NCBI RefSeq assembly: GCF_902170785.1
Contig: NZ_CABHYG010000013.1
Location: forward strand, 62,001-126,000
From: Yersinia proxima
GTDB lineage: Bacteria; Pseudomonadota; Gammaproteobacteria; Enterobacterales; Enterobacteriaceae
Direction of reading: 5' to 3'
Length of the DNA: 64,000 nt
Part shown: in pieces, positions 1-64,000 of the stretch
Layout of the letters: every line of letters begins with the position of its first letter
Numbering within the stretch: the stretch's first letter is position 1
The notes under the pieces: model-generated
What the model saw: the letters and a program-made list of their open reading frames with translations, nothing else
The model's database searches: none
Told to the model about the DNA's origin: nothing
Position numbers and translations under genes: made by a program

Positions 1-735
1 CTGGATGCTCACAACAACTACCAGATCAATACCGGGGTAGCACGTAGCGGCGTGTTAGTCAGTGGTAACTATAACCACATAGGGAATAGTGCGGATATTA
101 ACGCCAATGCCAGTTATCAGGAGGGGCAATACTCTTCCGTTGGTTTAGGTATTCAGGGCGGCGCAACTATCACGGCTGAAGGCGGTGCTCTACATCGGGT
201 GAATACCCTCGGCGGCACCCGATTGTTACTGGATACCCAAGGTGTATCTGGTGTTCCGGTTCAGGGGTATGGCTCATCGATACGCACTAACCAGTTTGGT
301 AAAGCGGTGGTCGGTGATGTGAATAGCTACTACCGCAATCGGGCCAGTATAGATATTGATAACCTGGCTGATGATGTTGAAGCCAGAGGAACCGTAGCAC
401 AGGTCACACTGACCGAAGGGGCTATTGGTTATCGCCGCTTTAATGTGATTTCCGGCGAAAAAGCGATGGCAATGATACGGATGGCAGACGGCACATCTCC
501 ACCATTTGGAGCCACCGTGTTAAATGAAAATCAGCAAGAGACCGGCATTGTTAACGATGATGGTTCTACTTATCTCAGTGGGATCAAAGCCGGTGAAACT
601 ATGCTAGTAAACTGGAATGGTCAGGCGCAATGCAGCATCACCTTACCGAAGGCTCTTTCTCCAGCAATACTGGCGAATCTACTGTTGCCTTGCCAGCCAA
701 TAGCCGCGGGGGATAAACCGCCGGTATCACAGTAG
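1..735 (+). CDS. Fimbrial outer-membrane usher, C-terminal part (5' end outside window)
   Basis: The frame is open from base 1, so the gene starts upstream and only about 244 residues are seen. Visible are the last strands of the usher barrel and the C-terminal plug-like domains: a VPVQGYGSSIRTNQFGKAVV stretch where PapC/FimD-type ushers carry their conserved post-barrel segment, then a final domain with PFGATVLNENQQETGIVNDD and two cysteines. Ushers form the outer-membrane pore through which chaperone-bound pilins are threaded. The downstream chaperone and minor pilins fit this. The family is clear; the fimbrial type cannot be fixed from the fragment, although the gene order resembles MR/P- or Pap-type operons. 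Confidence 0.93.
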   Translation: MDAHNNYQINTGVARSGVLVSGNYNHIGNSADINANASYQEGQYSSVGLGIQGGATITAEGGALHRVNTLGGTRLLLDTQGVSGVPVQGYGSSIRTNQFGKAVVGDVNSYYRNRASIDIDNLADDVEARGTVAQVTLTEGAIGYRRFNVISGEKAMAMIRMADGTSPPFGATVLNENQQETGIVNDDGSTYLSGIKAGETMLVNWNGQAQCSITLPKALSPAILANLLLPCQPIAAGDKPPVSQ

Positions 736-811
736 AAAGATTTAGTAACGAACCTGCAGGTAACTGCCCGTTCAGATCAGCGAAAACGTTGGTAACACCA
801 GGTTCTGACAA

Positions 812-853
812 CATTAATTCGAAAGAAAAAGTCATTAATTCGAAGGAAAAAGT
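812..853 (+). repeat. 21-bp tandem duplication covering the chaperone ribosome-binding site
   Basis: Bases 812-832 and 833-853 are two adjacent copies of a 21-bp unit (cattaattcgaaRgaaaaagt) with one difference. The second copy reads gaagga and supplies the Shine-Dalgarno sequence for the ATG at 855; the first has gaaaga instead and ends just before an ATT. The duplication explains why the open frame extends upstream with a repeated INSKEKV peptide that is probably not translated. Confidence 0.8.
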
Positions 854-854
854 A

Positions 855-1601
855 ATGAAATTGAATAACAAATTGCGTATCACCACCATTTTGGTGACGG
901 CACTGATGACTCAGCAAGCAACAGCAGCGATTGCACTGGACAGAACCCGGGCCATTCTCAATGGTGGCGATAAGTCGATGAGCTTGAACATCAGTAACCA
1001 GAATAAGGAGCTACCTTATCTGGCGCAGGGATGGATTGAAGATGAGCAGGGTAACAAAATCAATTCACCGTTGACGGTTGTTCCACCGGTTCAGCGAGTA
1101 GAACCTGGCGCAATGAGCCAGTTAAAAATACAAAGTTTGCCTGCGGTAAATCAGTTGGCGCAAGACCGGGAAACCTTGTTCTATTTTAATCTGCGTGAAA
1201 TCCCACCACGTTCGGACAAGCCCAATACTTTGCAGATTGCCTTACAAACGCGCATCAAACTTTTCTATCGCCCAACCGGGATCGTGCCACAAAAGGCCGA
1301 TATGTCGACTCCCTGGCAGGAGAAGCTACAGCTGACTCGTCAGGGTGATCGCTATCAGGTGAATAACCCGACGCCGTATTACATCACGCTGGTCGATGCC
1401 AGTGAGAGCAAAACCGGCAAAACAGCAGCAGGTTTCAAGCCGCTGATGATCGCACCAAAAGCGCAGGGCATGTTGGATGTGAGTGCTGCAGCATTAGGCA
1501 GCAAGCCAGTGCTGACCTATGTCAACGATTTCGGCGGTCGCCCTAAATTGATCTTTGGCTGCACGGGTAGCACGTGTTCTGTGGTGGAAAGTATCAAGTA
1601 A
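855..1601 (+). CDS. Periplasmic fimbrial chaperone (PapD/MrpD-like)
   Basis: A 248-aa protein with a cleavable signal (MKLNNKLRITTILVTALMTQ, cut near ATAA) and a mature start IALDRTRAILNGG typical of PapD-family chaperones. The family hallmarks are visible: LYFNLREIPP-like segment (FYFNLREIPPRS), LQIALQTRIKLFYRP with the conserved IKLFYRP strand, and NPTPYYITL before the second immunoglobulin domain. Chaperones of this family cap pilin subunits by donor-strand complementation in the periplasm and deliver them to the usher encoded just upstream. The ATG at 855 is preferred over the earlier in-frame 789 because it has gaagga 8 bases upstream and gives a clean signal peptide. Confidence 0.95.
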   Translation: MKLNNKLRITTILVTALMTQQATAAIALDRTRAILNGGDKSMSLNISNQNKELPYLAQGWIEDEQGNKINSPLTVVPPVQRVEPGAMSQLKIQSLPAVNQLAQDRETLFYFNLREIPPRSDKPNTLQIALQTRIKLFYRPTGIVPQKADMSTPWQEKLQLTRQGDRYQVNNPTPYYITLVDASESKTGKTAAGFKPLMIAPKAQGMLDVSAAALGSKPVLTYVNDFGGRPKLIFGCTGSTCSVVESIK

Positions 1602-1675
1602 CAGCGTATTCCGCTACGACGCATAAGAATAAGACTGGGCGGATGTCTGGCTGAATGATGAAGAAGGAAGATGGG

Positions 1676-2200
1676 ATGGCTGTTAATTGTAAGGGAATAG
1701 TGACCCGGCTGGCCATGATTGGGATGACCGCCATCGTAGGGACGGCAACATTATTAAGTAGCCCGGCATGGGCATTAAATAAGACCGCGACGGTCAATGT
1801 TTCGGTCACTATTTTTGCCGCACCGCCTTGTGTGATTAACGGTAATAACACTATCAACGTCAATTTTGGCGATACCGTCCTGACATCAGATATCAATGGC
1901 ACCAACTACATGCAGCCGGTGAATTATACGTTGGACTGTACTTCGGCCGCCTCTAATGCGTTGAAATTAAGCATCATAGGTAATGGGGCAAATTTTGATA
2001 CCAGTCTCCTGAAAACGAGTCATTCTGCTCTGGGAATAAAGTTGATACGTAATGGGCTGGCATTTCCACTGAATACAGCATCCAACTTTACCTATCCGAA
2101 TGTTCCGGTATTGCAGGCAGTGCCGATTAAGCAAACAAATGCAACGTTGAGTACGGGCTATTTTTCCGGCACAGCGACCCTGGTTGTGGAGTACCAGTAA
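1676..2200 (+). CDS. Minor fimbrial subunit 1
   Basis: About 174 aa with a signal peptide ending in SSPAWA and a pilin fold pattern: a first cysteine in PPCVING, VNFGD, a second cysteine in YTLDCT, and the C-terminal GTATLVVEYQ strand that chaperones recognise. The ATG at 1676 follows aaggaagatgg; an in-frame ATG at 1655 lacks a ribosome-binding site. It is strongly similar to the next gene (the GNGANFDTS and SALGIKLIR segments are shared), so the two arose by tandem duplication. It probably acts as a tip or adaptor subunit of the pilus, like MrpE/F/G or PapE/F/K, because it is followed by the adhesin-like gene. Its stop is adjacent to the next ATG. Confidence 0.9.
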   Translation: MAVNCKGIVTRLAMIGMTAIVGTATLLSSPAWALNKTATVNVSVTIFAAPPCVINGNNTINVNFGDTVLTSDINGTNYMQPVNYTLDCTSAASNALKLSIIGNGANFDTSLLKTSHSALGIKLIRNGLAFPLNTASNFTYPNVPVLQAVPIKQTNATLSTGYFSGTATLVVEYQ

Positions 2201-2689
2201 ATGAAAATTAATTCACTGATTTCACGCTGTTCCGTTGCGGTGGTACTGGCTCTCGGTAGTACGTTTGCCTATGCAGACAACATGCTGTTCTCCGGCACAT
2301 TAATTAATCCGCCACCTTGTGTGATTAACAACAGCGGAACAATCATTGTCAATTTTGGTAACGATATTCTGACTTCGCGGGTTGATGGTGTTCAGTATAT
2401 GCAGTCAGTGACTTATGCATTGAATTGTACTGCGGCAGTTTCTAATGCACTGAAAATGACTATCAAAGGCAACGGAGCCAATTTTGATACCAGTGTTTTG
2501 AGCACGAATAATTCAGCTCTGGGGATCAAACTGATACGCGACGAACAAACATTGCCACTGAATACGGAGTTCACTTTTTCCTATCCGACAGTTCCTGTGT
2601 TGAAGGCAGTACCGGTTAAACAAACTGGCGCAACATTGAGTGCAGGGAATTTTTACGGTACAGCGACCATGGTTGTGGAGTATCAGTAA
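2201..2689 (+). CDS. Minor fimbrial subunit 2
   Basis: A 162-aa pilin with signal peptide (cut near AYA-DNM), the cysteine pair PPCVIN and LNCT, and the C-terminal beta-strand YGTATMVVEYQ. Compared with the preceding gene it shares long blocks (GNGANFDTS, SALGIKLIR, VPVLKAVPVKQT). It starts immediately after the preceding stop, and its own stop overlaps the next start (TAATG), indicating translational coupling. Expected location is the fimbrial tip. Which of the paralogues is the adaptor and which the terminator cannot be told from sequence. Confidence 0.9.
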   Translation: MKINSLISRCSVAVVLALGSTFAYADNMLFSGTLINPPPCVINNSGTIIVNFGNDILTSRVDGVQYMQSVTYALNCTAAVSNALKMTIKGNGANFDTSVLSTNNSALGIKLIRDEQTLPLNTEFTFSYPTVPVLKAVPVKQTGATLSAGNFYGTATMVVEYQ

Positions 2690-3183
2690 TGAAAAACAGA
2701 TCACTGATTTCGCATTGTTTCATTGTAGCGGTACTGGTACTGAGTAGTTCACTGGCATATGCGGATGACATGCTGTTCATGGGCACACTAATCAACCCCG
2801 CCCCATGCGTGATTAATGGCGGCAGCATAATAGATGTGCCTTTCGGGGAAAATTTGGGTGTTAACAAGATTGATGGCATCAATTATACCCAGACTGTGCC
2901 TTATAGCATGACGTGCGAAACAGTCAGTAGCAGCTTGGAATTAGGTATAACGATTGTCAGTGCTGCCGTGACGACATTTGATCCCGCAGCGATACAAACC
3001 GATGTTCAGGATCTGGGCGTGCGTATACTGAAGAATGGTATTCCTTTTGCGCTTAATACTCGAGTGGCTTATGACAAAAATAACCCACCGGTACTTAAAG
3101 CCGTGCCGGTTAAGGCTGCTGGCGCAACATTAAGTGAAGGACGCTTTGAAGCAACCGCTACATTATTAGTGGATTATCAATAG
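2689..3183 (+). CDS. Minor fimbrial subunit 3
   Basis: A 164-aa pilin. The signal region is nearly the same as in the preceding gene (SLISHC, AYADDMLF), followed by APCVING and SMTCET cysteines and a C-terminal TATLLVDYQ strand. The middle is more diverged than between subunits 1 and 2: the GNGANFDTS block is replaced by SAAVTTFDP. Start and stop overlap its neighbours by one base on the left and lie 6 bases from the next gene on the right. Role: minor subunit of the same pilus. Confidence 0.9.
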   Translation: MKNRSLISHCFIVAVLVLSSSLAYADDMLFMGTLINPAPCVINGGSIIDVPFGENLGVNKIDGINYTQTVPYSMTCETVSSSLELGITIVSAAVTTFDPAAIQTDVQDLGVRILKNGIPFALNTRVAYDKNNPPVLKAVPVKAAGATLSEGRFEATATLLVDYQ

Positions 3184-3189
3184 GACTAA

Positions 3190-3738
3190 ATGATGAATAA
3201 TTTAAATCTGCTGATGCGTTGTGGACACACTATTTTAAGCATAATTATTTTGAGTTTTTTTGGGACTATACCTGTATTAGCTGCTGACAATATGCGTTTT
3301 CATGGCGCATTAGTCGCTGAGCCTTGTACGATTCGCCCTGGTGATGACGCTATTAGTTTAAATTTTGGCACTGTCGTTGATAAATATTTGTATTCAAATC
3401 AGCGGACGTTAGGAAAACAGTTCCAAATACATTTGGTAGATTGTGATATCAGCTTAGGTACAACCGCCAATATTATTTTTACTGGTAATGATAGTGTTAA
3501 TTTACCCGGATTGTTGGCAGTTGACAGTAGTGATATGGGAATAGCCATTGGTCTTGAAACCTTGGCAGGAAAACCGTTGTATCTAAACCAATCGAGTGAC
3601 GATATTGCACTTGATACGGGTAATAACATTATTACTTTGAAGGCTTATGTCCGGGGTGAACCGGAAGCGATAACTCAACGTACCATTAAGCGTGGTGAGT
3701 TTAGTGCAGTTGCAACATTTAACCTGCAATATTATTAA
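3190..3738 (+). CDS. Minor fimbrial subunit 4
   Basis: A 182-aa pilin with a signal peptide ending near VLAADNM, a first cysteine in EPCTIRPGDD, a second in LVDCDI, and a C-terminal AVATFNLQYY strand. It is less like the three preceding pilins and closer to the MrpF/PapK-style minor subunits in having LNFGTVVDKYLY and a long C-terminal GEFSAVATF donor-strand partner. It is probably the adaptor nearest the adhesin-like protein encoded next. Two ATG codons (3190 and 3193) are possible; both follow taggacta. Confidence 0.88.
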   Translation: MMNNLNLLMRCGHTILSIIILSFFGTIPVLAADNMRFHGALVAEPCTIRPGDDAISLNFGTVVDKYLYSNQRTLGKQFQIHLVDCDISLGTTANIIFTGNDSVNLPGLLAVDSSDMGIAIGLETLAGKPLYLNQSSDDIALDTGNNIITLKAYVRGEPEAITQRTIKRGEFSAVATFNLQYY

Positions 3739-3837
3739 TGAGAGTAACTCACTAATTTATTTAAATACGCATATGTCAACACTGAAATTTATTATCAGCC
3801 GCTTAAGTGTGAATATGCAGATAGGCAGATAGAGACA

Positions 3838-4665
3838 ATGGAACCTAAACGAATGACACAGCCTAATATGCAATTAAGTTATAAATATTGCTGGCTAATC
3901 GCTTGCGTGCTGTTCTTATTCCCGCTTTATAGCCAGGCAAGTGCCTGGGTTTCGACTCAAACTCGAATAGGCGGCCAATATACCGGAACATTCTCTTGGC
4001 CGAGTGAGGAATTGACCAACGTACTTTGTACATCCTCATCTTGCTCTGTGGCTATCTGTCACTACTCCAGCCTTGAAGCTGAGCGGTGCCTTAACCCAAG
4101 TGCGGCATCAACGCGAGTGGTTGTTTCTCAAGGGGCAACAGCGCAAACCATGCGAGATGCGTTTGTCAGTCGCAACGGTATTTCTGGAAGTTGGAGCACA
4201 ACGACCCCGGTTTTGAGTTCTTCAAATACCTGTTTTGGCATTTTATATTGGCAAGGGGTGGGGGATTTAAACTTTAGTGGCAATCTGATCCCTGGCTCCT
4301 ATTGTGGTGCAGTTCCTCCGACTCCGGAAACCTGCGATATTACCGGTGATGTTTATATTAACTATGGCTCACTTAATCAGCAAAGTGTTGATGGTGCAAT
4401 AAAAAGTGAACCGCTGACCATCAACTGTACTGTCAGAACATCCGTGAAGTTAACTTTGGTGGGAGGACAGAACATCAACATGGGACAAAATGGCAATCTG
4501 ACGTCCACGTTAAAAGTATCAGGGCAAGACTTATCCAATGGTGTCACGGTAACTGCAAACATCGGTAATACCTCTTTCCCAATTGAATCGACACTTCATG
4601 CGCTCGCATTGCCGGACGCAGGAACATTTAGCGGAAGTGGAGTTGTTATTATGTCTTACCTCTAA
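3838..4665 (+). CDS. Two-domain fimbrial tip adhesin, MrpH-like
   Basis: A 275-aa protein with a signal peptide ending at SQASA, an N-terminal domain of about 160 residues rich in paired cysteines (LCTSSSC, ICHYSS, ERCLN, NTCFG, GSYCG), a short proline linker (PPTPETC) and a C-terminal pilin domain (ITGDVYINYGSL to SGSGVVIMSYL). Size, architecture and last-gene position match MrpH-type tip adhesins. The N-terminal domain contains a single histidine, so the three-histidine zinc site described for Proteus MrpH appears absent; that comparison is from memory. A 99-base gap precedes it, so it may also have its own promoter. ATG at 3853 is an alternative start. Confidence 0.8.
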   Translation: MEPKRMTQPNMQLSYKYCWLIACVLFLFPLYSQASAWVSTQTRIGGQYTGTFSWPSEELTNVLCTSSSCSVAICHYSSLEAERCLNPSAASTRVVVSQGATAQTMRDAFVSRNGISGSWSTTTPVLSSSNTCFGILYWQGVGDLNFSGNLIPGSYCGAVPPTPETCDITGDVYINYGSLNQQSVDGAIKSEPLTINCTVRTSVKLTLVGGQNINMGQNGNLTSTLKVSGQDLSNGVTVTANIGNTSFPIESTLHALALPDAGTFSGSGVVIMSYL

Positions 4666-4677
4666 ATACAAAGTTAT

Positions 4678-4700
4678 ATGCATTCATTATCTGAGTGCAT
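4678..4700 (+). terminator. Hairpin after fimbrial operon
   Basis: A 9-bp stem (4678-4686 with 4692-4700, one G-T pair) and a 5-base loop lie 13 bases after the adhesin-like gene. The following sequence is AT-rich but without a clean T tract, so termination is plausible, not certain. Confidence 0.4.
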
Positions 4701-4992
4701 GATTATTATGAATATTAAATAACGGTTAAAGTTAGTCGTTTTTATTTTCATAAGTTGAGTTTTATACTGTTATATAATATATAGCAGGGGTTACTCGTGG
4801 GGTTTATTTATTGTATTATTTAAAATAAAATAAATTCTATTTTTGGTTGTAATTCATTGTGCTTATATAGTATAAATCTCTTGCGTTATATTAATTGGGT
4901 GCTGTTTTTTACCTAAAAGTAAAACGCATACTTCAATGGGCTATTAAATAAATAGGCTATAATTTTTTATTTTTATTTTAAGGATTTTTCTC
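4701..4992 (+). promoter_or_regulatory. AT-rich promoter region of the peptide gene
   Basis: A long gene-free, very AT-rich stretch between the fimbrial genes and the small peptide gene. A perfect TATAAT sits at 4958-4963; no good -35 hexamer is seen at the usual distance, suggesting an activator-dependent or curved-DNA promoter. Transcription from there would give a leader of about 20 bases ending in taagga, a ribosome-binding site 9 bases before the ATG at 4993. Confidence 0.5.
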
Positions 4993-5181
4993 ATGAAAAA
5001 GATGAACATGGCAGTTGCAAATACAATCGTTGGCGGTACTGGTCAAATATGTAAAGATACTTTCCAGTGGCAGACTAGCGGTACAACTGCAACTTGCATG
5101 GCAGTTACTACTTGTACTGATAAACACGGTAAAGTATTAAGCCAAACTTCTGCGCCTAGCAGCATTGCTAACTGCCGTTAA
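4993..5181 (+). CDS. Double-glycine-leader peptide precursor, four-cysteine microcin-like
   Basis: A 62-aa product. Residues 1-15 (MKKMNMAVANTIVGG) form a short leader ending in Gly-Gly, the site cut by C39-peptidase exporters; such an exporter is encoded five genes' length downstream. The 47-aa core has four cysteines (20, 35, 41, 61), many Thr/Ser, and a basic end. Four cysteines suggest two disulfides, matching the DsbA-like gene next in line. The MKKMNMA...NTIVGGT start resembles small enterobacterial peptides annotated as DUF4762, a resemblance recalled from memory. Activity (bacteriocin, signal or lipopeptide) is not known. Start supported by aagga spacing. Confidence 0.8.
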   Translation: MKKMNMAVANTIVGGTGQICKDTFQWQTSGTTATCMAVTTCTDKHGKVLSQTSAPSSIANCR

Positions 5182-5221
5182 TTAAGTATTCGTTAATTTT
5201 AATCGATATTTAATCATATCC

Positions 5222-5269
5222 CAGGTAAGTGCGGGAGGTATTACTGTACTTGCCTGATTTGTTTTTTTT
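5222..5269 (+). terminator. Intrinsic terminator after the peptide gene
   Basis: A 9-bp stem (5222-5230 with 5248-5256, one G-T pair) followed by atttg and eight T residues at 5262-5269. It would end most transcripts after the peptide gene, allowing more peptide than processing enzymes, a common arrangement for exported-peptide precursors. Confidence 0.75.
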
Positions 5270-5390
5270 AATGTGTTATTGATGTCTAAATTCAAGAATT
5301 TTCGCATTAACTGAATGTTAGATAGATTATTTCGCGGGCATAAATGTCGTTTGATTTTGTTTATGTCTTACCTTAACTCTGATTGTGAAT

Positions 5391-5516
5391 ATACCCGTCA
5401 TACTTCAAGCTGCATATGCGTTGGCTGCGTTCAATCACCCGAATCACTTACTACAGTAAGCTCATCGGGACTCTCTCGCTTGCCGCCTTCCTGCAACTCG
5501 AATTATTTAGGGTATA
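5391..5516. repeat. ERIC element 1
   Basis: A 126-bp imperfect palindrome beginning atacccgtcatacttcaagc and ending ttatttagggtat, with the characteristic centre cactta-cagtaag-ctcatcggga and gcttgccgcc arm: the enterobacterial repetitive intergenic consensus, abundant in Yersinia. It lies between the peptide gene and the DsbA-like gene, just ahead of that gene's ribosome-binding site, so it would be part of the operon mRNA. Confidence 0.92.
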
Positions 5517-5527
5517 GGACTGAATAT

Positions 5528-6211
5528 ATGTCTACCCAAAAAAATATGTTTAGAAGTAAGGGATTCTTTATAGGCTACACACTGTTGGTTATCCTTATAT
5601 CTTCATTGATAACAACGGCCTATTTCCACTATTTCGTCCTCAATCAGGATGCACAAGAAAGTTTATTCTCTGTCAGCAGCAGTGACATTGAAAACAGCCC
5701 AATCAAAGACGATAACAGCATTATCGAGATCTTCTCTTATGGCTGCCATTACTGCGCCATCAATGAAGAGAATGTCACCCAATTAGAGAACCGCATGCCA
5801 GAAGGAACGCGTTTTATCCGCCTGCATATCAGCAGTGATAAAACTACTGGCTTAGGGCGTTTCGCACCTATTTTCGCCACTTTATCCGTTATGGGTATTG
5901 AACCGCAACATCGCCAGAGCGCTTACAAAGCGGTACTTGAAGACAACATTGATCTTACTGATAGCCAGCAACTCGAAACCTGGTTAAAAGCGAACGATAT
6001 AGACGTGGCGCTATACCAGCAAGTGAGTCAATCAGCTGAAGTTAAAGCGTTAATCGCCTATATGACGGCAGTGACTGCGCATTACAAGATAGATGCGACT
6101 CCGACCTTTATTGTTGGCAAAAAATGGATAGCGTTGCAGGACAGGGAATTCCCTGCATTCTCAGACCACCTCTTGTCATTACTCGAGCACGATAAGGCGC
6201 TGGAGAAATAA
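5528..6211 (+). CDS. Membrane-anchored DsbA-like thiol oxidoreductase
   Basis: A 227-aa protein: N-terminal transmembrane anchor (about residues 13-33), then a periplasmic thioredoxin-fold domain with the active site CHYC at residues 73-76 (DsbA has CPHC) and a cis-proline loop DATPTFIVG near the end, with a helical insert between as in DsbA. It probably forms or corrects disulfides in the four-cysteine peptide encoded upstream after export, or in an operon partner. The long open frame reaches back through the ERIC; the ATG at 5528 is chosen because the upstream part encodes ERIC sequence and because MSTQKNMF followed by the anchor is a sensible N-terminus. Its end overlaps the next ATG. Confidence 0.85.
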   Translation: MSTQKNMFRSKGFFIGYTLLVILISSLITTAYFHYFVLNQDAQESLFSVSSSDIENSPIKDDNSIIEIFSYGCHYCAINEENVTQLENRMPEGTRFIRLHISSDKTTGLGRFAPIFATLSVMGIEPQHRQSAYKAVLEDNIDLTDSQQLETWLKANDIDVALYQQVSQSAEVKALIAYMTAVTAHYKIDATPTFIVGKKWIALQDREFPAFSDHLLSLLEHDKALEK

Positions 6212-7167
6212 TGAGACTGTTAGCCGTATGGGGTTATTTTGCCTGGCGAAACCAGCTCGATAAGTTGGCTTTTGGTGGGCGCTTGCTCGCTCGCGGGCAG
6301 GGCAAGATAGCAATCTGGCTGTTACGGCACGGTGATTATCGTTTCTTGCTGATGCTCGGTGCATTGCGCCGGGCTTTCGGTTTGGCTTCACGGCGCCAGA
6401 AGAATCTGGCGCAAGTGGCTGCGGCCAACAGCCAGTGTTTGCTCAATGACCACAATAGCCCATCAGCACGGAATTTTATTGGTACTGCACAGCGCCGTCA
6501 GGTGTTGGAACTGGCGGCAACTTATGGCCAAAACCGGCAAGTTTTAGCCCAGTTAGCAGCCTGTACCAAGCAGTTAGACCGTCAGGTTAGTGCGCTGCAT
6601 GAGGCTGGTTCTCCGGTGATTTTGGCACCATTACATATGGTGTCAGATGTGCTGGCTGGCATGGTGGGTGCGAATGTTTATCCGGGTCAGGCGACCGTAG
6701 TCGTTTCTGCCAGCGCGGAGGCTTATGAAGAGCAGGCGCGGCAGATGGGTGGTGTAAATATTTCCTATTGTTCCATCCATGCTGATAGCCGTGCCATCGC
6801 CGGTAACCTGATGGATGCCATCATGGAAGCGGCCGAGCACAAGCGAAATATTATGATTTTTCCGGATATTACGCCGGACTACACCGTTAATAATCAGCCA
6901 GCAGAAACAGCAAAAATGGCCTGCCAACTGTTTAACCGCCCAGCCAATTTACACAGCGGCATCATTCGCCTTGCCAGAGCATTGTCAGCGCAGGTGGTTT
7001 TTTATTATCTGTATTACGACAAAGAAATAAAAATACATATTTATCCGGCAGTTAGTGCGCGGGAAGCGAAAAATAAATTGCCTGAATTGATTGAAACATC
7101 TCTGACGCAGCATCCACAAGATTGGCTGTTATGGCACTCACATTCGTTATTTTTTATTAACGAATAA
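6211..7167 (+). CDS. LpxL/HtrB-like lysophospholipid acyltransferase family protein
   Basis: A 318-aa protein of the lipid A acyltransferase type. Landmarks are APLHMVSDVLAGM around residues 139-151 and IMIFPDITPDY, corresponding to the catalytic and FPD-type substrate blocks of LpxL-like enzymes. The usual catalytic pattern is His, four residues, then an acidic residue; here His142 is followed by Asp146 with three residues between, and position 147 is Val. The operon's own ACP and fatty-acid enzymes suggest that it transfers a dedicated acyl chain from ACP to an acceptor, either the exported peptide or a lipid. It overlaps the previous stop by one base and precedes the exporter gene. Confidence 0.75.
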   Translation: MRLLAVWGYFAWRNQLDKLAFGGRLLARGQGKIAIWLLRHGDYRFLLMLGALRRAFGLASRRQKNLAQVAAANSQCLLNDHNSPSARNFIGTAQRRQVLELAATYGQNRQVLAQLAACTKQLDRQVSALHEAGSPVILAPLHMVSDVLAGMVGANVYPGQATVVVSASAEAYEEQARQMGGVNISYCSIHADSRAIAGNLMDAIMEAAEHKRNIMIFPDITPDYTVNNQPAETAKMACQLFNRPANLHSGIIRLARALSAQVVFYYLYYDKEIKIHIYPAVSAREAKNKLPELIETSLTQHPQDWLLWHSHSLFFINE

Positions 7168-7192
7168 TGTCACTGACGAAGAATAGTAGAAA

Positions 7193-9343
7193 ATGGAAAA
7201 GATAATCCCAACGCTAGTTTTTCAAAGCGAAACTAATGAATGTGGTTTGGCCTGTATTGCGATGCTGGCACAGACGCAGGGCATCAATGCACCACTGGAA
7301 AGTTTACGTGAGCGTTATCCTGCCTCTGGGCATGGCACATCACTGGCCACGCTTTGCACTATTCTATCTGAGTTGGCAATACCGGCTTATCCGGTGGTGT
7401 TTGAACATCAGGAACTGTCAGCCTTACCATTGCCCGCCATCTTGCATTATGGTGCCAACCATTATGTGCTGCTGGCGTATCGTAAAGGTAACTATGTCTG
7501 TGTCATGAACCCGGCTATCGGGCAGCAGTTACTGCCGCTGGATGCACTGAAAGCAGAAATCAGTGGTTATGCGCTGGTACTGGATCCGGAAACGCCTGCC
7601 TCACCTGATGCGGTGGAGAAGATTGAGCACAGCAAGCGACTCAGTGCGCTCGATTGCATGAGCTTGAAAGAAACGGCCAATATTCGCGGCATCTATTGGC
7701 TGATGACGCTGGCGTTTTTGATTTCGCTGACACTGTTTATTATGCCGACCATGGTCAGCAGCGCCATCAATGATGTGCTCTCTTCTGCGGGCGATAAAGA
7801 TTTCCCCTATTTCTATTTTCTGCTGGCTTTTGTGGTCTCCACGTCACTCGCTTTTTGCGTGCGATATATCACTGAGCGTTATATCAAACACTTTGTGGTG
7901 CTTAACAGTGTCGCGGGTTTCTCTCGCTTACTCAGTCACTCGCTTAACTTTTTTGATAAACGAGCGCCGGGTGACATCTTTAGCCGGTTCTCGAACTGGC
8001 AGATGGCGGCAACGCAAAAAATCGAACTGGATAATGGCCTGCGTACTGATTGGATAATTGGTGCCATCGCACTGGCAGTAATGTGCTATATGAGCCCGCT
8101 GCTGGCGATGGTATCTGCTATTGGTGTCATGTTGATGGGCCTTATCAGTATTTGGGCCATCTACCGTGACCGCTACTACACCCAGCAGTTGCAGGTGAAA
8201 GGTGCCGAGCAAAGTGATTTTATTCTGGAAACTATTCAGGGTTTTTCCACCATTAAATCGGCCGGTTTATCCAGCCAGCGCCAAGGGGTATTTGCGGGTT
8301 TGGCGCTGTCGTTATTCACGACGTTGCAGAAGAAGAAAATCTACGATCAGGTTAAAAATAGCCTGTATCAGCTGATTGGTAGTCTGGAAATGGTGTTCTT
8401 TATGCTGCTGGCTTTGCCGCTGTTGAAGCAAGGGACACTGAGTCTGGGGGAGTTCTTCGCCTATAGCTTTGTGCGCGAGATTTTTACCTCCTATATCACC
8501 AAGATTTTCTATGCGATTTTGCAGAAAAACCAGTTGCACGTTATTGATATCCGCGCGCGCGACCTGTTTCCGGCCGGGCAGTCTACACCACCGGAAAAGC
8601 GTTCATCCATTCCGACTGCACCACCGACATTTACGCAGAAATTGGTCTATCAGAACATTCGCTTCGCCTACGATGCCAGCCAGCCGGTATTGCGTGATTT
8701 ATCGCTGTCCCTGACGCGCGGGCAAAGTGTGGCGATTATCGGTGAGTCCGGTGCCGGGAAAAGTACTTTGCTAAAAGTGATGGCAGGATTGATGCCACCA
8801 CAGCAAGGGCAGGTATTGGTCGATGGCGAAGCTGTTGATTTCCAACAAGCACATGCTCTGTTCTTTCTGCAAAGTCAGGAAGACATTTTGTTTAATGCGT
8901 CGGTATTACAAAACATCACTTTGTTTGATGGACATCTGGATACCGATAAGCGCCAACGTATCGAACGCTCATTGCAAGGGTTGCAATTAACCCAAGTCAT
9001 CGAAAAATTACCCGGTGGCCTCAACGCGCTGGTGCGCGAAAGTCACGCTGCGCTTTCATTGGGGCAACGTCAGCGCTTATTGCTGGCTCGCGCTATGTAC
9101 AGCGATTGTCCGGTATTGGTACTGGATGAACCCACGGCCAACCTGGACGAAGAAACCGCTCAGCAGGTGATGCAGACTCTGCTTACCCATTGTCGTGAAT
9201 ATCAGAAAACTTTGATAACCGTAACTCACAGTGAAAGTGTGTTACCGCTGTTTGACCGTGTTTTCCGCTTAAATGACGGCCAATTGGTACGCCATGCTCA
9301 ACCGATGACCTCAAGTCACCTGACGCCAGTGGCGGTTAACTGA
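7193..9343 (+). CDS. C39-peptidase ABC exporter (bacteriocin processing and secretion)
   Basis: A 716-aa fusion: N-terminal C39 peptidase (residues 1-140, with Gln11, catalytic Cys17 in TNECGLAC and His90 in GANHYVLLAY), a six-helix membrane domain (about 165-445), and an ATPase domain with Walker A GESGAGKST near 517, signature SLGQRQR and Walker B VLVLDEPTANLDE. Proteins of this kind remove Gly-Gly leaders while pumping the peptide out, which fits the 62-aa precursor upstream. The third catalytic position, 16 residues after the His, is Asn106 (VMNPA) instead of the usual Asp (DPA). Papain-type enzymes use Asn there, so activity is still plausible. Stop and next start overlap (TGATG). Confidence 0.93.
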   Translation: MEKIIPTLVFQSETNECGLACIAMLAQTQGINAPLESLRERYPASGHGTSLATLCTILSELAIPAYPVVFEHQELSALPLPAILHYGANHYVLLAYRKGNYVCVMNPAIGQQLLPLDALKAEISGYALVLDPETPASPDAVEKIEHSKRLSALDCMSLKETANIRGIYWLMTLAFLISLTLFIMPTMVSSAINDVLSSAGDKDFPYFYFLLAFVVSTSLAFCVRYITERYIKHFVVLNSVAGFSRLLSHSLNFFDKRAPGDIFSRFSNWQMAATQKIELDNGLRTDWIIGAIALAVMCYMSPLLAMVSAIGVMLMGLISIWAIYRDRYYTQQLQVKGAEQSDFILETIQGFSTIKSAGLSSQRQGVFAGLALSLFTTLQKKKIYDQVKNSLYQLIGSLEMVFFMLLALPLLKQGTLSLGEFFAYSFVREIFTSYITKIFYAILQKNQLHVIDIRARDLFPAGQSTPPEKRSSIPTAPPTFTQKLVYQNIRFAYDASQPVLRDLSLSLTRGQSVAIIGESGAGKSTLLKVMAGLMPPQQGQVLVDGEAVDFQQAHALFFLQSQEDILFNASVLQNITLFDGHLDTDKRQRIERSLQGLQLTQVIEKLPGGLNALVRESHAALSLGQRQRLLLARAMYSDCPVLVLDEPTANLDEETAQQVMQTLLTHCREYQKTLITVTHSESVLPLFDRVFRLNDGQLVRHAQPMTSSHLTPVAVN

Positions 9344-10518
9344 TGCGTATCAATCTGAAAAATAAGAAACATCAGCTCATACTGGGGCTGTTTATTGTTT
9401 CGTTGCTGATTATCGGTAGCGTCATTGCGTTGTCAATCTCGGATAACCAGCAGGATGCACCGCAGTTAACTGAAACCATTGGGCGCGGTGATATCGAACG
9501 GAATGTCATGGCAACCGGCAGTTTAAAACCTTCATTGCAGGTCAATGTGGGCGCGCAGGTGAACGGGCAACTCACCAAACTGTATGTCAAACAGGGAGAT
9601 CGCGTTACCCGTGGTCAGTTGTTGGCTGAGATAGATCCGACTTTGCAGCAAAACGAATTGCGTAAATCGGAAGCTGAATTACAGAGTGCGCAGGCGCAGA
9701 AGCAGGCCAGTCAGGCTTTGTTACGCCAGTACCTGCTCGAGTTCCGCCGCCAACAGACCTTGGCAAAAGAAGGTTCTGGCGTGAAAAGTGCGCTGGAAAA
9801 AGCACAAGCGCAATATGACAGCCAGCTAGCGCAATTGCATGTAAATGAAGCGCAAATTGTGCAAAGCCAAATGGCGATGGAAACAGCAAAAGCCAATCTG
9901 GGCTTTACCCGCATTATGGCTCCGATTGACGGTGAAGTGCTGGGTATTGTCACTAAAGAGGGGCAAACTATTGTTTCTTCTCAAACTGCACCGACCATTT
10001 TGGTGCTGGCGAATGTCGATACCATGACGGTACACACGCGCATTTCAGAAACCGATATTCTCAAAGTCAGTGTAGGGCAACCCTTGTGGTTCTATGTGGT
10101 CGCTGACCCCGAGCGTCGCTATGACAGCCGGATGGATGCTATTCAGGAAGCGTCGGCTGAAAGTTTGCGCGAAGACAGTTCTGGCTCAGCAAACAGCCAG
10201 CAACCTTCTGCGGTTTATTACAACGGTATATTCAACATTGCCAACCAAGAGCGGTTATTACGCACATCAATGACTGCGCAGGTATTCATTATCACCGCGC
10301 AGGCAAAAAATGTGTTGCGAGTGCCACTGTCTGCGTTGGGTGAACAACAACCCGATAAGCGCTATCGGGTGCAGATTATCAACGGCAAACAGACGTCAGT
10401 GCGCTGGGTCTCTGTTGGCCTGCGTAATGCGCAGTATGCCGAGGTGAAAGCAGGGCTGGCGCAGGGCGACCAAGTGCTGTTGCTGGGAACGCCAGCGGGA
10501 GTCAGCAGTGAACATTAA
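9343..10518 (+). CDS. MacA-like periplasmic adaptor (membrane fusion protein)
   Basis: A 391-aa protein with an N-terminal membrane anchor (about 11-31), lipoyl half-motifs split by a long coiled coil (ELRKSEAELQSAQAQKQASQ region, about 100-185) rejoining at FTRIMAPIDGEV, then beta-barrel and membrane-proximal domains. GQLTKLYVKQGDRVTRGQLL and NVGAQVNGQ are typical of MacA-type adaptors. It links an inner-membrane ABC protein to the outer-membrane channel. It sits between the C39 exporter and the MacB-like gene, so it could serve either or both. It overlaps the MacB-like gene by 11 bases. Confidence 0.92.
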   Translation: MRINLKNKKHQLILGLFIVSLLIIGSVIALSISDNQQDAPQLTETIGRGDIERNVMATGSLKPSLQVNVGAQVNGQLTKLYVKQGDRVTRGQLLAEIDPTLQQNELRKSEAELQSAQAQKQASQALLRQYLLEFRRQQTLAKEGSGVKSALEKAQAQYDSQLAQLHVNEAQIVQSQMAMETAKANLGFTRIMAPIDGEVLGIVTKEGQTIVSSQTAPTILVLANVDTMTVHTRISETDILKVSVGQPLWFYVVADPERRYDSRMDAIQEASAESLREDSSGSANSQQPSAVYYNGIFNIANQERLLRTSMTAQVFIITAQAKNVLRVPLSALGEQQPDKRYRVQIINGKQTSVRWVSVGLRNAQYAEVKAGLAQGDQVLLLGTPAGVSSEH

Positions 10519-12484
10519 TGCCGTTCATCCCACTGGTGCACACGATAACCCATTGATTCAACTCAAGGGGATCTATCGCCATTTTACTTCCGGCGCAGAA
10601 TCCGTAGCGGTGCTCAAGAATATCTCATTGTCGATTCACAACGGCGAAATGGTGGCAATTGTTGGTGCTTCTGGCTCTGGTAAATCGACACTGATGAATA
10701 TCATCGGCTGTTTGGATAAGCCCACACAGGGCGAGATGTCGATTCATCATATCCCGACACGGCAGGCCAGCAGTGAACAATTGGCGCAATTACGCAGCCA
10801 GTACATCGGTTTTATTTTTCAGCGCTATCACTTGATGCCGTATTTAACTGCGACTGAGAATGTGGTTATCCCTGCGCTTTATACCGCCATGACCGCCAGC
10901 GAACGCCATGAGCGTGCGGTGTATCTGTTGCGTCGTCTGGGGCTGGGGCAGCATTTACTGCACAAACCGGCACAATTATCCGGTGGGCAGCAGCAGAGAG
11001 TGAGCATTGCCCGGGCCTTGATGAATGGTGCCGGTATTATTTTGGCCGATGAACCTACTGGTGCGCTCGACCGCAGCAGTGGTCAGGAACTGATGAGTAT
11101 TTTGCATGGTCTGCATCAGTCCGGCCACACCATTATTATCGTGACCCACGACCGCAATATCGCCAATCAGGCGCAGCGCATTATCGAAATTAGCGATGGA
11201 GAAATTATTGCCGATCGAACTAATGAGGCAATAGAGGCCAGCGCGATTCAGGCTGCATTACCTGCTCCGATTGCCACCGGCCGGCCGCATTGGTGGCTGA
11301 GTGTTAGAGAAGCGATCAAAATGGCCTGGCGTGCCCTGCTGGGACATCGAATTCGCGCCTTTTTATCAATGCTGGGCATCATTATCGGCATTTCGTCGGT
11401 AGTGTCCTCTATGGCGGTGGGAGAAGGTGCCCGTCAGGAAATTCTCAATGAAATTAGCCAATTGGGAACCAGCAATCTGGACATTCGCCCAGGGCTTGGT
11501 TGGGATAAACCGCGCCCGGATTTTGAGCGCGCACTCTCGCAGGCCGATATTGAGCTACTGAGCCAGCAACCTTATGTCGATAGCCTGTCCCCAGTGGTGA
11601 GCAAAATGGTCGCCGCGGTGCGGGGCGACAAACAAGTGATGGTATCGCTTTCTGGCGTGAGCCATGGATTCTTTCAGGTAAAAGGGCTGAATTTTTCTGT
11701 GGGTGATGGTTTTACCCAGAGCCACGTCAATGCGCGCGAGCCGGTCGTCATCCTGCAACCGGAACTTAGCGATACGCTGTTTGCTGCCGGGCAAAATCCA
11801 CTAGGCGAAATTGTTCAGCTCGATGGTATTCCCTTGCGTGTGATCGGTGTCGCCAGGCGCGGTGGCTCATCCTTTGGTGGGTTACTGGCCGCGTGGATGC
11901 CTTATACCTCACTCACCGAGCGTATTTCAGGTGACATTCCGCTGGAGTCAATAGCTGTGCGGGTGCGCGAAGGTTACAACCTGAATAATGTGCAGCGCGA
12001 TGTTGAGAAACTACTGGAAAGTGCCCACGGTCAGCGCGATTTTTTCATTCTGAGCAATGACCAGATGAGTAAGGCAATTCAAAAAACCTCTGACTCGATG
12101 ACATTACTGATCACCTCGATTGCCGCCATTTCGCTGCTGGTGGGCGGAGTTGGCGTGATGAATATCATGTTGGTGTCGGTGACTGAACGCACCCATGAGA
12201 TCGGTATTCGTCTGTCGGTCGGTGCTCGTCCAGGCGACATCATGACCCAGTTCCTGATTGAAGCGGTGGTGATTTGTACTCTTGGCGGCCTGATAGGGAT
12301 CGTTGGCTCGGCGCTGGCAGGGGTGATTTTCTCGTGGGTTACCCAAGAGTTCACCATGATTTTCACCTGGCCGCCGTTGGTGTTGGCTTGCAGTTTCTCC
12401 GCGCTTATCGGGTTGGGATTTGGCTTTTTCCCGGCGCGCAATGCCGCTCGCTTGCATCCAACTGAGGCATTGGCACGAGAATGA
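10508..12484 (+). CDS. MacB-like ABC transporter (ATPase plus FtsX-type membrane domain)
   Basis: A 658-aa protein: N-terminal ATPase with Walker A GASGSGKST, signature LSGGQQQR and Walker B ILADEPTGALD, then a transmembrane helix, a large periplasmic domain and three C-terminal helices ending in FFPARNAARLHPTEALARE, the MacB/FtsX signature. MacB-type pumps work as mechanotransmitters that push substrates from the periplasm through TolC-like channels; known substrates include microcins, enterotoxin and lipopeptides. In this operon it may expel the oxidised or acylated peptide, or confer self-protection. The last four bases overlap the next gene. Confidence 0.93.
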   Translation: MNINAVHPTGAHDNPLIQLKGIYRHFTSGAESVAVLKNISLSIHNGEMVAIVGASGSGKSTLMNIIGCLDKPTQGEMSIHHIPTRQASSEQLAQLRSQYIGFIFQRYHLMPYLTATENVVIPALYTAMTASERHERAVYLLRRLGLGQHLLHKPAQLSGGQQQRVSIARALMNGAGIILADEPTGALDRSSGQELMSILHGLHQSGHTIIIVTHDRNIANQAQRIIEISDGEIIADRTNEAIEASAIQAALPAPIATGRPHWWLSVREAIKMAWRALLGHRIRAFLSMLGIIIGISSVVSSMAVGEGARQEILNEISQLGTSNLDIRPGLGWDKPRPDFERALSQADIELLSQQPYVDSLSPVVSKMVAAVRGDKQVMVSLSGVSHGFFQVKGLNFSVGDGFTQSHVNAREPVVILQPELSDTLFAAGQNPLGEIVQLDGIPLRVIGVARRGGSSFGGLLAAWMPYTSLTERISGDIPLESIAVRVREGYNLNNVQRDVEKLLESAHGQRDFFILSNDQMSKAIQKTSDSMTLLITSIAAISLLVGGVGVMNIMLVSVTERTHEIGIRLSVGARPGDIMTQFLIEAVVICTLGGLIGIVGSALAGVIFSWVTQEFTMIFTWPPLVLACSFSALIGLGFGFFPARNAARLHPTEALARE

Positions 12485-13887
12485 CCAGATTGATGATTAA
12501 ATTTTCAATATTACTGATAAGCCTGCTGCTTATGGGCTGTGGCTCACTACTGAAAAGCGAATATCAGCGGCCGATGTTGTCAGTTCCCGATGAGTGGCGA
12601 GTGAAAGATACCGGGGGCGGTTACCTGCACCATAGTGTGCACTGGTGGGAGAATTTTGACGATCCTCAACTGTCGGACAGCATCAGTCGCATGTTGGTCA
12701 GTAATAACGATTTGGCCGCCGCAGGTCTTAAGTTGCAACAGGCACGCCTGACGGCAGGGCTGACCAATACCAACATGACACCGAACGTTACCTTAACTGG
12801 CGCAGGCAGCAACACTCGCTCGTTGAATGAAAATACTCAGCCGCGTGAGAGCTACAGCACCTCGCTTGGGCTGAGTTACGAGCTGGACTTGTGGGGCAAA
12901 CTGGCCCGCGCCCGTGAACAATCTGCGTGGCTGGTGAATGCCACCGAGCAGGATCGACAGGAAACTGCGTTGTCACTCATTGGCACCACCGCGGATCTCT
13001 ATTGGCAGATTGCTAAATTCAATCAGCAGTTGAGTTACCAACAGGCGGCGTTAGCTATTTCGCAAGATACGCTCAACATCGTGCGTTCACGGCTCGCGGC
13101 GGGTGATGCCAGTGAAATTGAGTTATTGCAGGCGCAACAAACCCTGTTGGATAGGCAAAATCAATATCAAAACCTTGAGCAACAACGGGAAGCTGCGCGT
13201 AATGCCATGGCATTACTGTTTAACCGCGCCCCAGATTATCGCCAGTCCGAACGCCAGTCATTGGATTTAAAACAACAAGTCGCGATAGCGAACAGTGTGC
13301 CACTACAGGTTATTGCTCAGCGGCCAGATGTGCAGGCGGCCGAGTGGCGCTTGCGTGCGGCATTGGCTGGTTCCGATGTAGCGAAACTGAATTTCTACCC
13401 GACACTTTCGCTGGGAGCGACATTAGATGCCGGTAGTGCGGTGTTTTCACAATGGTTTAGCAACCCGAGCCGGACACTCAGTGCCAACAGTGCGTTGCCT
13501 TTCTTACAGTGGAACACCGTGCAACTCACCATTGACCAGTCAAAGTTGGATGTGAAATTGGCTGCCGTGGATTTTCGCAGCAAGGTTTACAGCGCCCTTA
13601 AAGATGTCGATGACGCCATGACGGCACGGCTGAGTTATCAGCAGCAAAAACAGAATCAGTGGCAGAACCTACAACTTAGTCAGCGGCGGTTAACGCTGAC
13701 TAACAGCCAATACCAGGCAGGTGCCGTTTCATTTCAGACCTTACTGGATGCGCAGGATGCCCTGCTGACCAGTGAAACCAGTTTGCTCGAACTTCAATAT
13801 AACTATCTGAATGCCACCATGAAATTGTGGTTGGCGTTAGGTGGCGGCGTTGATAACAGCAGGGACAGTAAAGGAATTAAATCATGA
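12481..13887 (+). CDS. Outer-membrane efflux lipoprotein (TolC/NodT family)
   Basis: A 468-aa protein with a lipoprotein signal (LLLMGCGS, lipidated Cys near residue 20) and two repeats of the outer-membrane efflux fold: SLGLSYELDLWGKLARARE in the first half and a VPLQVIAQRPDVQAAEWRLRAA segment in the second, both hallmark motifs of OprM/NodT-type channels. It should form the trimeric exit duct for the MacAB-like and possibly the C39 exporter encoded upstream, so the locus does not rely on chromosomal tolC. It overlaps the ketosynthase gene by four bases (ATGA), showing that transport and fatty-acid genes form one transcription unit. Confidence 0.93.
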   Translation: MTRLMIKFSILLISLLLMGCGSLLKSEYQRPMLSVPDEWRVKDTGGGYLHHSVHWWENFDDPQLSDSISRMLVSNNDLAAAGLKLQQARLTAGLTNTNMTPNVTLTGAGSNTRSLNENTQPRESYSTSLGLSYELDLWGKLARAREQSAWLVNATEQDRQETALSLIGTTADLYWQIAKFNQQLSYQQAALAISQDTLNIVRSRLAAGDASEIELLQAQQTLLDRQNQYQNLEQQREAARNAMALLFNRAPDYRQSERQSLDLKQQVAIANSVPLQVIAQRPDVQAAEWRLRAALAGSDVAKLNFYPTLSLGATLDAGSAVFSQWFSNPSRTLSANSALPFLQWNTVQLTIDQSKLDVKLAAVDFRSKVYSALKDVDDAMTARLSYQQQKQNQWQNLQLSQRRLTLTNSQYQAGAVSFQTLLDAQDALLTSETSLLELQYNYLNATMKLWLALGGGVDNSRDSKGIKS

Positions 13888-15134
13888 CGAATACAGTTAA
13901 ACAGCGCCGGGTGGTTGTCACCGGGTACGGCAGTGTGACCCCGATGGGCATGACTGCGCAGCAAAGCTGGGAAGCTATTATGGATTATAAATTGGGTTAT
14001 CGTTATTACGATAAATCCGCGCAGGGGATCAAGTCGCGCTTTTTTGGTCTGCTGGAGGCTGAACCTAATTTGAAATCAGTCCCTGCCGCAATACGTCGCC
14101 GCCTGCCGCGCTATGCCCGACTGGCATTGGCCGCCGCACGAGAGGCCATGACGATGGCATTCGCTGAGAAATCTGTCGCAGATTATTACGATTTGCTCGA
14201 TTGCGGCACTATCATCGGTAGCGGCTGGGCAGGGCAGGATGAAACCCATGATAACTATGAAGGTTATCTGGAAACCGGCTTGGGCACCCCGTTTGGCTGT
14301 TTCTTATCGATGCCGAATGCGGGTACTGCAGCATGTAGCTTGTATTGGGGATTGCGCGGTTATCAGAATTCACCGATTGCCGCCTGCGCCACCGGCACCA
14401 TAGCCATTGGTGATGCATTTGAAATTATCCGCAGCGGGCGAGCCTCCATGATGCTGGCAGGGGCGGGTGAGTCTCTGCGCAGTAATGCGGCAGTATGGAA
14501 TATCGATATTTTGGGTGCCCTGGCGCGCGAACAGGAAGATGCCAGCAAAGCCAGTTGCCCATTCAGTTTGGACCGAAACGGTTTTGTGTTATCCGAAGGC
14601 GCGGCGGTGCTGTGTCTGGAAGAACGTGAAGGTGCGATTGCCCGTGGCGCGAATATCCTCGGCGAAATTAAAGGCTACGGTAACTATTCTGATGCGTTTG
14701 ATTTCACTGCCCCGGCAGAAGACAAAGTGGCGCGGGTGAAAACCATTAAGCACGCCTTGCAACAAGCGGGTTTGAGCGCCGATGAGATTGATTATGTCAA
14801 CTTACACGGCACCTCGACTCAGCTTAACGATCTGAATGAAACCCAAGCTATTAAGCAAGCCTTTGGTGCAGCGGCCTATACCACGCCACTGTCGAGTACC
14901 AAATCCTATTCTGGGCATTTGATTGCCGCGGCGGGTAGCTTTGAATCCATTATCTGCCTGCAAGCGCTGGAACATCAGATGATGCCCGCGACCTGTAATC
15001 TGAAAAATGCTGACCCACAGTGTGACCTTGATTACATCAGTGAAGGGCATCGGCCAAAAACCTTGCGCAATACGCTGAACCTGAGCTTCGGTTTTGGTGG
15101 TGCGAATGCCGCATTGGTTATCGGGTTGGATTAA
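13884..15134 (+). CDS. Beta-ketoacyl-ACP synthase (FabF-type, KAS II fold)
   Basis: A 416-aa condensing enzyme with the full catalytic triad: Cys168 in ACATGTIAIGDA, His308 in NLHGTSTQLND and His345 in KSYSGHLIAAAGS. The thiolase-fold ends with SFGFGGANAALVI. It would elongate an acyl chain by decarboxylative condensation of malonyl-ACP, presumably on the ACP encoded two genes later. It is diverged from housekeeping FabF (VVTGYGSVTPMGMTAQQSW start, then a YRYYDKSAQGIKSRFF insert), pointing to specialised metabolism. No malonyl transferase or phosphopantetheinyl transferase is encoded nearby, so those would be borrowed from primary metabolism. Confidence 0.92.
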   Translation: MTNTVKQRRVVVTGYGSVTPMGMTAQQSWEAIMDYKLGYRYYDKSAQGIKSRFFGLLEAEPNLKSVPAAIRRRLPRYARLALAAAREAMTMAFAEKSVADYYDLLDCGTIIGSGWAGQDETHDNYEGYLETGLGTPFGCFLSMPNAGTAACSLYWGLRGYQNSPIAACATGTIAIGDAFEIIRSGRASMMLAGAGESLRSNAAVWNIDILGALAREQEDASKASCPFSLDRNGFVLSEGAAVLCLEEREGAIARGANILGEIKGYGNYSDAFDFTAPAEDKVARVKTIKHALQQAGLSADEIDYVNLHGTSTQLNDLNETQAIKQAFGAAAYTTPLSSTKSYSGHLIAAAGSFESIICLQALEHQMMPATCNLKNADPQCDLDYISEGHRPKTLRNTLNLSFGFGGANAALVIGLD

Positions 15135-15136
15135 GT

Positions 15137-15952
15137 ATGAACTCGACTTTTAACTACCACTACAGCCTCAACGACGCCGAGCGTTGGGCTGAATTTTCCG
15201 GTGATTACAACCCGATCCATTTTGACCTGCAACATGCGCAGCATCTGGGGCAGGAGCAACTGACTGTTCACGGTATGCGCGCCATGCTGGATATCAAATA
15301 TCAGCTCAGTACGGCGTTATTACCACTTTTTCCAGAGGTTGAATTCCTGCGTTTTAATGCCCGCTTACGTCAGCCGGTACAGTGTCATACCTCGTATCAA
15401 CTGCAACTCAGCGCAGTGGCAGGGCAGGTGAGCGGTAATCTGATGGATATTGGCAGCGGTGAGAGTTGTTTTACCGGCAAACTGCGCAGTGCGCCGGCAC
15501 TGGTGCAAACGGGCACTGAATGGGTTTCTTTATCTGCGGATAAGGTTTTCCAGTTCAGCCAGCAATTCCTGGGCGATGCATCGCAACCAGCTGAATGCTG
15601 GGGTTTTTTCGATGCCTTACTGTTCAAGCTGTTGGTCGCTGCGCCGCAAACATTGGCAACGGCCAGGCAGGTGTTACCGGGGATTGAAGCTGAAACCTTG
15701 ATTGATGTTTTCAAGTCGGTGCCGGTTATCCAGACTCACCATGATGTGCATTTCAGTACAGATTTGCTGCGCATCAATCATCCAAATGTATTTGTCCGCA
15801 GTGCACTGCAGTATGCCATCGAACCGACACTGATTGTTGGTAGCCCTACCGATGGCTGGGTATTGCGCGCGGCTATTGCGGCCCGCTCAGACTTAGGGCC
15901 ATTAATTACCACAGCAGTAACATTGAAAACGTGGCCGTTAGCCGCGCATTAA
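15137..15952 (+). CDS. MaoC-type hot-dog dehydratase/hydratase
   Basis: A 271-aa protein beginning with the hydratase-2 motif: FSGDYNPIHFD with Asp23 and His28, the catalytic pair of (R)-specific enoyl hydratases and MaoC dehydratases, followed by VHGMRAMLDI. The second half (residues 130-271) is a diverged hot-dog-like region without an obvious second motif. In this operon it would remove water from the 3-hydroxyacyl-ACP made by the ketoreductase. With ketosynthase, ketoreductase and ACP this makes an elongation set lacking an enoyl reductase, so the product could stay unsaturated unless FabI of the cell acts. It starts 2 bases after the ketosynthase stop. Confidence 0.82.
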   Translation: MNSTFNYHYSLNDAERWAEFSGDYNPIHFDLQHAQHLGQEQLTVHGMRAMLDIKYQLSTALLPLFPEVEFLRFNARLRQPVQCHTSYQLQLSAVAGQVSGNLMDIGSGESCFTGKLRSAPALVQTGTEWVSLSADKVFQFSQQFLGDASQPAECWGFFDALLFKLLVAAPQTLATARQVLPGIEAETLIDVFKSVPVIQTHHDVHFSTDLLRINHPNVFVRSALQYAIEPTLIVGSPTDGWVLRAAIAARSDLGPLITTAVTLKTWPLAAH

Positions 15953-15965
15953 AAAGGATAAGACC

Positions 15966-16214
15966 ATGGAAAAGTATCAACAAGTTTATGACACCGTATG
16001 TGAAATGTTGTGTGACGCCAAAGATCTGGAAATGTCGGCACTGTCACCAGAGATGCCACTGCACCAGTTAAAACTCGACAGTCTGGATTATGTCGAATTG
16101 ATGGTGCTGGCAAAGCGTGAATTCAGTGCCACGCTGAATGCTGAGATGTTTATGGAAAATCCGGACATGACCTTAGGAGAGCTTTGCCAGAAGTTGGCCG
16201 AGCAGAAGAAATAA
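15966..16214 (+). CDS. Acyl carrier protein
   Basis: An 82-aa protein with the ACP fold signature LKLDSLDYVELMV; Ser39 is the predicted phosphopantetheine attachment site. Acidic helices II and III follow (AEMFMENPDMTLGELCQKL). It is distinct from housekeeping AcpP and presumably carries the growing acyl chain for the neighbouring ketosynthase, dehydratase and ketoreductase, and hands it to the acyltransferase at the start of the operon. The start has aaggataagacc upstream. Confidence 0.92.
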   Translation: MEKYQQVYDTVCEMLCDAKDLEMSALSPEMPLHQLKLDSLDYVELMVLAKREFSATLNAEMFMENPDMTLGELCQKLAEQKK

Positions 16215-16218
16215 TATT

Positions 16219-16953
16219 ATGAGCAGGCAATGGGTGTTAATTACCGGAGGCAGCCGTGGCATTGGCCGCGCATTGGTCGAAGAACTGGCCAAAGAGTGGG
16301 ATGTTGTTTTTACCTGGCGCAACGGTGAACAGCAGAGCCGCGATGTCATTGCAAGCTGTGAAGGGCTACCCGGTCAAGTGACCGGCTATCGCTGTGATGG
16401 CAGCAATGAAGCGGATGTCGATGCGCTGGCACCGCTATTGCTGGAAAAGTACGGCTCACCGGGCGCGGTAATTCATAATGCTGGCATTACTGGCGACAGC
16501 TTACATATTCAGCAAAATGGTGATAACTGGCGCAGTGTGCTGGATACCAATCTGAATGCGGTTTTCTACTGGAATAAGCATGTCTTGCCGCAAATGATGA
16601 TGCAGGGCGAGGGCGCAGTATTGCTGATGTCTTCGGTGACCGCGATTAAAGGCAATATCGGCCAGAGTGCTTATGGTGCCAGTAAAGCGGCACTGATTGG
16701 CCTGGGCCGCTCGCTGGCGCTTGAGATGGGGCGTTTTAATATTCGCGTTAACTGCCTGTTGCCAGGGGTGATTGACAGCGATATGACCCGCGACATGCCT
16801 GCTGATGCCTTAAAAGGATTACGTAAGCAGATACCATTACGCCGTTTAGGGAATGCACAAGAAGTCGCTCGCGTCAGCGCCTTTATGATCGGCAATGACA
16901 GCCGTTATATGACCGGGCAGACCTTGGTGTTAGATGGCGGGTTGACGGCTTGA
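16219..16953 (+). CDS. 3-ketoacyl-ACP reductase (FabG-like SDR)
   Basis: A 244-aa classical short-chain dehydrogenase: cofactor motif TGGSRGIG (residues 9-16), NAG (IHNAGITGD), catalytic Ser in LLMSSVTA and YGASK active-site Tyr/Lys, ending with MTGQTLVLDGGLTA. The arrangement is that of NADPH-dependent FabG. It reduces the beta-keto group formed by the operon's ketosynthase. It is the last gene of the run that begins with the DsbA-like gene and is followed by a hairpin facing the convergent autotransporter gene. Confidence 0.92.
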   Translation: MSRQWVLITGGSRGIGRALVEELAKEWDVVFTWRNGEQQSRDVIASCEGLPGQVTGYRCDGSNEADVDALAPLLLEKYGSPGAVIHNAGITGDSLHIQQNGDNWRSVLDTNLNAVFYWNKHVLPQMMMQGEGAVLLMSSVTAIKGNIGQSAYGASKAALIGLGRSLALEMGRFNIRVNCLLPGVIDSDMTRDMPADALKGLRKQIPLRRLGNAQEVARVSAFMIGNDSRYMTGQTLVLDGGLTA

Positions 16954-17002
16954 TATCGCCATAAAAATCGCTATGGAAGGTAATGTCATCAAAGTGATAC
17001 GC

Positions 17003-17029
17003 GATTGCCAGCCCGATAAGCTGGCAATC
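17003..17029. terminator. Hairpin between convergent genes
   Basis: A perfect 10-bp stem (17003-17012 with 17020-17029) and a 7-base loop between the convergent ketoreductase and autotransporter genes. No T tract on either side, so it may act as a stabilising 3' end or a bidirectional terminator. Confidence 0.5.
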
Positions 17030-17041
17030 AACAGTCTCTAC

Positions 17042-19456
17042 TTAGAAATTAATTCGGAAGCCAATATTGGCCATCACTGGTGACTCAACATGCGTACCCT
17101 TACGATAATTGGCTTCAGCATAAACCGAAGTTTGTTTAGTCAGGTTAACATCCATGCCCAGCCCGTATTTAGCCGTATTACCAGATAAATCATTATTAAA
17201 ATCATTTTCTTGGTTGATGGTCACTGTATTGGATGTAATAAACTCTCGTTCTATTGCGACCTTGGCGTAAGGGCGAATGATTGCACCATTTTTCAGGTCA
17301 AACTTCGTTCCAACGTGAGTTCCTAATTCGCCTTTTGCTGAACGATTATCATCAATGTTCGCTTTCATGCCATTGTTGAGTGCAATATCTTTAGCTTGTG
17401 CGGTGTAATAACTGGCACGAGCATAAGGTTCAACAAACCAATTATCGGACAGTTTGTAATGATAACCTGCCTCAAGTGAACCACCTGCCGCATTTTGATT
17501 GTAATCGCTTTGTACTGAGCCACCGTTTGTCATATTTGCATTCAGTGAGTTGTTAAAGCGGTTAGCCTTAAGAACCGCATCAATATAATAGCCACTGTTA
17601 TCGAAATAACTGCCGTAGGCACCCAGACTATAACTATCAACCTTACTATTTCCGCCACGAGTATGTTTCACGCTGTTATTACTATAAGAAGTAAAACCAC
17701 CCAAGACTAACTGGCCTGAAGATAAACCAAATATCTTATCGGCACCTATTTCAAAACCATCTTGCTGTAAACGATATGCAGCATCATGGGCAGCATTGAT
17801 ACGCGTATTATTGGTCAAATAGCGCCCCCAAACACTGGCATTTTCGCCTTTACTATTATTTAAATCGCCTTTACGTGAGCGTAGATTCTGCAATTCACCA
17901 TCAAAAATAAACTGATTAGCTGAGGCCATACTTAATACGGCGTCTGTGGATGGTGTGGTTTTCATCTCTATTTCTGGTGTCGGCACTCCAGGTACTTCTG
18001 GTATTTCTGGTGTAGGCACTCCAGGCACTCCAGGCACTTCTGGTATTTCCGGTTGTACTGATTCAAGACCTGCATCCAGAGTGCTTCCTAAATACCACAA
18101 GTTTCCCCCAGTTCGTGCTAAGTTGTTGCTCTTTTTCAAACTATAGACATATGTACCACCATCAATTTCCGTGATGTTGGCACCAGAGAGTGAAGCCAGT
18201 GAGAATTGTGCCTGGCCACTGAGATCGTGGATAAGGTCTAAAGTCGTCTCGCCTGGTGTGGTTATTTCGTCGCCAGAATCACTTACCATTACTTTGTGCG
18301 AACCACTGGCATTCGCGATAGTGACAAAGTTGCCTTTGCCTTCGGCAATCGAGGTGTTGAACAGGAAAGAACCTGCACCGGAAAGTGTACCAATATTTAA
18401 TGAGGTATAATGACTGCCAGTGCCTGATTGAAAGGCTACCTCTCCGCCATTTAAAATCAAATCATCAACAGTTGCCGAGGCATTATTTGCGGCATTATAT
18501 CGTACGACTAAACGGGTATTTTCACCGTTAAGAACTACATTTTGCGCATAGGCACCATTAGTTTCATTAGTATCAAGGTAAATAGCCGCAGCATTATTAA
18601 CTTGTGTTAATCCGGTTAGTTTTCCTCCGGCCCGAACCCAAGAATAAGCACTATCAAATAGGGTGGTATCTTGTGATTCACCACCCGAATATATATTTTG
18701 GTATGAAGTTCCGTTAAATGTTGCTGCACTAGAAAATCCATTATCATCAATGCGTTGGTAGGCTTTGTCATAAAATTTCGTATCAATACTATGACCATTT
18801 GCAGCTACAATTTGACGGCTAGAATCCACAAATTCAGAATCATATGATGTGGCTTTGGTATCCCAATTTCGATCTTCTCTCTTCATGCCCCACAGCATTT
18901 CATAGGAGGTATCTTGATAACGGCTATTAGTAATATAAGGGTCGAATTGAATACTGCCATCTTCCTTAGTCTCCGTATAAGTTGAACCATCCATAGCAAA
19001 CTGGGTAGAGACAATCACTGCTGAATTACCTTTGGCTATCGTTTGGTCTGCCGAAGTCATGACCCACATCAGGCTGTTATTTAACGTGGTATTTTCTGCC
19101 CGACCTTCATAAGTGGGGCCACCCTGATAATGGGTGCCAGTGATAGTAAAAGTGCTGTCATTGACTACGGTATAACGGATAGTGCCCAAGGCAACGGATG
19201 ACGCGAAATAATTATGGGGATAATATAATTTATATCCTTCACCATTAAAGACAAAATGATTATCTTCAGTACCGGCTGTTACACCGTCTCCCAAAGAAAT
19301 GCTGTGAAATTCTCCTGCACCGAATTTAGTTTGCTCGCAAATATCATTTACTACATAACCGCCACAAGGTGCTGCATTTGCGCTTACAGGACTTGAGGCG
19401 TAAATAATGGATGAAATAGCAATGCTTAAATAGGTTTTTTTTATATGTGTAGTCAT
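17042..19456 (-). CDS. Autotransporter outer-membrane protein, pertactin-like
   Basis: An 804-aa type Va autotransporter. A signal peptide (cut near SANA-AP) precedes a passenger of about 480 residues rich in Asn, Thr, Ser and Gly, with an early cysteine pair (PCGGYVVNDIC) and a pertactin-like junction region (GAGSFLFNTSI, LDLIHDLSGQAQFSLAS). A proline-rich linker built of PEVPGVP and PTPEIPE units follows, then the translocator barrel from WGRYLTNNTRINAAHD to the terminal phenylalanine (IGFRINF). Family knowledge suggests adhesion, autoaggregation or biofilm; no protease motif was seen. It stands alone on the minus strand. Confidence 0.93.
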   Translation of the reverse strand: MTTHIKKTYLSIAISSIIYASSPVSANAAPCGGYVVNDICEQTKFGAGEFHSISLGDGVTAGTEDNHFVFNGEGYKLYYPHNYFASSVALGTIRYTVVNDSTFTITGTHYQGGPTYEGRAENTTLNNSLMWVMTSADQTIAKGNSAVIVSTQFAMDGSTYTETKEDGSIQFDPYITNSRYQDTSYEMLWGMKREDRNWDTKATSYDSEFVDSSRQIVAANGHSIDTKFYDKAYQRIDDNGFSSAATFNGTSYQNIYSGGESQDTTLFDSAYSWVRAGGKLTGLTQVNNAAAIYLDTNETNGAYAQNVVLNGENTRLVVRYNAANNASATVDDLILNGGEVAFQSGTGSHYTSLNIGTLSGAGSFLFNTSIAEGKGNFVTIANASGSHKVMVSDSGDEITTPGETTLDLIHDLSGQAQFSLASLSGANITEIDGGTYVYSLKKSNNLARTGGNLWYLGSTLDAGLESVQPEIPEVPGVPGVPTPEIPEVPGVPTPEIEMKTTPSTDAVLSMASANQFIFDGELQNLRSRKGDLNNSKGENASVWGRYLTNNTRINAAHDAAYRLQQDGFEIGADKIFGLSSGQLVLGGFTSYSNNSVKHTRGGNSKVDSYSLGAYGSYFDNSGYYIDAVLKANRFNNSLNANMTNGGSVQSDYNQNAAGGSLEAGYHYKLSDNWFVEPYARASYYTAQAKDIALNNGMKANIDDNRSAKGELGTHVGTKFDLKNGAIIRPYAKVAIEREFITSNTVTINQENDFNNDLSGNTAKYGLGMDVNLTKQTSVYAEANYRKGTHVESPVMANIGFRINF
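17966..18052. repeat. Short tandem repeats encoding the autotransporter Pro-rich linker
   Basis: Two imperfect copies of a roughly 30-bp unit (tatttctggtgtNggcactccagg plus acttctgg), with an extra cactccagg triplet repeat in the second copy. They encode the PEIPEVPGVP/PTPEIPEVPGV linker. Repeats of this kind tend to change copy number in multiples of three. Confidence 0.75.
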
Positions 19457-19803
19457 TAGAGTAAGGTTCCTGGTTATTTTATCAATTTATTGGTTTTTAC
19501 GTATTCTCAATTGATACGTTATTATTTAGCGGGCACTTATTAATTTAATGAGTAGAGCCATAACGAAAAATAATCATGACTATTGGGAGTGATTTTATTA
19601 ATTAAAATTAACGAGTTTTTATGTCTTACATCAGTGAGAGGATGTTAACAAATCAACTTATGTTTAAGTATGGGAACTCGAGTTAACCTTTGTGGGAAAA
19701 ATCCTAATACAGTTAAAAATTGATTTGGGTCAATTTTGGTTGGAGTGTTTGATTTATATAGGTATTTATGATTTAGTTTTGTTTATTACAAATTATGAGT
19801 TGG
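19457..19803. other. AT-rich intergenic region upstream of the autotransporter
   Basis: No convincing gene. It holds the autotransporter promoter (minus strand). An interrupted palindrome, cgtat and atacg arms at 19500-19518, lies about 45-60 bases ahead of the start codon and could be a regulator site. A 72-codon plus-strand frame at 19692-19910 lacks a ribosome-binding site and runs into the peroxidase gene. Confidence 0.5.
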
Positions 19804-19837
19804 AAATATCCGCAGTAAAGATTGCCTGCGGATATTT
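19804..19837 (-). terminator. Terminator hairpin of the cytochrome c peroxidase gene
   Basis: A perfect 12-bp stem (19804-19815 with 19826-19837) with a 10-base loop, 15 bases beyond the peroxidase stop codon on the minus strand; the 3' arm ends in ATATTT. Confidence 0.65.
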
Positions 19838-19851
19838 GTATATGAATTTCG

Positions 19852-21273
19852 TTATTGGTGAGGAATATACTCTCCGGTCAGGCTTTCAAGGAAAGCAACA
19901 ATATCGTTAATATCTTGTGGTGGCAGACTAGTGCCTACCTGATATTTCAACATCATTTCAACCGCTTGATTTAGATTCTCAGCTTGAGCGTCGTGGAAAT
20001 AAGGGGCTGTCAGAGCAATGTTACGCAGACCCGGTGTTTTAAAACGGTGCATATCGCGCGGGTCTTTGGTGACATTAAAACGCCCATGATCATCCGTCGT
20101 CAGTTCTTTTGGCCGGTCAGCAAAGTAATTTCCTTTTCGCCCCATTAGGTCATACGACTGCCCGCCAATATTTTTACCCACATGGCAGGTGTCGCATTTA
20201 TTTTTCTGGAATAATGCCAGACCGTTTTTCTGGCTGGTGGTAAGAGCATTGGCATCGCCTTTCAAATAACGGTCAAAAGGACTATTTGGTGTGGTCAGCG
20301 TTTTCTCAAATTCTGCAATGGCATCAGTAATATTGTGTTCGGAATAGCCCTGCGGATAAACCTGAATAAATTCCTGTGTTAACTGGGCATCTTGTTGCAG
20401 TTTTCCAATGATGTCATCCCACGAGGCCGAAGCCATTTCTACCGGATTCAGTGGCGGGCCACCTGCTTGTTGCTGTAAATCAACTGCGCGACCATCCCAG
20501 AATTGATTCACATTGAATACGGCATTGAAGACTGTCGGCGCATTAATTCCGCCTTTCTGACCATCAACACCGGTTGAGGTTGCCAGATTATCGACTCCAC
20601 CTTTGGTGAGCAGATGGCAGCTGGCGCAGGAGACGGTGTTATCACTGGACAACCGCGGATCGTGGAACAGGCGAGAACCGAGTGCCACTTTTTTACTGTC
20701 GACCGGCAATGCATCCGGCAGCGGTTGCAAGGTGAGATGTTGTAGGTCACTGCTGCTACTAGAAGGGAAATGTTCTGCCCGTTGTGATTTAACCCAATCG
20801 AGAATTTGGTTTCTTTCTTCAGCATTGATACCCGAAGCCCAGTGCAAAACAGCAAAACGCTGTGGTGGCATTTGTTCGCGAGCAATGGCCGATTCTATTT
20901 TTGCTAAATCTGCTTCAGGTACGGCGCGATTCTCTTTAATAGCCAATAAGGTTGGTTCCAGAGAAAAATATTGGCTACCTTGTTGAATATCATAATCCAT
21001 TAGCTGTTTCACACCTGGAATAGCAGCATAAAACGGCAGTGAGGCACTGCTGGTATGGCAATAATCGCAGCCTTTTTGATAAAACAGATGACTGATTTGT
21101 TGGTCGGTTATTTTTGTATTGCTTACAGACGGGGACGACTCATTGGTTAATGGTTTTTCCTCGTTGATTAATGTGTTACTGCGGGCGTTATCTGTCATGT
21201 AGATATAACCTGCTACGCCCAGATAACCTGCAACTATTAATATACCTCCGCCAATTAGCCATTTTCTTATCAC
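19852..21273 (-). CDS. ccp: Tri-haem cytochrome c peroxidase (YhjA/Ccp-like)
   Basis: A 473-aa membrane-anchored periplasmic protein with an N-terminal helix (WLIGGGILIVAGYLGVAGYI) and three haem-binding CxxCH motifs: CDYCH in an N-terminal extra domain, CASCH and CDTCH in the classical di-haem peroxidase core. This three-haem layout and the length match E. coli YhjA (Ccp), a quinol peroxidase that reduces hydrogen peroxide in the periplasm and supports growth on peroxide as an electron acceptor under low oxygen. It starts with GTG (caaaggag 7 bases upstream). The promoter carries an FNR-type site, consistent with anaerobic control known for the family. Confidence 0.93.
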   Translation of the reverse strand: MIRKWLIGGGILIVAGYLGVAGYIYMTDNARSNTLINEEKPLTNESSPSVSNTKITDQQISHLFYQKGCDYCHTSSASLPFYAAIPGVKQLMDYDIQQGSQYFSLEPTLLAIKENRAVPEADLAKIESAIAREQMPPQRFAVLHWASGINAEERNQILDWVKSQRAEHFPSSSSSDLQHLTLQPLPDALPVDSKKVALGSRLFHDPRLSSDNTVSCASCHLLTKGGVDNLATSTGVDGQKGGINAPTVFNAVFNVNQFWDGRAVDLQQQAGGPPLNPVEMASASWDDIIGKLQQDAQLTQEFIQVYPQGYSEHNITDAIAEFEKTLTTPNSPFDRYLKGDANALTTSQKNGLALFQKNKCDTCHVGKNIGGQSYDLMGRKGNYFADRPKELTTDDHGRFNVTKDPRDMHRFKTPGLRNIALTAPYFHDAQAENLNQAVEMMLKYQVGTSLPPQDINDIVAFLESLTGEYIPHQ

Positions 21274-21361
21274 AGCAGCACTCCTTTGTTGTGTGGAAAG
21301 CGGTCGGTCGCTTTCACATTTATGGTTTTTATCCTGTTAATAACCCTATTTATTCAATGGG

Positions 21362-21403
21362 ATTATCTCTGGGCTGTGCTGAGTGATGGTTGACCTTTAT
21401 CAA
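21362..21403 (-). promoter_or_regulatory. Predicted class II FNR-dependent promoter of the peroxidase gene
   Basis: An FNR-like box TTGACctttATCAA lies at 21390-21403 (one mismatch to TTGATnnnnATCAA). On the minus strand a -10 GATAAT lies at 21362-21367. A start point at about 21355 would put the box centre at -41.5 and the hexamer at -7 to -12, the exact class II geometry. Leader length to the GTG is about 80 bases. Confidence 0.65.
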
Positions 21404-21840
21404 GCTACTGGGGCAGCTCTGCCTATCATTGAGATAGCCTCTGTCTATTAATCGTGAGTGTGAACAATCAGAGGTACTGGGAACAGGCACAACTGGCGCT
21501 GTGCTATTGGATTTTGTGATGTCTGACACTCCTGCCCAATTTCATCGTGATGTTGCTCACAATAATTTATGCATTTGCCCAAAAAACCCTGCTTTTTTAG
21601 CCTTTTTTGCAGCCAATTTCCTAATGACTAATCTATTGTTATCTCCAATACTGTTTGTGTGAAATAACATTCCATTTTTAAAGATCTGCCGTTCTAATAA
21701 TTAAGGCGGCTAATTCATTATGAAAAATAAGGGATTAGTCTTTTGCACTCACAGGGATGGCGGCCATTTAGTCAGGAAATATCAGTGAAATGACTCCTGT
21801 TCTGACTGAACCCAGATGAACTCTAAAGGTAGGTAATCAG
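21404..21840. other. Intergenic region with a candidate CRP site
   Basis: No gene seen between the peroxidase promoter and the enolase-family gene. A CRP-like site, cgtga-n6-tcaca, is at 21546-21561 (9 of 10 conserved bases of TGTGA-n6-TCACA), a plausible catabolite activator site for the catabolic genes to the right. No matching -10 was found at -41.5 or -61.5. Confidence 0.4.
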
Positions 21841-22992
21841 GTGAAAATAATATCCGTAGACGTAACCATTTTTTCTTATCCAACTCGGCGCGTTTCCGAT
21901 AGTGCGGGGCATTCTCATCCCGGTGAAGAATCACTGGCAAAAATGGCCATGCTGACGCTGACCACCGACGAGGGGGATTGTGGTTATGCATTTGCACCAC
22001 CGGAAGTTATTCGTCCACACATCATCAATAACTTCTTTAAAAAAGTATTGATTGGGCAGGACCCATTTGATCGTGAGCGCTTGTGGAATGATCTGGTTCA
22101 TTGGCAGCGGGGCAGTGCCAATCAATTAACTGACCGGGCGTTAGCCATTGCCGAACAGGCCATCTGGGATCTGTTGGGGCGTAAGTTGGGTCAGCCGGTG
22201 TATAAACTGCTGGGCGGGTATCGCGATAAAGTATTGGCCTACGGTAGCACTATGTGTGGTGATGAGTTAGCCGGTGGATTATCTACGCCAGATGAATATG
22301 CACGCTTTGCCGAGCAGTTAGTTACGCGTGGTTATAAAGGGATTAAGTTGCATACCTGGATGCCACCGGTTTCCTTTGCACCAAGTCCACAAATGGATGT
22401 TCGTGCTTGTGCCGCAGTGCGTGAAGCTGTTGGGCCAGATATCGCCCTGATGTTGGATGGTTACCATTGGTACAGTCGTAGTGACGCACTCTATATTGGT
22501 CGCGAACTGCAAAAGCTGAATTTCAGTTGGTTTGAAGAGCCAATGGAAGAACAGAGCATGGCTTCTTATTGTTGGCTGCGGGAAAACCTACAGATAGATA
22601 TCATCGGGCCAGAAAGTCTGGCGGGCAAATACTTTAGCCGTGCCGACTGGGTGAAAGCCGGGGCTTGCGATATTTTACGTGCCGGCGTTCAAGGTGTGGG
22701 GGGGATTACTCCTTGTCTGAAAGTGGCTCATTTGGCGGAATCCTTTGGTATGGATTGTGAAATTCACGGTAATGGTGCGCCTAATCTGGCGGTGGTCGGA
22801 GCTATCCGTAACTGCCGCTGGTATGAGCGCGGATTGCTGCATCCATTCCTTGATTACGATGAGCCAGCGGCTTATCTCAATAGCATTATTGATCCGATGG
22901 ATAGCGACGGTTATGTCTCGCTGCCGACACGAGCTGGTCTCGGCGAGGATATCAATTTCGACTATATCGAAGCCAATACCCTTAGTGTTTGA
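21841..22992 (+). CDS. Enolase-superfamily (mandelate racemase type) sugar-acid dehydratase-like protein
   Basis: A 383-aa TIM-barrel enzyme of the mandelate racemase subgroup. Barrel landmarks: KGIKLHTW at the end of strand 2, metal ligands in LMLDGYHWY, WFEEPM and IIGPESLAG, an Asp in CDILRAGVQGVGGIT and His in CEIHGNGAPN forming the His-Asp dyad of acid-sugar dehydratases. The substrate is unknown. It starts with GTG, supported by aaaggtagg upstream. It opens a gene run with a peptide-type ABC importer and D-serine dehydratase, which is unusual company for a sugar-acid dehydratase. Its stop lies at the edge of an ERIC. Confidence 0.82.
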   Translation: MKIISVDVTIFSYPTRRVSDSAGHSHPGEESLAKMAMLTLTTDEGDCGYAFAPPEVIRPHIINNFFKKVLIGQDPFDRERLWNDLVHWQRGSANQLTDRALAIAEQAIWDLLGRKLGQPVYKLLGGYRDKVLAYGSTMCGDELAGGLSTPDEYARFAEQLVTRGYKGIKLHTWMPPVSFAPSPQMDVRACAAVREAVGPDIALMLDGYHWYSRSDALYIGRELQKLNFSWFEEPMEEQSMASYCWLRENLQIDIIGPESLAGKYFSRADWVKAGACDILRAGVQGVGGITPCLKVAHLAESFGMDCEIHGNGAPNLAVVGAIRNCRWYERGLLHPFLDYDEPAAYLNSIIDPMDSDGYVSLPTRAGLGEDINFDYIEANTLSV

Positions 22993-23102
22993 AGTCGTAG
23001 CGGTGTTAGCCACGCGCACTCACCCGAGTCACTTACTTAGGTACGCTTATCGGGGTTTGCTCGCTTGCCGCCTAACTGCGACTCTAATCACTGTGGGTAT
23101 AA
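22987..23102. repeat. ERIC element 2
   Basis: About 116 bp with the ERIC arms gttagccacgcgcactcacccgag...cttatcgggg and gctcgcttgccgcctaactgcgac ... gtgggtat, more decayed than element 1. It begins at the stop codon of the enolase-family gene and separates it from the ABC transporter genes. Confidence 0.85.
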
Positions 23103-23165
23103 CTCTATTGTCAGACCTATAAAAATAAGCATTCAGATCTAGCCTTTTCTTACCGGAGATGGTCC

Positions 23166-24776
23166 ATGAACGCGATAATAACAGTACGAACACTCCTCCT
23201 TACCCTACTGATCATATTGACGTCATCTGGCGTCAGTATGGCAAAAACGCCAGATGACCAACTAATTGTTGGTATGAATATGAACAACTTGCTGTCACTC
23301 GATCCTGCAGCGATGACAGGGAATGATGCGGTTTCAATCATTGTTAATATGTATGACTCTCTGGTAGAACTTGATCCGCACACGCCCAGCAACATTCTGC
23401 CGGGCGCGGCAACCGCGTGGAAAATCAGTGATGATGGCAAGTTAATTACCTTTACTCTGCGCGATGGTATGAAGTTCCATTCCGGTAACCCAGTGACTGC
23501 ACAGGACTTTGCCTGGTCAATGAACCGTCTGATGCATCTGAATCTGGCTCAAGCCACGACCTGGAAATCTTACGGTTTTACTGCTGATAACGTGGAGCAA
23601 CTGATCCGTGCCAAAGATCCTCTCACGGTGGAAATTGAGCTACCTAAGCCGACTGACCCGAAACTGGTGATTTACTCACTGGCGACTTTGGGCAGTGGAT
23701 CAATTCTTGATCGCGCCACTGTCATGCAACATGAGAAAAATGGTGATTGGGGCAATGGTTGGCTGACCACTAACGAGGCCGGTTCTGGCCCCTTCAAGTT
23801 AGATGTCTGGCAGGCAAAAGATGTGTTACGTATCAGTCGGGTAGATAATTATTGGCAGGGTGATGCCAAAATGAAACGGGTGATATTCCGCCATATGACA
23901 GAGTCACAGGCGCTGCGGTTAATGATTGAGAAAGGGGATATTGATATTGCCAGTGGTATGTCGGTGCCAGATATCAATGCACTAAAAAGTAATCCAGATA
24001 TTCAAGTGGATGAAGTGCAGCGTGGCACCATTTATTATGTTGCCATGAGTTTAAAAGAACCGCATTTTGCCAATCCAAAGGTACGCGAAGCTGTACGTTA
24101 TTTAATTGATTATGATGGGATTAATAAAACTATTATGCCGGGCTATGGGATCTTCCATCAGCGCCCGATCCAAAAAGGAATGGATGTTACGTTGCCTGAC
24201 CCTGGCTATAAGCTCGATGTAGAAAAAGCTAAGGCACTGTTAGCACAAGCGGGTTATCCAGACGGTTTTACCACTACTCTACGGGTATTATCTGACCCGC
24301 CTTTTATTAATGTCGCGACTGCGGTGCAATCCACACTGGCTCAAGCCGGGATTCAAGCCAAAATTCTGACAGGTACGGGGAATCAGGTCTATGGCGCAAT
24401 GCGTGATCGTCAATTCGATATGTTAGTTGGCCGTGGTGGTGGTGGCGTCGATCCGCATCCCCATTCTAGCCTGCGCTCAATTGCTTATAACCCAGATAAC
24501 AGTGATGCCGCCAAGTTGACCAACTTCCAGGGCTGGCGCACCTCTTTCTACGATAAACAACTGAATGATTTGATTGATAACGCGTTAATCGAGAAAGATC
24601 CCGTTAAGCAAAAGCAAATGTACGTCGAAGTTCAGGAGCGCTATGACGCGCTGTTCCCCGCTATTTTGCCGATTTCGCAAATGGTTGATTCGGTCGTCGT
24701 ACGTAAAGACATCGTCGATTATGTACCACATCCGTCAACCACGACCCGCCTGCTACAGGTGTATAAGCAGCGATAA
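23166..24776 (+). CDS. Dipeptide/oligopeptide-type ABC substrate-binding protein
   Basis: A 536-aa family 5 periplasmic binding protein with a signal peptide (cut near VSMA-KT). Typical segments: DPAAMTGNDAVSIIVNMYDSLVEL, ITFTLRDGMKFHSGNPVTAQDFAWSM, and the C-terminal FPAILPISQM. It feeds the permeases and ATPases encoded next. Family members bind peptides, glycosides, opines or nickel; a HPHPHSSLRS segment may shape the ligand pocket. The ligand cannot be read from the sequence. Start ATG at 23166 has cggag 8 bases upstream. Confidence 0.93.
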   Translation: MNAIITVRTLLLTLLIILTSSGVSMAKTPDDQLIVGMNMNNLLSLDPAAMTGNDAVSIIVNMYDSLVELDPHTPSNILPGAATAWKISDDGKLITFTLRDGMKFHSGNPVTAQDFAWSMNRLMHLNLAQATTWKSYGFTADNVEQLIRAKDPLTVEIELPKPTDPKLVIYSLATLGSGSILDRATVMQHEKNGDWGNGWLTTNEAGSGPFKLDVWQAKDVLRISRVDNYWQGDAKMKRVIFRHMTESQALRLMIEKGDIDIASGMSVPDINALKSNPDIQVDEVQRGTIYYVAMSLKEPHFANPKVREAVRYLIDYDGINKTIMPGYGIFHQRPIQKGMDVTLPDPGYKLDVEKAKALLAQAGYPDGFTTTLRVLSDPPFINVATAVQSTLAQAGIQAKILTGTGNQVYGAMRDRQFDMLVGRGGGGVDPHPHSSLRSIAYNPDNSDAAKLTNFQGWRTSFYDKQLNDLIDNALIEKDPVKQKQMYVEVQERYDALFPAILPISQMVDSVVVRKDIVDYVPHPSTTTRLLQVYKQR

Positions 24777-24842
24777 TTCACCGCACGCAACCTAAACCCT
24801 GGGCAGGGCGTCAGTAGGCTTTGCCCGTTTCGGGAGGATAGC

Positions 24843-25883
24843 ATGAAGGTTTCAGACTGGTTTGTACCGCATGGCATTGCGCGACGTTTATCAAAGCGCT
24901 TGTTACAGGTGGCCGTAACCTTATTCGGTTTATTGATTCTCACTTTTATTATTGGTCGGGTGATGCCGATTGATCCGGTGTTGGCAATTGTGGGCCAGGA
25001 CGCCGATCAAAGCACTTATCAGCAGGTTTACCTGCAACTGGGGTTGGATAAACCGTTATGGACACAGTTCTTTATTTACTTTAATTCGCTGATTCACGGT
25101 GATCTCGGCAATGCTTTGCTGACGGGACGTCCGGTAGTGGATGACATTATTCGGGTATTTCCGGCCACTATTGAGCTGGCTACCATGGCGATTTTGGTGG
25201 GGGCTGGTCTCGGTATTCCGTTAGGAGTGATGGCAGCCGCACGTCGTGGCAAGTTCGCCGATTATGTGGTGCGTTTTATCAGCCTGGCGGGCTACTCAAC
25301 GCCAATTTTCTGGGTTGGGATGATGGGGCTGCTGGTCTTTTATGCCTGGCTAAACTGGGTGGGGGGGGCCGGGCGGGTGGATATGGCCTATGACGGTTTA
25401 GTCGATCGTCGTACCGGCTTATTACTAATTGATTCGGCGCTGGCGGGGGAGTGGGAAGTATTCCGCAGCGCAGTTAATCACCTGGTATTACCGGCCACTA
25501 TTCTGGGATTCCATTCATTGGCCTATATCAGCCGCATGACCCGCAGCTTTATGCTGGCGCAGTTATCGCAGGAATACATTATTACTGCCAAGGTGAAAGG
25601 ATTATCGGAGTTTCAAGTGCTGTGGGGCCACGCATTTCGCAATATTTTGGTGCAACTACTGACGGTTGTCGCACTGGCTTACGGCTCCTTACTGGAGGGG
25701 GCCGTATTGATTGAAACTGTCTTCTCCTGGCCCGGTTTTGGCTCTTATCTCACGGGTAGCTTATTACTTGGTGACATGAATGCGGTGATGGGCTGTGTCT
25801 TACTGGTTGGCCTGATCTTTGTTTCGCTGAATTTACTGTCTGACATGTTGTATCAGATCTTTGACCCGAGGACGAATCAATGA
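24843..25883 (+). CDS. ABC permease, DppB/OppB family
   Basis: A 346-aa inner-membrane protein with six or so transmembrane helices and the BPD_transp_1 core: a FIIGRVMPIDPV N-terminal helix, then YIITAKVKGLSEFQVLWGHAFRN, the EAA-type loop that contacts the ATPase, and LEGAVLIETVFSWPGFG near the end, both diagnostic of DppB-like permeases. The stop overlaps the next start (ATGA). It pairs with the DppC-like permease. Confidence 0.93.
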   Translation: MKVSDWFVPHGIARRLSKRLLQVAVTLFGLLILTFIIGRVMPIDPVLAIVGQDADQSTYQQVYLQLGLDKPLWTQFFIYFNSLIHGDLGNALLTGRPVVDDIIRVFPATIELATMAILVGAGLGIPLGVMAAARRGKFADYVVRFISLAGYSTPIFWVGMMGLLVFYAWLNWVGGAGRVDMAYDGLVDRRTGLLLIDSALAGEWEVFRSAVNHLVLPATILGFHSLAYISRMTRSFMLAQLSQEYIITAKVKGLSEFQVLWGHAFRNILVQLLTVVALAYGSLLEGAVLIETVFSWPGFGSYLTGSLLLGDMNAVMGCVLLVGLIFVSLNLLSDMLYQIFDPRTNQ

Positions 25884-26788
25884 TGCTTTCCTCTGAACCC
25901 GATAATGTCGTGGCGCGTCCTGAGATGAAAACTCAGGGTTGGAAGCGCGGTCTACGGCGGGTCGTTAGTTTCTTCCACACTTTAATGAGAAATCCGCTTA
26001 CGGCTATTGGCGTCTCTATTATCGGTTTATTGCTCGTGGTGGCTTTTTTTGCGCCTTGGCTGGCGACACATGATCCCTTAGCACAAGATCTCGGTAATGC
26101 ACTGCAAGCCCCCGGTAGCCAACATTGGTTTGGTACTGATGAGTTTGGCCGCGACCAATACAGCCGACTGATTTATGGTGCGCGTACCACTTTGTATATC
26201 GTGGCGTTGGTATCGGTGACTGTTGGGCCTATCGGACTATTGCTTGGAGTGGTTGCAGGTTACTTTGGTGGCAAGGTCGACAGTATCCTGATGCGTATTA
26301 CTGATATTTTTATCTCGTTCCCCAGTTTGGTGCTGGCACTGGCATTCGTCGCCGCCTTAGGCCCCGGCCTGGAGCATGTGGTTATCGCTATCACCTTAAC
26401 TGCCTGGCCGCCAATTGCACGTCTGGCGCGAGCTGAAACTCTCTCTTTGCGTAATGCAGACTTTGTTTCGGCCGTGAAATTGCAGGGCGCATCGCCACTG
26501 CGTATTTTATTGCGCCACATTGTGCCGCTGTGTCTGCCGTCGGTGATTATCCGCATTACCATGAATATGGCCGGGATTATTTTGACCGCTGCAGGGTTGG
26601 GCTTCCTGGGTTTAGGTGCTCAGCCACCGGATCCAGAATGGGGCGCGATGATCTCCAGTGGCCGTCGTTACATGATGGAGTGCTGGTGGTTAGTGACTAT
26701 CCCTGGTCTGGCGATTTTGCTCAACAGTCTGGCGTTTAACTTCTTAGGAGATGGCCTACGTGACATTCTCGATCCCAGAACAGAATAA
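25880..26788 (+). CDS. ABC permease, DppC/OppC family
   Basis: A 302-aa permease with the N-terminal OppC-type region (FHTLMRNPLTAIGVSIIG, DPLAQDLGNALQAPGSQHWFGTDEFGRD) and the EAA loop SAVKLQGASPLRILLRHIVP. FGTDEFGRDQYSR is a signature of DppC/OppC/NikC proteins. It forms the heterodimeric channel with the preceding product. Its 3' end overlaps the next ATPase gene by about 30 bases. Confidence 0.93.
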   Translation: MMLSSEPDNVVARPEMKTQGWKRGLRRVVSFFHTLMRNPLTAIGVSIIGLLLVVAFFAPWLATHDPLAQDLGNALQAPGSQHWFGTDEFGRDQYSRLIYGARTTLYIVALVSVTVGPIGLLLGVVAGYFGGKVDSILMRITDIFISFPSLVLALAFVAALGPGLEHVVIAITLTAWPPIARLARAETLSLRNADFVSAVKLQGASPLRILLRHIVPLCLPSVIIRITMNMAGIILTAAGLGFLGLGAQPPDPEWGAMISSGRRYMMECWWLVTIPGLAILLNSLAFNFLGDGLRDILDPRTE

Positions 26789-27626
26789 ATCAGTGCCGTT
26801 GCTGGAAGTGGATGACCTGCGGGTCAGCTTCGTCAACGGTAAACAGGTGACCGACGCGGTACGGGGTGTTTCATTTGCGCTTGGCAAAGAGAAACTGGCG
26901 ATTGTAGGGGAATCCGGCTCGGGAAAATCCACGGTAGGGCGCGCACTCCTCAAGTTGCATCCGGCCAGTGCCCAGATTCGTGCCAACACATTGCGTTTTG
27001 CTGACGTGGATTTATTGCATGCCAGTGAAGCTAAAATGCGTGAAGTGCGTGGTAAGCGGATGTCGATGATTATGCAAGACCCGAAATACTCATTAAACCC
27101 AGTGGTCTGTGTGGGTGATCAGGTGGCGGAGGCTTATCTGGCACATCATAAAGTATCGCGTCAGGAAGCGCGGGAACGGGTGTTATCAATGTTTGAAGTG
27201 GTGAGGATCCGTCAACCGCAGCGGGTATATAACTTGTATCCGCATGAAGTTTCTGGCGGCCAGGGACAAAGGATCATGATTGCCATGATGCTGATCACTG
27301 GGCCTGAAATGGTCATCGCTGATGAACCGACCTCGGCACTGGATGTCTCGGTACGGTTACAGGTGTTGGCAATGCTGGATGATTTGGTGCAAGAGCGCGG
27401 GCTGGGGCTGATTTTTATCAGTCATGATATCAATCTGGTGCGCAGCTTCTGTGATCGGGTATTAGTGATGTATGCGGGGCGGGTTGTGGAATCCATCTTG
27501 GCTTGCGATCTTGATAATGCGCAGCATCCCTACACCCGTGGCCTGCTCAATGCATTACCGGATCTCGGTAACCGCCGTGATCGTCTTCCCGTTATGATAC
27601 GTGATCCGGCCTGGATGAATGGTTAA
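26760..27626 (+). CDS. ABC ATPase, DppD/OppD family
   Basis: About 288 aa. Walker A GESGSGKST, Q-loop MIMQDPKYSLNP, signature variant VSGGQGQR, Walker B MVIADEPTSALD and the oligopeptide C-terminal motif HPYTRGLLNALPDL. The signature SGGQGQRIMIAMML is slightly unusual. GTG at 26760 is preferred because aggag lies 9 bases upstream; an ATG at 26751 follows aggag with no spacer. It powers uptake together with the next ATPase. Confidence 0.9.
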   Translation: MTFSIPEQNKSVPLLEVDDLRVSFVNGKQVTDAVRGVSFALGKEKLAIVGESGSGKSTVGRALLKLHPASAQIRANTLRFADVDLLHASEAKMREVRGKRMSMIMQDPKYSLNPVVCVGDQVAEAYLAHHKVSRQEARERVLSMFEVVRIRQPQRVYNLYPHEVSGGQGQRIMIAMMLITGPEMVIADEPTSALDVSVRLQVLAMLDDLVQERGLGLIFISHDINLVRSFCDRVLVMYAGRVVESILACDLDNAQHPYTRGLLNALPDLGNRRDRLPVMIRDPAWMNG

Positions 27627-27636
27627 GGAGCTTGTT

Positions 27637-28428
27637 ATGTCTGCAAATGCAATGATTGGAATCAACAACCTTAACCTTATTTTTGGCGAGGGTAGTCAGC
27701 AAAATCAGGTGCTATTTGATGTGAATCTGGCAGTTAATAACGGCGAAATATTTGGTCTGGTGGGAGAATCGGGTTCGGGTAAAACCACGGTGTTGAAATG
27801 TCTGGCCGGGTTATTTAATCACTGGACAGGGCAGTTAACATTGAACCAAATCCCTTTGGCGCATCGAATTGAGCGCGATCGTTGTCGCCATGTCCAGATG
27901 GTATTTCAAGACCCTTATGGTTCACTGCATCCGCGCCATACCATTGAATACATCCTCTCTGAACCGCTCATCATCCATGGTATCGGGGATCGCGATGCGC
28001 GGATTGACACGATTTTAGAGAAAGTAGGTTTGAATCGACTATTTCGCCAGCGCTATCCGCATCAGCTTTCCGGCGGTCAGCGCCAACGGGTGGCTATCGC
28101 ACGAGCATTAATTCTCGAGCCGCGTGTTTTGCTATTAGATGAACCCACCTCGGCGCTGGATGTATCGGTACAGGCAGAAATTCTGAATCTGCTGGCTGAG
28201 TTACAACAGCGGGAGAAACTAACTTATCTGATGGTGACCCACGATTTGGGGGTTATTGCACACCTGTGTCACCGTGTTGCGGTGATGCAACATGGCCGAA
28301 TACTAGAAACCTTGAATACTACAGATTTAACCACCGATTGTGAAAAAACTGCTTATACCCATATGTTGGTGGATGCCAGTCGTCAGTACAGCCGGGATTT
28401 GGCGCAGAAAGCCGCCGAAATGTCATAA
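27637..28428 (+). CDS. ABC ATPase, DppF/OppF family
   Basis: About 263 aa. Walker A GESGSGKTT, QMVFQDPYGSLHPRHTI (typical OppF Q-loop), signature LSGGQRQR and Walker B VLLLDEPTSALDVSVQAEIL. The ATG at 27637 has aaggag 6 bases upstream; an earlier in-frame ATG at 27619 overlaps the previous gene and lacks such a site. It completes the five-component importer. Confidence 0.92.
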   Translation: MSANAMIGINNLNLIFGEGSQQNQVLFDVNLAVNNGEIFGLVGESGSGKTTVLKCLAGLFNHWTGQLTLNQIPLAHRIERDRCRHVQMVFQDPYGSLHPRHTIEYILSEPLIIHGIGDRDARIDTILEKVGLNRLFRQRYPHQLSGGQRQRVAIARALILEPRVLLLDEPTSALDVSVQAEILNLLAELQQREKLTYLMVTHDLGVIAHLCHRVAVMQHGRILETLNTTDLTTDCEKTAYTHMLVDASRQYSRDLAQKAAEMS

Positions 28429-28572
28429 TATCACCGGCGCTTTCGTCAAGGGAGTGCTGGTAATTTAAAACGGTGCTGAAAGTGTTCTGCGACGTTAAAG
28501 TATGTAATGAGGGCAAACAGGCCTTACTGGGGGCCCTACTTTTTACATCCTATAACCGCAAAGGGACATGCC

Positions 28573-29904
28573 ATGAAACAGACTAAAATTGATAAATTAA
28601 TTACCGACTATCCATTGGTCAAAAATCTTATCAATCTGGAGGAAGTGACGTGGTTTAATGCGCAGGCGACCCCCCTTGAAAAGGGGCTGCCTTATGTCGG
28701 ATTATCGCAGCAGGATGTTGTCGATGCCGAGGCCCGGTTGCAACGTTTTGCCCCTTATTTGTGCCAGGCATTTCCTGAAACACAGCCAACAAAGGGCATT
28801 ATCGAGTCGGACATTGTGGCTATCCCTGCCATGCAGAATGTCTTGCAGCAGCGCTATGGGGTAGAGATAACCGGTCGTTTACTGCTAAAAAAAGACAGTC
28901 ACTTGCCGATTTCCGGCTCCATTAAAGCCCGTGGTGGTATTTATGAAGTATTAACCCATGCGGAAAAACTGGCGCTACAGGCTGGTTTATTGCAGGAAAC
29001 CGATGACTACAGCAAGTTGTTTTCCGATGATTTTCGCCAGTTCTTTAGCCAATACCGCATTGCGGTGGGGTCGACCGGTAATCTGGGGATGTCGATTGGC
29101 ATCATGAGTGCCAGGTTGGGATTTAGTGTCAGTGTGCACATGTCGGCTGATGCTCGCGGGTGGAAAAAACGCAAACTGCGCGAACATGGCGTCAATGTGG
29201 TTGAGTATGCGCAGGACTATGGTGTGGCGGTGGCGCAGGGACGCAAACAGGCGGAATCTGATCCAAATTGCTTCTTTATTGATGATGAGAATTCACCCAC
29301 CTTATTCTTGGGGTATTCGGTGGCGGGTGGTCGATTGAAGCAACAGTTTTCTGAGCAGCGGATAGTGGTAGATGAAAATCATCCGTTATTCGTTTATCTC
29401 CCTTGTGGTGTGGGTGGTGGCCCCGGTGGGGTGGCGTTCGGATTAAAGTTGGCCTTCGGTGACCACGTTCATTGTATCTTTGCCGAACCGACTCATTCGC
29501 CGTGCATGTTATTAGGCGTTTATACCGGTTTACATGATGATATTGCTGTACAAGACATTGGCATTGATAACATTACTGCCGCAGATGGTTTGGCCGTCGG
29601 ACGGGCATCCGGCTTTGTCGGTCGGGCGATGGAGCATTTACTGGACGGTTTCTATACCTTAAGTGATGACGAAATGTATGATCTGCTCGGTTTACTTAAT
29701 CGACATGAGGGTATTCGACTGGAGCCGTCAGCATTAGCGGGTATGTCAGGCCCGGCGCGAATCTGCAGCAGTGCGAACTATTTAAAACGGAATCATTTTA
29801 GCGCCGAAAAAATGCGCAATGCGACTCATCTGGTCTGGGCGACGGGCGGCGGTATGGTGCCGGTTGAAGAGATGGATAAGTACCTGGCGACGGCCAAAAT
29901 TTGA
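28573..29904 (+). CDS. dsdA: D-serine dehydratase (D-serine ammonia-lyase)
   Basis: A 443-aa PLP enzyme that converts D-serine to pyruvate and ammonia. The cofactor lysine is Lys118 in SGSIKARGG, the same number as in E. coli DsdA; the PLP phosphate loop region [12 protein letters not shown] and [16 protein letters not shown] also match. Length equals E. coli DsdA (442). In E. coli dsdA pairs with dsdX and dsdC; here neither is adjacent and the gene follows a peptide-type ABC importer after a 144-base gap. The stop codon is the first part of a 63-bp repeat that recurs 2.7 kb to the right. Confidence 0.95.
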
Positions 29905-29962
29905 TTTTCTTACACTGCACAGAAAAAGCGCGAATTTGTACTTTTTCTGTGCGCCAGCCTGC
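29900..29962 (+). repeat. Direct repeat copy 1 with terminator-like hairpin (left edge of cassette)
   Basis: A 63-bp sequence starting at the dsdA stop codon. Its core is a 12-bp inverted repeat gcacagaaaaag/ctttttctgtgc around a 12-base loop, a likely dsdA terminator since the 3' arm contains five T residues. 59 of 63 bases match the copy at 32561-32623. Confidence 0.9.
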
Positions 29963-30309
29963 TGTCGCGATTTTGTAACAGTGCTAATAATACTAGTTTA
30001 TATTGAGTGCTATCATCAGCTTACGATCTTAAAAAAGCATTTTCATGCTCCCATACCTATTTTATGCTGAATTGTAGAAATCTCCCCGCTGTTAATTCAT
30101 ATTTTTCTTTTTCAATAAGAATTAAAACCTACTTTCTAATATAAAGTCAGATCGCTAATTTTTATTTTTATACTTTGTTTATGCTGTCTATTTTTTAGCC
30201 ATATACTTAACTCTAATCATAAAGAGTTTTAATGTCATTCCCGTTAAATCGTATCTGATACGTGACATGGTTTGTTTGATTTATATAATCTACAGGTCAG
30301 AGGGATTAA
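29963..30309. other. AT-rich upstream region of the four-gene cassette
   Basis: About 350 bases of low-GC DNA without a supported gene; presumably carries the cassette promoter. The lipoprotein gene at 30310 is preceded by cagaggg. Confidence 0.5.
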
Positions 30310-31260
30310 ATGAAAACACTTATTGTTATATTGTCACTTCTGATAACGGCTTGCGCAAGTCAAACCAGTGGAACAATCAAAGACTTTGCTATAGCGACTA
30401 ACTCTTCAGCGGAAATAAACCAACAATTAATTACTGAATATAGAACTTCTGTAAAGGAAGTGCAATTCTCTCATCTGGCAAAGGCTAACCCTAATTTAAA
30501 CATAGAACTCAACGGGTTTGGCCCATATATTCCTGAGTTAAGTATTCCTGTTGAGGAGGAAGTCACTCAAAAAGTAATCACGGAAAAAGCAGAGCAACTT
30601 ACTGCAGTAAATAAAGCTCTTTTATTATATTCAGTTTTACTGGTTAAATTAGCGGCTGCGGGAAGTGTGGAGGACATTAATAAAGCCTCAACTAACTTTA
30701 GTACTTCGCTCACACAATTCAATAGCAGTTTGAAAACAACCTTTGCACGTCAAAATGATGTGATCGACTCAGCGCAAATTGCTGCAATATCTTCCATAAT
30801 TGACACTGCGGCTGTGGCGAGTGTTGATTACTATAGAAATATAAAAATAAAACAAGTCGTCAATGATGCCAATGTAATGATAATAAATATTCATTATTTT
30901 CTGGTAAATAACCTGGCAACTCCAGGTGTTATTGGTCGGGTATATATGGCAAGAAGGCTGGCTTTTGAAAATGAAGTTAATGATTTTAATAAAACAAAAC
31001 AATATACCTCGATTGAACAACGTAAAGATAAATACAACGAGTTTGAAAGAAAACAAATTGCACTTAGCGGGGAGAGTGAGCGCAACTTTACAATGGGATT
31101 GATAAAAAACTTAGATAATATTAAGGAGGCTCACCAGAAGTTAACGGATAAAGTTAATGATAATCATTTTTCAGAAGAGAATTTGATGACTTTAATAGAG
31201 CAAATTAAGATTTATGTTGATCAATATAAAAAATTCAATAGTTCATTAGAGGCTAACTGA
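30310..31260 (+). CDS. Unrecognised lipoprotein, cassette gene 1
   Basis: 316 aa with a lipoprotein signal (LLITACAS, lipidated Cys15). The rest is mainly helical, Lys/Asn/Glu/Gln-rich, with predicted coiled-coil stretches near the end (SERNFTMGLIKNLDNIKEAH). No known family was recognised. Codon use is strongly AT-biased compared with flanking operons, suggesting recent acquisition. It is followed 14 bases later by the next small gene. Probable location: periplasmic face of the inner or outer membrane. Confidence 0.75.
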   Translation: MKTLIVILSLLITACASQTSGTIKDFAIATNSSAEINQQLITEYRTSVKEVQFSHLAKANPNLNIELNGFGPYIPELSIPVEEEVTQKVITEKAEQLTAVNKALLLYSVLLVKLAAAGSVEDINKASTNFSTSLTQFNSSLKTTFARQNDVIDSAQIAAISSIIDTAAVASVDYYRNIKIKQVVNDANVMIINIHYFLVNNLATPGVIGRVYMARRLAFENEVNDFNKTKQYTSIEQRKDKYNEFERKQIALSGESERNFTMGLIKNLDNIKEAHQKLTDKVNDNHFSEENLMTLIEQIKIYVDQYKKFNSSLEAN

Positions 31261-31274
31261 TTGAGGAAACTAAC

Positions 31275-31616
31275 ATGTCCCAACATGATGAGTTAGAATA
31301 TGCATTACTTTTAGCAATGGGAAAAAACAATCTACTGATCACCAAATGGCCAGTTGATGATAAAAATGTCGTCATTAATCCAGAAAAATATTGGACGCTT
31401 GTTTCACAAAACAACCAACTCAGCACCGCACTTGTTCAGTTGGATAAAATACCTCCGGGGGATATGGATATCCTGGCAGACATTAAAAAAACATCCCAAA
31501 ATATAACTAAAACTGTTAATGAAGCTATAGATAATATTAATGATGTTGCAGTTGTTATCGACAAAGCCGCTAAATTGATAAAACTTGCTGCAAAGATACT
31601 GATGTGGTTTAAATAA
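31275..31616 (+). CDS. Unrecognised 113-aa protein, cassette gene 2
   Basis: A small protein without signal peptide or clear transmembrane segment. The second half (about 60-105) is an amphipathic helix rich in Ile/Asn/Asp (TKTVNEAIDNINDVAVVID) ending with the hydrophobic KLIKLAAKILMWFK. It might lie at the membrane surface. It has a gaggaaac ribosome-binding site 8 bases upstream. Function unknown. Confidence 0.65.
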   Translation: MSQHDELEYALLLAMGKNNLLITKWPVDDKNVVINPEKYWTLVSQNNQLSTALVQLDKIPPGDMDILADIKKTSQNITKTVNEAIDNINDVAVVIDKAAKLIKLAAKILMWFK

Positions 31617-31730
31617 GTTAATAATATCTATCTCACGTGGATATAGGTGAAGAAAGTACGGTAATGAATTAGGTGACATTGTTAAATATTTAATGACCCG
31701 ATTTTTAATGTCTACATTATTGGAGTGAAT

Positions 31731-32069
31731 ATGCGTAAATCACTATTATTACTATTGGGTGTCACGTATTTTATTTCATCTCCTTTGCTATATGGGCAAG
31801 ATAGTCCTGATATAAAAGAACCCATAAAAAACTCAGGTATAACTTCCGGAGTAGTCAAATGTAATGGTTGTGAGTTACCTGCTGAGCCTCTGAGTGCACC
31901 TACTTTAGTTCATGTCCCAGTTCCCCCTCTATATATAGACGATAATAATATTCAGGCCAATATATTAATCAGGTTAGATAGTATGAAAAAAACTATAGAT
32001 GCCCAGACTCGCGTCATTAATGAACTCAATAAAAGAATGGAAAATATTGAGTTAAAACAGAAAAATTAA
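31731..32069 (+). CDS. Unrecognised secreted/periplasmic 112-aa protein, cassette gene 3
   Basis: It has a signal peptide (MRKSLLLLLGVTYFISSPLL, cut near YGQ) and a mature part with a CxxC pair (VKCNGCELP), a Pro-rich middle (APTLVHVPVPPLYI) and a C-terminal coiled coil (MKKTIDAQTRVINELNKRME). It starts at 31731 with ggag 5 bases upstream; GTG at 31725 is less likely. The coiled coil suggests an oligomer or partner binding. No family recognised. Confidence 0.65.
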   Translation: MRKSLLLLLGVTYFISSPLLYGQDSPDIKEPIKNSGITSGVVKCNGCELPAEPLSAPTLVHVPVPPLYIDDNNIQANILIRLDSMKKTIDAQTRVINELNKRMENIELKQKN

Positions 32070-32078
32070 TATGGGGTC

Positions 32079-32534
32079 ATGATTATGGCTAATTCATCAA
32101 CGATTGATATTCTTAATTCAACTTCGCAAGAGATGAACAAAACGTTTAGTACTGGTGTGTCTGGCCAAACAGCAAGTAGTACTAAAGCGCTGTGGACTCC
32201 TGAACTCGTTATGTCATTGTCTACAGGAATATTAGTATTCACTGCATTTATTCTTGTTTTGATTACTTATATTTTGATTAAGTGTAAATTACGTGGAGGA
32301 TATATTTTAAAGATGTACACCATTGTTTTAATCATTTCCTTTTCTGCCTATTTATGTGTGACTGGATATGATAATAATCAATTGGCACCAATTCTTGGTT
32401 TGTTTGGTGCTATTGCCGGGTACTTACTTGGCAAGGATGATGTCAAAAGGAATACTACCGACCAGGTCAGCCCTGCGCCTCCTCGACCTGCAGATCTTAA
32501 GCCCGACCCCATTGATCCTCCCGCTAATAATTGA
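32079..32534 (+). CDS. Unrecognised small membrane protein, cassette gene 4
   Basis: 151 aa with an N-terminal polar region of about 45 residues, three hydrophobic segments (about 46-70, 82-98 and 104-120) and a Pro-rich charged tail (SPAPPRPADLKPDPIDPP). The segment LAPILGLFGAIAGYLLGKDD resembles short membrane modules found in many unrelated small proteins. It could anchor the cassette's soluble products, or act like a holin; neither is shown. ATG at 32085 is an alternative start. Confidence 0.65.
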   Translation: MIMANSSTIDILNSTSQEMNKTFSTGVSGQTASSTKALWTPELVMSLSTGILVFTAFILVLITYILIKCKLRGGYILKMYTIVLIISFSAYLCVTGYDNNQLAPILGLFGAIAGYLLGKDDVKRNTTDQVSPAPPRPADLKPDPIDPPANN

Positions 32535-32560
32535 GTTTCTGAATTCAAGGCTTATGTATT

Positions 32561-32623
32561 TTTGATTTTCTTACTCTGCACAGAAAAAGCGCAAATTTGC
32601 ACTTTTTCTGTGCGCTAGCCTGC
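32561..32623 (+). repeat. Direct repeat copy 2 with terminator-like hairpin (right edge of cassette)
   Basis: Second copy of the 63-bp repeat, with four substitutions relative to 29900-29962. The hairpin arms are intact and the loop stays complementary in part (gcaaatttgc), so this copy forms a longer stem of 18 bp. It would terminate the cassette transcript. Confidence 0.9.
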
Positions 32624-32833
32624 ACTATCTGAATCACTTTCCTGCCCTTTCTTTATTCTGACAATTCCTGTTATTTATTCAAGTATAAAAAATATATCTT
32701 TAACTACAGTCAGTTACTGAAAGCTCCTTTCACTTATTTTATCCCTTCGCCCTCGCTGGCACATTTCATGCTTATGTCATTACATTCAAGTTACTTGAAT
32801 ACACTTCACACTACTTTAAATGAGGCGGCAATC

Positions 32834-33691
32834 ATGACACGACGTAAACAGGCGATACCTCTGTGCTGGGCAATGCTGTGTGCTGCCAGCGTATTCTCTG
32901 GCGCGGTTCACAGCGCAGATTTGCTGGACAAAATTAAAGCCGATAAGACGATAACCATTGCAACTGAAGCGCGTTATGCACCTTTTGAGTCGGTAGAAAA
33001 TGGCAAGATTGTGGGGTATGACGTTGATTTAATGAATCATATTTTGCAGAAAAGTCTACCGGGTGTCGAAGTTAAGCAACTTGATTTACCTTTCCAGGGC
33101 ATCTTGCCCGGCCTTGATGCCAAGAAATTCGATTTTGTCGTCACCGCCGTGACGGTGAACAAACAGCGCATGGATCACTTCGCGTTTACTGTTCCGATTG
33201 CCGAATCGACTGTAGCGCTACTCAAGCGTGACAACGATAGCTCTATCAATTCGTTAGATGACTTGAGTGGCAAAGTAGTCGGCTCTCAAGCCGGTTCGGG
33301 TCAGCTCCAGGTGTTACAAGAGTTTGATAAAAAACTGAAAGCCAGCGGTAAGCCGGGCATCAAAGAAATTAAACAGTATGTCTCTTTCGACGAAGCCTAT
33401 GCAGATCTGGCGAACCAGCGCCTGGATGGTGTAGCTCAATCACTCGCCAACCTTGGCCCATTGATCAAAACCCGTCCGGGCGTCTTTACCACCCTGAAAC
33501 CCATGTTAGGGCCAACCACTTATTTCGGCTGGGTTGGGCGTAAAGGTGATGACAGTGCAACCTTGGTGAAGCTGTTCAGCGATGGCATCAGTGAAGCTAA
33601 CCGCGACGGCACCATGAAAGCATTACAGCAAAAATGGTTCGGCTTCGTGATGGATGTTCCGGCTGATCAGATGCCAGCACCAAGTTTGTAA
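32834..33691 (+). CDS. Polar amino-acid-type ABC substrate-binding protein
   Basis: About 285 aa, family 3 periplasmic binding protein with signal peptide (cut near VHSA-DL). Landmarks: ITIATEARYAPFESVENGKIVGYDVDL and FDFVVTAVTVNKQRMDHFAFT, then LSGKVVGSQAGSGQ. Such proteins bind amino acids or related small ligands. ATG at 32834 is preferred over the open frame's 32768 because it begins a proper signal peptide with gagg upstream. The genes that follow suggest an N-carbamoyl- or ureido-type ligand. Confidence 0.92.
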   Translation: MTRRKQAIPLCWAMLCAASVFSGAVHSADLLDKIKADKTITIATEARYAPFESVENGKIVGYDVDLMNHILQKSLPGVEVKQLDLPFQGILPGLDAKKFDFVVTAVTVNKQRMDHFAFTVPIAESTVALLKRDNDSSINSLDDLSGKVVGSQAGSGQLQVLQEFDKKLKASGKPGIKEIKQYVSFDEAYADLANQRLDGVAQSLANLGPLIKTRPGVFTTLKPMLGPTTYFGWVGRKGDDSATLVKLFSDGISEANRDGTMKALQQKWFGFVMDVPADQMPAPSL

Positions 33692-33699
33692 GAGGACTG

Positions 33700-34362
33700 A
33701 TGATGGGGGAATTTTTCCAATTACTGCGGTCGTGGCTGCCGATGTTGATAGACGGTGCGGTGACCACTGCCTCGCTGTGCATCGTGGCTATTGTTGCCGG
33801 TTTCTTTATCGGTGTGGTGATTTACCTGATGGAAAGCGGCCACTCACGATTGGGAAGAGGGTTCGCCCGTATCTATATCAGTTTGTTTCGCGGCACGCCG
33901 GTTCTGGCTCAGGTTCTATTGTGTTTTTACCTGCCGGGGGAGTTGGGATTGTCACTTCCCGGTTATCTGGCTGCGGTGTTGGCACTCACACTCAATACCG
34001 CAGCCTATCAATCACAAATCTTACGCAGTGGTTTTAATGCTATCCCGCCGGGGCAGTTAGAAGCCGCGGCAATGTGTGGATTAAGCCCGCGCCAGACCTT
34101 GTGGCATATCCAAATTCCACAAGTGTTGCGCCTGACCCTGCCATCACTGATTTCAGAGTTAATTGATGTGATTAAGGCCTCGGCAGTGGTGTCGGTTATT
34201 GCCATCACTGACTTGATGCGGGTGGGGCAGCAATTGGCATCGGCGACCTACCGCCCATTAGAGGTGTATATCGCGATTGCGTTGTCTTATCTGGTGCTGA
34301 CCAGCTTGCTGGCACTGTTAGGCAACTATGTTGAACGGCGCTGGCATAAGGAGAGCCGATGA
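33700..34362 (+). CDS. Amino-acid ABC permease (HisQ/GlnP type) 1
   Basis: 220 aa with about five transmembrane helices and the HisMQ core: LYISLFRGTPVLAQVLL (RGTP motif) and the EAA loop GQLEAAAMCGLSPRQTLWHIQIPQ. It forms a channel with the next permease, whose start overlaps its stop by four bases. Confidence 0.92.
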   Translation: MMGEFFQLLRSWLPMLIDGAVTTASLCIVAIVAGFFIGVVIYLMESGHSRLGRGFARIYISLFRGTPVLAQVLLCFYLPGELGLSLPGYLAAVLALTLNTAAYQSQILRSGFNAIPPGQLEAAAMCGLSPRQTLWHIQIPQVLRLTLPSLISELIDVIKASAVVSVIAITDLMRVGQQLASATYRPLEVYIAIALSYLVLTSLLALLGNYVERRWHKESR

Positions 34363-34997
34363 ACGATTTCTTCCTTTATCTGCCGGACTTTGCTCGCGCA
34401 TTGGGTGTCACGTTGGGGATCAGCATGAGTGCGGCGATCATCGGGGCTTTTGCCGGGTTTATATTGCAGGCAGTGTGCCGTAATAGCCGTTGGTTGTTTT
34501 GGCCATGGCGCACTTATGTGTGGCTGATCCGAGGCACCCCTTATCTGGCACAACTGGCGGTGTTCTATTTCGGTTTACCCGCCATTGGCGTGACGCTAAG
34601 TGCGGTTGAGGCCACAGTGATATCGCTGGCCATTTACAGCTCTGCTTATTTTGGCGAAATCTTCCGCACCGCGTGGAAAAGCATCGGGCACGGGCAACTG
34701 GAAGCTGCACAAGTACATGATATTTCAGCGTGGAAAAGTTTTTGGCATATCCAAACGCCACAGGCATTGCGCTTTAGCTTACCGCTGCTGGGTAATCAGT
34801 TCATTTTGACCATTAAAGAGAGTGCCGTGGCATCGATTATCACGGTGCCGGAGTTGACCATGACCACTGGGCAGATAGTCGCCAATACCTATACCTATAT
34901 TGTGCCTTATACCCTGTTGATCCTCAGTTATTGGCTGCTGGCGCAAGGTGTCAGTGTTGGTGTGCGCTTACTCAGCCGTCAGGCCATAGAGGGATAA
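34359..34997 (+). CDS. Amino-acid ABC permease (HisM type) 2
   Basis: 212 aa; WLIRGTPYLAQLAVFY and EAA loop GQLEAAQVHDISAWKSFWHIQTPQ identify it as the partner permease. It is followed one base later by the ATPase gene. Confidence 0.92.
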   Translation: MNDFFLYLPDFARALGVTLGISMSAAIIGAFAGFILQAVCRNSRWLFWPWRTYVWLIRGTPYLAQLAVFYFGLPAIGVTLSAVEATVISLAIYSSAYFGEIFRTAWKSIGHGQLEAAQVHDISAWKSFWHIQTPQALRFSLPLLGNQFILTIKESAVASIITVPELTMTTGQIVANTYTYIVPYTLLILSYWLLAQGVSVGVRLLSRQAIEG

Positions 34998-34998
34998 T

Positions 34999-35814
34999 AT
35001 GACGAGTCACGAACCCATTATTGAATTACGCCAGTTAGGCAAATCCTTTGCGGCCAATCGGGTGTTGGCAGGAATTAATTTGACGGTCAATGCCGGTGAA
35101 ATTGTCACCTTAATCGGCCCCTCAGGTTCAGGGAAAACCACCGCGCTGCGTTGCATGAATTTCCTTGAAGCCTATGACGAGGGTGAAGTCCTGATCAAGG
35201 GGCAATTACTGGGTTATAGCAGTGCAGGGCGTGAAGCAAAACACCGTGATAGCGCGGCATTAATTGCTGAAGTGCGTCGCCCACTGGCAATGGTATTCCA
35301 GCAATTCAATTTGTGGCCGCACATGACGGTGCTGGAAAATGTCTGTGCACCCTTGATTCTGGGGAAAAAACTGCCACGCGATGAAGCACGCAAAAAAGCG
35401 GCCGCAGCATTGGCTCAGGTCGGGATGTCGGATAAGGCGCAAGCTCGCCCGTCACGATTATCTGGTGGGCAGCAGCAGCGGGTGGGTATTGCCAGAGCAT
35501 TGGCTCTGGAGCCGGAATTATTGCTGCTGGATGAGCCGACCTCCGCCCTTGACCCTGAGCGGGTGGAAGAGGTGCTGGATGTGATTAAGGCATTGGCAAA
35601 CAACGGCATGACCATGGTGATGGTGACACATGAAATGTCGTTCGCCGCCAAAATTTCGTCCCGCGTGGTGTTTATGGCTGACGGCTCAATTGTTGAAAGT
35701 GGTGCGCCTGCGACTTTATTCCGCCAACCGCAAACTGACCGGTTGAAATCATTTCTTGCGCCGTGGTTTAAACGGCCACTGCAACTGGATGAAGCGGAGG
35801 CCGGACATGCTTAA
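34999..35814 (+). CDS. Amino-acid ABC ATPase (GlnQ/HisP type)
   Basis: 271 aa. Walker A GPSGSGKTT, MVFQQFNLWPHMTVLENV Q-loop, signature LSGGQQQR, Walker B LLLLDEPTSALDPE and MTMVMVTHEMSFA. The C-terminal 20 residues (LAPWFKRPLQLDEAEAGHA) extend past the usual end and overlap the following gene's start by 8 bases. Confidence 0.93.
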   Translation: MTSHEPIIELRQLGKSFAANRVLAGINLTVNAGEIVTLIGPSGSGKTTALRCMNFLEAYDEGEVLIKGQLLGYSSAGREAKHRDSAALIAEVRRPLAMVFQQFNLWPHMTVLENVCAPLILGKKLPRDEARKKAAAALAQVGMSDKAQARPSRLSGGQQQRVGIARALALEPELLLLDEPTSALDPERVEEVLDVIKALANNGMTMVMVTHEMSFAAKISSRVVFMADGSIVESGAPATLFRQPQTDRLKSFLAPWFKRPLQLDEAEAGHA

Positions 35815-37090
35815 TCGCATAGGTGTTCAGGTGGCCGGTCATATCAGCCAACAGCGCCTAATGGACAAATTGGCGCAATTAGCTCGCTTTGGTGCGCTGG
35901 AGAACGGCGGCGTTAATCGACAGGCTTTATCCGTCGAAGAGCTAGATGCCCGCACTTGGCTCATTGACTGGGCCTACACATTAGGCTGCGAAGTGATGAC
36001 TGATGACTGCGCAAACCTATTTATTCGCCGTGCCGGTCGTGAAGATTTGCCGCCGGTAGTGACGGGCAGCCATATTGATACTCAACCCTGCGGCGGCAAT
36101 CTTGATGGCTGCTATGGCGTCATTGCCGGTATGGAGTGTTTGAGCGCTCTGGCTCAAGCCGGAGTCACCACCTTGCGCCCGATTGAAGTGGCGATTTGGA
36201 TGAACGAAGAGGGCAGCCGATTCTCTCCCGGAGCCATGGGATCGAGTGTCTTTGTGCAACCGCAGCGTTTGGCAAATTATCTGAATAATCAGGATGCACA
36301 GGGCGAGACTTTAGTGCAGGCGCTGACACGCTGTCATCAGCGTTTTCCACATTTACCACGTCGTGCCACCTTGCCCCTGGCGGCTTTTGTCGAATTGCAT
36401 ATCGAGCAGGGGCCGGTACTGGAACAAGCCAATCAGCCGTTAGCACTGGTGCAAGGTATCCAGGGCGTGCGTTGGTATCAGGTCACCTGTCTGGGGCAAT
36501 CGGCCCATGCTGGCACCACGCCGATGGCGGATCGCCAGGATGCAATGTCATTGGCTCGCCAGACAGTTCAGCAACTGGAACAACGAGCTACCGCACTGCC
36601 AGCAGATGAATTACGTCTGACTTTTGGCCGCTGGGAGATTGAGCCAAATGCCATTAATACCATTGCCGGTCGTGCCACCTTCACCCTCGATTTCCGCCAT
36701 GCCAGTCCTGCGGTATTAGCGCAGTTCGATGATTGGATGCAGCAGATAGCTGCAGATAACGTGGTAGTCGAGTGCGTATTCAGTCATGCACCGGTGGCCT
36801 TCAATACACAGCTATTGGCACAACAATATGCTTGCACCCAGACATTAGAGATAGAAACCGCGACGCTGACTTCCGGTGCATTTCACGATGCGATGCATCT
36901 GGCCAGTCATTGCCCGACCAGTATGTTTTTCGTTCCCAGCCATAACGGCATCAGTCATAACCCGGCTGAATATACAGACCCTCAGTATCTGTACCTCGGC
37001 GCGAAGGCTTTAGCCTGTTGCCTGACAGAACTGGCAAATCAACCCATAGGAGTTACCCATGAGCACCCACACTTATCCTGCTTGCTGTGA
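35807..37090 (+). CDS. M20 family N-carbamoyl-amino-acid hydrolase / allantoate amidohydrolase-like
   Basis: About 427 aa. Metal-binding motifs of the hydantoinase/carbamoylase group are present: GSHIDTQPCGGNLDGCYGV, MNEEGSRFSPGAMGS and VELHIEQGPVLE, plus GQSAHAGTTPMADRQDA from the dimerisation domain and SGAFHDAMHLA with the last His ligand. These two-metal enzymes cleave N-carbamoyl-amino acids, allantoate or ureidoglycine, releasing ammonia. Neighbouring importer and DUF1989 protein suggest use of a ureido compound. ATG at 35807 overlaps the ATPase by 8 bases; the longer frame lies inside that gene. Confidence 0.9.
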   Translation: MLNRIGVQVAGHISQQRLMDKLAQLARFGALENGGVNRQALSVEELDARTWLIDWAYTLGCEVMTDDCANLFIRRAGREDLPPVVTGSHIDTQPCGGNLDGCYGVIAGMECLSALAQAGVTTLRPIEVAIWMNEEGSRFSPGAMGSSVFVQPQRLANYLNNQDAQGETLVQALTRCHQRFPHLPRRATLPLAAFVELHIEQGPVLEQANQPLALVQGIQGVRWYQVTCLGQSAHAGTTPMADRQDAMSLARQTVQQLEQRATALPADELRLTFGRWEIEPNAINTIAGRATFTLDFRHASPAVLAQFDDWMQQIAADNVVVECVFSHAPVAFNTQLLAQQYACTQTLEIETATLTSGAFHDAMHLASHCPTSMFFVPSHNGISHNPAEYTDPQYLYLGAKALACCLTELANQPIGVTHEHPHLSCLL

Positions 37091-37757
37091 AAAAGACAAC
37101 GGTAGCGCGCTGGGCACTAATGCCACGTTATCCTCACCCATTTCTGTTGATGGGACGCCGGTGATTGGCGAAGTGTATACCGTTCCTGCTCGCTGTGGCC
37201 GGGCGGTGCGCTTAAAAAAAGGGCAGGTTATCCGCATTATCAACACTCCCGGCAGTCAGGTGTGTGACACCTGGTTATTTAATAGCGCCGACCTGAGTGA
37301 GTTCTCATCAATGGAACACACTCGCGCATTTATTGATAAAATCATTCCTCAGCCGGGAGATGCACTGGTCACCAATCAGCGTCGCATCATCGGCACATTG
37401 TTGACGGATACCTCACCCGGTGTGCATGACACGTTGATTGCGGCTTGTGACCTTTATCGCTATAGCAACATGGGGATCACTGAATACCATGACAGTTGTG
37501 CTGATAATATGCGCTTAGCGTTGAATGCGATCGGGCTGCGCGCGCGTGAAGTGCCACAACCCTTGAACCTGTGGATGAACACGCCCGTCAATCCGGATTA
37601 CACCATTTCCTGGTTACCGACGGTGAGCAAAGCGGGCGATTATGTTGAAATCCGTGCCGAACTGGAATGCATTGTTGTGATGTCTGCTTGCCCGCAAGAC
37701 ATTGTGCCAATCAATGGCTGTAACCCACAGGATGTGCATTTTAGCGTCGCTGAATAA
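37059..37757 (+). CDS. DUF1989 (urea-carboxylase-associated) family protein
   Basis: A 232-aa protein resembling the YcgI/DUF1989 family, whose genes often accompany urea carboxylase and transport genes. Conserved-looking parts: VPARCGRAVRLKKGQVIRIIN, GSQVCDTWLFNS, GITEYHDSCADNM and the C-terminal SACPQDIVPINGCNPQDV with two cysteines. The enzymatic role is not established to my knowledge; candidates are amine or guanidine nitrogen release. aggag lies 7 bases before the ATG. It overlaps the hydrolase gene by 32 bases. Confidence 0.85.
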   Translation: MSTHTYPACCEKDNGSALGTNATLSSPISVDGTPVIGEVYTVPARCGRAVRLKKGQVIRIINTPGSQVCDTWLFNSADLSEFSSMEHTRAFIDKIIPQPGDALVTNQRRIIGTLLTDTSPGVHDTLIAACDLYRYSNMGITEYHDSCADNMRLALNAIGLRAREVPQPLNLWMNTPVNPDYTISWLPTVSKAGDYVEIRAELECIVVMSACPQDIVPINGCNPQDVHFSVAE

Positions 37758-37842
37758 GGGTACATTGCGTTCTGTATTGATAACGTTGCCCGGCAAGGAT
37801 ACGCCGGGTGTTTGAGTTTCTTTGAGCAGCAGATATCAACTT

Positions 37843-38433
37843 ATGAAAAAAAACGGCGATAACGGCGGTTTTGTTTTATCTGATTTAGGGATGCGTTTAC
37901 GTCATGCCCGTGTGGCGCAGGACATTACGTTAAAGCAGCTAGCGCTCAAAGTGGGATGCTCAGAGAGTTTATTGTCGAAACTGGAAAATGAGGTAGCGTC
38001 GCCCTCGCTGGCTATGTTGCATCGGCTCGCCAGCGCTTTGGAAACCAATATTTCGGATTTGATGGCCGAAAGTTGGGTGGCAGACTCACCGGTGTTGAAA
38101 CCGGAACAACGCATTCGTAAACGGTTTGTGCACCGCAACAAGAAAGGTGGCATTGCGCTGGAAAATCTGACGCATCACCACAAAGGTGGGTTGTTGCAGG
38201 GAAACATTCATATCATTGAGCCAGGTGTCGCCAGTGATGGGCAGATAGAACACCACGGTGAGGAGATGGGATACGTGCTGGAAGGGGAAATTGCCCTGTA
38301 TTTAGGTGAGGAGACTTATACTCTCAGCGCAGGTGATTCCTTTTATTTCCCCAGTAATGTGCCCCACGGTTATCGCAATATTGGTGAATCAGTAGCTAAG
38401 GTGCTGTGGGTGAATACCCCGGTGACCTTTTAA
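37843..38433 (+). CDS. XRE-type regulator with C-terminal cupin domain
   Basis: About 196 aa. Residues 15-70 form a helix-turn-helix (LRHARVAQDITLKQLALKVG and SESLLSKLENEVASPS). Residues 115-195 are a cupin with HHGEEMGYVLEGEIALYLGEE and DSFYFPSNVPHGYRN. PuuR-type regulators with this layout control amino-acid or polyamine uptake and breakdown, with the cupin sensing the ligand. It sits just after the transporter/hydrolase genes and is the likely local regulator. ATG at 37843 is chosen; the frame extends to a TTG at 37822. Confidence 0.9.
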   Translation: MKKNGDNGGFVLSDLGMRLRHARVAQDITLKQLALKVGCSESLLSKLENEVASPSLAMLHRLASALETNISDLMAESWVADSPVLKPEQRIRKRFVHRNKKGGIALENLTHHHKGGLLQGNIHIIEPGVASDGQIEHHGEEMGYVLEGEIALYLGEETYTLSAGDSFYFPSNVPHGYRNIGESVAKVLWVNTPVTF

Positions 38434-38439
38434 TTCTCC

Positions 38440-38601
38440 GTCATCTTTCATGTTGCAGGTGTGTTGGCTGCATTCGAACCCCCGAATCACTGACTTGAGT
38501 CAGCTCATCGGGATGCTCTTATTTGCCGCCTGCCTGCACCACGAAAGCTATAGGAGAATGGTATATGGATGTCATCTTTCATGTTGCAGGTGTGTTGGCT
38601 G
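38440..38601. repeat. ERIC element 3 plus a duplicated 31-bp end
   Basis: An ERIC spans about 38440-38556: tgcaggtgtgttggctgcattcg arm, centre gacttgagtcagctcatcggga, and tttgccgcctgcctgcac arm. Its first 31 bases (38440-38470) recur exactly at 38571-38601, directly after the element, so it is followed by a partial second copy. It separates the XRE regulator from the convergent EF-G gene. Confidence 0.85.
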
Positions 38602-38614
38602 TTTTCTGGTCATT

Positions 38615-38647
38615 AAAAAACCGCCACTGGGAAAACTCCAATGGCGG
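38615..38647 (-). terminator. Intrinsic terminator of the EF-G gene
   Basis: On the minus strand a 10-bp stem (38638-38647 with 38621-38630) with 7-base loop is followed by six T residues (38615-38620). It lies 25 bases beyond the EF-G stop codon. Confidence 0.85.
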
Positions 38648-38672
38648 CTTGGTCTGAACTTCATAGCGGTGG

Positions 38673-40781
38673 CTAGCTTCTATTACCCCGCGCCGCAATA
38701 ATGGCATCGGCAACATTACGTGGTGCTTCAGCGTAATGCTTGAATTCCATGGTATAAGTCGCGCGGCCTTGTGACATGGAACGCAATACTGTGGAGTAGC
38801 CGAACATTTCGGATAACGGCACTTCGGCGCGGATAATCTTCCCGCCACCGATCATCTCTTCCATCCCTTGCACCAGGCCACGACGAGAGGAAAGGTCGCC
38901 CATCACATTACCGGCATACTCTTCCGGTGTTTCGACCTCGACACTCATCACTGGCTCCAGAATCACCGGTGAGGCGCGTTTGGCGGCTTCTTTGAAACCA
39001 AAGATGGCGGCCATTTTAAACGCCAATTCTGATGAATCGACTTCGTGATAGGAACCGAACGTCAGAGTGACCTTCACATCCACCACCGGATAACCGGCCA
39101 AAACCCCGGTATTGGTGGCTTCGAGCACACCTTTTTCGACCGCTCCGATAAACTCACGCGGCACCACACCGCCTTTAGTGGCATCGACAAAAGCAACACC
39201 GCTACCCGGCTCCTGGGGTTCGAGGGTAAAGACCACGTGGCCATATTGCCCTTTACCACCAGACTGACGGACAAATTTACCGTCTACATCGGTCACTGTC
39301 TTACGTACTGTTTCGCGGTAAGTCACCTGCGGTTTGCCGATATTGGCTTCCACACCGAACTCACGTTTCATGCGGTCAACAATGATTTCCAGATGCAGCT
39401 CACCCATACCGGAGATAATAGTCTGGCCAGACTCTTCATCAGTACGGATACGGAATGACGGATCCTCTGATGCCAGCCGTTGCAGTGCGATACCCATTTT
39501 CTCCTGATCCGCCTTGGTCTTCGGTTCAATGGCTTGCGAAATAACCGGCTCAGGGAACTCCATGCGCACCAACGTAATCACTGCATCCGGGTCGCACAGG
39601 GTTTCCCCGGTGGTCACATCCTTCAACCCCACACAAGCCGCGATATCACCAGCACGGATCTCATCCACTTCAATCCGATTATTGGCATGCATCTGAACAA
39701 TACGGCCAATGCGCTCTTTCTTACCGCGAATTGGGTTGTAAACACTGTCACCTTTGCTCAGTACGCCGGAATAGACGCGCACGAAAGTCAGCTGGCCAAC
39801 ATACGGGTCGGTCATTAATTTGAACGCCAGCGCCGAGAATTTTTCATTATCATCGGCTTTACGGCTGACTTCATTTCCGTCTTCATCGGTGCCACTGACC
39901 GGCGGTATATCCACGGGTGATGGCATCAATTCAACCACCGCATCCAACATGCGCTGCACACCTTTGTTCTTAAAGGCGCTGCCGCACAGCATGGGCTGGA
40001 TTTCACCAGCAATGGTCCGAATACGCAGGCCTTGGGTGATTTCATCCACCGTCAGGTCACCGGTTTCCAGATATTCTGTCATCAGCGCTTCAGAGGCTTC
40101 AGCCGCCTCGGAGACCATTTTCTCGCGCCACTCATTGGCTGTCGCCAGCAAGTTTTCTGGAATTGGCTCATAGCTAAATGTCATGCCTTGAGACTCTTCA
40201 TCCCAGATAATGGCACGCATAAGTCGTAAATCCACCACACCAGTAAAGTGTTCTTCACTGCCGATCGGAATCACAATGGGCACTGGATTAGCTTTCAGAC
40301 GATCAATCATCATCTGACGTACGCGGAAAAAATCAGCGCCGGGGCGATCCATTTTATTAACGAATGCCAGACGTGGAACCCGGTATTTATTGGCCTGCCG
40401 CCAGACGGTTTCGGATTGTGGCTGCACACCACCGACCGCGTCATACACCATGACCGCACCATCAAGCACCCGCATAGAACGTTCCACCTCAATGGTGAAA
40501 TCCACGTGCCCGGGGGTGTCGATAATATTGATACGGTGCTCGGGTAAGGTTCTGTCCATACCTTTCCAAAAGCAGGTCACGGCAGCTGATGTAATGGTAA
40601 TGCCACGTTCCTGCTCCTGTGCCATCCAGTCAGTTGTCGCGCCACCATCATGCACTTCACCCAGCTTATGACTGACGCCGGTGTAGAACAAAATGCGCTC
40701 GGTAGTGGTCGTTTTACCAGCGTCGATGTGGGCGGATATACCGATGTTGCGATAGCGCTCGATAGGAGTTTTACGTGCCAT
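38673..40781 (-). CDS. fusA: Elongation factor G paralogue (stand-alone)
   Basis: A 702-aa GTPase with complete EF-G layout: P-loop [14 protein letters not shown], switch region [33 protein letters not shown] and NKMDRPGAD, then domains II-V ending in [19 protein letters not shown] moves tRNAs and mRNA through the ribosome and, with RRF, recycles it. The housekeeping copy normally sits in the str operon with rpsL, rpsG and tuf; none is here, so this is likely a second copy. Several stretches ([16 protein letters not shown] start, [16 protein letters not shown]) look closer to betaproteobacterial than enterobacterial EF-G, suggesting transfer. The start is preceded by aaggactta. Confidence 0.93.
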
Positions 40782-40968
40782 ATTAAGTCCTTAAATGATA
40801 ATGGCAATTTCGGGGTGGGCGGTTTGATGCCCTACCGGGAAGTTGTTGGTTTAAGTTCAGCATTGCTGCTAATGATCACATGATCGCCACTAGTATAGTC
40901 CCATTGTTCGAATATACACGTACAATTTAATTATTTGTTCTGAAACTATGCAATAATAGCGAGGAGCG

Positions 40969-41049
40969 ATGACTGATGGGGCTTCCATCACTGCGTTAGA
41001 ATTATTAGTAGGGTCAAAATGGAGTATAGGCTATATTGCCGCCCGCTAA
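40969..41049 (+). CDS. Possible 26-aa leader peptide
   Basis: ATG at 40969 directly follows gaggagcg and reads MTDGASITALELLVGSKW plus eight residues to TAA at 41047-41049. The stop codon is the last part of the left arm of a hairpin (41042-41049 with 41080-41087), so ribosome position could affect the fold ahead of the ArsR-type gene. Not supported by homology. Confidence 0.3.
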   Translation: MTDGASITALELLVGSKWSIGYIAAR

Positions 41050-41087
41050 GGGCCGTTTGATTTGGCCGAACCTGATGGTTTAGCGGG
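41042..41087 (+). promoter_or_regulatory. Structured leader ahead of the ArsR-type gene
   Basis: Outer stem cccgctaa (41042-41049) with ttagcggg (41080-41087), inner GGCC/GGCC pairing (41051-41054 with 41064-41067). It lies 39 bases ahead of the regulator's ATG. Confidence 0.45.
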
Positions 41088-41126
41088 GGATTTCCCTGCT
41101 GACTGTCACTTATTAATAGGAACACT

Positions 41127-41474
41127 ATGATTGCAAATCACCCTGAGCGTGAGCAGATCCGTTTGGAAAATGTGCTGACGGCTTTAGGTAATCCGCTGCG
41201 GTTGGCTGTGGTACGCCGACTGGCAGCAGGGGGCGAACATGCATGTGGCACTTTGGTGCACGGGCTATCTAAATCGACCTTAACCCATCATTGGCGAGTA
41301 CTGCGCGAAAGTGGTGTTATCTGGCAACGACCATGCGGGCGTGAGAGTTTGTTATCACTGCGACGTGATGATATTGATGCCCGCTTCCCCGGCTTGTTGG
41401 ATGTGCTACTAAGTGCCGTCGAGAATGATGCGACCACTGATGAGTCAACGGCAAAACATCTGCCGGGGGAGTGA
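41127..41474 (+). CDS. ArsR-family winged-helix regulator
   Basis: A 115-aa protein: LTALGNPLRLAVVRRLAAGGEHACGTL then the recognition helix SKSTLTHHWRVLRESGVIWQR, which matches ArsR-type repressors. The metal-binding ELCVCDL box is replaced by HACGTLV, with one Cys plus another in RPCGRE, so it may sense redox or nothing metal-like. No resistance gene is adjacent on the right; the divergent EF-G gene could be its target. Function is inferred from fold only. Confidence 0.85.
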   Translation: MIANHPEREQIRLENVLTALGNPLRLAVVRRLAAGGEHACGTLVHGLSKSTLTHHWRVLRESGVIWQRPCGRESLLSLRRDDIDARFPGLLDVLLSAVENDATTDESTAKHLPGE

Positions 41475-41565
41475 GTGCGGAGTTGCCAGCAAGAGCTTTG
41501 AATCGGTAAAAAAAGAGAGTAATGTAGCACTAGGTGCTATAGCTAAGGTAACAGGATGTGGCCTG

Positions 41566-41925
41566 ATGCGTGTATTTAAAACTAAGTGGTTTGCCAAGAC
41601 AGCTAAATCTCATGCAATAAAAGATAGCGAGTTATGCCGGGTTATTGAGGGTGTTTTACAAGGAAAAGTAGATGATCTTGGTGGTGGGGTTTATAAGAAA
41701 CGCCTTAATCTGAATCGTGATCGCGCAATTATTTTGGCAAAAGGTGGGAATCATTGGTTCTATACCTTCCTTTATGCCAAACAGGACATGGCGAACATTG
41801 ATGAGCGTGAGCTGGCTGGATTCCGCGAATTAGCCAAGCATTATGCTGGCCTTGCAGATGTAAAAATTATGGCGCTAATTCAACATAAAGAACTTGTGGA
41901 GATTTGTCATGACTGCAAAAAATAA
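41566..41925 (+). CDS. RelE/HigB-like toxin of a type II toxin-antitoxin pair
   Basis: 119 aa. It resembles the RelE-type toxins of the PF06296 group: MRVFKTKWFAKTAKSHAIKD, then GVYKKRLNLNRDRAIILAKGGNHWFYTFLYAKQD. Proteins of this family usually cleave mRNA on the ribosome or block gyrase-unrelated targets; the toxic residues cannot be assigned. The start at 41566 drops a 51-codon upstream extension that overlaps the ArsR gene. Its end overlaps the antitoxin gene by 17 bases. Confidence 0.82.
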   Translation: MRVFKTKWFAKTAKSHAIKDSELCRVIEGVLQGKVDDLGGGVYKKRLNLNRDRAIILAKGGNHWFYTFLYAKQDMANIDERELAGFRELAKHYAGLADVKIMALIQHKELVEICHDCKK

Positions 41926-42232
41926 ATTCAAGAGTCCTGCATTTGAAGCTATTCATAGTGCAGCTTCTGGATTGTTCAATGTTGATGCAATCCCACAGGA
42001 AACCATGCGTAATTTTGATAAAGCCTGTATTGAAAGTGTAAATAACCTACAACCGCTTGAAATTAAAAAACTACGTGAAAGGCTTAATATTAGCCAACCG
42101 GTTTTCGCGCGCTACCTCAATACCAGTGTTTCAACGGTTCAGAAGTGGGAGTCGGGGGTAAAACGCCCTAGCGGTTTATCACTGAAATTGCTGAATGTGG
42201 TACAAAAACATGGCTTGAAAGTATTAATGTGA
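41909..42232 (+). CDS. XRE-type antitoxin (HigA/NadS-like)
   Basis: 107 aa with a C-terminal helix-turn-helix: IKKLRERLNISQPVFARYLNTS and VSTVQKWESGVKRPSG. The toxin-first order and overlap match HigBA-type modules. The antitoxin should bind the toxin and repress its own promoter. ATG at 41909 has ggag 8 bases upstream; a TTG at 41894 extends the frame. Confidence 0.85.
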   Translation: MTAKNKFKSPAFEAIHSAASGLFNVDAIPQETMRNFDKACIESVNNLQPLEIKKLRERLNISQPVFARYLNTSVSTVQKWESGVKRPSGLSLKLLNVVQKHGLKVLM

Positions 42233-42307
42233 ATTAAATACCCTTTTATATCATGATTTAAAGATATAAATTAATTGCACCATCCTTGGTGCTCTTAGAG
42301 ATAATAA

Positions 42308-43558
42308 TTAAATCTCTTGGGCGTGAGCTAAAACAAAATCTTCAGCTGCTTTTGACCACAACCCGTCAGTTTTACGCAAAATAGCCTGTAGCTCTTGTAA
42401 TAACGGTGAATCTTGCTCGTGACTCATTAGTTCACTTAATGACGTCAGCGGCATATTTTTGCCGGTGTAAACCAACTTCTTGCCACCGATAATTTGCGGT
42501 AAATTCAATGTAGTATCTGCGGCGTCATTTAGACCAAGAATATGAGATACCACTTTTCCGGCATTCACTTTCTTCGCTTCAATTAACTTCACGGCTTCTC
42601 TCATGTCGTCAGTATTGCCACCCGAGGTACCAACATAATGGGTAAAGGAGTAATGGATATCGTAGAAATTAACCGATGCCATAAAATTCTTATCCTGTGG
42701 GCCGGCAAAGAAATTAAAGCAGCCATCGGGTGCTAATAGGCTTGAAGCTAGTGTGACCAATTCAGCGGAAGGGACGAACACAAAGATATCGTCATAACCT
42801 TTCCCCTCGGTCAGGGCCATTAAACGTTCAAACTGATCATCAGTTTGTTTGGTATTGAGATAATGCACTTGTGTCTGTGGTTCACTCGGATACAAGCGGG
42901 CTGCATAATCCAGCTTTTGCTGGTGGCGGTCTGTAACAACCAATAATTGCGGATTAATTGGCCCGTGCAGTGCGTAATCAATGGCTAATAATCCCATTGG
43001 GCCGGTACCGCCAAGAATCAACACATTACCGCCAGATTTGATTCCCATTTTATGCTGATAAGTGCCGGGAACCAGATGGTAATTGGCATTAAATGCACCG
43101 ATAACGCAAGAAAGTGGCTCTACCAATGAACCTTCAAAATAACTTTCACCTTCATACGGCAGCAAGCAATCTTGTTCCATCACTTCGTTGGGAATAACCA
43201 CATGGGTGGCTTCACCGCCAACATAGGGGAAAGAATATCCGGGGCAATCTGGGCGGTCGGGTAATTGTAAATTAGCCTGAATTACATAACGGCTACCGGG
43301 TTTGAATTTGTGCTGCCATTTCTTACCAACTTGTAGAATATCGCCGCAAAATTCATGACCAATAATAATGGGATTTTCTGCCACGTTATCCGGTACTTTT
43401 TTATGGTCAGCGCCCAAATTGGCTTCTTTCCACGAAGAGAGGCAAATACTGTCGGTTACCACTGTTGCCAGAATTTCATCGTCGCCTATTTCTGGTAAAT
43501 CAAAACTTTCCAGACGCAGGTCATTTTTACCATATAAACGCAGTGCTTTAGTTTTCAT
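42308..43558 (-). CDS. sorE: L-sorbose-1-phosphate reductase
   Basis: About 416 aa, zinc-type medium-chain dehydrogenase. GHEFCGDILQVG contains the metal-ligand His-Glu; EPLSCVIGAF and LILGGTGPMGLLAIDYAL form the nucleotide-binding part. Its position at the end of a mannose-family PTS operon matches SorE, which reduces imported L-sorbose-1-phosphate to D-glucitol-6-phosphate. The ATG at 43558 (MKTKAL) is preferred over 43573, with an aggtgg stretch upstream. The distance to the EIID gene is 69 bases. Confidence 0.88.
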   Translation of the reverse strand: MKTKALRLYGKNDLRLESFDLPEIGDDEILATVVTDSICLSSWKEANLGADHKKVPDNVAENPIIIGHEFCGDILQVGKKWQHKFKPGSRYVIQANLQLPDRPDCPGYSFPYVGGEATHVVIPNEVMEQDCLLPYEGESYFEGSLVEPLSCVIGAFNANYHLVPGTYQHKMGIKSGGNVLILGGTGPMGLLAIDYALHGPINPQLLVVTDRHQQKLDYAARLYPSEPQTQVHYLNTKQTDDQFERLMALTEGKGYDDIFVFVPSAELVTLASSLLAPDGCFNFFAGPQDKNFMASVNFYDIHYSFTHYVGTSGGNTDDMREAVKLIEAKKVNAGKVVSHILGLNDAADTTLNLPQIIGGKKLVYTGKNMPLTSLSELMSHEQDSPLLQELQAILRKTDGLWSKAAEDFVLAHAQEI

Positions 43559-43627
43559 GTGGAACCACCTCAATTATCTTTTAAATATAAAAACAACAGA
43601 TCGAATAAAAAAACTCCCCGGCATTAA

Positions 43628-44458
43628 TTAGGAAAGAATGCCAAGCCATGAGCCTACAATTCCGAGGCCAAACAGGGAGAAGATGAGCCAGATAGGGTTA
43701 ATTTTGCGTTTAAGCAAACGCATCATTAATAGAGTAAGACCCAAAGCTAATAAACCAGGGCACAACTGATCGAGAATGTTTTGTACGGTCATGGTTACCG
43801 TCGTGCCGTCATGACCCGGTGTTTTTGATATCACCAGCGGCACATTGATACTGGTCCATTTGGTGACCAATACCCCCATGATAAACAAGCCCAGAATCGA
43901 GGCACCCTCGGTCAGTTTTTGCAGTACATTTCCGCCAAGATCTTTGACGATATTGATACCCTTGGTGAAACCGTATTGCAGGCCGAACCATTTCAGGGCC
44001 AGGCGCACTGAGTTGAAGGACAAGAAGAAGAGAATTGGCCCTAGCACATTACCGTTCAGTGCCAGCGAGGCTCCCAAGGCGGCTGTGATGGGGCGCAAAG
44101 TGCCCCAAATCAGTGGGTCACCAACCCCGGCCAGCGGCCCCATCAGCCCAACTTTCAAGCTATTGATCGCCCCCTCATCAATGTCCGCGCCGTTGGCTCG
44201 TGCTTCTTCCATGGCGGCGGTGACACCGATAACTGGCCCGCAGACCGCCGGTGTGGTGTTGAAGAACACTAAATGGCGTTTCAATGCGGCAATTTGGTCT
44301 TCTTTCAGCGGATATAAGCGCTTGATTGCGGGCACCATGTCATAGCAGAAACCCAGGCCGTGAATACGTTCATAGTTAAAAGAGGCCTGTTGCAAGTTGC
44401 TGCGTAAAAACATTTTAAACAGATCAGACCGGGTTAATCGTTTGTTTAATGTGGTCAT
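43628..44458 (-). CDS. sorM: PTS mannose/sorbose-family EIID component
   Basis: A 276-aa membrane protein with the EIID-Man signature near the start (LTRSDLFKMFLRSNLQQASFNYERIHGLGF), MEEARANGADIDEGAINSLKVGLMGPLAGVGDPLIWGT and a hydrophobic C-terminus. EIID and EIIC together form the sugar channel. Ribosome-binding site aggag lies 8 bases from the ATG. The gene order A-B-C-D-reductase follows the Klebsiella sor operon. Confidence 0.92.
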   Translation of the reverse strand: MTTLNKRLTRSDLFKMFLRSNLQQASFNYERIHGLGFCYDMVPAIKRLYPLKEDQIAALKRHLVFFNTTPAVCGPVIGVTAAMEEARANGADIDEGAINSLKVGLMGPLAGVGDPLIWGTLRPITAALGASLALNGNVLGPILFFLSFNSVRLALKWFGLQYGFTKGINIVKDLGGNVLQKLTEGASILGLFIMGVLVTKWTSINVPLVISKTPGHDGTTVTMTVQNILDQLCPGLLALGLTLLMMRLLKRKINPIWLIFSLFGLGIVGSWLGILS

Positions 44459-44469
44459 GTCGGCGTCTC

Positions 44470-45267
44470 CTAATCTTCTAATTCATCAAGTTTGGCTTGG
44501 TTGGCTTGCGCTACAGGCGCTGCCGGTTTCTGATAAAGCGGGTTTAACTGGATATACAGCAAGGCAATGATTAGACCGATACCGCCGAAGGCGAGCAGGC
44601 TGAACCCGAGGTAACCGCCGACAATAAAACCGAGGAAGAAGAAGGGCATAAGATATTTCACGCCCATCATGTTGAGCACCATGGCGTAACCGACGACGAC
44701 GATAAACCCGCCGGCAATTTGCAACCCATGAGTCACCACAGTTGGAATCGCGTTAAGCATATGGCTAACGGTATCGGCACTCACAAAGATGGAGACGATT
44801 AATACCGGAATGGCGACCCGCATGGCCTGAACCAGCAATGCCGACACATGCATAAAATCAATCATAGCGAAATTGGCTTTTTCAGCAGCCCGATCGGCGG
44901 CGTGTTGGAACGCCACGGTGATGGTACGGGCAAAGACCGTCAGTACCTGACCTGCTGCGGCTACTGGCAGAGCAATAGCAATCCCGGTGGCAATATTTTG
45001 ATGGCCGACAATGACCAGAATGGTCGAGATAATACTGGCGAGCGCGGAGTCAGGAGACTGGGCTGCACCGACATTCATCCAACCAAGGGCAATTAACTCC
45101 AGCGTACCGCCGAGGATAACGCCGGTGGTCATATCACCCAGAATCAGCCCGGTAATAGTGCAGGCAATTAATGGCCGGTGAGTTTGGAATTCATCCAGCA
45201 CGCTGCCGATACCGGCAATGCATGAGAAAATAAATATTAAGATTATTTGTAGTAAACTTATTTCCAT
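44470..45267 (-). CDS. sorA: PTS mannose/sorbose-family EIIC component
   Basis: About 265 aa, mostly hydrophobic. EIIC-Man features: LDEFQTHRPLIACTITGLILGD and GGTLELIALGWMNVGAAQSPD, a region that contributes to sugar binding. The last 20 residues are polar. ATG at 45267 (MEISLLQI) is preferred over 45291. A 147-base structured gap separates it from the EIIB gene. Confidence 0.92.
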   Translation of the reverse strand: MEISLLQIILIFIFSCIAGIGSVLDEFQTHRPLIACTITGLILGDMTTGVILGGTLELIALGWMNVGAAQSPDSALASIISTILVIVGHQNIATGIAIALPVAAAGQVLTVFARTITVAFQHAADRAAEKANFAMIDFMHVSALLVQAMRVAIPVLIVSIFVSADTVSHMLNAIPTVVTHGLQIAGGFIVVVGYAMVLNMMGVKYLMPFFFLGFIVGGYLGFSLLAFGGIGLIIALLYIQLNPLYQKPAAPVAQANQAKLDELED

Positions 45268-45283
45268 GGTGGGCCCCTTTAGA

Positions 45284-45342
45284 CAATACAACGCCTTCCC
45301 ATGACAGCGATAGTCGTGGGTTGTAACTAAATAGTTGTATTG
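45284..45342 (-). promoter_or_regulatory. Intercistronic RNA structure between EIIB and EIIC genes
   Basis: The segment 45284-45292 can pair either with 45320-45325 (6 bp, extended by cccatgac/gtcgtggg) or with 45334-45342 (9 bp), giving two competing hairpins in the operon mRNA. It may tune EIIC/EIID levels or protect processed ends. Confidence 0.45.
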
Positions 45343-45414
45343 CCCAGATTAAGTAATCGGATTTAAATATTTAATAAAACCTGGGTTATTACTTATATTT
45401 CAAGTGAAGTTTCG

Positions 45415-45906
45415 TTATTTAGACTCCAGCTCGCGTAATTTTTTAATCACATCCACATCGGGATCGGAGGTGACTACCCGTAAATCTAAATGAACGCCAC
45501 GCTCTGCTAATGCATAAAAAGCGTTAATGTCATTTTGATCAACTGATACCGCTTTGGTTAATTGTGTTTTCCCATGTTTAAAGGCCATGCCGCCAATATT
45601 AATAACACCAATTTTTACGCCCTGATCCACCAATCGTAAAACATCTGTTGGATTGGTAAATAAATAGAAAACAGTATCATTGATATAATTCGGGTTGTGA
45701 TAAACGGCTACTGCCTTTTCAATATTAACGACATTCACTTTTATCCCCGGCGGTGCTGCCTGTTTTAATAATGTTTTCCGAATTTCATCGTTATAAACGT
45801 CGTCGCTACAAATAATAATACGCCCGGCTTTAGCTTCTTTGGCCCAAACCGTGGTGACCTGACCATGAATCAGCCGGTCGTCAATTCTTGCCAGATTGAT
45901 TTTCAT
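45415..45906 (-). CDS. sorB: PTS mannose/sorbose-family EIIB component
   Basis: 163 aa starting MKINLARIDDRLIHGQVTTVW, the EIIB-Man motif; His14 in RLIHGQV is the predicted phosphorylation site that passes phosphate to the sugar. The start overlaps the end of the EIIA gene by four bases. Cytoplasmic. Confidence 0.93.
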   Translation of the reverse strand: MKINLARIDDRLIHGQVTTVWAKEAKAGRIIICSDDVYNDEIRKTLLKQAAPPGIKVNVVNIEKAVAVYHNPNYINDTVFYLFTNPTDVLRLVDQGVKIGVINIGGMAFKHGKTQLTKAVSVDQNDINAFYALAERGVHLDLRVVTSDPDVDVIKKLRELESK

Positions 45907-46328
45907 ATAAAGTCGGCCTCTTCTTCTTCTTCGTTATTTTGTTGGTGACGGAATGACTGCACGCACTGTGTGCCAATGTCGAGCAAATAGTCTGTCAGCT
46001 CTTCTGCCGCCATCACTTGCTGGTTATCGGCAATTTCCAGTGCTAATGGTAGAGATAATCCACTGATAACCTGAATACGACTATCACTGAATGCCAGACG
46101 CGCGGCGGCGTTATAAGGGCTGCCACCTTGTAAATCGACGGCAATTAGCCAGGAGTCATGTTGATTCTTTGCTATGACATCCTGCATTTTTTTCACTAAA
46201 TTTTCGGCATTCTCACCCCGGTTAAACAGCAGCGGGGTAATATTCTGTGTTTCGCCATACACCATATTGACGGAATTGAGCATTGAAACCGCTAAGTCAC
46301 CGTGAGCACAAAAAATGACGTTAACCAT
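45903..46328 (-). CDS. sorF: PTS mannose/sorbose-family EIIA component
   Basis: 141 aa. MVNVIFCAHGDLAVSML carries the phosphorylated His9, and LIAVDLQGGSPYNAA is the conserved EIIA-Man core. A run of glutamates lies near the end (NNEEEEEADF). ATG at 46328 has aggagg 4 bases upstream; the open frame reaches 46358. The sorbose operon of Klebsiella has sorD between regulator and this gene; here they are 109 bases apart with no gene between. Confidence 0.92.
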   Translation of the reverse strand: MVNVIFCAHGDLAVSMLNSVNMVYGETQNITPLLFNRGENAENLVKKMQDVIAKNQHDSWLIAVDLQGGSPYNAAARLAFSDSRIQVISGLSLPLALEIADNQQVMAAEELTDYLLDIGTQCVQSFRHQQNNEEEEEADFI

Positions 46329-46409
46329 TATGCCTCCTGTTAGCCTGAATTTGGACAATACTCAGCCACACACGCAATCGCGTCATTTATAATGTTGTGG
46401 TGAGCTATT

Positions 46410-46427
46410 TGGGGAAATGCTTCCCCA
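46410..46427 (-). terminator. Hairpin between sorC and the PTS genes
   Basis: A 7-bp stem tggggaa/ttcccca with a 4-base loop at 46410-46427, just after the sorC stop codon on the minus strand. No T tract follows, so it is more likely a processing or partial attenuation point. Confidence 0.45.
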
Positions 46428-46437
46428 TATTTATAAT

Positions 46438-47397
46438 TTATACTGTGAGTGCCAGGATCTCCTCGGCAGTTTCTTTGGTGGTCACCAGACTGTTAATATA
46501 TTTGCCTTTAATCGCACCAATGATCCCGCTGATTTTTTCATGGGAGTGCGCAATCCCAATGGAATAACGCGCTTTTTTAATTTTGTCTAACTGGATAGTA
46601 ATGGTTTTATCCGAGATATAAGTTTCTACCGGATTACCTTGTAAATCATAAAAGCGTGAGCAGATATCACCGGCAACCTGCCGGTCATTAAAGTGGTCAA
46701 TCACATCGCTGCCATAAAAGGCACGCCAGGTAGAATTGCCAGAAATATTAGGTGAACCAATACCAAATATGGCGATATCCAGCCGCTGCCAATAATCTGC
46801 AATAGCCTGATAGTGCTGAGATTGCACGATTCCATCGCGAATAACACTCTCTTCCAAAATTGCCGGGAAATCGATCAGCAATGACTCACCTTTTAATTTC
46901 ATCGCGGCGCTGTAGACCAGCGTATTCACATGAAAGCGGCTTTCCAATTTACCTGAAGGGCCGCCGACCATTGGGATGCAGGTTAATTGGCGCGATACCG
47001 ACGAGGTATCCATTTGCTCAACCAGCGTGGCAATAGCACTGCCCCAGGAGAAGCCCAGAATATCGCCATTTTCAATAATTCGGTTTAGCAGTGCGCTGCA
47101 CTGTTTTGCCATCAGAATAAGTTGTTGTTCTGGTGACTGGTCTTGCTCGCAAGAAACGACGATTGCTTCGCGTAATTTAAAGCGCGACTTCAACTGCTGT
47201 TCCAATAACAGGTTTTCGTTATAGTTGTAGTTGATTGAAATAGTGACAATGCCTTGTTCGCGTACTTTCTTCAACATGCGGCTGATACTGGTGCGATAAA
47301 TCCCCAGCGCCCGCGCTATCTCAGCTTGCGTGAAATTTTGCTCGTAATACATTTGTGCAATTTTCACCATCAGGCGTAGGTCATCGCTCTTTTCCAT
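46438..47397 (-). CDS. sorC: SorC-type transcriptional regulator
   Basis: About 319 aa. N-terminal helix-turn-helix (MVKIAQMYYEQNFTQAEIARALGIYRTSISRMLKK), C-terminal sugar-phosphate-binding domain with GFSWGSAIATLV and GIGSPNISGNSTW. SorC both represses and activates the sorbose operon depending on sorbose-phosphate. ATG at 47397 has gagg 5 bases upstream. It reads in the same direction as the PTS genes and is preceded by three copies of a palindromic operator. Confidence 0.93.
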   Translation of the reverse strand: MEKSDDLRLMVKIAQMYYEQNFTQAEIARALGIYRTSISRMLKKVREQGIVTISINYNYNENLLLEQQLKSRFKLREAIVVSCEQDQSPEQQLILMAKQCSALLNRIIENGDILGFSWGSAIATLVEQMDTSSVSRQLTCIPMVGGPSGKLESRFHVNTLVYSAAMKLKGESLLIDFPAILEESVIRDGIVQSQHYQAIADYWQRLDIAIFGIGSPNISGNSTWRAFYGSDVIDHFNDRQVAGDICSRFYDLQGNPVETYISDKTITIQLDKIKKARYSIGIAHSHEKISGIIGAIKGKYINSLVTTKETAEEILALTV

Positions 47398-47406
47398 TTC
47401 AGCCTC

Positions 47407-47422
47407 TTGCACATTTGTGCAA
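47407..47422. promoter_or_regulatory. SorC operator 1
   Basis: Perfect palindrome TTGCACA-tt-TGTGCAA, 10 bases ahead of the sorC start codon. Confidence 0.75.
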
Positions 47423-47446
47423 ATGTCATTAATTTATCTATGACCT

Positions 47447-47476
47447 GATATAATCACTTTCTATTTTTTAAGTCAA
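47447..47476 (-). promoter_or_regulatory. Predicted sorC promoter
   Basis: Minus strand -35 TTGACT (47471-47476), 18-base spacer and -10 TATATC (47447-47452). Operator 1 would lie at about +18 to +33. Confidence 0.55.
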
Positions 47477-47550
47477 AAGCACAAAATAACGACCCTCCCT
47501 GAAATTGCACAATAATTCCCTAATAGTATCGATGAAATTAATTTCTGATA

Positions 47551-47566
47551 TCGCACAAGTGTGCAA
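47551..47566. promoter_or_regulatory. SorC operator 2
   Basis: TCGCACA-ag-TGTGCAA, one mismatch from the perfect palindrome, 144 bases upstream of operator 1 (centre to centre). Confidence 0.7.
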
Positions 47567-47687
47567 ATATCTTTAATGTTTTGATTTATATTAATTAAAT
47601 AGAAAAGTGGTTTTTGTGTTCGTTTACTTTATTCCGGACAAATTTTGGATTCTGATCACATTTTTATTTTGCGTGATGTGGTGGCTT

Positions 47688-47703
47688 TTGCACATATGTG
47701 CAA
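47688..47703. promoter_or_regulatory. SorC operator 3
   Basis: Perfect palindrome TTGCACA-ta-TGTGCAA, 137 bases beyond operator 2. The rest of 47423-47764 holds no gene; it is AT-rich promoter DNA. Confidence 0.7.
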
Positions 47704-47764
47704 ATGGGCTGTGTAACCGAACAACTCCCGACTGTATTGAGTCGAGAGTTGTCAGCGAAGGGAG

Positions 47765-49498
47765 TTAATTCAGCAAAGGTTTGTAGTGATGGGGCTGGCG
47801 CATGGCGACCAAATCTTTACGGCGTACCACATTGGTTGGATAAGGGCTGCCCGCGAGAGAGCGGGTATCAATGGTTTGGGTGATGGTTTGTGTTTCTTGC
47901 CAAAGTAGCCGTTCATGGCGTGGGAAAGTAAAGGTTTCCGGCCCGAATATGCCGCTATATCCCCCACGTTCGTTGCTATCATCTATCGCATTGGCAAAGG
48001 CCAAATAAAGGTTATTTTCCCCGGCGCGAGTTCTGAATAAGTGCCAGTGCAACGGATCAGCTCCGGTTGGGATAGGGTAGTTTTGCACCACAGTGCTGCC
48101 CTGATGCGCGGCAGTAAAACCGGCGGGAAGGGCGGCGGAACAGGCGATAATATCGCATCCCATTAGGGCTAAAATGCGTGCTGATTCAGGCAATAATGCA
48201 TCATGGCCCAGCAACAATCCGATTCTACCGAGCGCCGTATCAAATACACGCCAGTGCTCTCCCGCGCTGGCCCATTGTTGCTGTGCCTGAGAAAGATGTA
48301 TTTGCCGGTAAGTGCCGATGATCCCCTCCGGGCCGAATAGCATCTGCGTGTTGTAATATTTATCCTGCCGTTTTTCCGCCATTCCCACCACCAGATAGAC
48401 CCGTAATGTCATAGCAAGGCGGGCCAGAGCCTGCACGGCGAGGTCATCTTGGGTTTGAGCATTCACCGTACCGGCGAGATAACCGGTCAGGGCTAACTCC
48501 GGGAACACAATAAGCTCACTGCCTTGTTGTAAAACAGCTTCCTCTGTCATGGCGATTATCGTCGCCAGATTGTCCTCTATCTGTGCAGTTGAGCAGAATT
48601 GCGCCACCGTGATACGGCTCTGTTTGCCTGGCGGCAAAGGCTGTCGCCCATAAAGACCAAAGAAATCCTGTGGGTTCCATAAAAAACTGTCACTTAATAG
48701 CGAGTGATAATAGTCAGGTCGGCGTTGATCAAACACTAATTCGCCCAACACCCGGCGCTGGCGGCTGCGGTTGATATCAATTTCGGCATAAGCAATCCCG
48801 TCGCCGTTATCTACCACCGCAGCGATGTTGCCATCGGGCTCAATGATGCAACTGCCACCGCTAAATTGGACACCGCGCTCTAATCCCCAGCGGTTGCTCT
48901 CCAGTAAATAACAGCCATTTTCCATCGCCCGGCTGATCCAGTATGGGGCCGGAGTGCGCTCCGCCAGCCAGTTGCTAATATGACAAATCATGTCAACGCC
49001 ATCCAGCGCCAGCAAACGGGCGGTTTCGGGGAAATGAATATCCATACATACCAGCATGCCAATACGCCCCAGCGGAGTATCAAACACTTGATGCCCGACA
49101 TCCCCTGCCGCCGCCCATTTGGGTTCTGAAATATAAGGGTGACTTTTGCGATGACAGCCAATCACCCCCTGCGGCCCGATTAATACCGCACTGTTGTAAT
49201 ACAGCGCTGTTTGCGGGTCTACTTCGGGCATGCCTAATACAATATAACATTGATAACGCTGAGCTAATTCAGTGAAACGAGCGGTGCTTTCGCCGGGAAC
49301 CGTTTCGACCATCGGCGCAATTTCTTGCCGGTCAAACCAGCAGTAGCCAGTGGTGGCCATTTCTGGCGTGGTAATCAGACGCGCACCTTTCTGTGCCGCC
49401 TGTTCTACTAACACCAGTAACTGACGTAGATTCGCTTCTTTGGCAAACATTAAAGGCTCAAACTGAATAGCAGCGGCAAGATAAGGGGCTATCGACAT
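47765..49498 (-). CDS. Double-domain carbon-nitrogen hydrolase (nitrilase family), second domain degenerate
   Basis: 577 aa made of two nitrilase-family domains. Domain 1 (about 1-275) has the full Glu-Lys-Cys triad: TTPEMATTGY, CHRKSHPY and LVCMDIHFPE. Domain 2 (about 295-575) keeps Glu in VFPELALTGY but shows TYRQIHLS where Lys is expected and LLLGHDALLPE where Cys is expected, so it should be inactive and structural or regulatory. The first domain probably hydrolyses an amide or nitrile. It is the last gene of the amide operon, 55 bases after the AmiR-like gene. ATG at 49498 has gagg 6 bases upstream. Confidence 0.9.
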   Translation of the reverse strand: MSIAPYLAAAIQFEPLMFAKEANLRQLLVLVEQAAQKGARLITTPEMATTGYCWFDRQEIAPMVETVPGESTARFTELAQRYQCYIVLGMPEVDPQTALYYNSAVLIGPQGVIGCHRKSHPYISEPKWAAAGDVGHQVFDTPLGRIGMLVCMDIHFPETARLLALDGVDMICHISNWLAERTPAPYWISRAMENGCYLLESNRWGLERGVQFSGGSCIIEPDGNIAAVVDNGDGIAYAEIDINRSRQRRVLGELVFDQRRPDYYHSLLSDSFLWNPQDFFGLYGRQPLPPGKQSRITVAQFCSTAQIEDNLATIIAMTEEAVLQQGSELIVFPELALTGYLAGTVNAQTQDDLAVQALARLAMTLRVYLVVGMAEKRQDKYYNTQMLFGPEGIIGTYRQIHLSQAQQQWASAGEHWRVFDTALGRIGLLLGHDALLPESARILALMGCDIIACSAALPAGFTAAHQGSTVVQNYPIPTGADPLHWHLFRTRAGENNLYLAFANAIDDSNERGGYSGIFGPETFTFPRHERLLWQETQTITQTIDTRSLAGSPYPTNVVRRKDLVAMRQPHHYKPLLN

Positions 49499-49553
49499 GA
49501 TTATCCTCATAAATAATGAATACTATGTTCGGGGAACTCCGGGTAATTAATAC

Positions 49554-50192
49554 TCAGTTCTTGCGGCTATTGGTGGCTCCTGGGGTGGTCCAGGAGAAAA
49601 TATCATTGGCCTGAATCAGCGCACATGAGATCTCTTCAACCGTAATGCGCTTGTCCATGGCTTGATGGCGCAGGATCTCGTAGGCCTGTTCTTCACCAAT
49701 ACTGTGCATCCGCATTAGGATGGCTTTGGCTTCACTGACCTGGCGAATGCCCAGCACTTTTTTTTCCAACCGCTCGATGCGATCACTCATCTGCCGCTGC
49801 TGCTGGGCATGGTGTAGTGCAAACACCATGGCCGATAGCAAACCAGAGGCACGAATCGGAGTAGTTATCGTGCTGCCAGCGCCCATGTTGAGTGCCTGGT
49901 CAATAAACGTCGGGTTTTCATAGGCGATAACCGCAATCAGGGCGTGTTTGTTATGATCGAGCCATGACACATCTGGCTCTGGGTTATCTGACTGTAATGC
50001 ATAGAAAATAAGATCGGTATCGGCAGGAAATTGCTCGGGGATCGGCCAGAAGGCCTGCACCTTAAACCCCATTCGGCGCAGGTGATTGGTGAGTGTTTCG
50101 CCATCTTCGTCATCGGGATGTAGCACCACACAGCGGACCCCGCGGCTAAGTAATAGGGCTGTTGCACTGATTCTGCTGTCGCTAGGTCGCAT
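49554..50192 (-). CDS. amiR: AmiR-like ANTAR antitermination regulator
   Basis: 212 aa. N-terminal pseudo-receiver domain (VRCVVLHPDDEDGETLTNHLRRMG), a coiled coil around 125-145 (RQMSDRIERLEKKVLG) and a C-terminal ANTAR RNA-binding domain (ISEAKAILMRMHSIGEEQAYEILRHQAMDKR). The arrangement equals Pseudomonas AmiR, which is held inactive by AmiC and, when an amide binds AmiC, prevents termination in the mRNA leader. It overlaps the AmiC-like gene by 11 bases, as expected for a sensor-regulator pair. Confidence 0.9.
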   Translation of the reverse strand: MRPSDSRISATALLLSRGVRCVVLHPDDEDGETLTNHLRRMGFKVQAFWPIPEQFPADTDLIFYALQSDNPEPDVSWLDHNKHALIAVIAYENPTFIDQALNMGAGSTITTPIRASGLLSAMVFALHHAQQQRQMSDRIERLEKKVLGIRQVSEAKAILMRMHSIGEEQAYEILRHQAMDKRITVEEISCALIQANDIFSWTTPGATNSRKN

Positions 50193-51348
50193 GTGGATAC
50201 CCCACTGTCGTGAGCTTCGTGACCCAATCGCCCTGAATCTGGTTAGTCATATAGGGGTCGGGTTCGACGATGCGGCGAGATTCCTGCACGATAGTAAATT
50301 GCCCACTTTCATTGGCCATACCAATACGCGGATACAACCCGGTATGTTGATTCAGTGGGTCAATACGAATGCGGCCTTGCGGTGCATCGAATTGGCTGCC
50401 GCGCAGTGCCGCAGAAAGCGGGTAAATATGGTCACTGCCACATTCGGCCATTGCTTTGGCAAACAGATGCACCTGGCTGTAAGTGGCTTCCCAATTCATG
50501 TCGGTGGTGAGTTCCGGCCCGAATTGTTGATGAAATTGTTTGAGCGCCGCTTGATTGGCTTTGGTGTCGATGCTTTGGAAGTAGGGGGCTGAGCTGAAAT
50601 GCCCCTGTGCCACTTCAGCCCCCATAATGGCAATCTCAGTTTCTGATGTATTCAGGCTGCCAATAGGCATACGGCCCGGATCCAGCCCGGCGGCCTGATA
50701 GGCTTGATACAAGAAAGGGACCGTCTGCCCGACGACGGTACTGAAGATGAAATCCGGCTGTTTTTTGGTTATCTCTTCAATGATAGGCAGGAAAGCCTCA
50801 TAAGGTGCATTCAGATCAAGGTAGCGCTCGCCAATCACCGCACCATCATGGCGTTGCAGAATCAACTCCTGCATATTGCGGTTACATTCGTAGGGATAGA
50901 TATAACGTGAACCAATCAAATAGACGCGCGCGCCAAACTGGCCGGTCAGATAGTCTGCCAATTGCACGCAGTTTTGATTAGGTGCGGCACCACCATAGAA
51001 AATATTGTCAGAAAACTCAAAACCTTCATACAGTTGCGAATAGAACAGCAACCGCCGATATTTTTCTACTACTGGCGACATGGCTTTACGGCTACTCGAG
51101 GTGTAGCCGCCAAAAATCACATTAACCTCATGCTCGACGATCAATTGCTCGGCTAGCGCTCGGAACTGTGTATCGTCAGATTGCGGGTCAAAATGAATCG
51201 CATTGAGTGGCCGGCCGTTGATGCCGCCATTTTGGTTAATTTCAGCAATTGCTTGAGTTGCCCCGCGCCATTGCGACAGCTCTTGAGCCGCTGTTACACC
51301 CGTGAAGGAGTACAGTAAGCCAATATTGACCGGGGTATCTGAACCCAT
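50182..51348 (-). CDS. amiC: AmiC-like amide sensor
   Basis: About 388 aa of the periplasmic-binding-protein fold without signal peptide, so cytoplasmic. It matches Pseudomonas AmiC along its length: IGLLYSFTGVTAAQELSQWR, YEGFEFSDNIFYGGAAPNQN, FSTVVGQTVPFLYQAY, SLNTSETEIAIMG and DAPQGRIRIDPLNQHT. AmiC binds short amides and releases AmiR. The first Met (51354) or third residue Met (51348) may be used. It lies between the formamidase and AmiR-like genes. Confidence 0.9.
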   Translation of the reverse strand: MGSDTPVNIGLLYSFTGVTAAQELSQWRGATQAIAEINQNGGINGRPLNAIHFDPQSDDTQFRALAEQLIVEHEVNVIFGGYTSSSRKAMSPVVEKYRRLLFYSQLYEGFEFSDNIFYGGAAPNQNCVQLADYLTGQFGARVYLIGSRYIYPYECNRNMQELILQRHDGAVIGERYLDLNAPYEAFLPIIEEITKKQPDFIFSTVVGQTVPFLYQAYQAAGLDPGRMPIGSLNTSETEIAIMGAEVAQGHFSSAPYFQSIDTKANQAALKQFHQQFGPELTTDMNWEATYSQVHLFAKAMAECGSDHIYPLSAALRGSQFDAPQGRIRIDPLNQHTGLYPRIGMANESGQFTIVQESRRIVEPDPYMTNQIQGDWVTKLTTVGYPHAT

Positions 51349-51423
51349 ATGCACCTGCTTACACTATTAAAAGGATGATTGTGCGAATGCGCATAACACC
51401 CCGGCGTATACCGGGGGAAGGGA

Positions 51424-52413
51424 TTATTGCGCTAACAACTCTTTGTTCAGCATCGCGCCGACGGTGTATTTCGGGTCAACCATATTACCCAGCCGCACTT
51501 TGCCGCATTGACTCAGCAGCATGTAGGCATCCCATTGTTCAAAGCCAAAATCGGCCACCAACCAGTAAATTAAGTCACGATAAGCAATACGGGTGGCATC
51601 TTCTAATGGGCGGGCGCTGCCGATACTCATGATAGTTTCTGCATTTTCCATGCGCGGCCAGGAGAGCTGCCAGTTTTTAATCAGATCCACTTTGATGGTG
51701 GTGATTGAGGCAAACTCCACTGCTGTACCGCAAATCTCGCCATCCCCCTGGCAGGCATGAGCATCACCAATAAACAGCCGGCCGCCGGGGGCACGAACTG
51801 GCAGATAGGTAATGCTGCCTGGCCCGATATCCGGTACATCCATATTTCCGCCGTGATTATCCGGCGTCAGAGAATTGATTGAGTCAATTTCAGGCGACAC
51901 ACTTAGGGTGCCGATATGTGGCTTATAGGGCAGGGTATGGCGCTCGCTCCAGTAGACTTTTTCGCTGTCGAGCTTAATCATGCGCACTTTTTCTGGCAGC
52001 GGATCATTGAGCATGGCGGTCAAGTCTGTGCCGGTCAGCCCACCAAAATGCGGGATCATGGCGCAAATACCGTGCGGATTCACACCACGCGGCAACATGG
52101 ATTCGATATAGACCGCAATCACATCACCTTTCTCGGCACCATTGACCATGATCGGGCCATTCTGTGGGTTGAGAAAAGGCATTTTGAGCAGTTGGCTCGG
52201 AATATCTTGCTCCGAGCTAATCGCGCCTTCAAAAGCATCTCGTGTATCCACAATCACCCGGTCGCCCGGTTCAATGGTCAATACTGGTGTCGAGTAGGGG
52301 CCAATGGTGTAGTGAAACTCTTTTTGCATCTCTTCCGTCAAGTGATGGGTCACCGGTTTACGTCCTGCACCGACACCGCGTTTGACCATGATTGATTCTT
52401 CCAGCCATTTCAT
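51424..52413 (-). CDS. fmdA: Acetamidase/formamidase family enzyme
   Basis: About 329 aa. FmdA_AmdA family: VLTIEPGDRVIVDTRDAFEG, NPQNGPIMVNGAEKGDVIAVYIE and FIGDAHACQGDGEICGTAVE, the last carrying the catalytic and metal-binding residues. Members cleave formamide or acetamide to ammonia and acid. Gene order after the transporter resembles the fmdDEF-type amide clusters of methylotrophs. ATG at 52413 has ggag 7 bases upstream. Confidence 0.9.
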   Translation of the reverse strand: MKWLEESIMVKRGVGAGRKPVTHHLTEEMQKEFHYTIGPYSTPVLTIEPGDRVIVDTRDAFEGAISSEQDIPSQLLKMPFLNPQNGPIMVNGAEKGDVIAVYIESMLPRGVNPHGICAMIPHFGGLTGTDLTAMLNDPLPEKVRMIKLDSEKVYWSERHTLPYKPHIGTLSVSPEIDSINSLTPDNHGGNMDVPDIGPGSITYLPVRAPGGRLFIGDAHACQGDGEICGTAVEFASITTIKVDLIKNWQLSWPRMENAETIMSIGSARPLEDATRIAYRDLIYWLVADFGFEQWDAYMLLSQCGKVRLGNMVDPKYTVGAMLNKELLAQ

Positions 52414-52444
52414 TAGCAATTCTCCACGTTATAAGGGCATCCGG

Positions 52445-53164
52445 TTACAAAGCCAGATGACGGCGCATTAAAAGATCATCAGAAAGTTGTTGTTGTGAAA
52501 GGATTTCTACTACCTGGCCTTTATCCATCACCGCACAACGTTGTGCAGCTCGCTGGATCATGGCGATATCCTGTTCAACCAGAATCACCGCGACATGAAG
52601 CTCGCGGGCAATGCGCACCAGGGTATCGGCAATAATATTGACGATGGAGGGCTGAACACCTTCAGAAGGTTCATCCAGTAGTAATACTTTTGGCGAGCCA
52701 ACCAAGGCTCTGGCGATAGCCAACTGTTGTTGTTCGCCACCACTCATGGTGCCGGCTTTTTGTTTGAGCCTTTGGCGCAAGATCGGGAAGTAATCCAGTA
52801 CCCGTTCAAGTAAGTCTTTAGCAAACTCGCGGTGTTCACGAACAAATTGCATCCCAACTTGCAGGTTCTCCGCCACCGTTAGGCCCGCGAATACCTCTCG
52901 TCCTTGCGGGACGTAACCAATCCCCAGTCGTGCGCGGCGCTGCGGGGAGGCTTGGGTGATATCAATTTCGCCCAATAAAATGTGGCCTTGTTTCGCCGGA
53001 ACTGCGCCAATCAAGGTTCGCATTAAGGTGGTTTTCCCCACCCCATTGCGGCCAATTAACCCCAATACTTCCGCCGCGTGCAGTTGCAGAGTGACGCCAT
53101 TAAGCACCTGTCCACCGCCATACCCACCGGTTAGCCCCTCTATTTGTAAAACCACGTTATTCAT
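52445..53164 (-). CDS. urtE: Urea/amide ABC ATPase (UrtE-like)
   Basis: 239 aa, LivF-type ATPase: Walker A GRNGVGKTT, YVPQGREVFAGLTV, signature MSGGEQQQ and Walker B VLLLDEPSEGVQPS. EPSEGVQPSIV is characteristic of UrtE. It overlaps the previous gene by four bases. Confidence 0.92.
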   Translation of the reverse strand: MNNVVLQIEGLTGGYGGGQVLNGVTLQLHAAEVLGLIGRNGVGKTTLMRTLIGAVPAKQGHILLGEIDITQASPQRRARLGIGYVPQGREVFAGLTVAENLQVGMQFVREHREFAKDLLERVLDYFPILRQRLKQKAGTMSGGEQQQLAIARALVGSPKVLLLDEPSEGVQPSIVNIIADTLVRIARELHVAVILVEQDIAMIQRAAQRCAVMDKGQVVEILSQQQLSDDLLMRRHLAL

Positions 53165-53895
53165 ACTGCTTTCCCCAAATAGATATCTGCTACATCCTCA
53201 CGCGCCAGCACCTCGGCGGCATTGCCGTCGGCAAAAACTTGCCCGCCGTGGAGGACGGTGACCTGCGAGGCAATCTGCCGCACGAATGTCATGTCGTGTT
53301 CCACCACCATCAATGTCAGACCATCAGCTTGCATCTGCTTGATAAGCTCGCCGGTGAGATAAGTTTCATCGATAGATAAGCCTGCTACCGGTTCATCAAG
53401 CATTAACAGCGTGGGTTGCAGCGACACCGCCATAGCAATTTCCAGCCACTGTTTCTTGCCGTGGGATAAGTTTCCTGCCAGCTGGTGGTATTCGGCGCTG
53501 AGCTTAAAGCGCTCTAATAGCTCATCGACGCTAACCGCTTGCGAGCTAACCTCTGGGCGTAAATGACTGAGTGACAACTGCAAATGCTGCTCGACGGTCA
53601 GTTCAGGGAAGATGCCGGGAATCTGAAACTTAATACTCATACCCATGCGGATGCGCTGGAAGGGGGCTAAAGTATTCAGCCGCCGATTGAAGAAGCGGAT
53701 ATCCCCCTCGCTTGGCGTATGTTCGCCGGTCAGCAATTTGAAAAAGGTACTTTTACCCGCACCGTTCGGGCCAATGACGCAACGCACTTCACCGCGACGG
53801 ATTTGCAAATCAACTTGATTGATAACCTGAATACCGCCAAAGCGCTTGCTTAGCCCACGGGTTTCGAGGATCAGATCTTGAGCTGCCTGATTCAT
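53161..53895 (-). CDS. urtD: Urea/amide ABC ATPase (UrtD-like)
   Basis: About 244 aa, LivG-type: Walker A GPNGAGKST, LSHGKKQWLEIAM signature variant typical of UrtD, LMLDEPVAGLS and VVEHDMTFVRQIA. ATG at 53895 overlaps the urtC stop codon (ATGA); the longer frame runs into urtC. Confidence 0.92.
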   Translation of the reverse strand: MNQAAQDLILETRGLSKRFGGIQVINQVDLQIRRGEVRCVIGPNGAGKSTFFKLLTGEHTPSEGDIRFFNRRLNTLAPFQRIRMGMSIKFQIPGIFPELTVEQHLQLSLSHLRPEVSSQAVSVDELLERFKLSAEYHQLAGNLSHGKKQWLEIAMAVSLQPTLLMLDEPVAGLSIDETYLTGELIKQMQADGLTLMVVEHDMTFVRQIASQVTVLHGGQVFADGNAAEVLAREDVADIYLGKAV

Positions 53896-54938
53896 AGCGA
53901 TTCCCCTTTTTTCGACCAGCGGGTGATTCTTTCTGCCAGCCAGGGCAATAAGCCATTCGGGGCGGCCAGTACCACGAACAACAAGATAGCGCCGAGCAGG
54001 ATCATGGCGTATTCGCTGCCATAGATAGCCAACCATTGGGATAACCACACCAGCAGGGCGGTGATAACCACGGTGCCAAAGATGTTTTTACGCCCGGCGG
54101 TCGCCACCCAGATAACCGGCATAGCGGCGGCGGTTAGCCCCATGGAAGATGGCGTTATATATGAACCCCACAAGGTATACAGCGCGCCGGATAAACCGGA
54201 GAGCACGCCGCCGAGCACGAACACCAGCAATTGGTAGCGGCGAATATCAATACCGAGCATCTCTGCCCGACGCGGATTCTCACGAATAGAGGCCAGAGTC
54301 AGGCCAAAATTAGAGCGCAATAGCCGCCGCACAGCCCAGTAAACTCCCGCGAGTAACAGGATAATCAGGTAATAAAAGGCATTACCTTCCAGAGTCAGTA
54401 ATTCGCCGCCGAACCACGGTAAAGAGAGCGGTGGCATACCTGACATGCCATTAAACCCATTCAGTCGCGCGCTACCGATTGCCCATTGTGGGCCTGCGGT
54501 CTGCGACATAAAGGTTTCCAATACCAGAGTGAAAGACAAGGTAACAATGCCGATAAAAATGCCGGTCACGCCGCCGTAAAACATCAGATAACCCAGCGCC
54601 GCCGCGACAGCCGCCGCCACCAGCAGTGCCATAATCAAGCCCGACCAGGTGGAGAGTACCCCGTCGCCGAAGTTCAGCGTCATCACGCCGTAGGTGTAAC
54701 CGGCAAGACCAAAGAACGCGGTCTGCCCGAAAGATAAAATGCCACCATGCCCCCACATTGCTGCTAATCCGATGGCACAGAAGGTCCATAGCAGGAAGTA
54801 GGAAAAGTCGCCGATCATCGCGCTATCGACCACCAATGGCAGCGCGAGTGCGCCCGCCAGAATGAGCAATGCGGCTAGCCGGGTTGTCGATGGCGAGCGT
54901 TGTTTTGCCGCCGATAAATTAAGAGAAGTCGTTGTCAC
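53892..54938 (-). CDS. urtC: Urea/amide ABC permease (UrtC-like)
   Basis: A 348-aa, LivM-type permease with about nine hydrophobic helices. AAMWGHGGILSFGQTAFFGLAGYTYG and REN PRRAEMLGIDIRRYQLLVF are family hallmarks. It begins with GTG; taggag lies 6 bases upstream. It pairs with UrtB. Confidence 0.92.
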   Translation of the reverse strand: MTTTSLNLSAAKQRSPSTTRLAALLILAGALALPLVVDSAMIGDFSYFLLWTFCAIGLAAMWGHGGILSFGQTAFFGLAGYTYGVMTLNFGDGVLSTWSGLIMALLVAAAVAAALGYLMFYGGVTGIFIGIVTLSFTLVLETFMSQTAGPQWAIGSARLNGFNGMSGMPPLSLPWFGGELLTLEGNAFYYLIILLLAGVYWAVRRLLRSNFGLTLASIRENPRRAEMLGIDIRRYQLLVFVLGGVLSGLSGALYTLWGSYITPSSMGLTAAAMPVIWVATAGRKNIFGTVVITALLVWLSQWLAIYGSEYAMILLGAILLFVVLAAPNGLLPWLAERITRWSKKGESL

Positions 54939-54947
54939 ATGCAGCTC

Positions 54948-55817
54948 CTAGCGGTTACGGGTAAACAGACTGCCAACACCGTTTGGCAATAGGCGGATAA
55001 CCAATACGGCGGTGACCAGTAAGCCAATTTGCCCGGCCAACTGCCCATACCAGGAATTCAGCCCGGTTTGTATTGCGCCTAATGCAATCGCTGCAGGAAT
55101 GGTGCCAACAAGGACATTTGCGCCACCAACGACCACCGAAACAAAAGCCTGAACAATAAAACTGCTGCCCATGGTGGGAACGGCGGTGAGGGTCGGGGCA
55201 TAAATGGCCCCGGCTAATCCCGCCAGTCCTGCACCCAGCGCGAATGTCAGGGTATAAATACGATCAGTTTCCAGGCCCAAACAGGAAGCCATGCGGGCAT
55301 TTTGAATGGTAGCTCTGGCGCAGACGCCGTAATTGGTGTGGAAAAACAGCCAATAGAGCACCATCAAGATGGCAATGGCGAAGAAGGGCAGTAATGCACG
55401 GTAGGTGGCAAAAGAGTATTCGCCGAGGGTGAAAGAGCCGAAAGGCGTGGACAACCCCTCCAGTGACGGGCCAGCGATCAGCAACATACTTTGTTGCACA
55501 ATCAAGCTGATAGCCCAGGTCGCCACCACCGAATCATATAAGCGACCATAGAGATGACGGACGACCAGTCGCTCGACGACGCCGCCGAAGAATGCCGCCG
55601 CCAGGCTACCGGCCAGCATGGCGAAGGGGAGTGGCAGGCCAGCTTTATTCATTAAAATGGTGACATAAGCTCCACACATAATGAATTCGCCGTGTGCCAG
55701 ATTGATAACCCCCATCATGCCAAAAATAACCGCCAGCCCTAGTGCTGCCAGCACCAGATAGGCGAAGTTATCGCCAAACTGATAAATCACCGAATAGAGA
55801 AAGGATAGCGTTAACAT
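54948..55817 (-). CDS. urtB: Urea/amide ABC permease (UrtB-like)
   Basis: About 289 aa, LivH-type permease: LGLAVIFGMMGVINLAHGEFIMCGAYVT is diagnostic. The start is placed at 55817 (MLTLSFLY). The product spans the inner membrane. It is separated from urtA by a structured, GC-rich gap. Confidence 0.9.
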   Translation of the reverse strand: MLTLSFLYSVIYQFGDNFAYLVLAALGLAVIFGMMGVINLAHGEFIMCGAYVTILMNKAGLPLPFAMLAGSLAAAFFGGVVERLVVRHLYGRLYDSVVATWAISLIVQQSMLLIAGPSLEGLSTPFGSFTLGEYSFATYRALLPFFAIAILMVLYWLFFHTNYGVCARATIQNARMASCLGLETDRIYTLTFALGAGLAGLAGAIYAPTLTAVPTMGSSFIVQAFVSVVVGGANVLVGTIPAAIALGAIQTGLNSWYGQLAGQIGLLVTAVLVIRLLPNGVGSLFTRNR

Positions 55818-55948
55818 CGTTTGGCAATCCCTGGTGTCCTGATTGACACAATTGAAAATGGATAACACAGGGAAGCCCGCTCAAGCGGTGACTTCCCTAT
55901 AAAATGGTCTGACTGTCGCAGGTAGACCTTTTAACGCTTGGAGATTGG

Positions 55949-55990
55949 CGGAGCGACTGCACCGATGGGCGCTCCGGCGGCGCACGCCGC
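55949..55990 (-). promoter_or_regulatory. GC-rich hairpins between urtA and urtB
   Basis: Two adjacent inverted repeats: cggagcg/cgctccg (55949-55955 with 55970-55976) and gcggcg/cgccgc (55977-55982 with 55985-55990). They could stabilise the urtA mRNA and lower permease levels. Confidence 0.5.
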
Positions 55991-56045
55991 TACGACCCAT
56001 TCGGCACATTTCTCCGCTTATCAACTTTGTTATCGGTCTACTGAA

Positions 56046-57308
56046 TCAGGCCTTTTTCGGCGGAGATGATGGCGTGTATTGACTGTTATCCGGTTTCACT
56101 GGCAAGTTACAACCGGCTTCACCCAACCAATACGGTTTGATATCGGCCCACACTTTCGGGATCTCGATCGAGTGGTCGTCCTTCACATGAGCCAGATAGA
56201 TGGTATGACTCAAATGATGGCTTTTCGGATCGATACAGACTTTCCCAGAAGGGCCGTCAGTACAGATATCACCGCTTTCCAGTGACTTACGCACAGCATC
56301 CATATCGGTGCTGCCCGCTTTTTCTACCGCAGCTTTGTACAGATAAACCGCGTCATAGGCATTGGCCGCTTCCTGATTAATGTAAGGCTCATTCGGGAAT
56401 TTGGCGTGGAAACGCTGTTTGAAATCATTACTGGCAGGGCTATCTACCTCTTCAATGTAGTTAGCGGTGATATACATATCTTTCAGCGCCGGAGCTTTAA
56501 AGCGCTTGTGCTCATAAGCCTGGCCGACGTTAACGGAGCTACCCATTGGCAAATTCAGTTTTGCCGCGGCTTGCTGCTCGTAATAGGAGGATTGGTTGGC
56601 TCCGACCAACAAAGTCATGACGAAATCAGGTTTGGCTTTCTGGATGTTTTGAATGGTTTGGCCAAATTGCGAGACACTTAGCGGGATAAACTCCTCACCG
56701 ACCATAGTGCCGCCATTTTCTTCCACAATTTTGCGTACCCACTCGGCTGAGATTTGACCGAAATTATAGTCAGCGGCAATGGTATAAACTTTTTTGCCGT
56801 ACTTCTCCATCATCCACGGGATCAAGGTTGAGAACTGCTGTTCAGGCACTGCACCGGTGACGAAAACATTGGAGTCACACACGCCGCCTTCATACTGATT
56901 GTTATACCAATAGAGTTGTTTTTCGCGATCCATTATTGGGCGGATAGCTTCGCGTGAGGCACTGGAAAACGCCCCGAAGATCACATCCACTTTGTCATTT
57001 TTAATTAAGCGACGAGCCATTTGTTGGAAGCGGGTGTTATCGGATTGCGTATCGTATTTGACCAACTCGATTGGGCGTCCGAGTATGCCGCCTTTGGCAT
57101 TAATCTCTTCTACAGCAAGTTCTGTGGCATGAATTTTGGGGATAACTGGTAGAGCAAAATTACCGGATGCATCTTCCAACAAACCAATTTTTACCGGTTT
57201 CTCTGCCGCCATCGTCATTCCTGAGTAGGTCATGACAAATGCCGCGGCCAGCGCGATGGAGAGTGTGGTGTGATGACACTTAATTTTGGACCATTTTATT
57301 CCTGACAT
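56046..57308 (-). CDS. urtA: Urea/short-chain amide ABC substrate-binding protein (UrtA/FmdD-like)
   Basis: About 420 aa with a signal peptide (cut near MTMA-AE). Landmarks: VKIGLLEDASGNFALPVIPK, GILGRPIELVKYDTQSDNTRFQ and WYNNQYEGGVCDSNVFVTGAV, matching UrtA-type amide/urea binders. No urease genes are in the window, and formamidase plus AmiC/AmiR are in the operon, so short amides are the likelier ligand. ATG at 57308 has aggggt 5 bases upstream. Confidence 0.92.
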   Translation of the reverse strand: MSGIKWSKIKCHHTTLSIALAAAFVMTYSGMTMAAEKPVKIGLLEDASGNFALPVIPKIHATELAVEEINAKGGILGRPIELVKYDTQSDNTRFQQMARRLIKNDKVDVIFGAFSSASREAIRPIMDREKQLYWYNNQYEGGVCDSNVFVTGAVPEQQFSTLIPWMMEKYGKKVYTIAADYNFGQISAEWVRKIVEENGGTMVGEEFIPLSVSQFGQTIQNIQKAKPDFVMTLLVGANQSSYYEQQAAAKLNLPMGSSVNVGQAYEHKRFKAPALKDMYITANYIEEVDSPASNDFKQRFHAKFPNEPYINQEAANAYDAVYLYKAAVEKAGSTDMDAVRKSLESGDICTDGPSGKVCIDPKSHHLSHTIYLAHVKDDHSIEIPKVWADIKPYWLGEAGCNLPVKPDNSQYTPSSPPKKA

Positions 57309-57353
57309 AAGTACCCCTGGCATTGGTTAAAAAAGTGAGTCTGAAAAAAAGCC

Positions 57354-57394
57354 AAAAAAAAAGCCCGGCAAAGTCAGATGACATTGCGAGGGCT
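57354..57394 (-). terminator. Leader terminator ahead of urtA
   Basis: On the minus strand the arms agccc (57390-57394) and gggct (57362-57366) with inner gcaa/ttgc pairing are followed by nine T residues (57354-57362). It lies between promoter and urtA, so readthrough is required for operon expression. An upstream ggct/agcc pairing could form an alternative antiterminator that uses the 5' arm. Confidence 0.8.
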
Positions 57395-57450
57395 CTATTG
57401 CCATAACCACAAGCCGACAACGTTGGCGTTCTTGCGGAGAAGTCAGGGTC

Positions 57451-57480
57451 ACTATAAAAAGCATTTAGAGTTATTGTCAA
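57451..57480 (-). promoter_or_regulatory. Promoter of the amide operon
   Basis: Minus-strand TTGACA (57475-57480), 18-base spacer and TATAGT (57451-57456): a near-consensus sigma-70 promoter. Start point about 57444, leaving a ~135-base leader that contains the terminator. Upstream to 57726 there is AT-rich intergenic DNA with no gene. Confidence 0.75.
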
Positions 57481-57726
57481 CGAAGAATTTTCAATAAAAA
57501 TCAAATAGTAAAATTGAAACTCGTTGCACTAAATCAGGGCTTTCGGTTGCACGAAAATGGCTCATTCATCCGCAAGCGCTAACTGCGAGTGAAGAGGCGT
57601 AATGCGGTGAAATTATCAAGGATGGGGGTGTGGAATAGGGGAGTGGAGGTTAATAAATTGCACCAGTGGAGTGCTTAAAAAATATTCAAATATTTATCTG
57701 CTTTTTATCTGTTACCTGTAATCGAT

Positions 57727-57754
57727 CCGACCTCGGCAAAATTACCGAGGTCGG
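57727..57754 (-). terminator. Hairpin after the fumarase gene
   Basis: Perfect 10-bp stem ccgacctcgg/ccgaggtcgg around an 8-base AT loop, 10 bases beyond the fumarase stop. No T tract, so termination strength is uncertain. Confidence 0.6.
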
Positions 57755-57763
57755 ATTGCGATA

Positions 57764-59407
57764 TTAACCGCAGCGGTTACATTTTGATGCCTGGATCTGT
57801 TGGAAGAAATCGTTGCCTTTATCATCTACCAGAATAAAGGCTGGGAAATCTTCGACTTCAATTTTCCAGATGGCTTCCATACCCAGCTCAGGGTACTCCA
57901 CACATTCCAAACTCTTGATACTGTTTTGCGCCAGGACGGCTGCGGGGCCGCCAATGCTGCCCAGATAGAAGCCGCCGTGCTTGTGGCAAGCATCGGTGAC
58001 TTGCTGGCTGCGGTTGCCTTTTGCCAGCATGATCATGCTGCCGCCGTGGGATTGCAGCAGATCAACATAAGAATCCATGCGCCCTGCGGTGGTGGGGCCA
58101 AGTGAACCAGAAGCATAACCTTCCGGGGTTTTCGCTGGCCCTGCGTAGTAGATCGGATGATCTTTAATGTATTGCGGTAAACCTTCGCCGTTATCCAGCC
58201 GTTCTTTTAATTTGGCATGAGCAATATCACGGCCAACAATAATGGTGCCGGTCAGCGACAGGCGGGTTGATACCGGATACTGTGACAGCTCTTTTAAGAT
58301 ATCGGTCATCGGGCGGTTAAGATCGATTTTAACCACTTTGCCTTCGGTGCTATGGCGCAGGTGCTCAGGGATATATTTTCCTGGGTTTTGCTCCAATTTC
58401 TCCAACCAGATACCTTTGCGGTTAATTTTACCTTTGATATTCCGGTCAGCAGAGCAGGAAACCCCCATGCCGACTGGGCAGGAGGCTCCGTGACGCGGCA
58501 AACGCACCACCCGCACATCATGAGCAAAGTATTTACCGCCAAATTGCGCGCCCAGACCTAAATCCTGTGCGGCTTCCAGCAGTTCTTGCTCCAGTTGGAT
58601 ATCACGGAATGCTTGCCCGTGCTCATTGCCTTCAGTTGGCAGACCATCGTAATACTTGGTGGAGGCCAGTTTCACGGTTTTGAGCGTGCTTTCAGCCGAG
58701 GTGCCGCCGATAACAAAGGCGATATGGTACGGCGGGCAGGCAGCCGTACCCAAAGTACGCATTTTCTCAACCAGATAGTCTTTCAACTTACCCGGAGAGA
58801 GCAGAGCTTTGGTTTCCTGATACAGATAGGTTTTGTTGGCTGAGCCGCCACCTTTGGTGACGAATAAGAATTTATAATCTTCACCCTCAGTGCTGTACAG
58901 GTCGATTTGCGCTGGCAGGTTGGTGCCGGTATTCACTTCTTGGTACATATCCAGCGCCGCGTTTTGTGAGTAGCGCAGATTGTCTTCAATGAACGTGTTA
59001 TACACACCGCGTGACAGGGCTTCGGCATCATTCCCGCCGGTCCAGACGCGCTGGCCTTTTTTACCCACGATAATAGCAGTGCCGGTATCCTGACAGGTCG
59101 GTAAAATCCCTTTGGCTGAGATTTCAGAATTGCGCAGGAATTGCAGGGCAACATACTTATCGTTTTCGCTGGCTTCCGGGTCATCCAAAATGGCAGCAAC
59201 TTGTTTTTGGTGAGCGGGGCGGAGCAGGAACGAGGCATCGTGGAAAGCATGTTGGGCGAGGAGGGTCAGGGCTTCAGGTTCGACTTTTAGAATGTCGTGA
59301 CCTTCAAACTGTGCGACCGAAACATGATTATTACTGACAAGGTAATACTCAGTATCGTCTTCCTTTAACGGGAAGGGATCCTGATAGTGGAACGGTTTGT
59401 TTGACAT
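57764..59407 (-). CDS. fumA: Class I fumarate hydratase (4Fe-4S)
   Basis: A 547-aa oxygen-sensitive fumarase, almost the same length as E. coli FumA/FumB (548). Seen are [18 protein letters not shown] with the first iron-sulfur cysteine, [45 protein letters not shown], and the beta-domain [16 protein letters not shown] with the KGNRS active-site segment. It interconverts fumarate and malate in the citric acid cycle. An ERIC lies in its upstream region. Confidence 0.95.
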
Positions 59408-59492
59408 ATTTTTCTCACATTCAACATCAGTTAGCGAAAGTGTTCGATAACAGAAACAATCGATAGAAGAACCAAGCCGATATTTTTTGTTT

Positions 59493-59617
<125 letters not shown>

Positions 59618-59664
59618 GACTTTAACAAGAATTTTACTATAGATTGTCGCTGCGAGGCGATGGC

Positions 59665-59688
59665 TCCACCCTCTTTATAAAGGGTGGA
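59665..59688. terminator. Hairpin between ERIC and antitoxin gene
   Basis: 8-bp perfect stem tccaccct/agggtgga around ctttataa. It could end the toxin-antitoxin transcript coming from the right (minus strand). Confidence 0.45.
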
Positions 59689-59788
59689 TCTCATTTTCCG
59701 CACTTATCGATGGTACAGGCAGGATGATGGTGGGACACTGGCCGACCGCCAATGGCTGAGTTATATCGCTAAACAAGAATCTCGTCTT

Positions 59789-60127
59789 TTATTCAATGAT
59801 AAGTGTGACTTTTTTACCAATATTACCGGCCATGCTAACCAGTGAATCAAGAGTGAATTTCTCTGTTTTTTGATTAACGACATCTGATATTCTCGGACGC
59901 GATACGTGCAGTAATGTGGCCGCGTCCACTTGCCGTATCCCTTCTGATTTAATCCAACTGGCAATCGACGTCATCAGTGCTTTTTTCATTACCAAAGCTT
60001 GTTCAATCTCTGCATTTGATTCTGCTAATAGTTGGCTGGCCTGAGCATCAGAAAACCCTAAATCACTAAAAATATTATCTTCTGCGGTAGTTATGTGACG
60101 TGATGCTGTATCAATTTTATCTGTCAT
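59789..60127 (-). CDS. XRE-type antitoxin of the second toxin-antitoxin pair
   Basis: 112 aa; helix-turn-helix at IRQVDAATLLHVSRPRISDVVNQK in the middle, of the HigA/XRE type with a small N-terminal extension (AEDNIFSDLGFSDAQASQLL). Its ATG at 60127 has ggag 9 bases upstream and lies inside the end of the toxin gene. It should neutralise the toxin and repress the pair. Confidence 0.87.
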   Translation of the reverse strand: MTDKIDTASRHITTAEDNIFSDLGFSDAQASQLLAESNAEIEQALVMKKALMTSIASWIKSEGIRQVDAATLLHVSRPRISDVVNQKTEKFTLDSLVSMAGNIGKKVTLIIE

Positions 60128-60464
60128 TTTCTGTTCTCCGCTCGTGAATAACGTCTTTGTAACGCGTTTTAATAATGCTGACGTCTTTCTGGCTAGTCCT
60201 TTGTGTTTTTTTCTGAAAACTATGCAATACGTAAATTTTTCTTTCAAATTTAGCAATATATACTACGCGATAAGCGTTTGAATGATCATCCAAACGTATT
60301 TCAATAACGCCAGCTCCCCAATTATTTATGAGTTTGAAATCGTTAGGTTCCAGGCCATGTTGAATATTTCGTAGTTGCCTTCCTGCAACTATGCGAGCAC
60401 TTTCCGGAAAAGTCTTCAAATCCTCTAGCGAACTGCCACGCCAATCAATTATTTTGCCAGCCAT
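60117..60464 (-). CDS. HigB/Gp49-like toxin of the second toxin-antitoxin pair
   Basis: 115 aa: SSLEDLKTFPESARIVAGRQLRNIQHGLEPNDFK, GVIEIRLDDHSNAYRVVYIAKFERKIYVLHSFQKKTQ; the RVVYIAKF...VLHSFQKKT block is typical of phage-derived Gp49/HigB RNase toxins. Toxin-first order with 11-base overlap. It is unrelated in sequence to the toxin at 41566. Confidence 0.87.
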   Translation of the reverse strand: MAGKIIDWRGSSLEDLKTFPESARIVAGRQLRNIQHGLEPNDFKLINNWGAGVIEIRLDDHSNAYRVVYIAKFERKIYVLHSFQKKTQRTSQKDVSIIKTRYKDVIHERRTENDR

Positions 60465-60598
60465 TCATCACTCCTTGATGTGTGTATAAAATTTTATACA
60501 TTCTATGGTGAGATAATCAATTCATTTTTACTGTGGTTTCCTCTCTTGAGTCAGAACTTCACTTGATACCCTCGCTCTCCCAATCGACTAATTTGTGA

Positions 60599-61648
<1,050 letters not shown>

Positions 61649-61726
61649 CGCCTTAAGCAAGGTTTGCTAACACGCGCATTTAAAAGGCAATGAGGGGCGC
61701 ACCAGCCCCTCCTGACAGGAGGCAGT

Positions 61727-62341
61727 ATGTGGTTCAGTGCCCTATCGAAAGCGGGCGGTTTGTTAGTTATCAGCACTGTGTTGGTAGCTTGCACCGTGGT
61801 GGATTTGGATGAAAACGGCAAGCCGATTCTGCCGGTCGATCCGAATGCAGTCGTCAGTGACTATAACCAACCACCGGACAAAGTCGCCTCCACCATTTGG
61901 GTGAGCAAAGTGATGCCATTTGCCAATAGCAACGCGCTCAGTTGGCAGCAAGTGAAACAACAGAATCAGCCAGCAACAGGGAAAAATAGCCAAAGTCATT
62001 TTGTTCGCTTCAACGGCAAAGTGGTGGCGGTAGAAACAGAAGGGCGGGAAGGGGCAATAAGAGTGGCAGTCGAGGGCGATGAGCAAGTGTTGCAATTGGG
62101 GCCTATCGTCAAGGGCAATGCTATTCGTGACGCATCGACCTTTATCCGCTTCGAAGATTTTAAAAATCAGGTGCAATATGCCCAGCTCTCCAAGGCATTA
62201 AGCAAACGCGCTTTACAGGATGTGACCAAACCCGATGCCAGTTGGGTCGGCCAGCAAGTTGAAGTATTAGCTGCGGTAACAGTGGCTCCCACCGGCTTGA
62301 GCAATGCGGTGCCGCTCAGTTTGAATAAGGAGAGCCACTAA
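61727..62341 (+). CDS. DUF2291 lipoprotein
   Basis: 204 aa with lipoprotein signal ending VLVACTVV. Rest: DPNAVVSDYNQPPDKVASTIWVSK, an OB-like middle (SHFVRFNGKVVAVETEGREG) and FIRFEDFKNQVQYAQLSKAL. This family is encoded within ribose-type ABC operons and its role is unclear; a periplasmic accessory of the binding protein is a guess. It overlaps the ATPase gene by one base. Confidence 0.85.
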   Translation: MWFSALSKAGGLLVISTVLVACTVVDLDENGKPILPVDPNAVVSDYNQPPDKVASTIWVSKVMPFANSNALSWQQVKQQNQPATGKNSQSHFVRFNGKVVAVETEGREGAIRVAVEGDEQVLQLGPIVKGNAIRDASTFIRFEDFKNQVQYAQLSKALSKRALQDVTKPDASWVGQQVEVLAAVTVAPTGLSNAVPLSLNKESH

Positions 62342-63864
62342 TGGACCATCGACCTGACATCGTCATGCGTGCTGAGGACATTTCGATGCGATTTCCCGGT
62401 ACATTGGCGTTAGATGCCGTCAGTTACCATGTATATCGCGGCAAAGTGAATGTGATTATTGGTGAAAATGGCGCGGGAAAATCCACTCTGATGAAGATTC
62501 TGGCGGGGGTGCAGCAACAAACTTCCGGCCAGATTTACCTCAACGAACAGCCGGTAACCATTGCCAATACCCGTGAAGCGGCAGCATTGGGTATCGGCAT
62601 GGTGCATCAAGAACTGAATTTGTCAGAAAATCTTAATGTTGCGGAAAACATCTTTCTGGGACGCGAGATTCAGCAAGGTTTGAAGCCGATCAACCAGGCG
62701 GCGCAGGAATTGATCGCCGAACAACTGATGGTACGTCTTGATCAGGCTATTTCACCCAAAGAAATGGTGTCGAATCTGAAAGTCGGCCAGCAGCAATTGA
62801 TTGAAATTGCTAAGGCTCTGGCTGAGCAGGCAGATATTTTGATTTTGGATGAGCCAACTTCGGCGCTGAGCAAAACTGAAGTCGATATTTTGTTCCGGGT
62901 GATTCGTGAACTGACGCGTCAGGGCGTTTCTATCGTCTACATTTCGCATCGATTGGAAGAGTTGATGGCCATTGGCGACTATATCACTATCCTGCGCGAT
63001 GGCCGTTTCCAGGCGGAAGCTGCCGTCAAAGATATTGATGTGCCGTGGATTGTGCGTGAAATGCTGGGTAGTGATCCGGTTTCCAGCTTCCTTCATCCCG
63101 ACCGGACTTTCGGTGCACCAATGATGGAAGTCGATAACGTCACTTTAATCAATGAATCCGGTAATACCGTGGTGAATCAAGTCTCGCTGCAAGTGCGTGC
63201 TGGTGAAATCGTCGGTATTTATGGGCTGATGGGGGCTGGGCGCACTGAACTGTTCGAATGCCTACTGGGCACGCAACAGAGCTATCTCGGCACCATTCGG
63301 CTCAATGGCACCGCCATTAGTGCCAAAACCTCAACCGCAGAGCGCATCCGCCTTGGCATGAGTTTAGTACCGGAAGATCGCAAAAAAACCGGCATTTTCC
63401 CGGTGTCATCGGTGGCTAATAACCTGACCATTTCCAGCTTATGGCGTCGGTTGAAACACCGCTTCGCCATCTGGCAGGAGAGTGAATCACAGGTGGTAGC
63501 CTCGGTGATTGGCGACCTGTCTATCAAAGTCTCTTCACCTGAAGTGGAAATTCAGGCGCTCAGTGGCGGTAATCAGCAAAAAGTCGTCATTGGCCGCTCA
63601 TTACTGACCAGTCCGAACATTTTGCTGCTGGATGAACCGACACGGGGCATTGATGTCGGTGCGAAAGCGGATGTGTTTGAAATGATGGTGAAACTCTCTG
63701 AGCAGGGGATCGGCATTTTGTTTTCCACCTCAGATCTGAAAGAAATTATGGCGGTATCAGACCGCATTCTGGTGATGTCGAACGGCAAGCTGACCGCGAA
63801 TGTTTCCCGTCAGTCAGCCAATGAATCGGCATTGGTTACGGCAAGCGCACAAGGGTTTGAATGA
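62341..63864 (+). CDS. Sugar ABC ATPase with two nucleotide-binding domains (RbsA-like)
   Basis: 507 aa. First domain: Walker A GENGAGKST, QQLIEIAKAL, Walker B ILILDEPTSAL. Second: degenerate P-loop GLMGAGRTE, LSGGNQQKV and LLLDEPTRGID, as in RbsA/XylG. It energises uptake with the permease encoded next. Confidence 0.95.
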   Translation: MDHRPDIVMRAEDISMRFPGTLALDAVSYHVYRGKVNVIIGENGAGKSTLMKILAGVQQQTSGQIYLNEQPVTIANTREAAALGIGMVHQELNLSENLNVAENIFLGREIQQGLKPINQAAQELIAEQLMVRLDQAISPKEMVSNLKVGQQQLIEIAKALAEQADILILDEPTSALSKTEVDILFRVIRELTRQGVSIVYISHRLEELMAIGDYITILRDGRFQAEAAVKDIDVPWIVREMLGSDPVSSFLHPDRTFGAPMMEVDNVTLINESGNTVVNQVSLQVRAGEIVGIYGLMGAGRTELFECLLGTQQSYLGTIRLNGTAISAKTSTAERIRLGMSLVPEDRKKTGIFPVSSVANNLTISSLWRRLKHRFAIWQESESQVVASVIGDLSIKVSSPEVEIQALSGGNQQKVVIGRSLLTSPNILLLDEPTRGIDVGAKADVFEMMVKLSEQGIGILFSTSDLKEIMAVSDRILVMSNGKLTANVSRQSANESALVTASAQGFE

Positions 63865-64000
63865 TGAAAGCAACAACTGGCACTGCGTTGGCGAGTCACC
63901 AGCCCGGTGGAGCGTCGTGGTCACGGGAAAATATGCTGCTGCTTCTGCTCAAGATGCGCACTTTTATTGCCCTGTTCCTGATCCTGGGTTTCTTCTCTGT
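63861..64000 (+). CDS. Sugar ABC permease, N-terminal fragment (continues beyond window)
   Basis: Open from ATG 63861 (or 63864) to the window end. About 46 residues: a polar N-terminus (MMKATTGTALASHQPGG) and the start of the first transmembrane helix (LKMRTFIALFLILGFFS), as in RbsC-type permeases. It overlaps the ATPase stop. Confidence 0.85.
   Translation, partial: MMKATTGTALASHQPGGASWSRENMLLLLLKMRTFIALFLILGFFS

Follow-up and report, generated by a model that had tools for sequence, protein, structure and literature searches.

What would a locus make that joins a Gly-Gly-leader peptide gene to its own fatty-acid genes and a lipid-A-type acyltransferase? Here we analyzed the window, a 64,000-nt stretch of Yersinia proxima contig NZ_CABHYG010000013.1 (positions 62,001 to 126,000, forward strand). 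In it, a cassette at 4993-16953 comprises the peptide gene and ten packed genes encoding a DsbA-like protein, an LpxL-like acyltransferase, a C39 exporter, MacA, MacB, an outer-membrane channel, a ketosynthase (KS), a MaoC-type dehydratase (DH), an acyl carrier protein (ACP), and a ketoreductase (KR). A first-pass annotation had listed these genes, and each is in frame where it had been placed and matches its named family in Pfam or NCBIfam (Table 1). The last ten genes, from dsbA to KR, described there as overlapping or nearly abutting, overlap or are separated by gaps of at most 25 nt, and catalytic residues are intact in the window proteins (KS Cys-His-His, KR YxxxK, ACP DSL, MaoC DxNPxH, C39 Cys, and DsbA CHYC). 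A promoter scan returned two candidates, compared with 4.8 expected.

Table 1 Features of the cassette and its upstream neighborhood, in window positions.
Feature	Position	Strand	Basis
Usher gene, 3' part (853 aa, start upstream of window)	1..735	+	Chaperone-usher fimbrial operon; PF00577 usher at G000:C12:60798-62441
Periplasmic pilus chaperone-like gene	789..1601	+	Order and similarity; 86-98% identity to same-place gene in ten other Yersinia loci
Four fimbrial subunit-like genes	1655-2200, 2201-2689, 2689-3183, 3190-3738	+	Order and similarity
Tip-adhesin-like gene	3838..4665	+	MrpH C-terminal domain, 50.4 bits (cut-off 27)
Possible weak terminator hairpin, gap between fimbrial operon and peptide gene	4677..4701	+	1 found against 0.5 expected after shuffling (not significant)
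Gly-Gly-leader peptide, 62 aa, DUF4762	4993..5181	+	Pfam; dN/dS 0.31
ERIC-like repeat, gap between peptide and dsbA-like genes	5384..5516	.	DNA matches in E. coli records
DsbA-like thiol oxidoreductase, N-terminal hydrophobic stretch, CHYC	5528..6211 (corrected start)	+	Pfam, orthologue starts, motif
PatA/LpxM-fold acyltransferase, HX3D motif (H142, D146)	6211..7167	+	Predicted fold, motif; weak Pfam
C39 peptidase-containing ABC exporter	7193..9343	+	Pfam, NCBIfam
MacA-like adaptor	9343..10518	+	Pfam, NCBIfam
MacB-like ABC permease/ATPase	10508..12484	+	Pfam, NCBIfam
NodT/TolC-type outer-membrane channel	12481..13887	+	Pfam, NCBIfam
FabF-like ketosynthase (KS)	13884..15134	+	Pfam, NCBIfam, catalytic residues
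MaoC-type dehydratase (DH)	15137..15952	+	Pfam (weak), motif
Dedicated acyl carrier protein (ACP)	15966..16214	+	Pfam, motif
SDR-type ketoreductase (KR)	16219..16953	+	Pfam, motif

The peptide belongs to DUF4762 (PF15959; 37.4 bits, cut-off 27). The Gly-Gly leader and four cysteines reported for the 62-aa precursor were confirmed, with Cys at residues 20, 35, 41, and 61. Residues G14, G15, C35, C41, D43, K44, G46, and C61 are invariant and C20 nearly so. The Asp-Lys pair is present in 42/42 peptide rows found by BLAST; one peptide collection used a pattern requiring C.DK, and a separate listing made without the DK requirement shows the pair in cassette peptides too. Peptides from five plasmid records (at most 17.1 bits) and a distant peptide, L135 (12.3 bits), fall under the DUF4762 cut-off. 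No PDB entry matched the peptide fold by structure at E ≤ 0.001 or by profile. The peptide was modeled with moderate confidence (pLDDT 74.8, pTM 0.50), so the turn carrying the Lys is a hint only.

The DsbA-like protein scores 38 bits against DSBA. The frame listed from 5315 crosses the neighboring repeat, and its start is misplaced; in most Yersinia orthologues the start falls on the equivalent of 5528 or no more than six codons away. A DNA search matched 4138 of 20,395 E. coli records, and the 20 matches listed all fall inside the repeat, presumably an ERIC element. With the window as DNA query against E. coli genomes and plasmids, no record reached 80% query coverage, and the matches listed (20, 20, and 3) all lay in the repeat.

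A search for the same gene order found DUF4762 in 29 of 295 family genomes, all 29 with the peptide and cassette in the window's order; KR is absent from one of these and another has broken frames. The gene-start listing omits some cassette genes that the gene-order table shows as present. No cassette adjoins DUF4762 at four of its 37 places. The cassette also occurs in 21/25 Yersinia genomes, in 9/5426 complete E. coli genomes by near-identity search, and on plasmids of Salmonella, Serratia, and Chimaeribacter, so the system is not rare. An acyltransferase profile matched 10/394 order genomes (E ≤ 1e-10) and, among 369 class genomes (E ≤ 1e-8), only its own genome.

All 11 genes are under purifying selection, with median dN/dS of 0.03-0.31 between the window and up to ten other Yersinia (ten pairs per gene; nine for c39 and seven for the channel). 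The peptide changes fastest, at 0.31 compared with 0.03-0.11 for the others, and KS and ACP each have a value of 0.03. Chance assembly was rejected on gene order and dN/dS. A classical class II microcin, in which the peptide is unmodified and the fatty-acid genes hitchhike in a shared island, would account for the Gly-Gly leader and C39 exporter, and for the G298 and G394 loci described below. However, the order is kept over deep divergence (KS 57-99% identical to the window), and together with the tight overlaps, the strong selection on KS and ACP, and adjacency in 29/29 genomes, this makes hitchhiking unlikely. No small ORF family is common to all 16 loci with at least 3 kb of downstream sequence, and the lack of a recurrent immunity-like gene there also speaks against this reading, which we consider improbable, although an immunity gene could sit in another part of the genome. 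Peptide-dsbA gaps span 39-513 nt in 20 loci. The first-pass interpretation is supported in part: the order kept in 29/29 genomes and the acyltransferase staying beside C39 fit a single conserved unit of peptide export plus acyl transfer. Its microcin label is tentative, no immunity gene having been found in those loci.

The fatty-acid and export proteins are assigned with varying scores. KS matches ketoacyl-synt at 101.2 and 113.2 bits, ACP matches PP-binding at 35.9 bits, KR matches SDR at 182 bits, and DH scores 26.9 bits against MaoC, just under the cut-off of 27. The cassette has no enoyl reductase gene. The exporter scores 84.4 bits against Peptidase_C39. A MacA adaptor, a MacB with a periplasmic core domain (MacB_PCD, 133.9 bits), and an outer-membrane channel (OEP, 142.1 bits) supply the parts of a MacAB-type tripartite pump, but MacA and MacB reach NCBIfam scores of 293.9 and 729.8 bits, short of the equivalog cut-offs (342 and 966), so the pump is related to MacAB rather than MacAB itself. 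Across relatives, the motif patterns missed 1/49 KS rows (L057), 1/49 ACP rows, 5 and 3 of 47 KR rows, and 4 and 4 of 48 C39 rows. On recheck, YxxxK was present in 46/46 KR rows, the ACP Ser in L066, and the C39 Cys in three of the four Cys-misses, those inspected.

The "LpxL-like" designation of the acyltransferase stands for its fold, which in the predicted model is of the PatA/LpxM type. By sequence it fits less well: the protein scores 17.8 bits against Lip_A_acyltrans (PF03279), under the curated cut-off of 22.3, and carries HX3D, found in 49/49 cassette proteins, instead of the HX4[DE] of LpxL/LpxM. Together with the fatty-acid module, the enzyme may produce a specialized membrane lipid (a modification of lipid A or of another envelope component) that protects the producer or adapts the outer membrane, the peptide being exported without lipid. 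Its fold family includes the lipid acylators LpxM and PatA, no other immunity candidate was found, and deacetylase and glycosyltransferase genes follow the module on one E. coli plasmid and in one E. coli chromosomal remnant, the latter also with CptA and LpxM genes. Against this, the acyltransferase adjoins the C39 exporter in every locus read, including those that have lost or rearranged other parts or lack the fatty-acid genes. Moreover, the genome's three other PF03279 genes lie elsewhere, share 15-18% identity with the cassette enzyme, and show HX4[DE] in the corresponding alignment position. We regard a membrane-lipid role as unlikely.

Loss of parts in relatives suggests which functions are central. 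Distant relatives have lost the fatty-acid genes and DsbA and kept the Gly-Gly peptide, acyltransferase, C39, and MacAB; this retained set suggests that acyl transfer is the central modification of the system. Fatty-acid genes sitting elsewhere in relatives with the peptide and exporter would, by the first-pass account, refute the proposed association. This arrangement was not seen in the DUF4762 group (29/29 adjacent), but it occurs in part in two distant relatives: the G298 and G394 loci keep the peptide, acyltransferase, and exporter and have no fatty-acid module at the locus, which was the region searched, so the module is accessory. Of the E. coli and Salmonella plasmid records, 12 have the acyltransferase, and every one of them also codes for a related Gly-Gly peptide. 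On pSalMiami the peptide has four Cys, yet the dsbA-like stretch looks decayed, which runs against a pairing of DsbA with Cys. On the Chimaeribacter plasmid, DsbA is truncated and no recognized peptide was found.

A chaperone-usher operon beside the cassette had been overlooked in the first-pass annotation. Such an operon is a same-strand neighbor of the cassette within 11 kb, a limit chosen after the data were seen, in 28/28 testable genomes (G074, on a 14-kb contig, was excluded). It lies directly upstream in 18 of the 29 genomes, downstream in 9, about 2.9-9 kb past KR, and about 11 kb upstream of the first G070 cassette. Among the usher matches listed, none lies within 13 kb upstream of the second G070 cassette, and no fimbrial neighbor was seen for G035, G298, G394, or the Chimaeribacter plasmid. 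Usher and acyltransferase agree in 25/25 Yersinia genomes (21 both, 4 neither). The genomes in these counts do not represent independent cases: on the KS tree, the upstream arrangement requires three changes, at least two on well-supported branches, and the downstream arrangement two, at least one on a well-supported branch. In the reading we favor, cassette and fimbria are inherited as one unit.

An alternative is a lipopeptide that is accessory to the fimbria rather than a toxin, one that would coat, anchor, or tune the fimbria or adhering surface as a surfactant, in adhesion, or in signaling. Consistent with this are the usher/acyltransferase agreement, the differing neighbor types (MrpH-type tip in the window, K88-like genes on pSalMiami, CS1-type usher on pE41), a recombinase-like ORF, which we take to be FimB-like, between KR and pilin in four downstream-type loci, and again the failure to find an immunity gene. 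The cassettes with no fimbrial neighbor seen point the other way, as does the rapid change of the peptide, a trait common in many bacteriocins and likewise in many surface proteins. We treat an accessory role as a minority possibility.

From the gene content, its conservation, the predicted fold, and the linkage, all read from sequence, we infer the following biochemical steps. KS, DH, KR, and ACP would lengthen or modify an acyl chain carried by the dedicated ACP, and because the cassette has no enoyl reductase, the chain may retain double bonds unless a host enzyme acts. The acyltransferase would act on the inner face of the inner membrane, taking the chain off ACP and attaching it to the peptide; the invariant Lys44, in the core's DKxG turn, is the likeliest site. 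The C39 exporter would then cleave after Gly-Gly and export the core, with disulfides formed by the DsbA-like protein, and MacAB with its outer-membrane channel would carry the peptide outside. We lean modestly toward this explanation, in which the locus makes and exports a disulfide-bonded, probably fatty-acylated peptide; these four steps are shared with the fimbria-accessory role. Several observations count against it: the low PF03279 score and the one-residue shift of the catalytic motif, the cassettes with no fimbrial neighbor seen, the apparent DsbA decay on pSalMiami, the peptide and DsbA gaps on the Chimaeribacter plasmid, and the four DUF4762 places without a cassette. In addition, DKxG is missing from the L137 peptides, and the Lys could instead be structural. 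A fifth step, short-range use by fimbriated cells, perhaps as a membrane-active lipopeptide against neighbors, overlaps with the accessory role, and as a toxin we hold it rather doubtful.

It is possible, if somewhat short of probable, that the locus makes a lipidated ribosomal peptide of a new class, in which an acyl chain from a four-gene module, possibly polyunsaturated, is put on an invariant Lys by an HX3D PatA/LpxM-type enzyme, and the peptide partners a co-inherited chaperone-usher fimbria. If so, a lipid-A-type acyltransferase would join the enzymes that lipidate ribosomal peptides, a custom acyl chain source would sit inside the cluster, and DUF4762 function would become testable. A fimbria and secreted-peptide system gained and lost together would newly link adhesion with peptide secretion. 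Our literature search, with most subscription papers outside its reach, found no paper on DUF4762 and, by titles and abstract starts, no published description of this locus.

Aryl-polyene type clusters have KS, dehydratase, ACP, and KR without enoyl reductase and are not known to include such peptide or exporter genes; the cassette resembles them in this module, a likeness drawn from their general description rather than from sequence. Class II microcins usually use an HlyD-type adaptor. Unlike them, the cassette has MacAB with its own outer-membrane channel, an acyl module, and a DsbA-like protein, and no immunity gene was found. It shares with the colicin V type the Gly-Gly leader and C39 peptidase ABC exporter, as described in PMC8277102. 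Compared with LpxL, LpxM, and PatA, the cassette enzyme is set apart by its low identity to the genome's PF03279 genes, HX3D motif, sub-cut-off Pfam score, and C39 neighbor. Selidamides, nostolysamides, lipolanthines, and goadvionins are lipidated RiPPs with a fatty acyl group on a Lys/Orn side chain or the N-terminus, and those described in PMC13060382 and PMC9505594 use GNAT acyltransferases and lanthionine-type rings. No GNAT family member was found among the 11 cassette proteins by Pfam or NCBIfam. Instead, the cassette pairs its putative acylation with a PatA/LpxM-fold enzyme, dedicated KS, DH, ACP, and KR, cysteine pairs alongside a DsbA-like gene, and linkage to a fimbria.

Judged from sequence, the window cassette is a real unit. 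The gene list proposed in the first-pass annotation was correct in both coordinates and family matches, although its DsbA frame was started too early, ahead of a repeat that we take to be ERIC-like; in orthologues, dsbA begins near the equivalent of window position 5528. The Pfam family of the Gly-Gly peptide, DUF4762, is present in 29/295 family genomes, and the cassette lies alongside in 29/29. The common order is peptide, DsbA, LpxL-like acyltransferase, C39 exporter, MacA, MacB, channel, ketosynthase (KS), dehydratase (DH), acyl carrier protein (ACP), and ketoreductase (KR). One genome (G070) has two cassettes, the cassette of locus L050 is without KR, and that of L078 is in pieces. Four of the 37 DUF4762 places (L065, L067, L076, and L079) have no adjacent cassette; the L076 ORF scores under the family cut-off. 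Comparison of the window with ten other Yersinia shows purifying selection on every cassette gene, weakest for the peptide (dN/dS 0.31, with KS and ACP at 0.03). The window acyltransferase is 93% identical to its Y. artesiana counterpart, which places the window in a Yersinia genome.

Cassette and neighboring ORFs in the window
Feature	Window coordinates	Strand	Remarks
Gly-Gly peptide (62 aa) plus ten overlapping or abutting genes	4993-16953		
804-aa ORF, autotransporter-like	17042-19456	(-)	By eye; directly after KR, opposite strand
473-aa ORF, di-haem cytochrome c peroxidase-like	19852-21273	(-)	By eye

Eight loci (L048, L051, L054, and L056-L060) share a recurring ORF downstream of KR, presumably a winged-helix (ToxR-like) regulator, and five of them also have an ORF there that we take by eye to be HD-domain-like.

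An acyltransferase profile matched 10/394 order genomes, seven of known type and three new. Genome G035 is without DsbA and its peptide has two Cys, with LDKHG kept. G298 has only the acyltransferase, C39, MacA, and MacB, with a Cys-free Gly-Gly peptide, while G394 adds the channel to these four genes and has a pair of Gly-Gly peptides, 98 and 96 aa long. From these reduced gene sets we infer a core made up of the Gly-Gly peptide, acyltransferase, C39, and MacAB, with DsbA and the fatty-acid module as accessory parts. This split favors the view that the exported peptide is acylated, the acyl group putatively coming from host acyl-ACP in the simple version of the cassette and being a custom chain in the full version. 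DsbA tends to accompany peptides with at least four Cys, except on the plasmid pSalMiami, where a four-Cys peptide occurs with a decayed-looking dsbA.

Across 27 aligned peptides, GG, three Cys, D, K, and G are invariant and Cys20 is nearly so. The moderate-confidence model of the peptide consists of a leader helix plus three strands and places DKHG in a turn at residues 43-47. The invariant Lys in this turn may be a natural acyl acceptor, or it may have a structural role. In L058, L059, and L061, two tandem DUF4762 peptides precede one cassette.

A chaperone-usher operon that includes an MrpH-like tip gene immediately precedes the window peptide. In 28/28 testable genomes (of 29), an usher on the same strand is found no more than 11 kb from the cassette: directly upstream in 18, downstream at ~2.9-9 kb in nine, and ~11 kb upstream in one. 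By chance, the 314 ushers in ~140 Mb of these genomes would place an usher on either strand, per 36 kb, at ~8% of loci. The upstream arrangement takes a minimum of two changes on well-supported branches of the KS tree, which indicates that the link formed, or was rearranged, on more than one occasion. Among 25 Yersinia, an orthologous usher (82-100% identity) occurs in exactly the 21 acyltransferase carriers and adjoins the acyltransferase in all 21; the remaining four have neither, their best usher reaching 43-60%. The fimbria-cassette locus adjoins mutS (named by eye) in three Yersinia genomes, that of the window and two more (L108, window start).

Among 72,556 plasmid records, the acyltransferase matched 14: ten E. 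coli, two Salmonella, one Chimaeribacter, and one Serratia. No Gly-Gly peptide was found directly upstream of dsbA in the three E. coli/Salmonella loci examined (L032, L033, and L034), and IS3-like remnants (by eye) occupy this position in L032 and L034. A related Gly-Gly peptide, below the DUF4762 cut-off, is nevertheless encoded on the same plasmid in 12/12 E. coli/Salmonella records, and the peptide search returned just two further records, both Streptomyces (E 0.5). Peptide and machinery remain linked even where separated. The Serratia plasmid pE41 has a different gene order and a different Gly-Gly peptide, and no DsbA was seen in its locus. These plasmid relatives adjoin fimbriae of other kinds than the window's, namely K88-like genes on pSalMiami and a CS1-type usher (TcfC, 56.4 bits) on pE41; two E. 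coli plasmids have an adhesin-regulator gene near the peptide. A near DNA search placed the cassette in 9/5426 complete E. coli genomes. On the E. coli TUM9812 chromosome, L086:8005-16085 is what remains of an E. coli-type cassette, with a truncated KS, then DH, ACP, and KR, followed by polysaccharide deacetylase, glycosyltransferase, CptA, and LpxM genes. In L085 (Salmonella CP075023), several genes are interrupted and the cassette is apparently decaying.

No description of the window locus was found in the literature searched. It is a candidate lipidated, exported ribosomal peptide system, whose product may serve in killing bacteria, adhesion, or signaling. Lipidated RiPPs, in the portions of PMC13060382 and PMC9505594 consulted, are acylated by GNAT enzymes, whereas the window locus has a lipid-A-type enzyme instead; this enzyme and the fimbrial linkage are the new elements relative to those systems.
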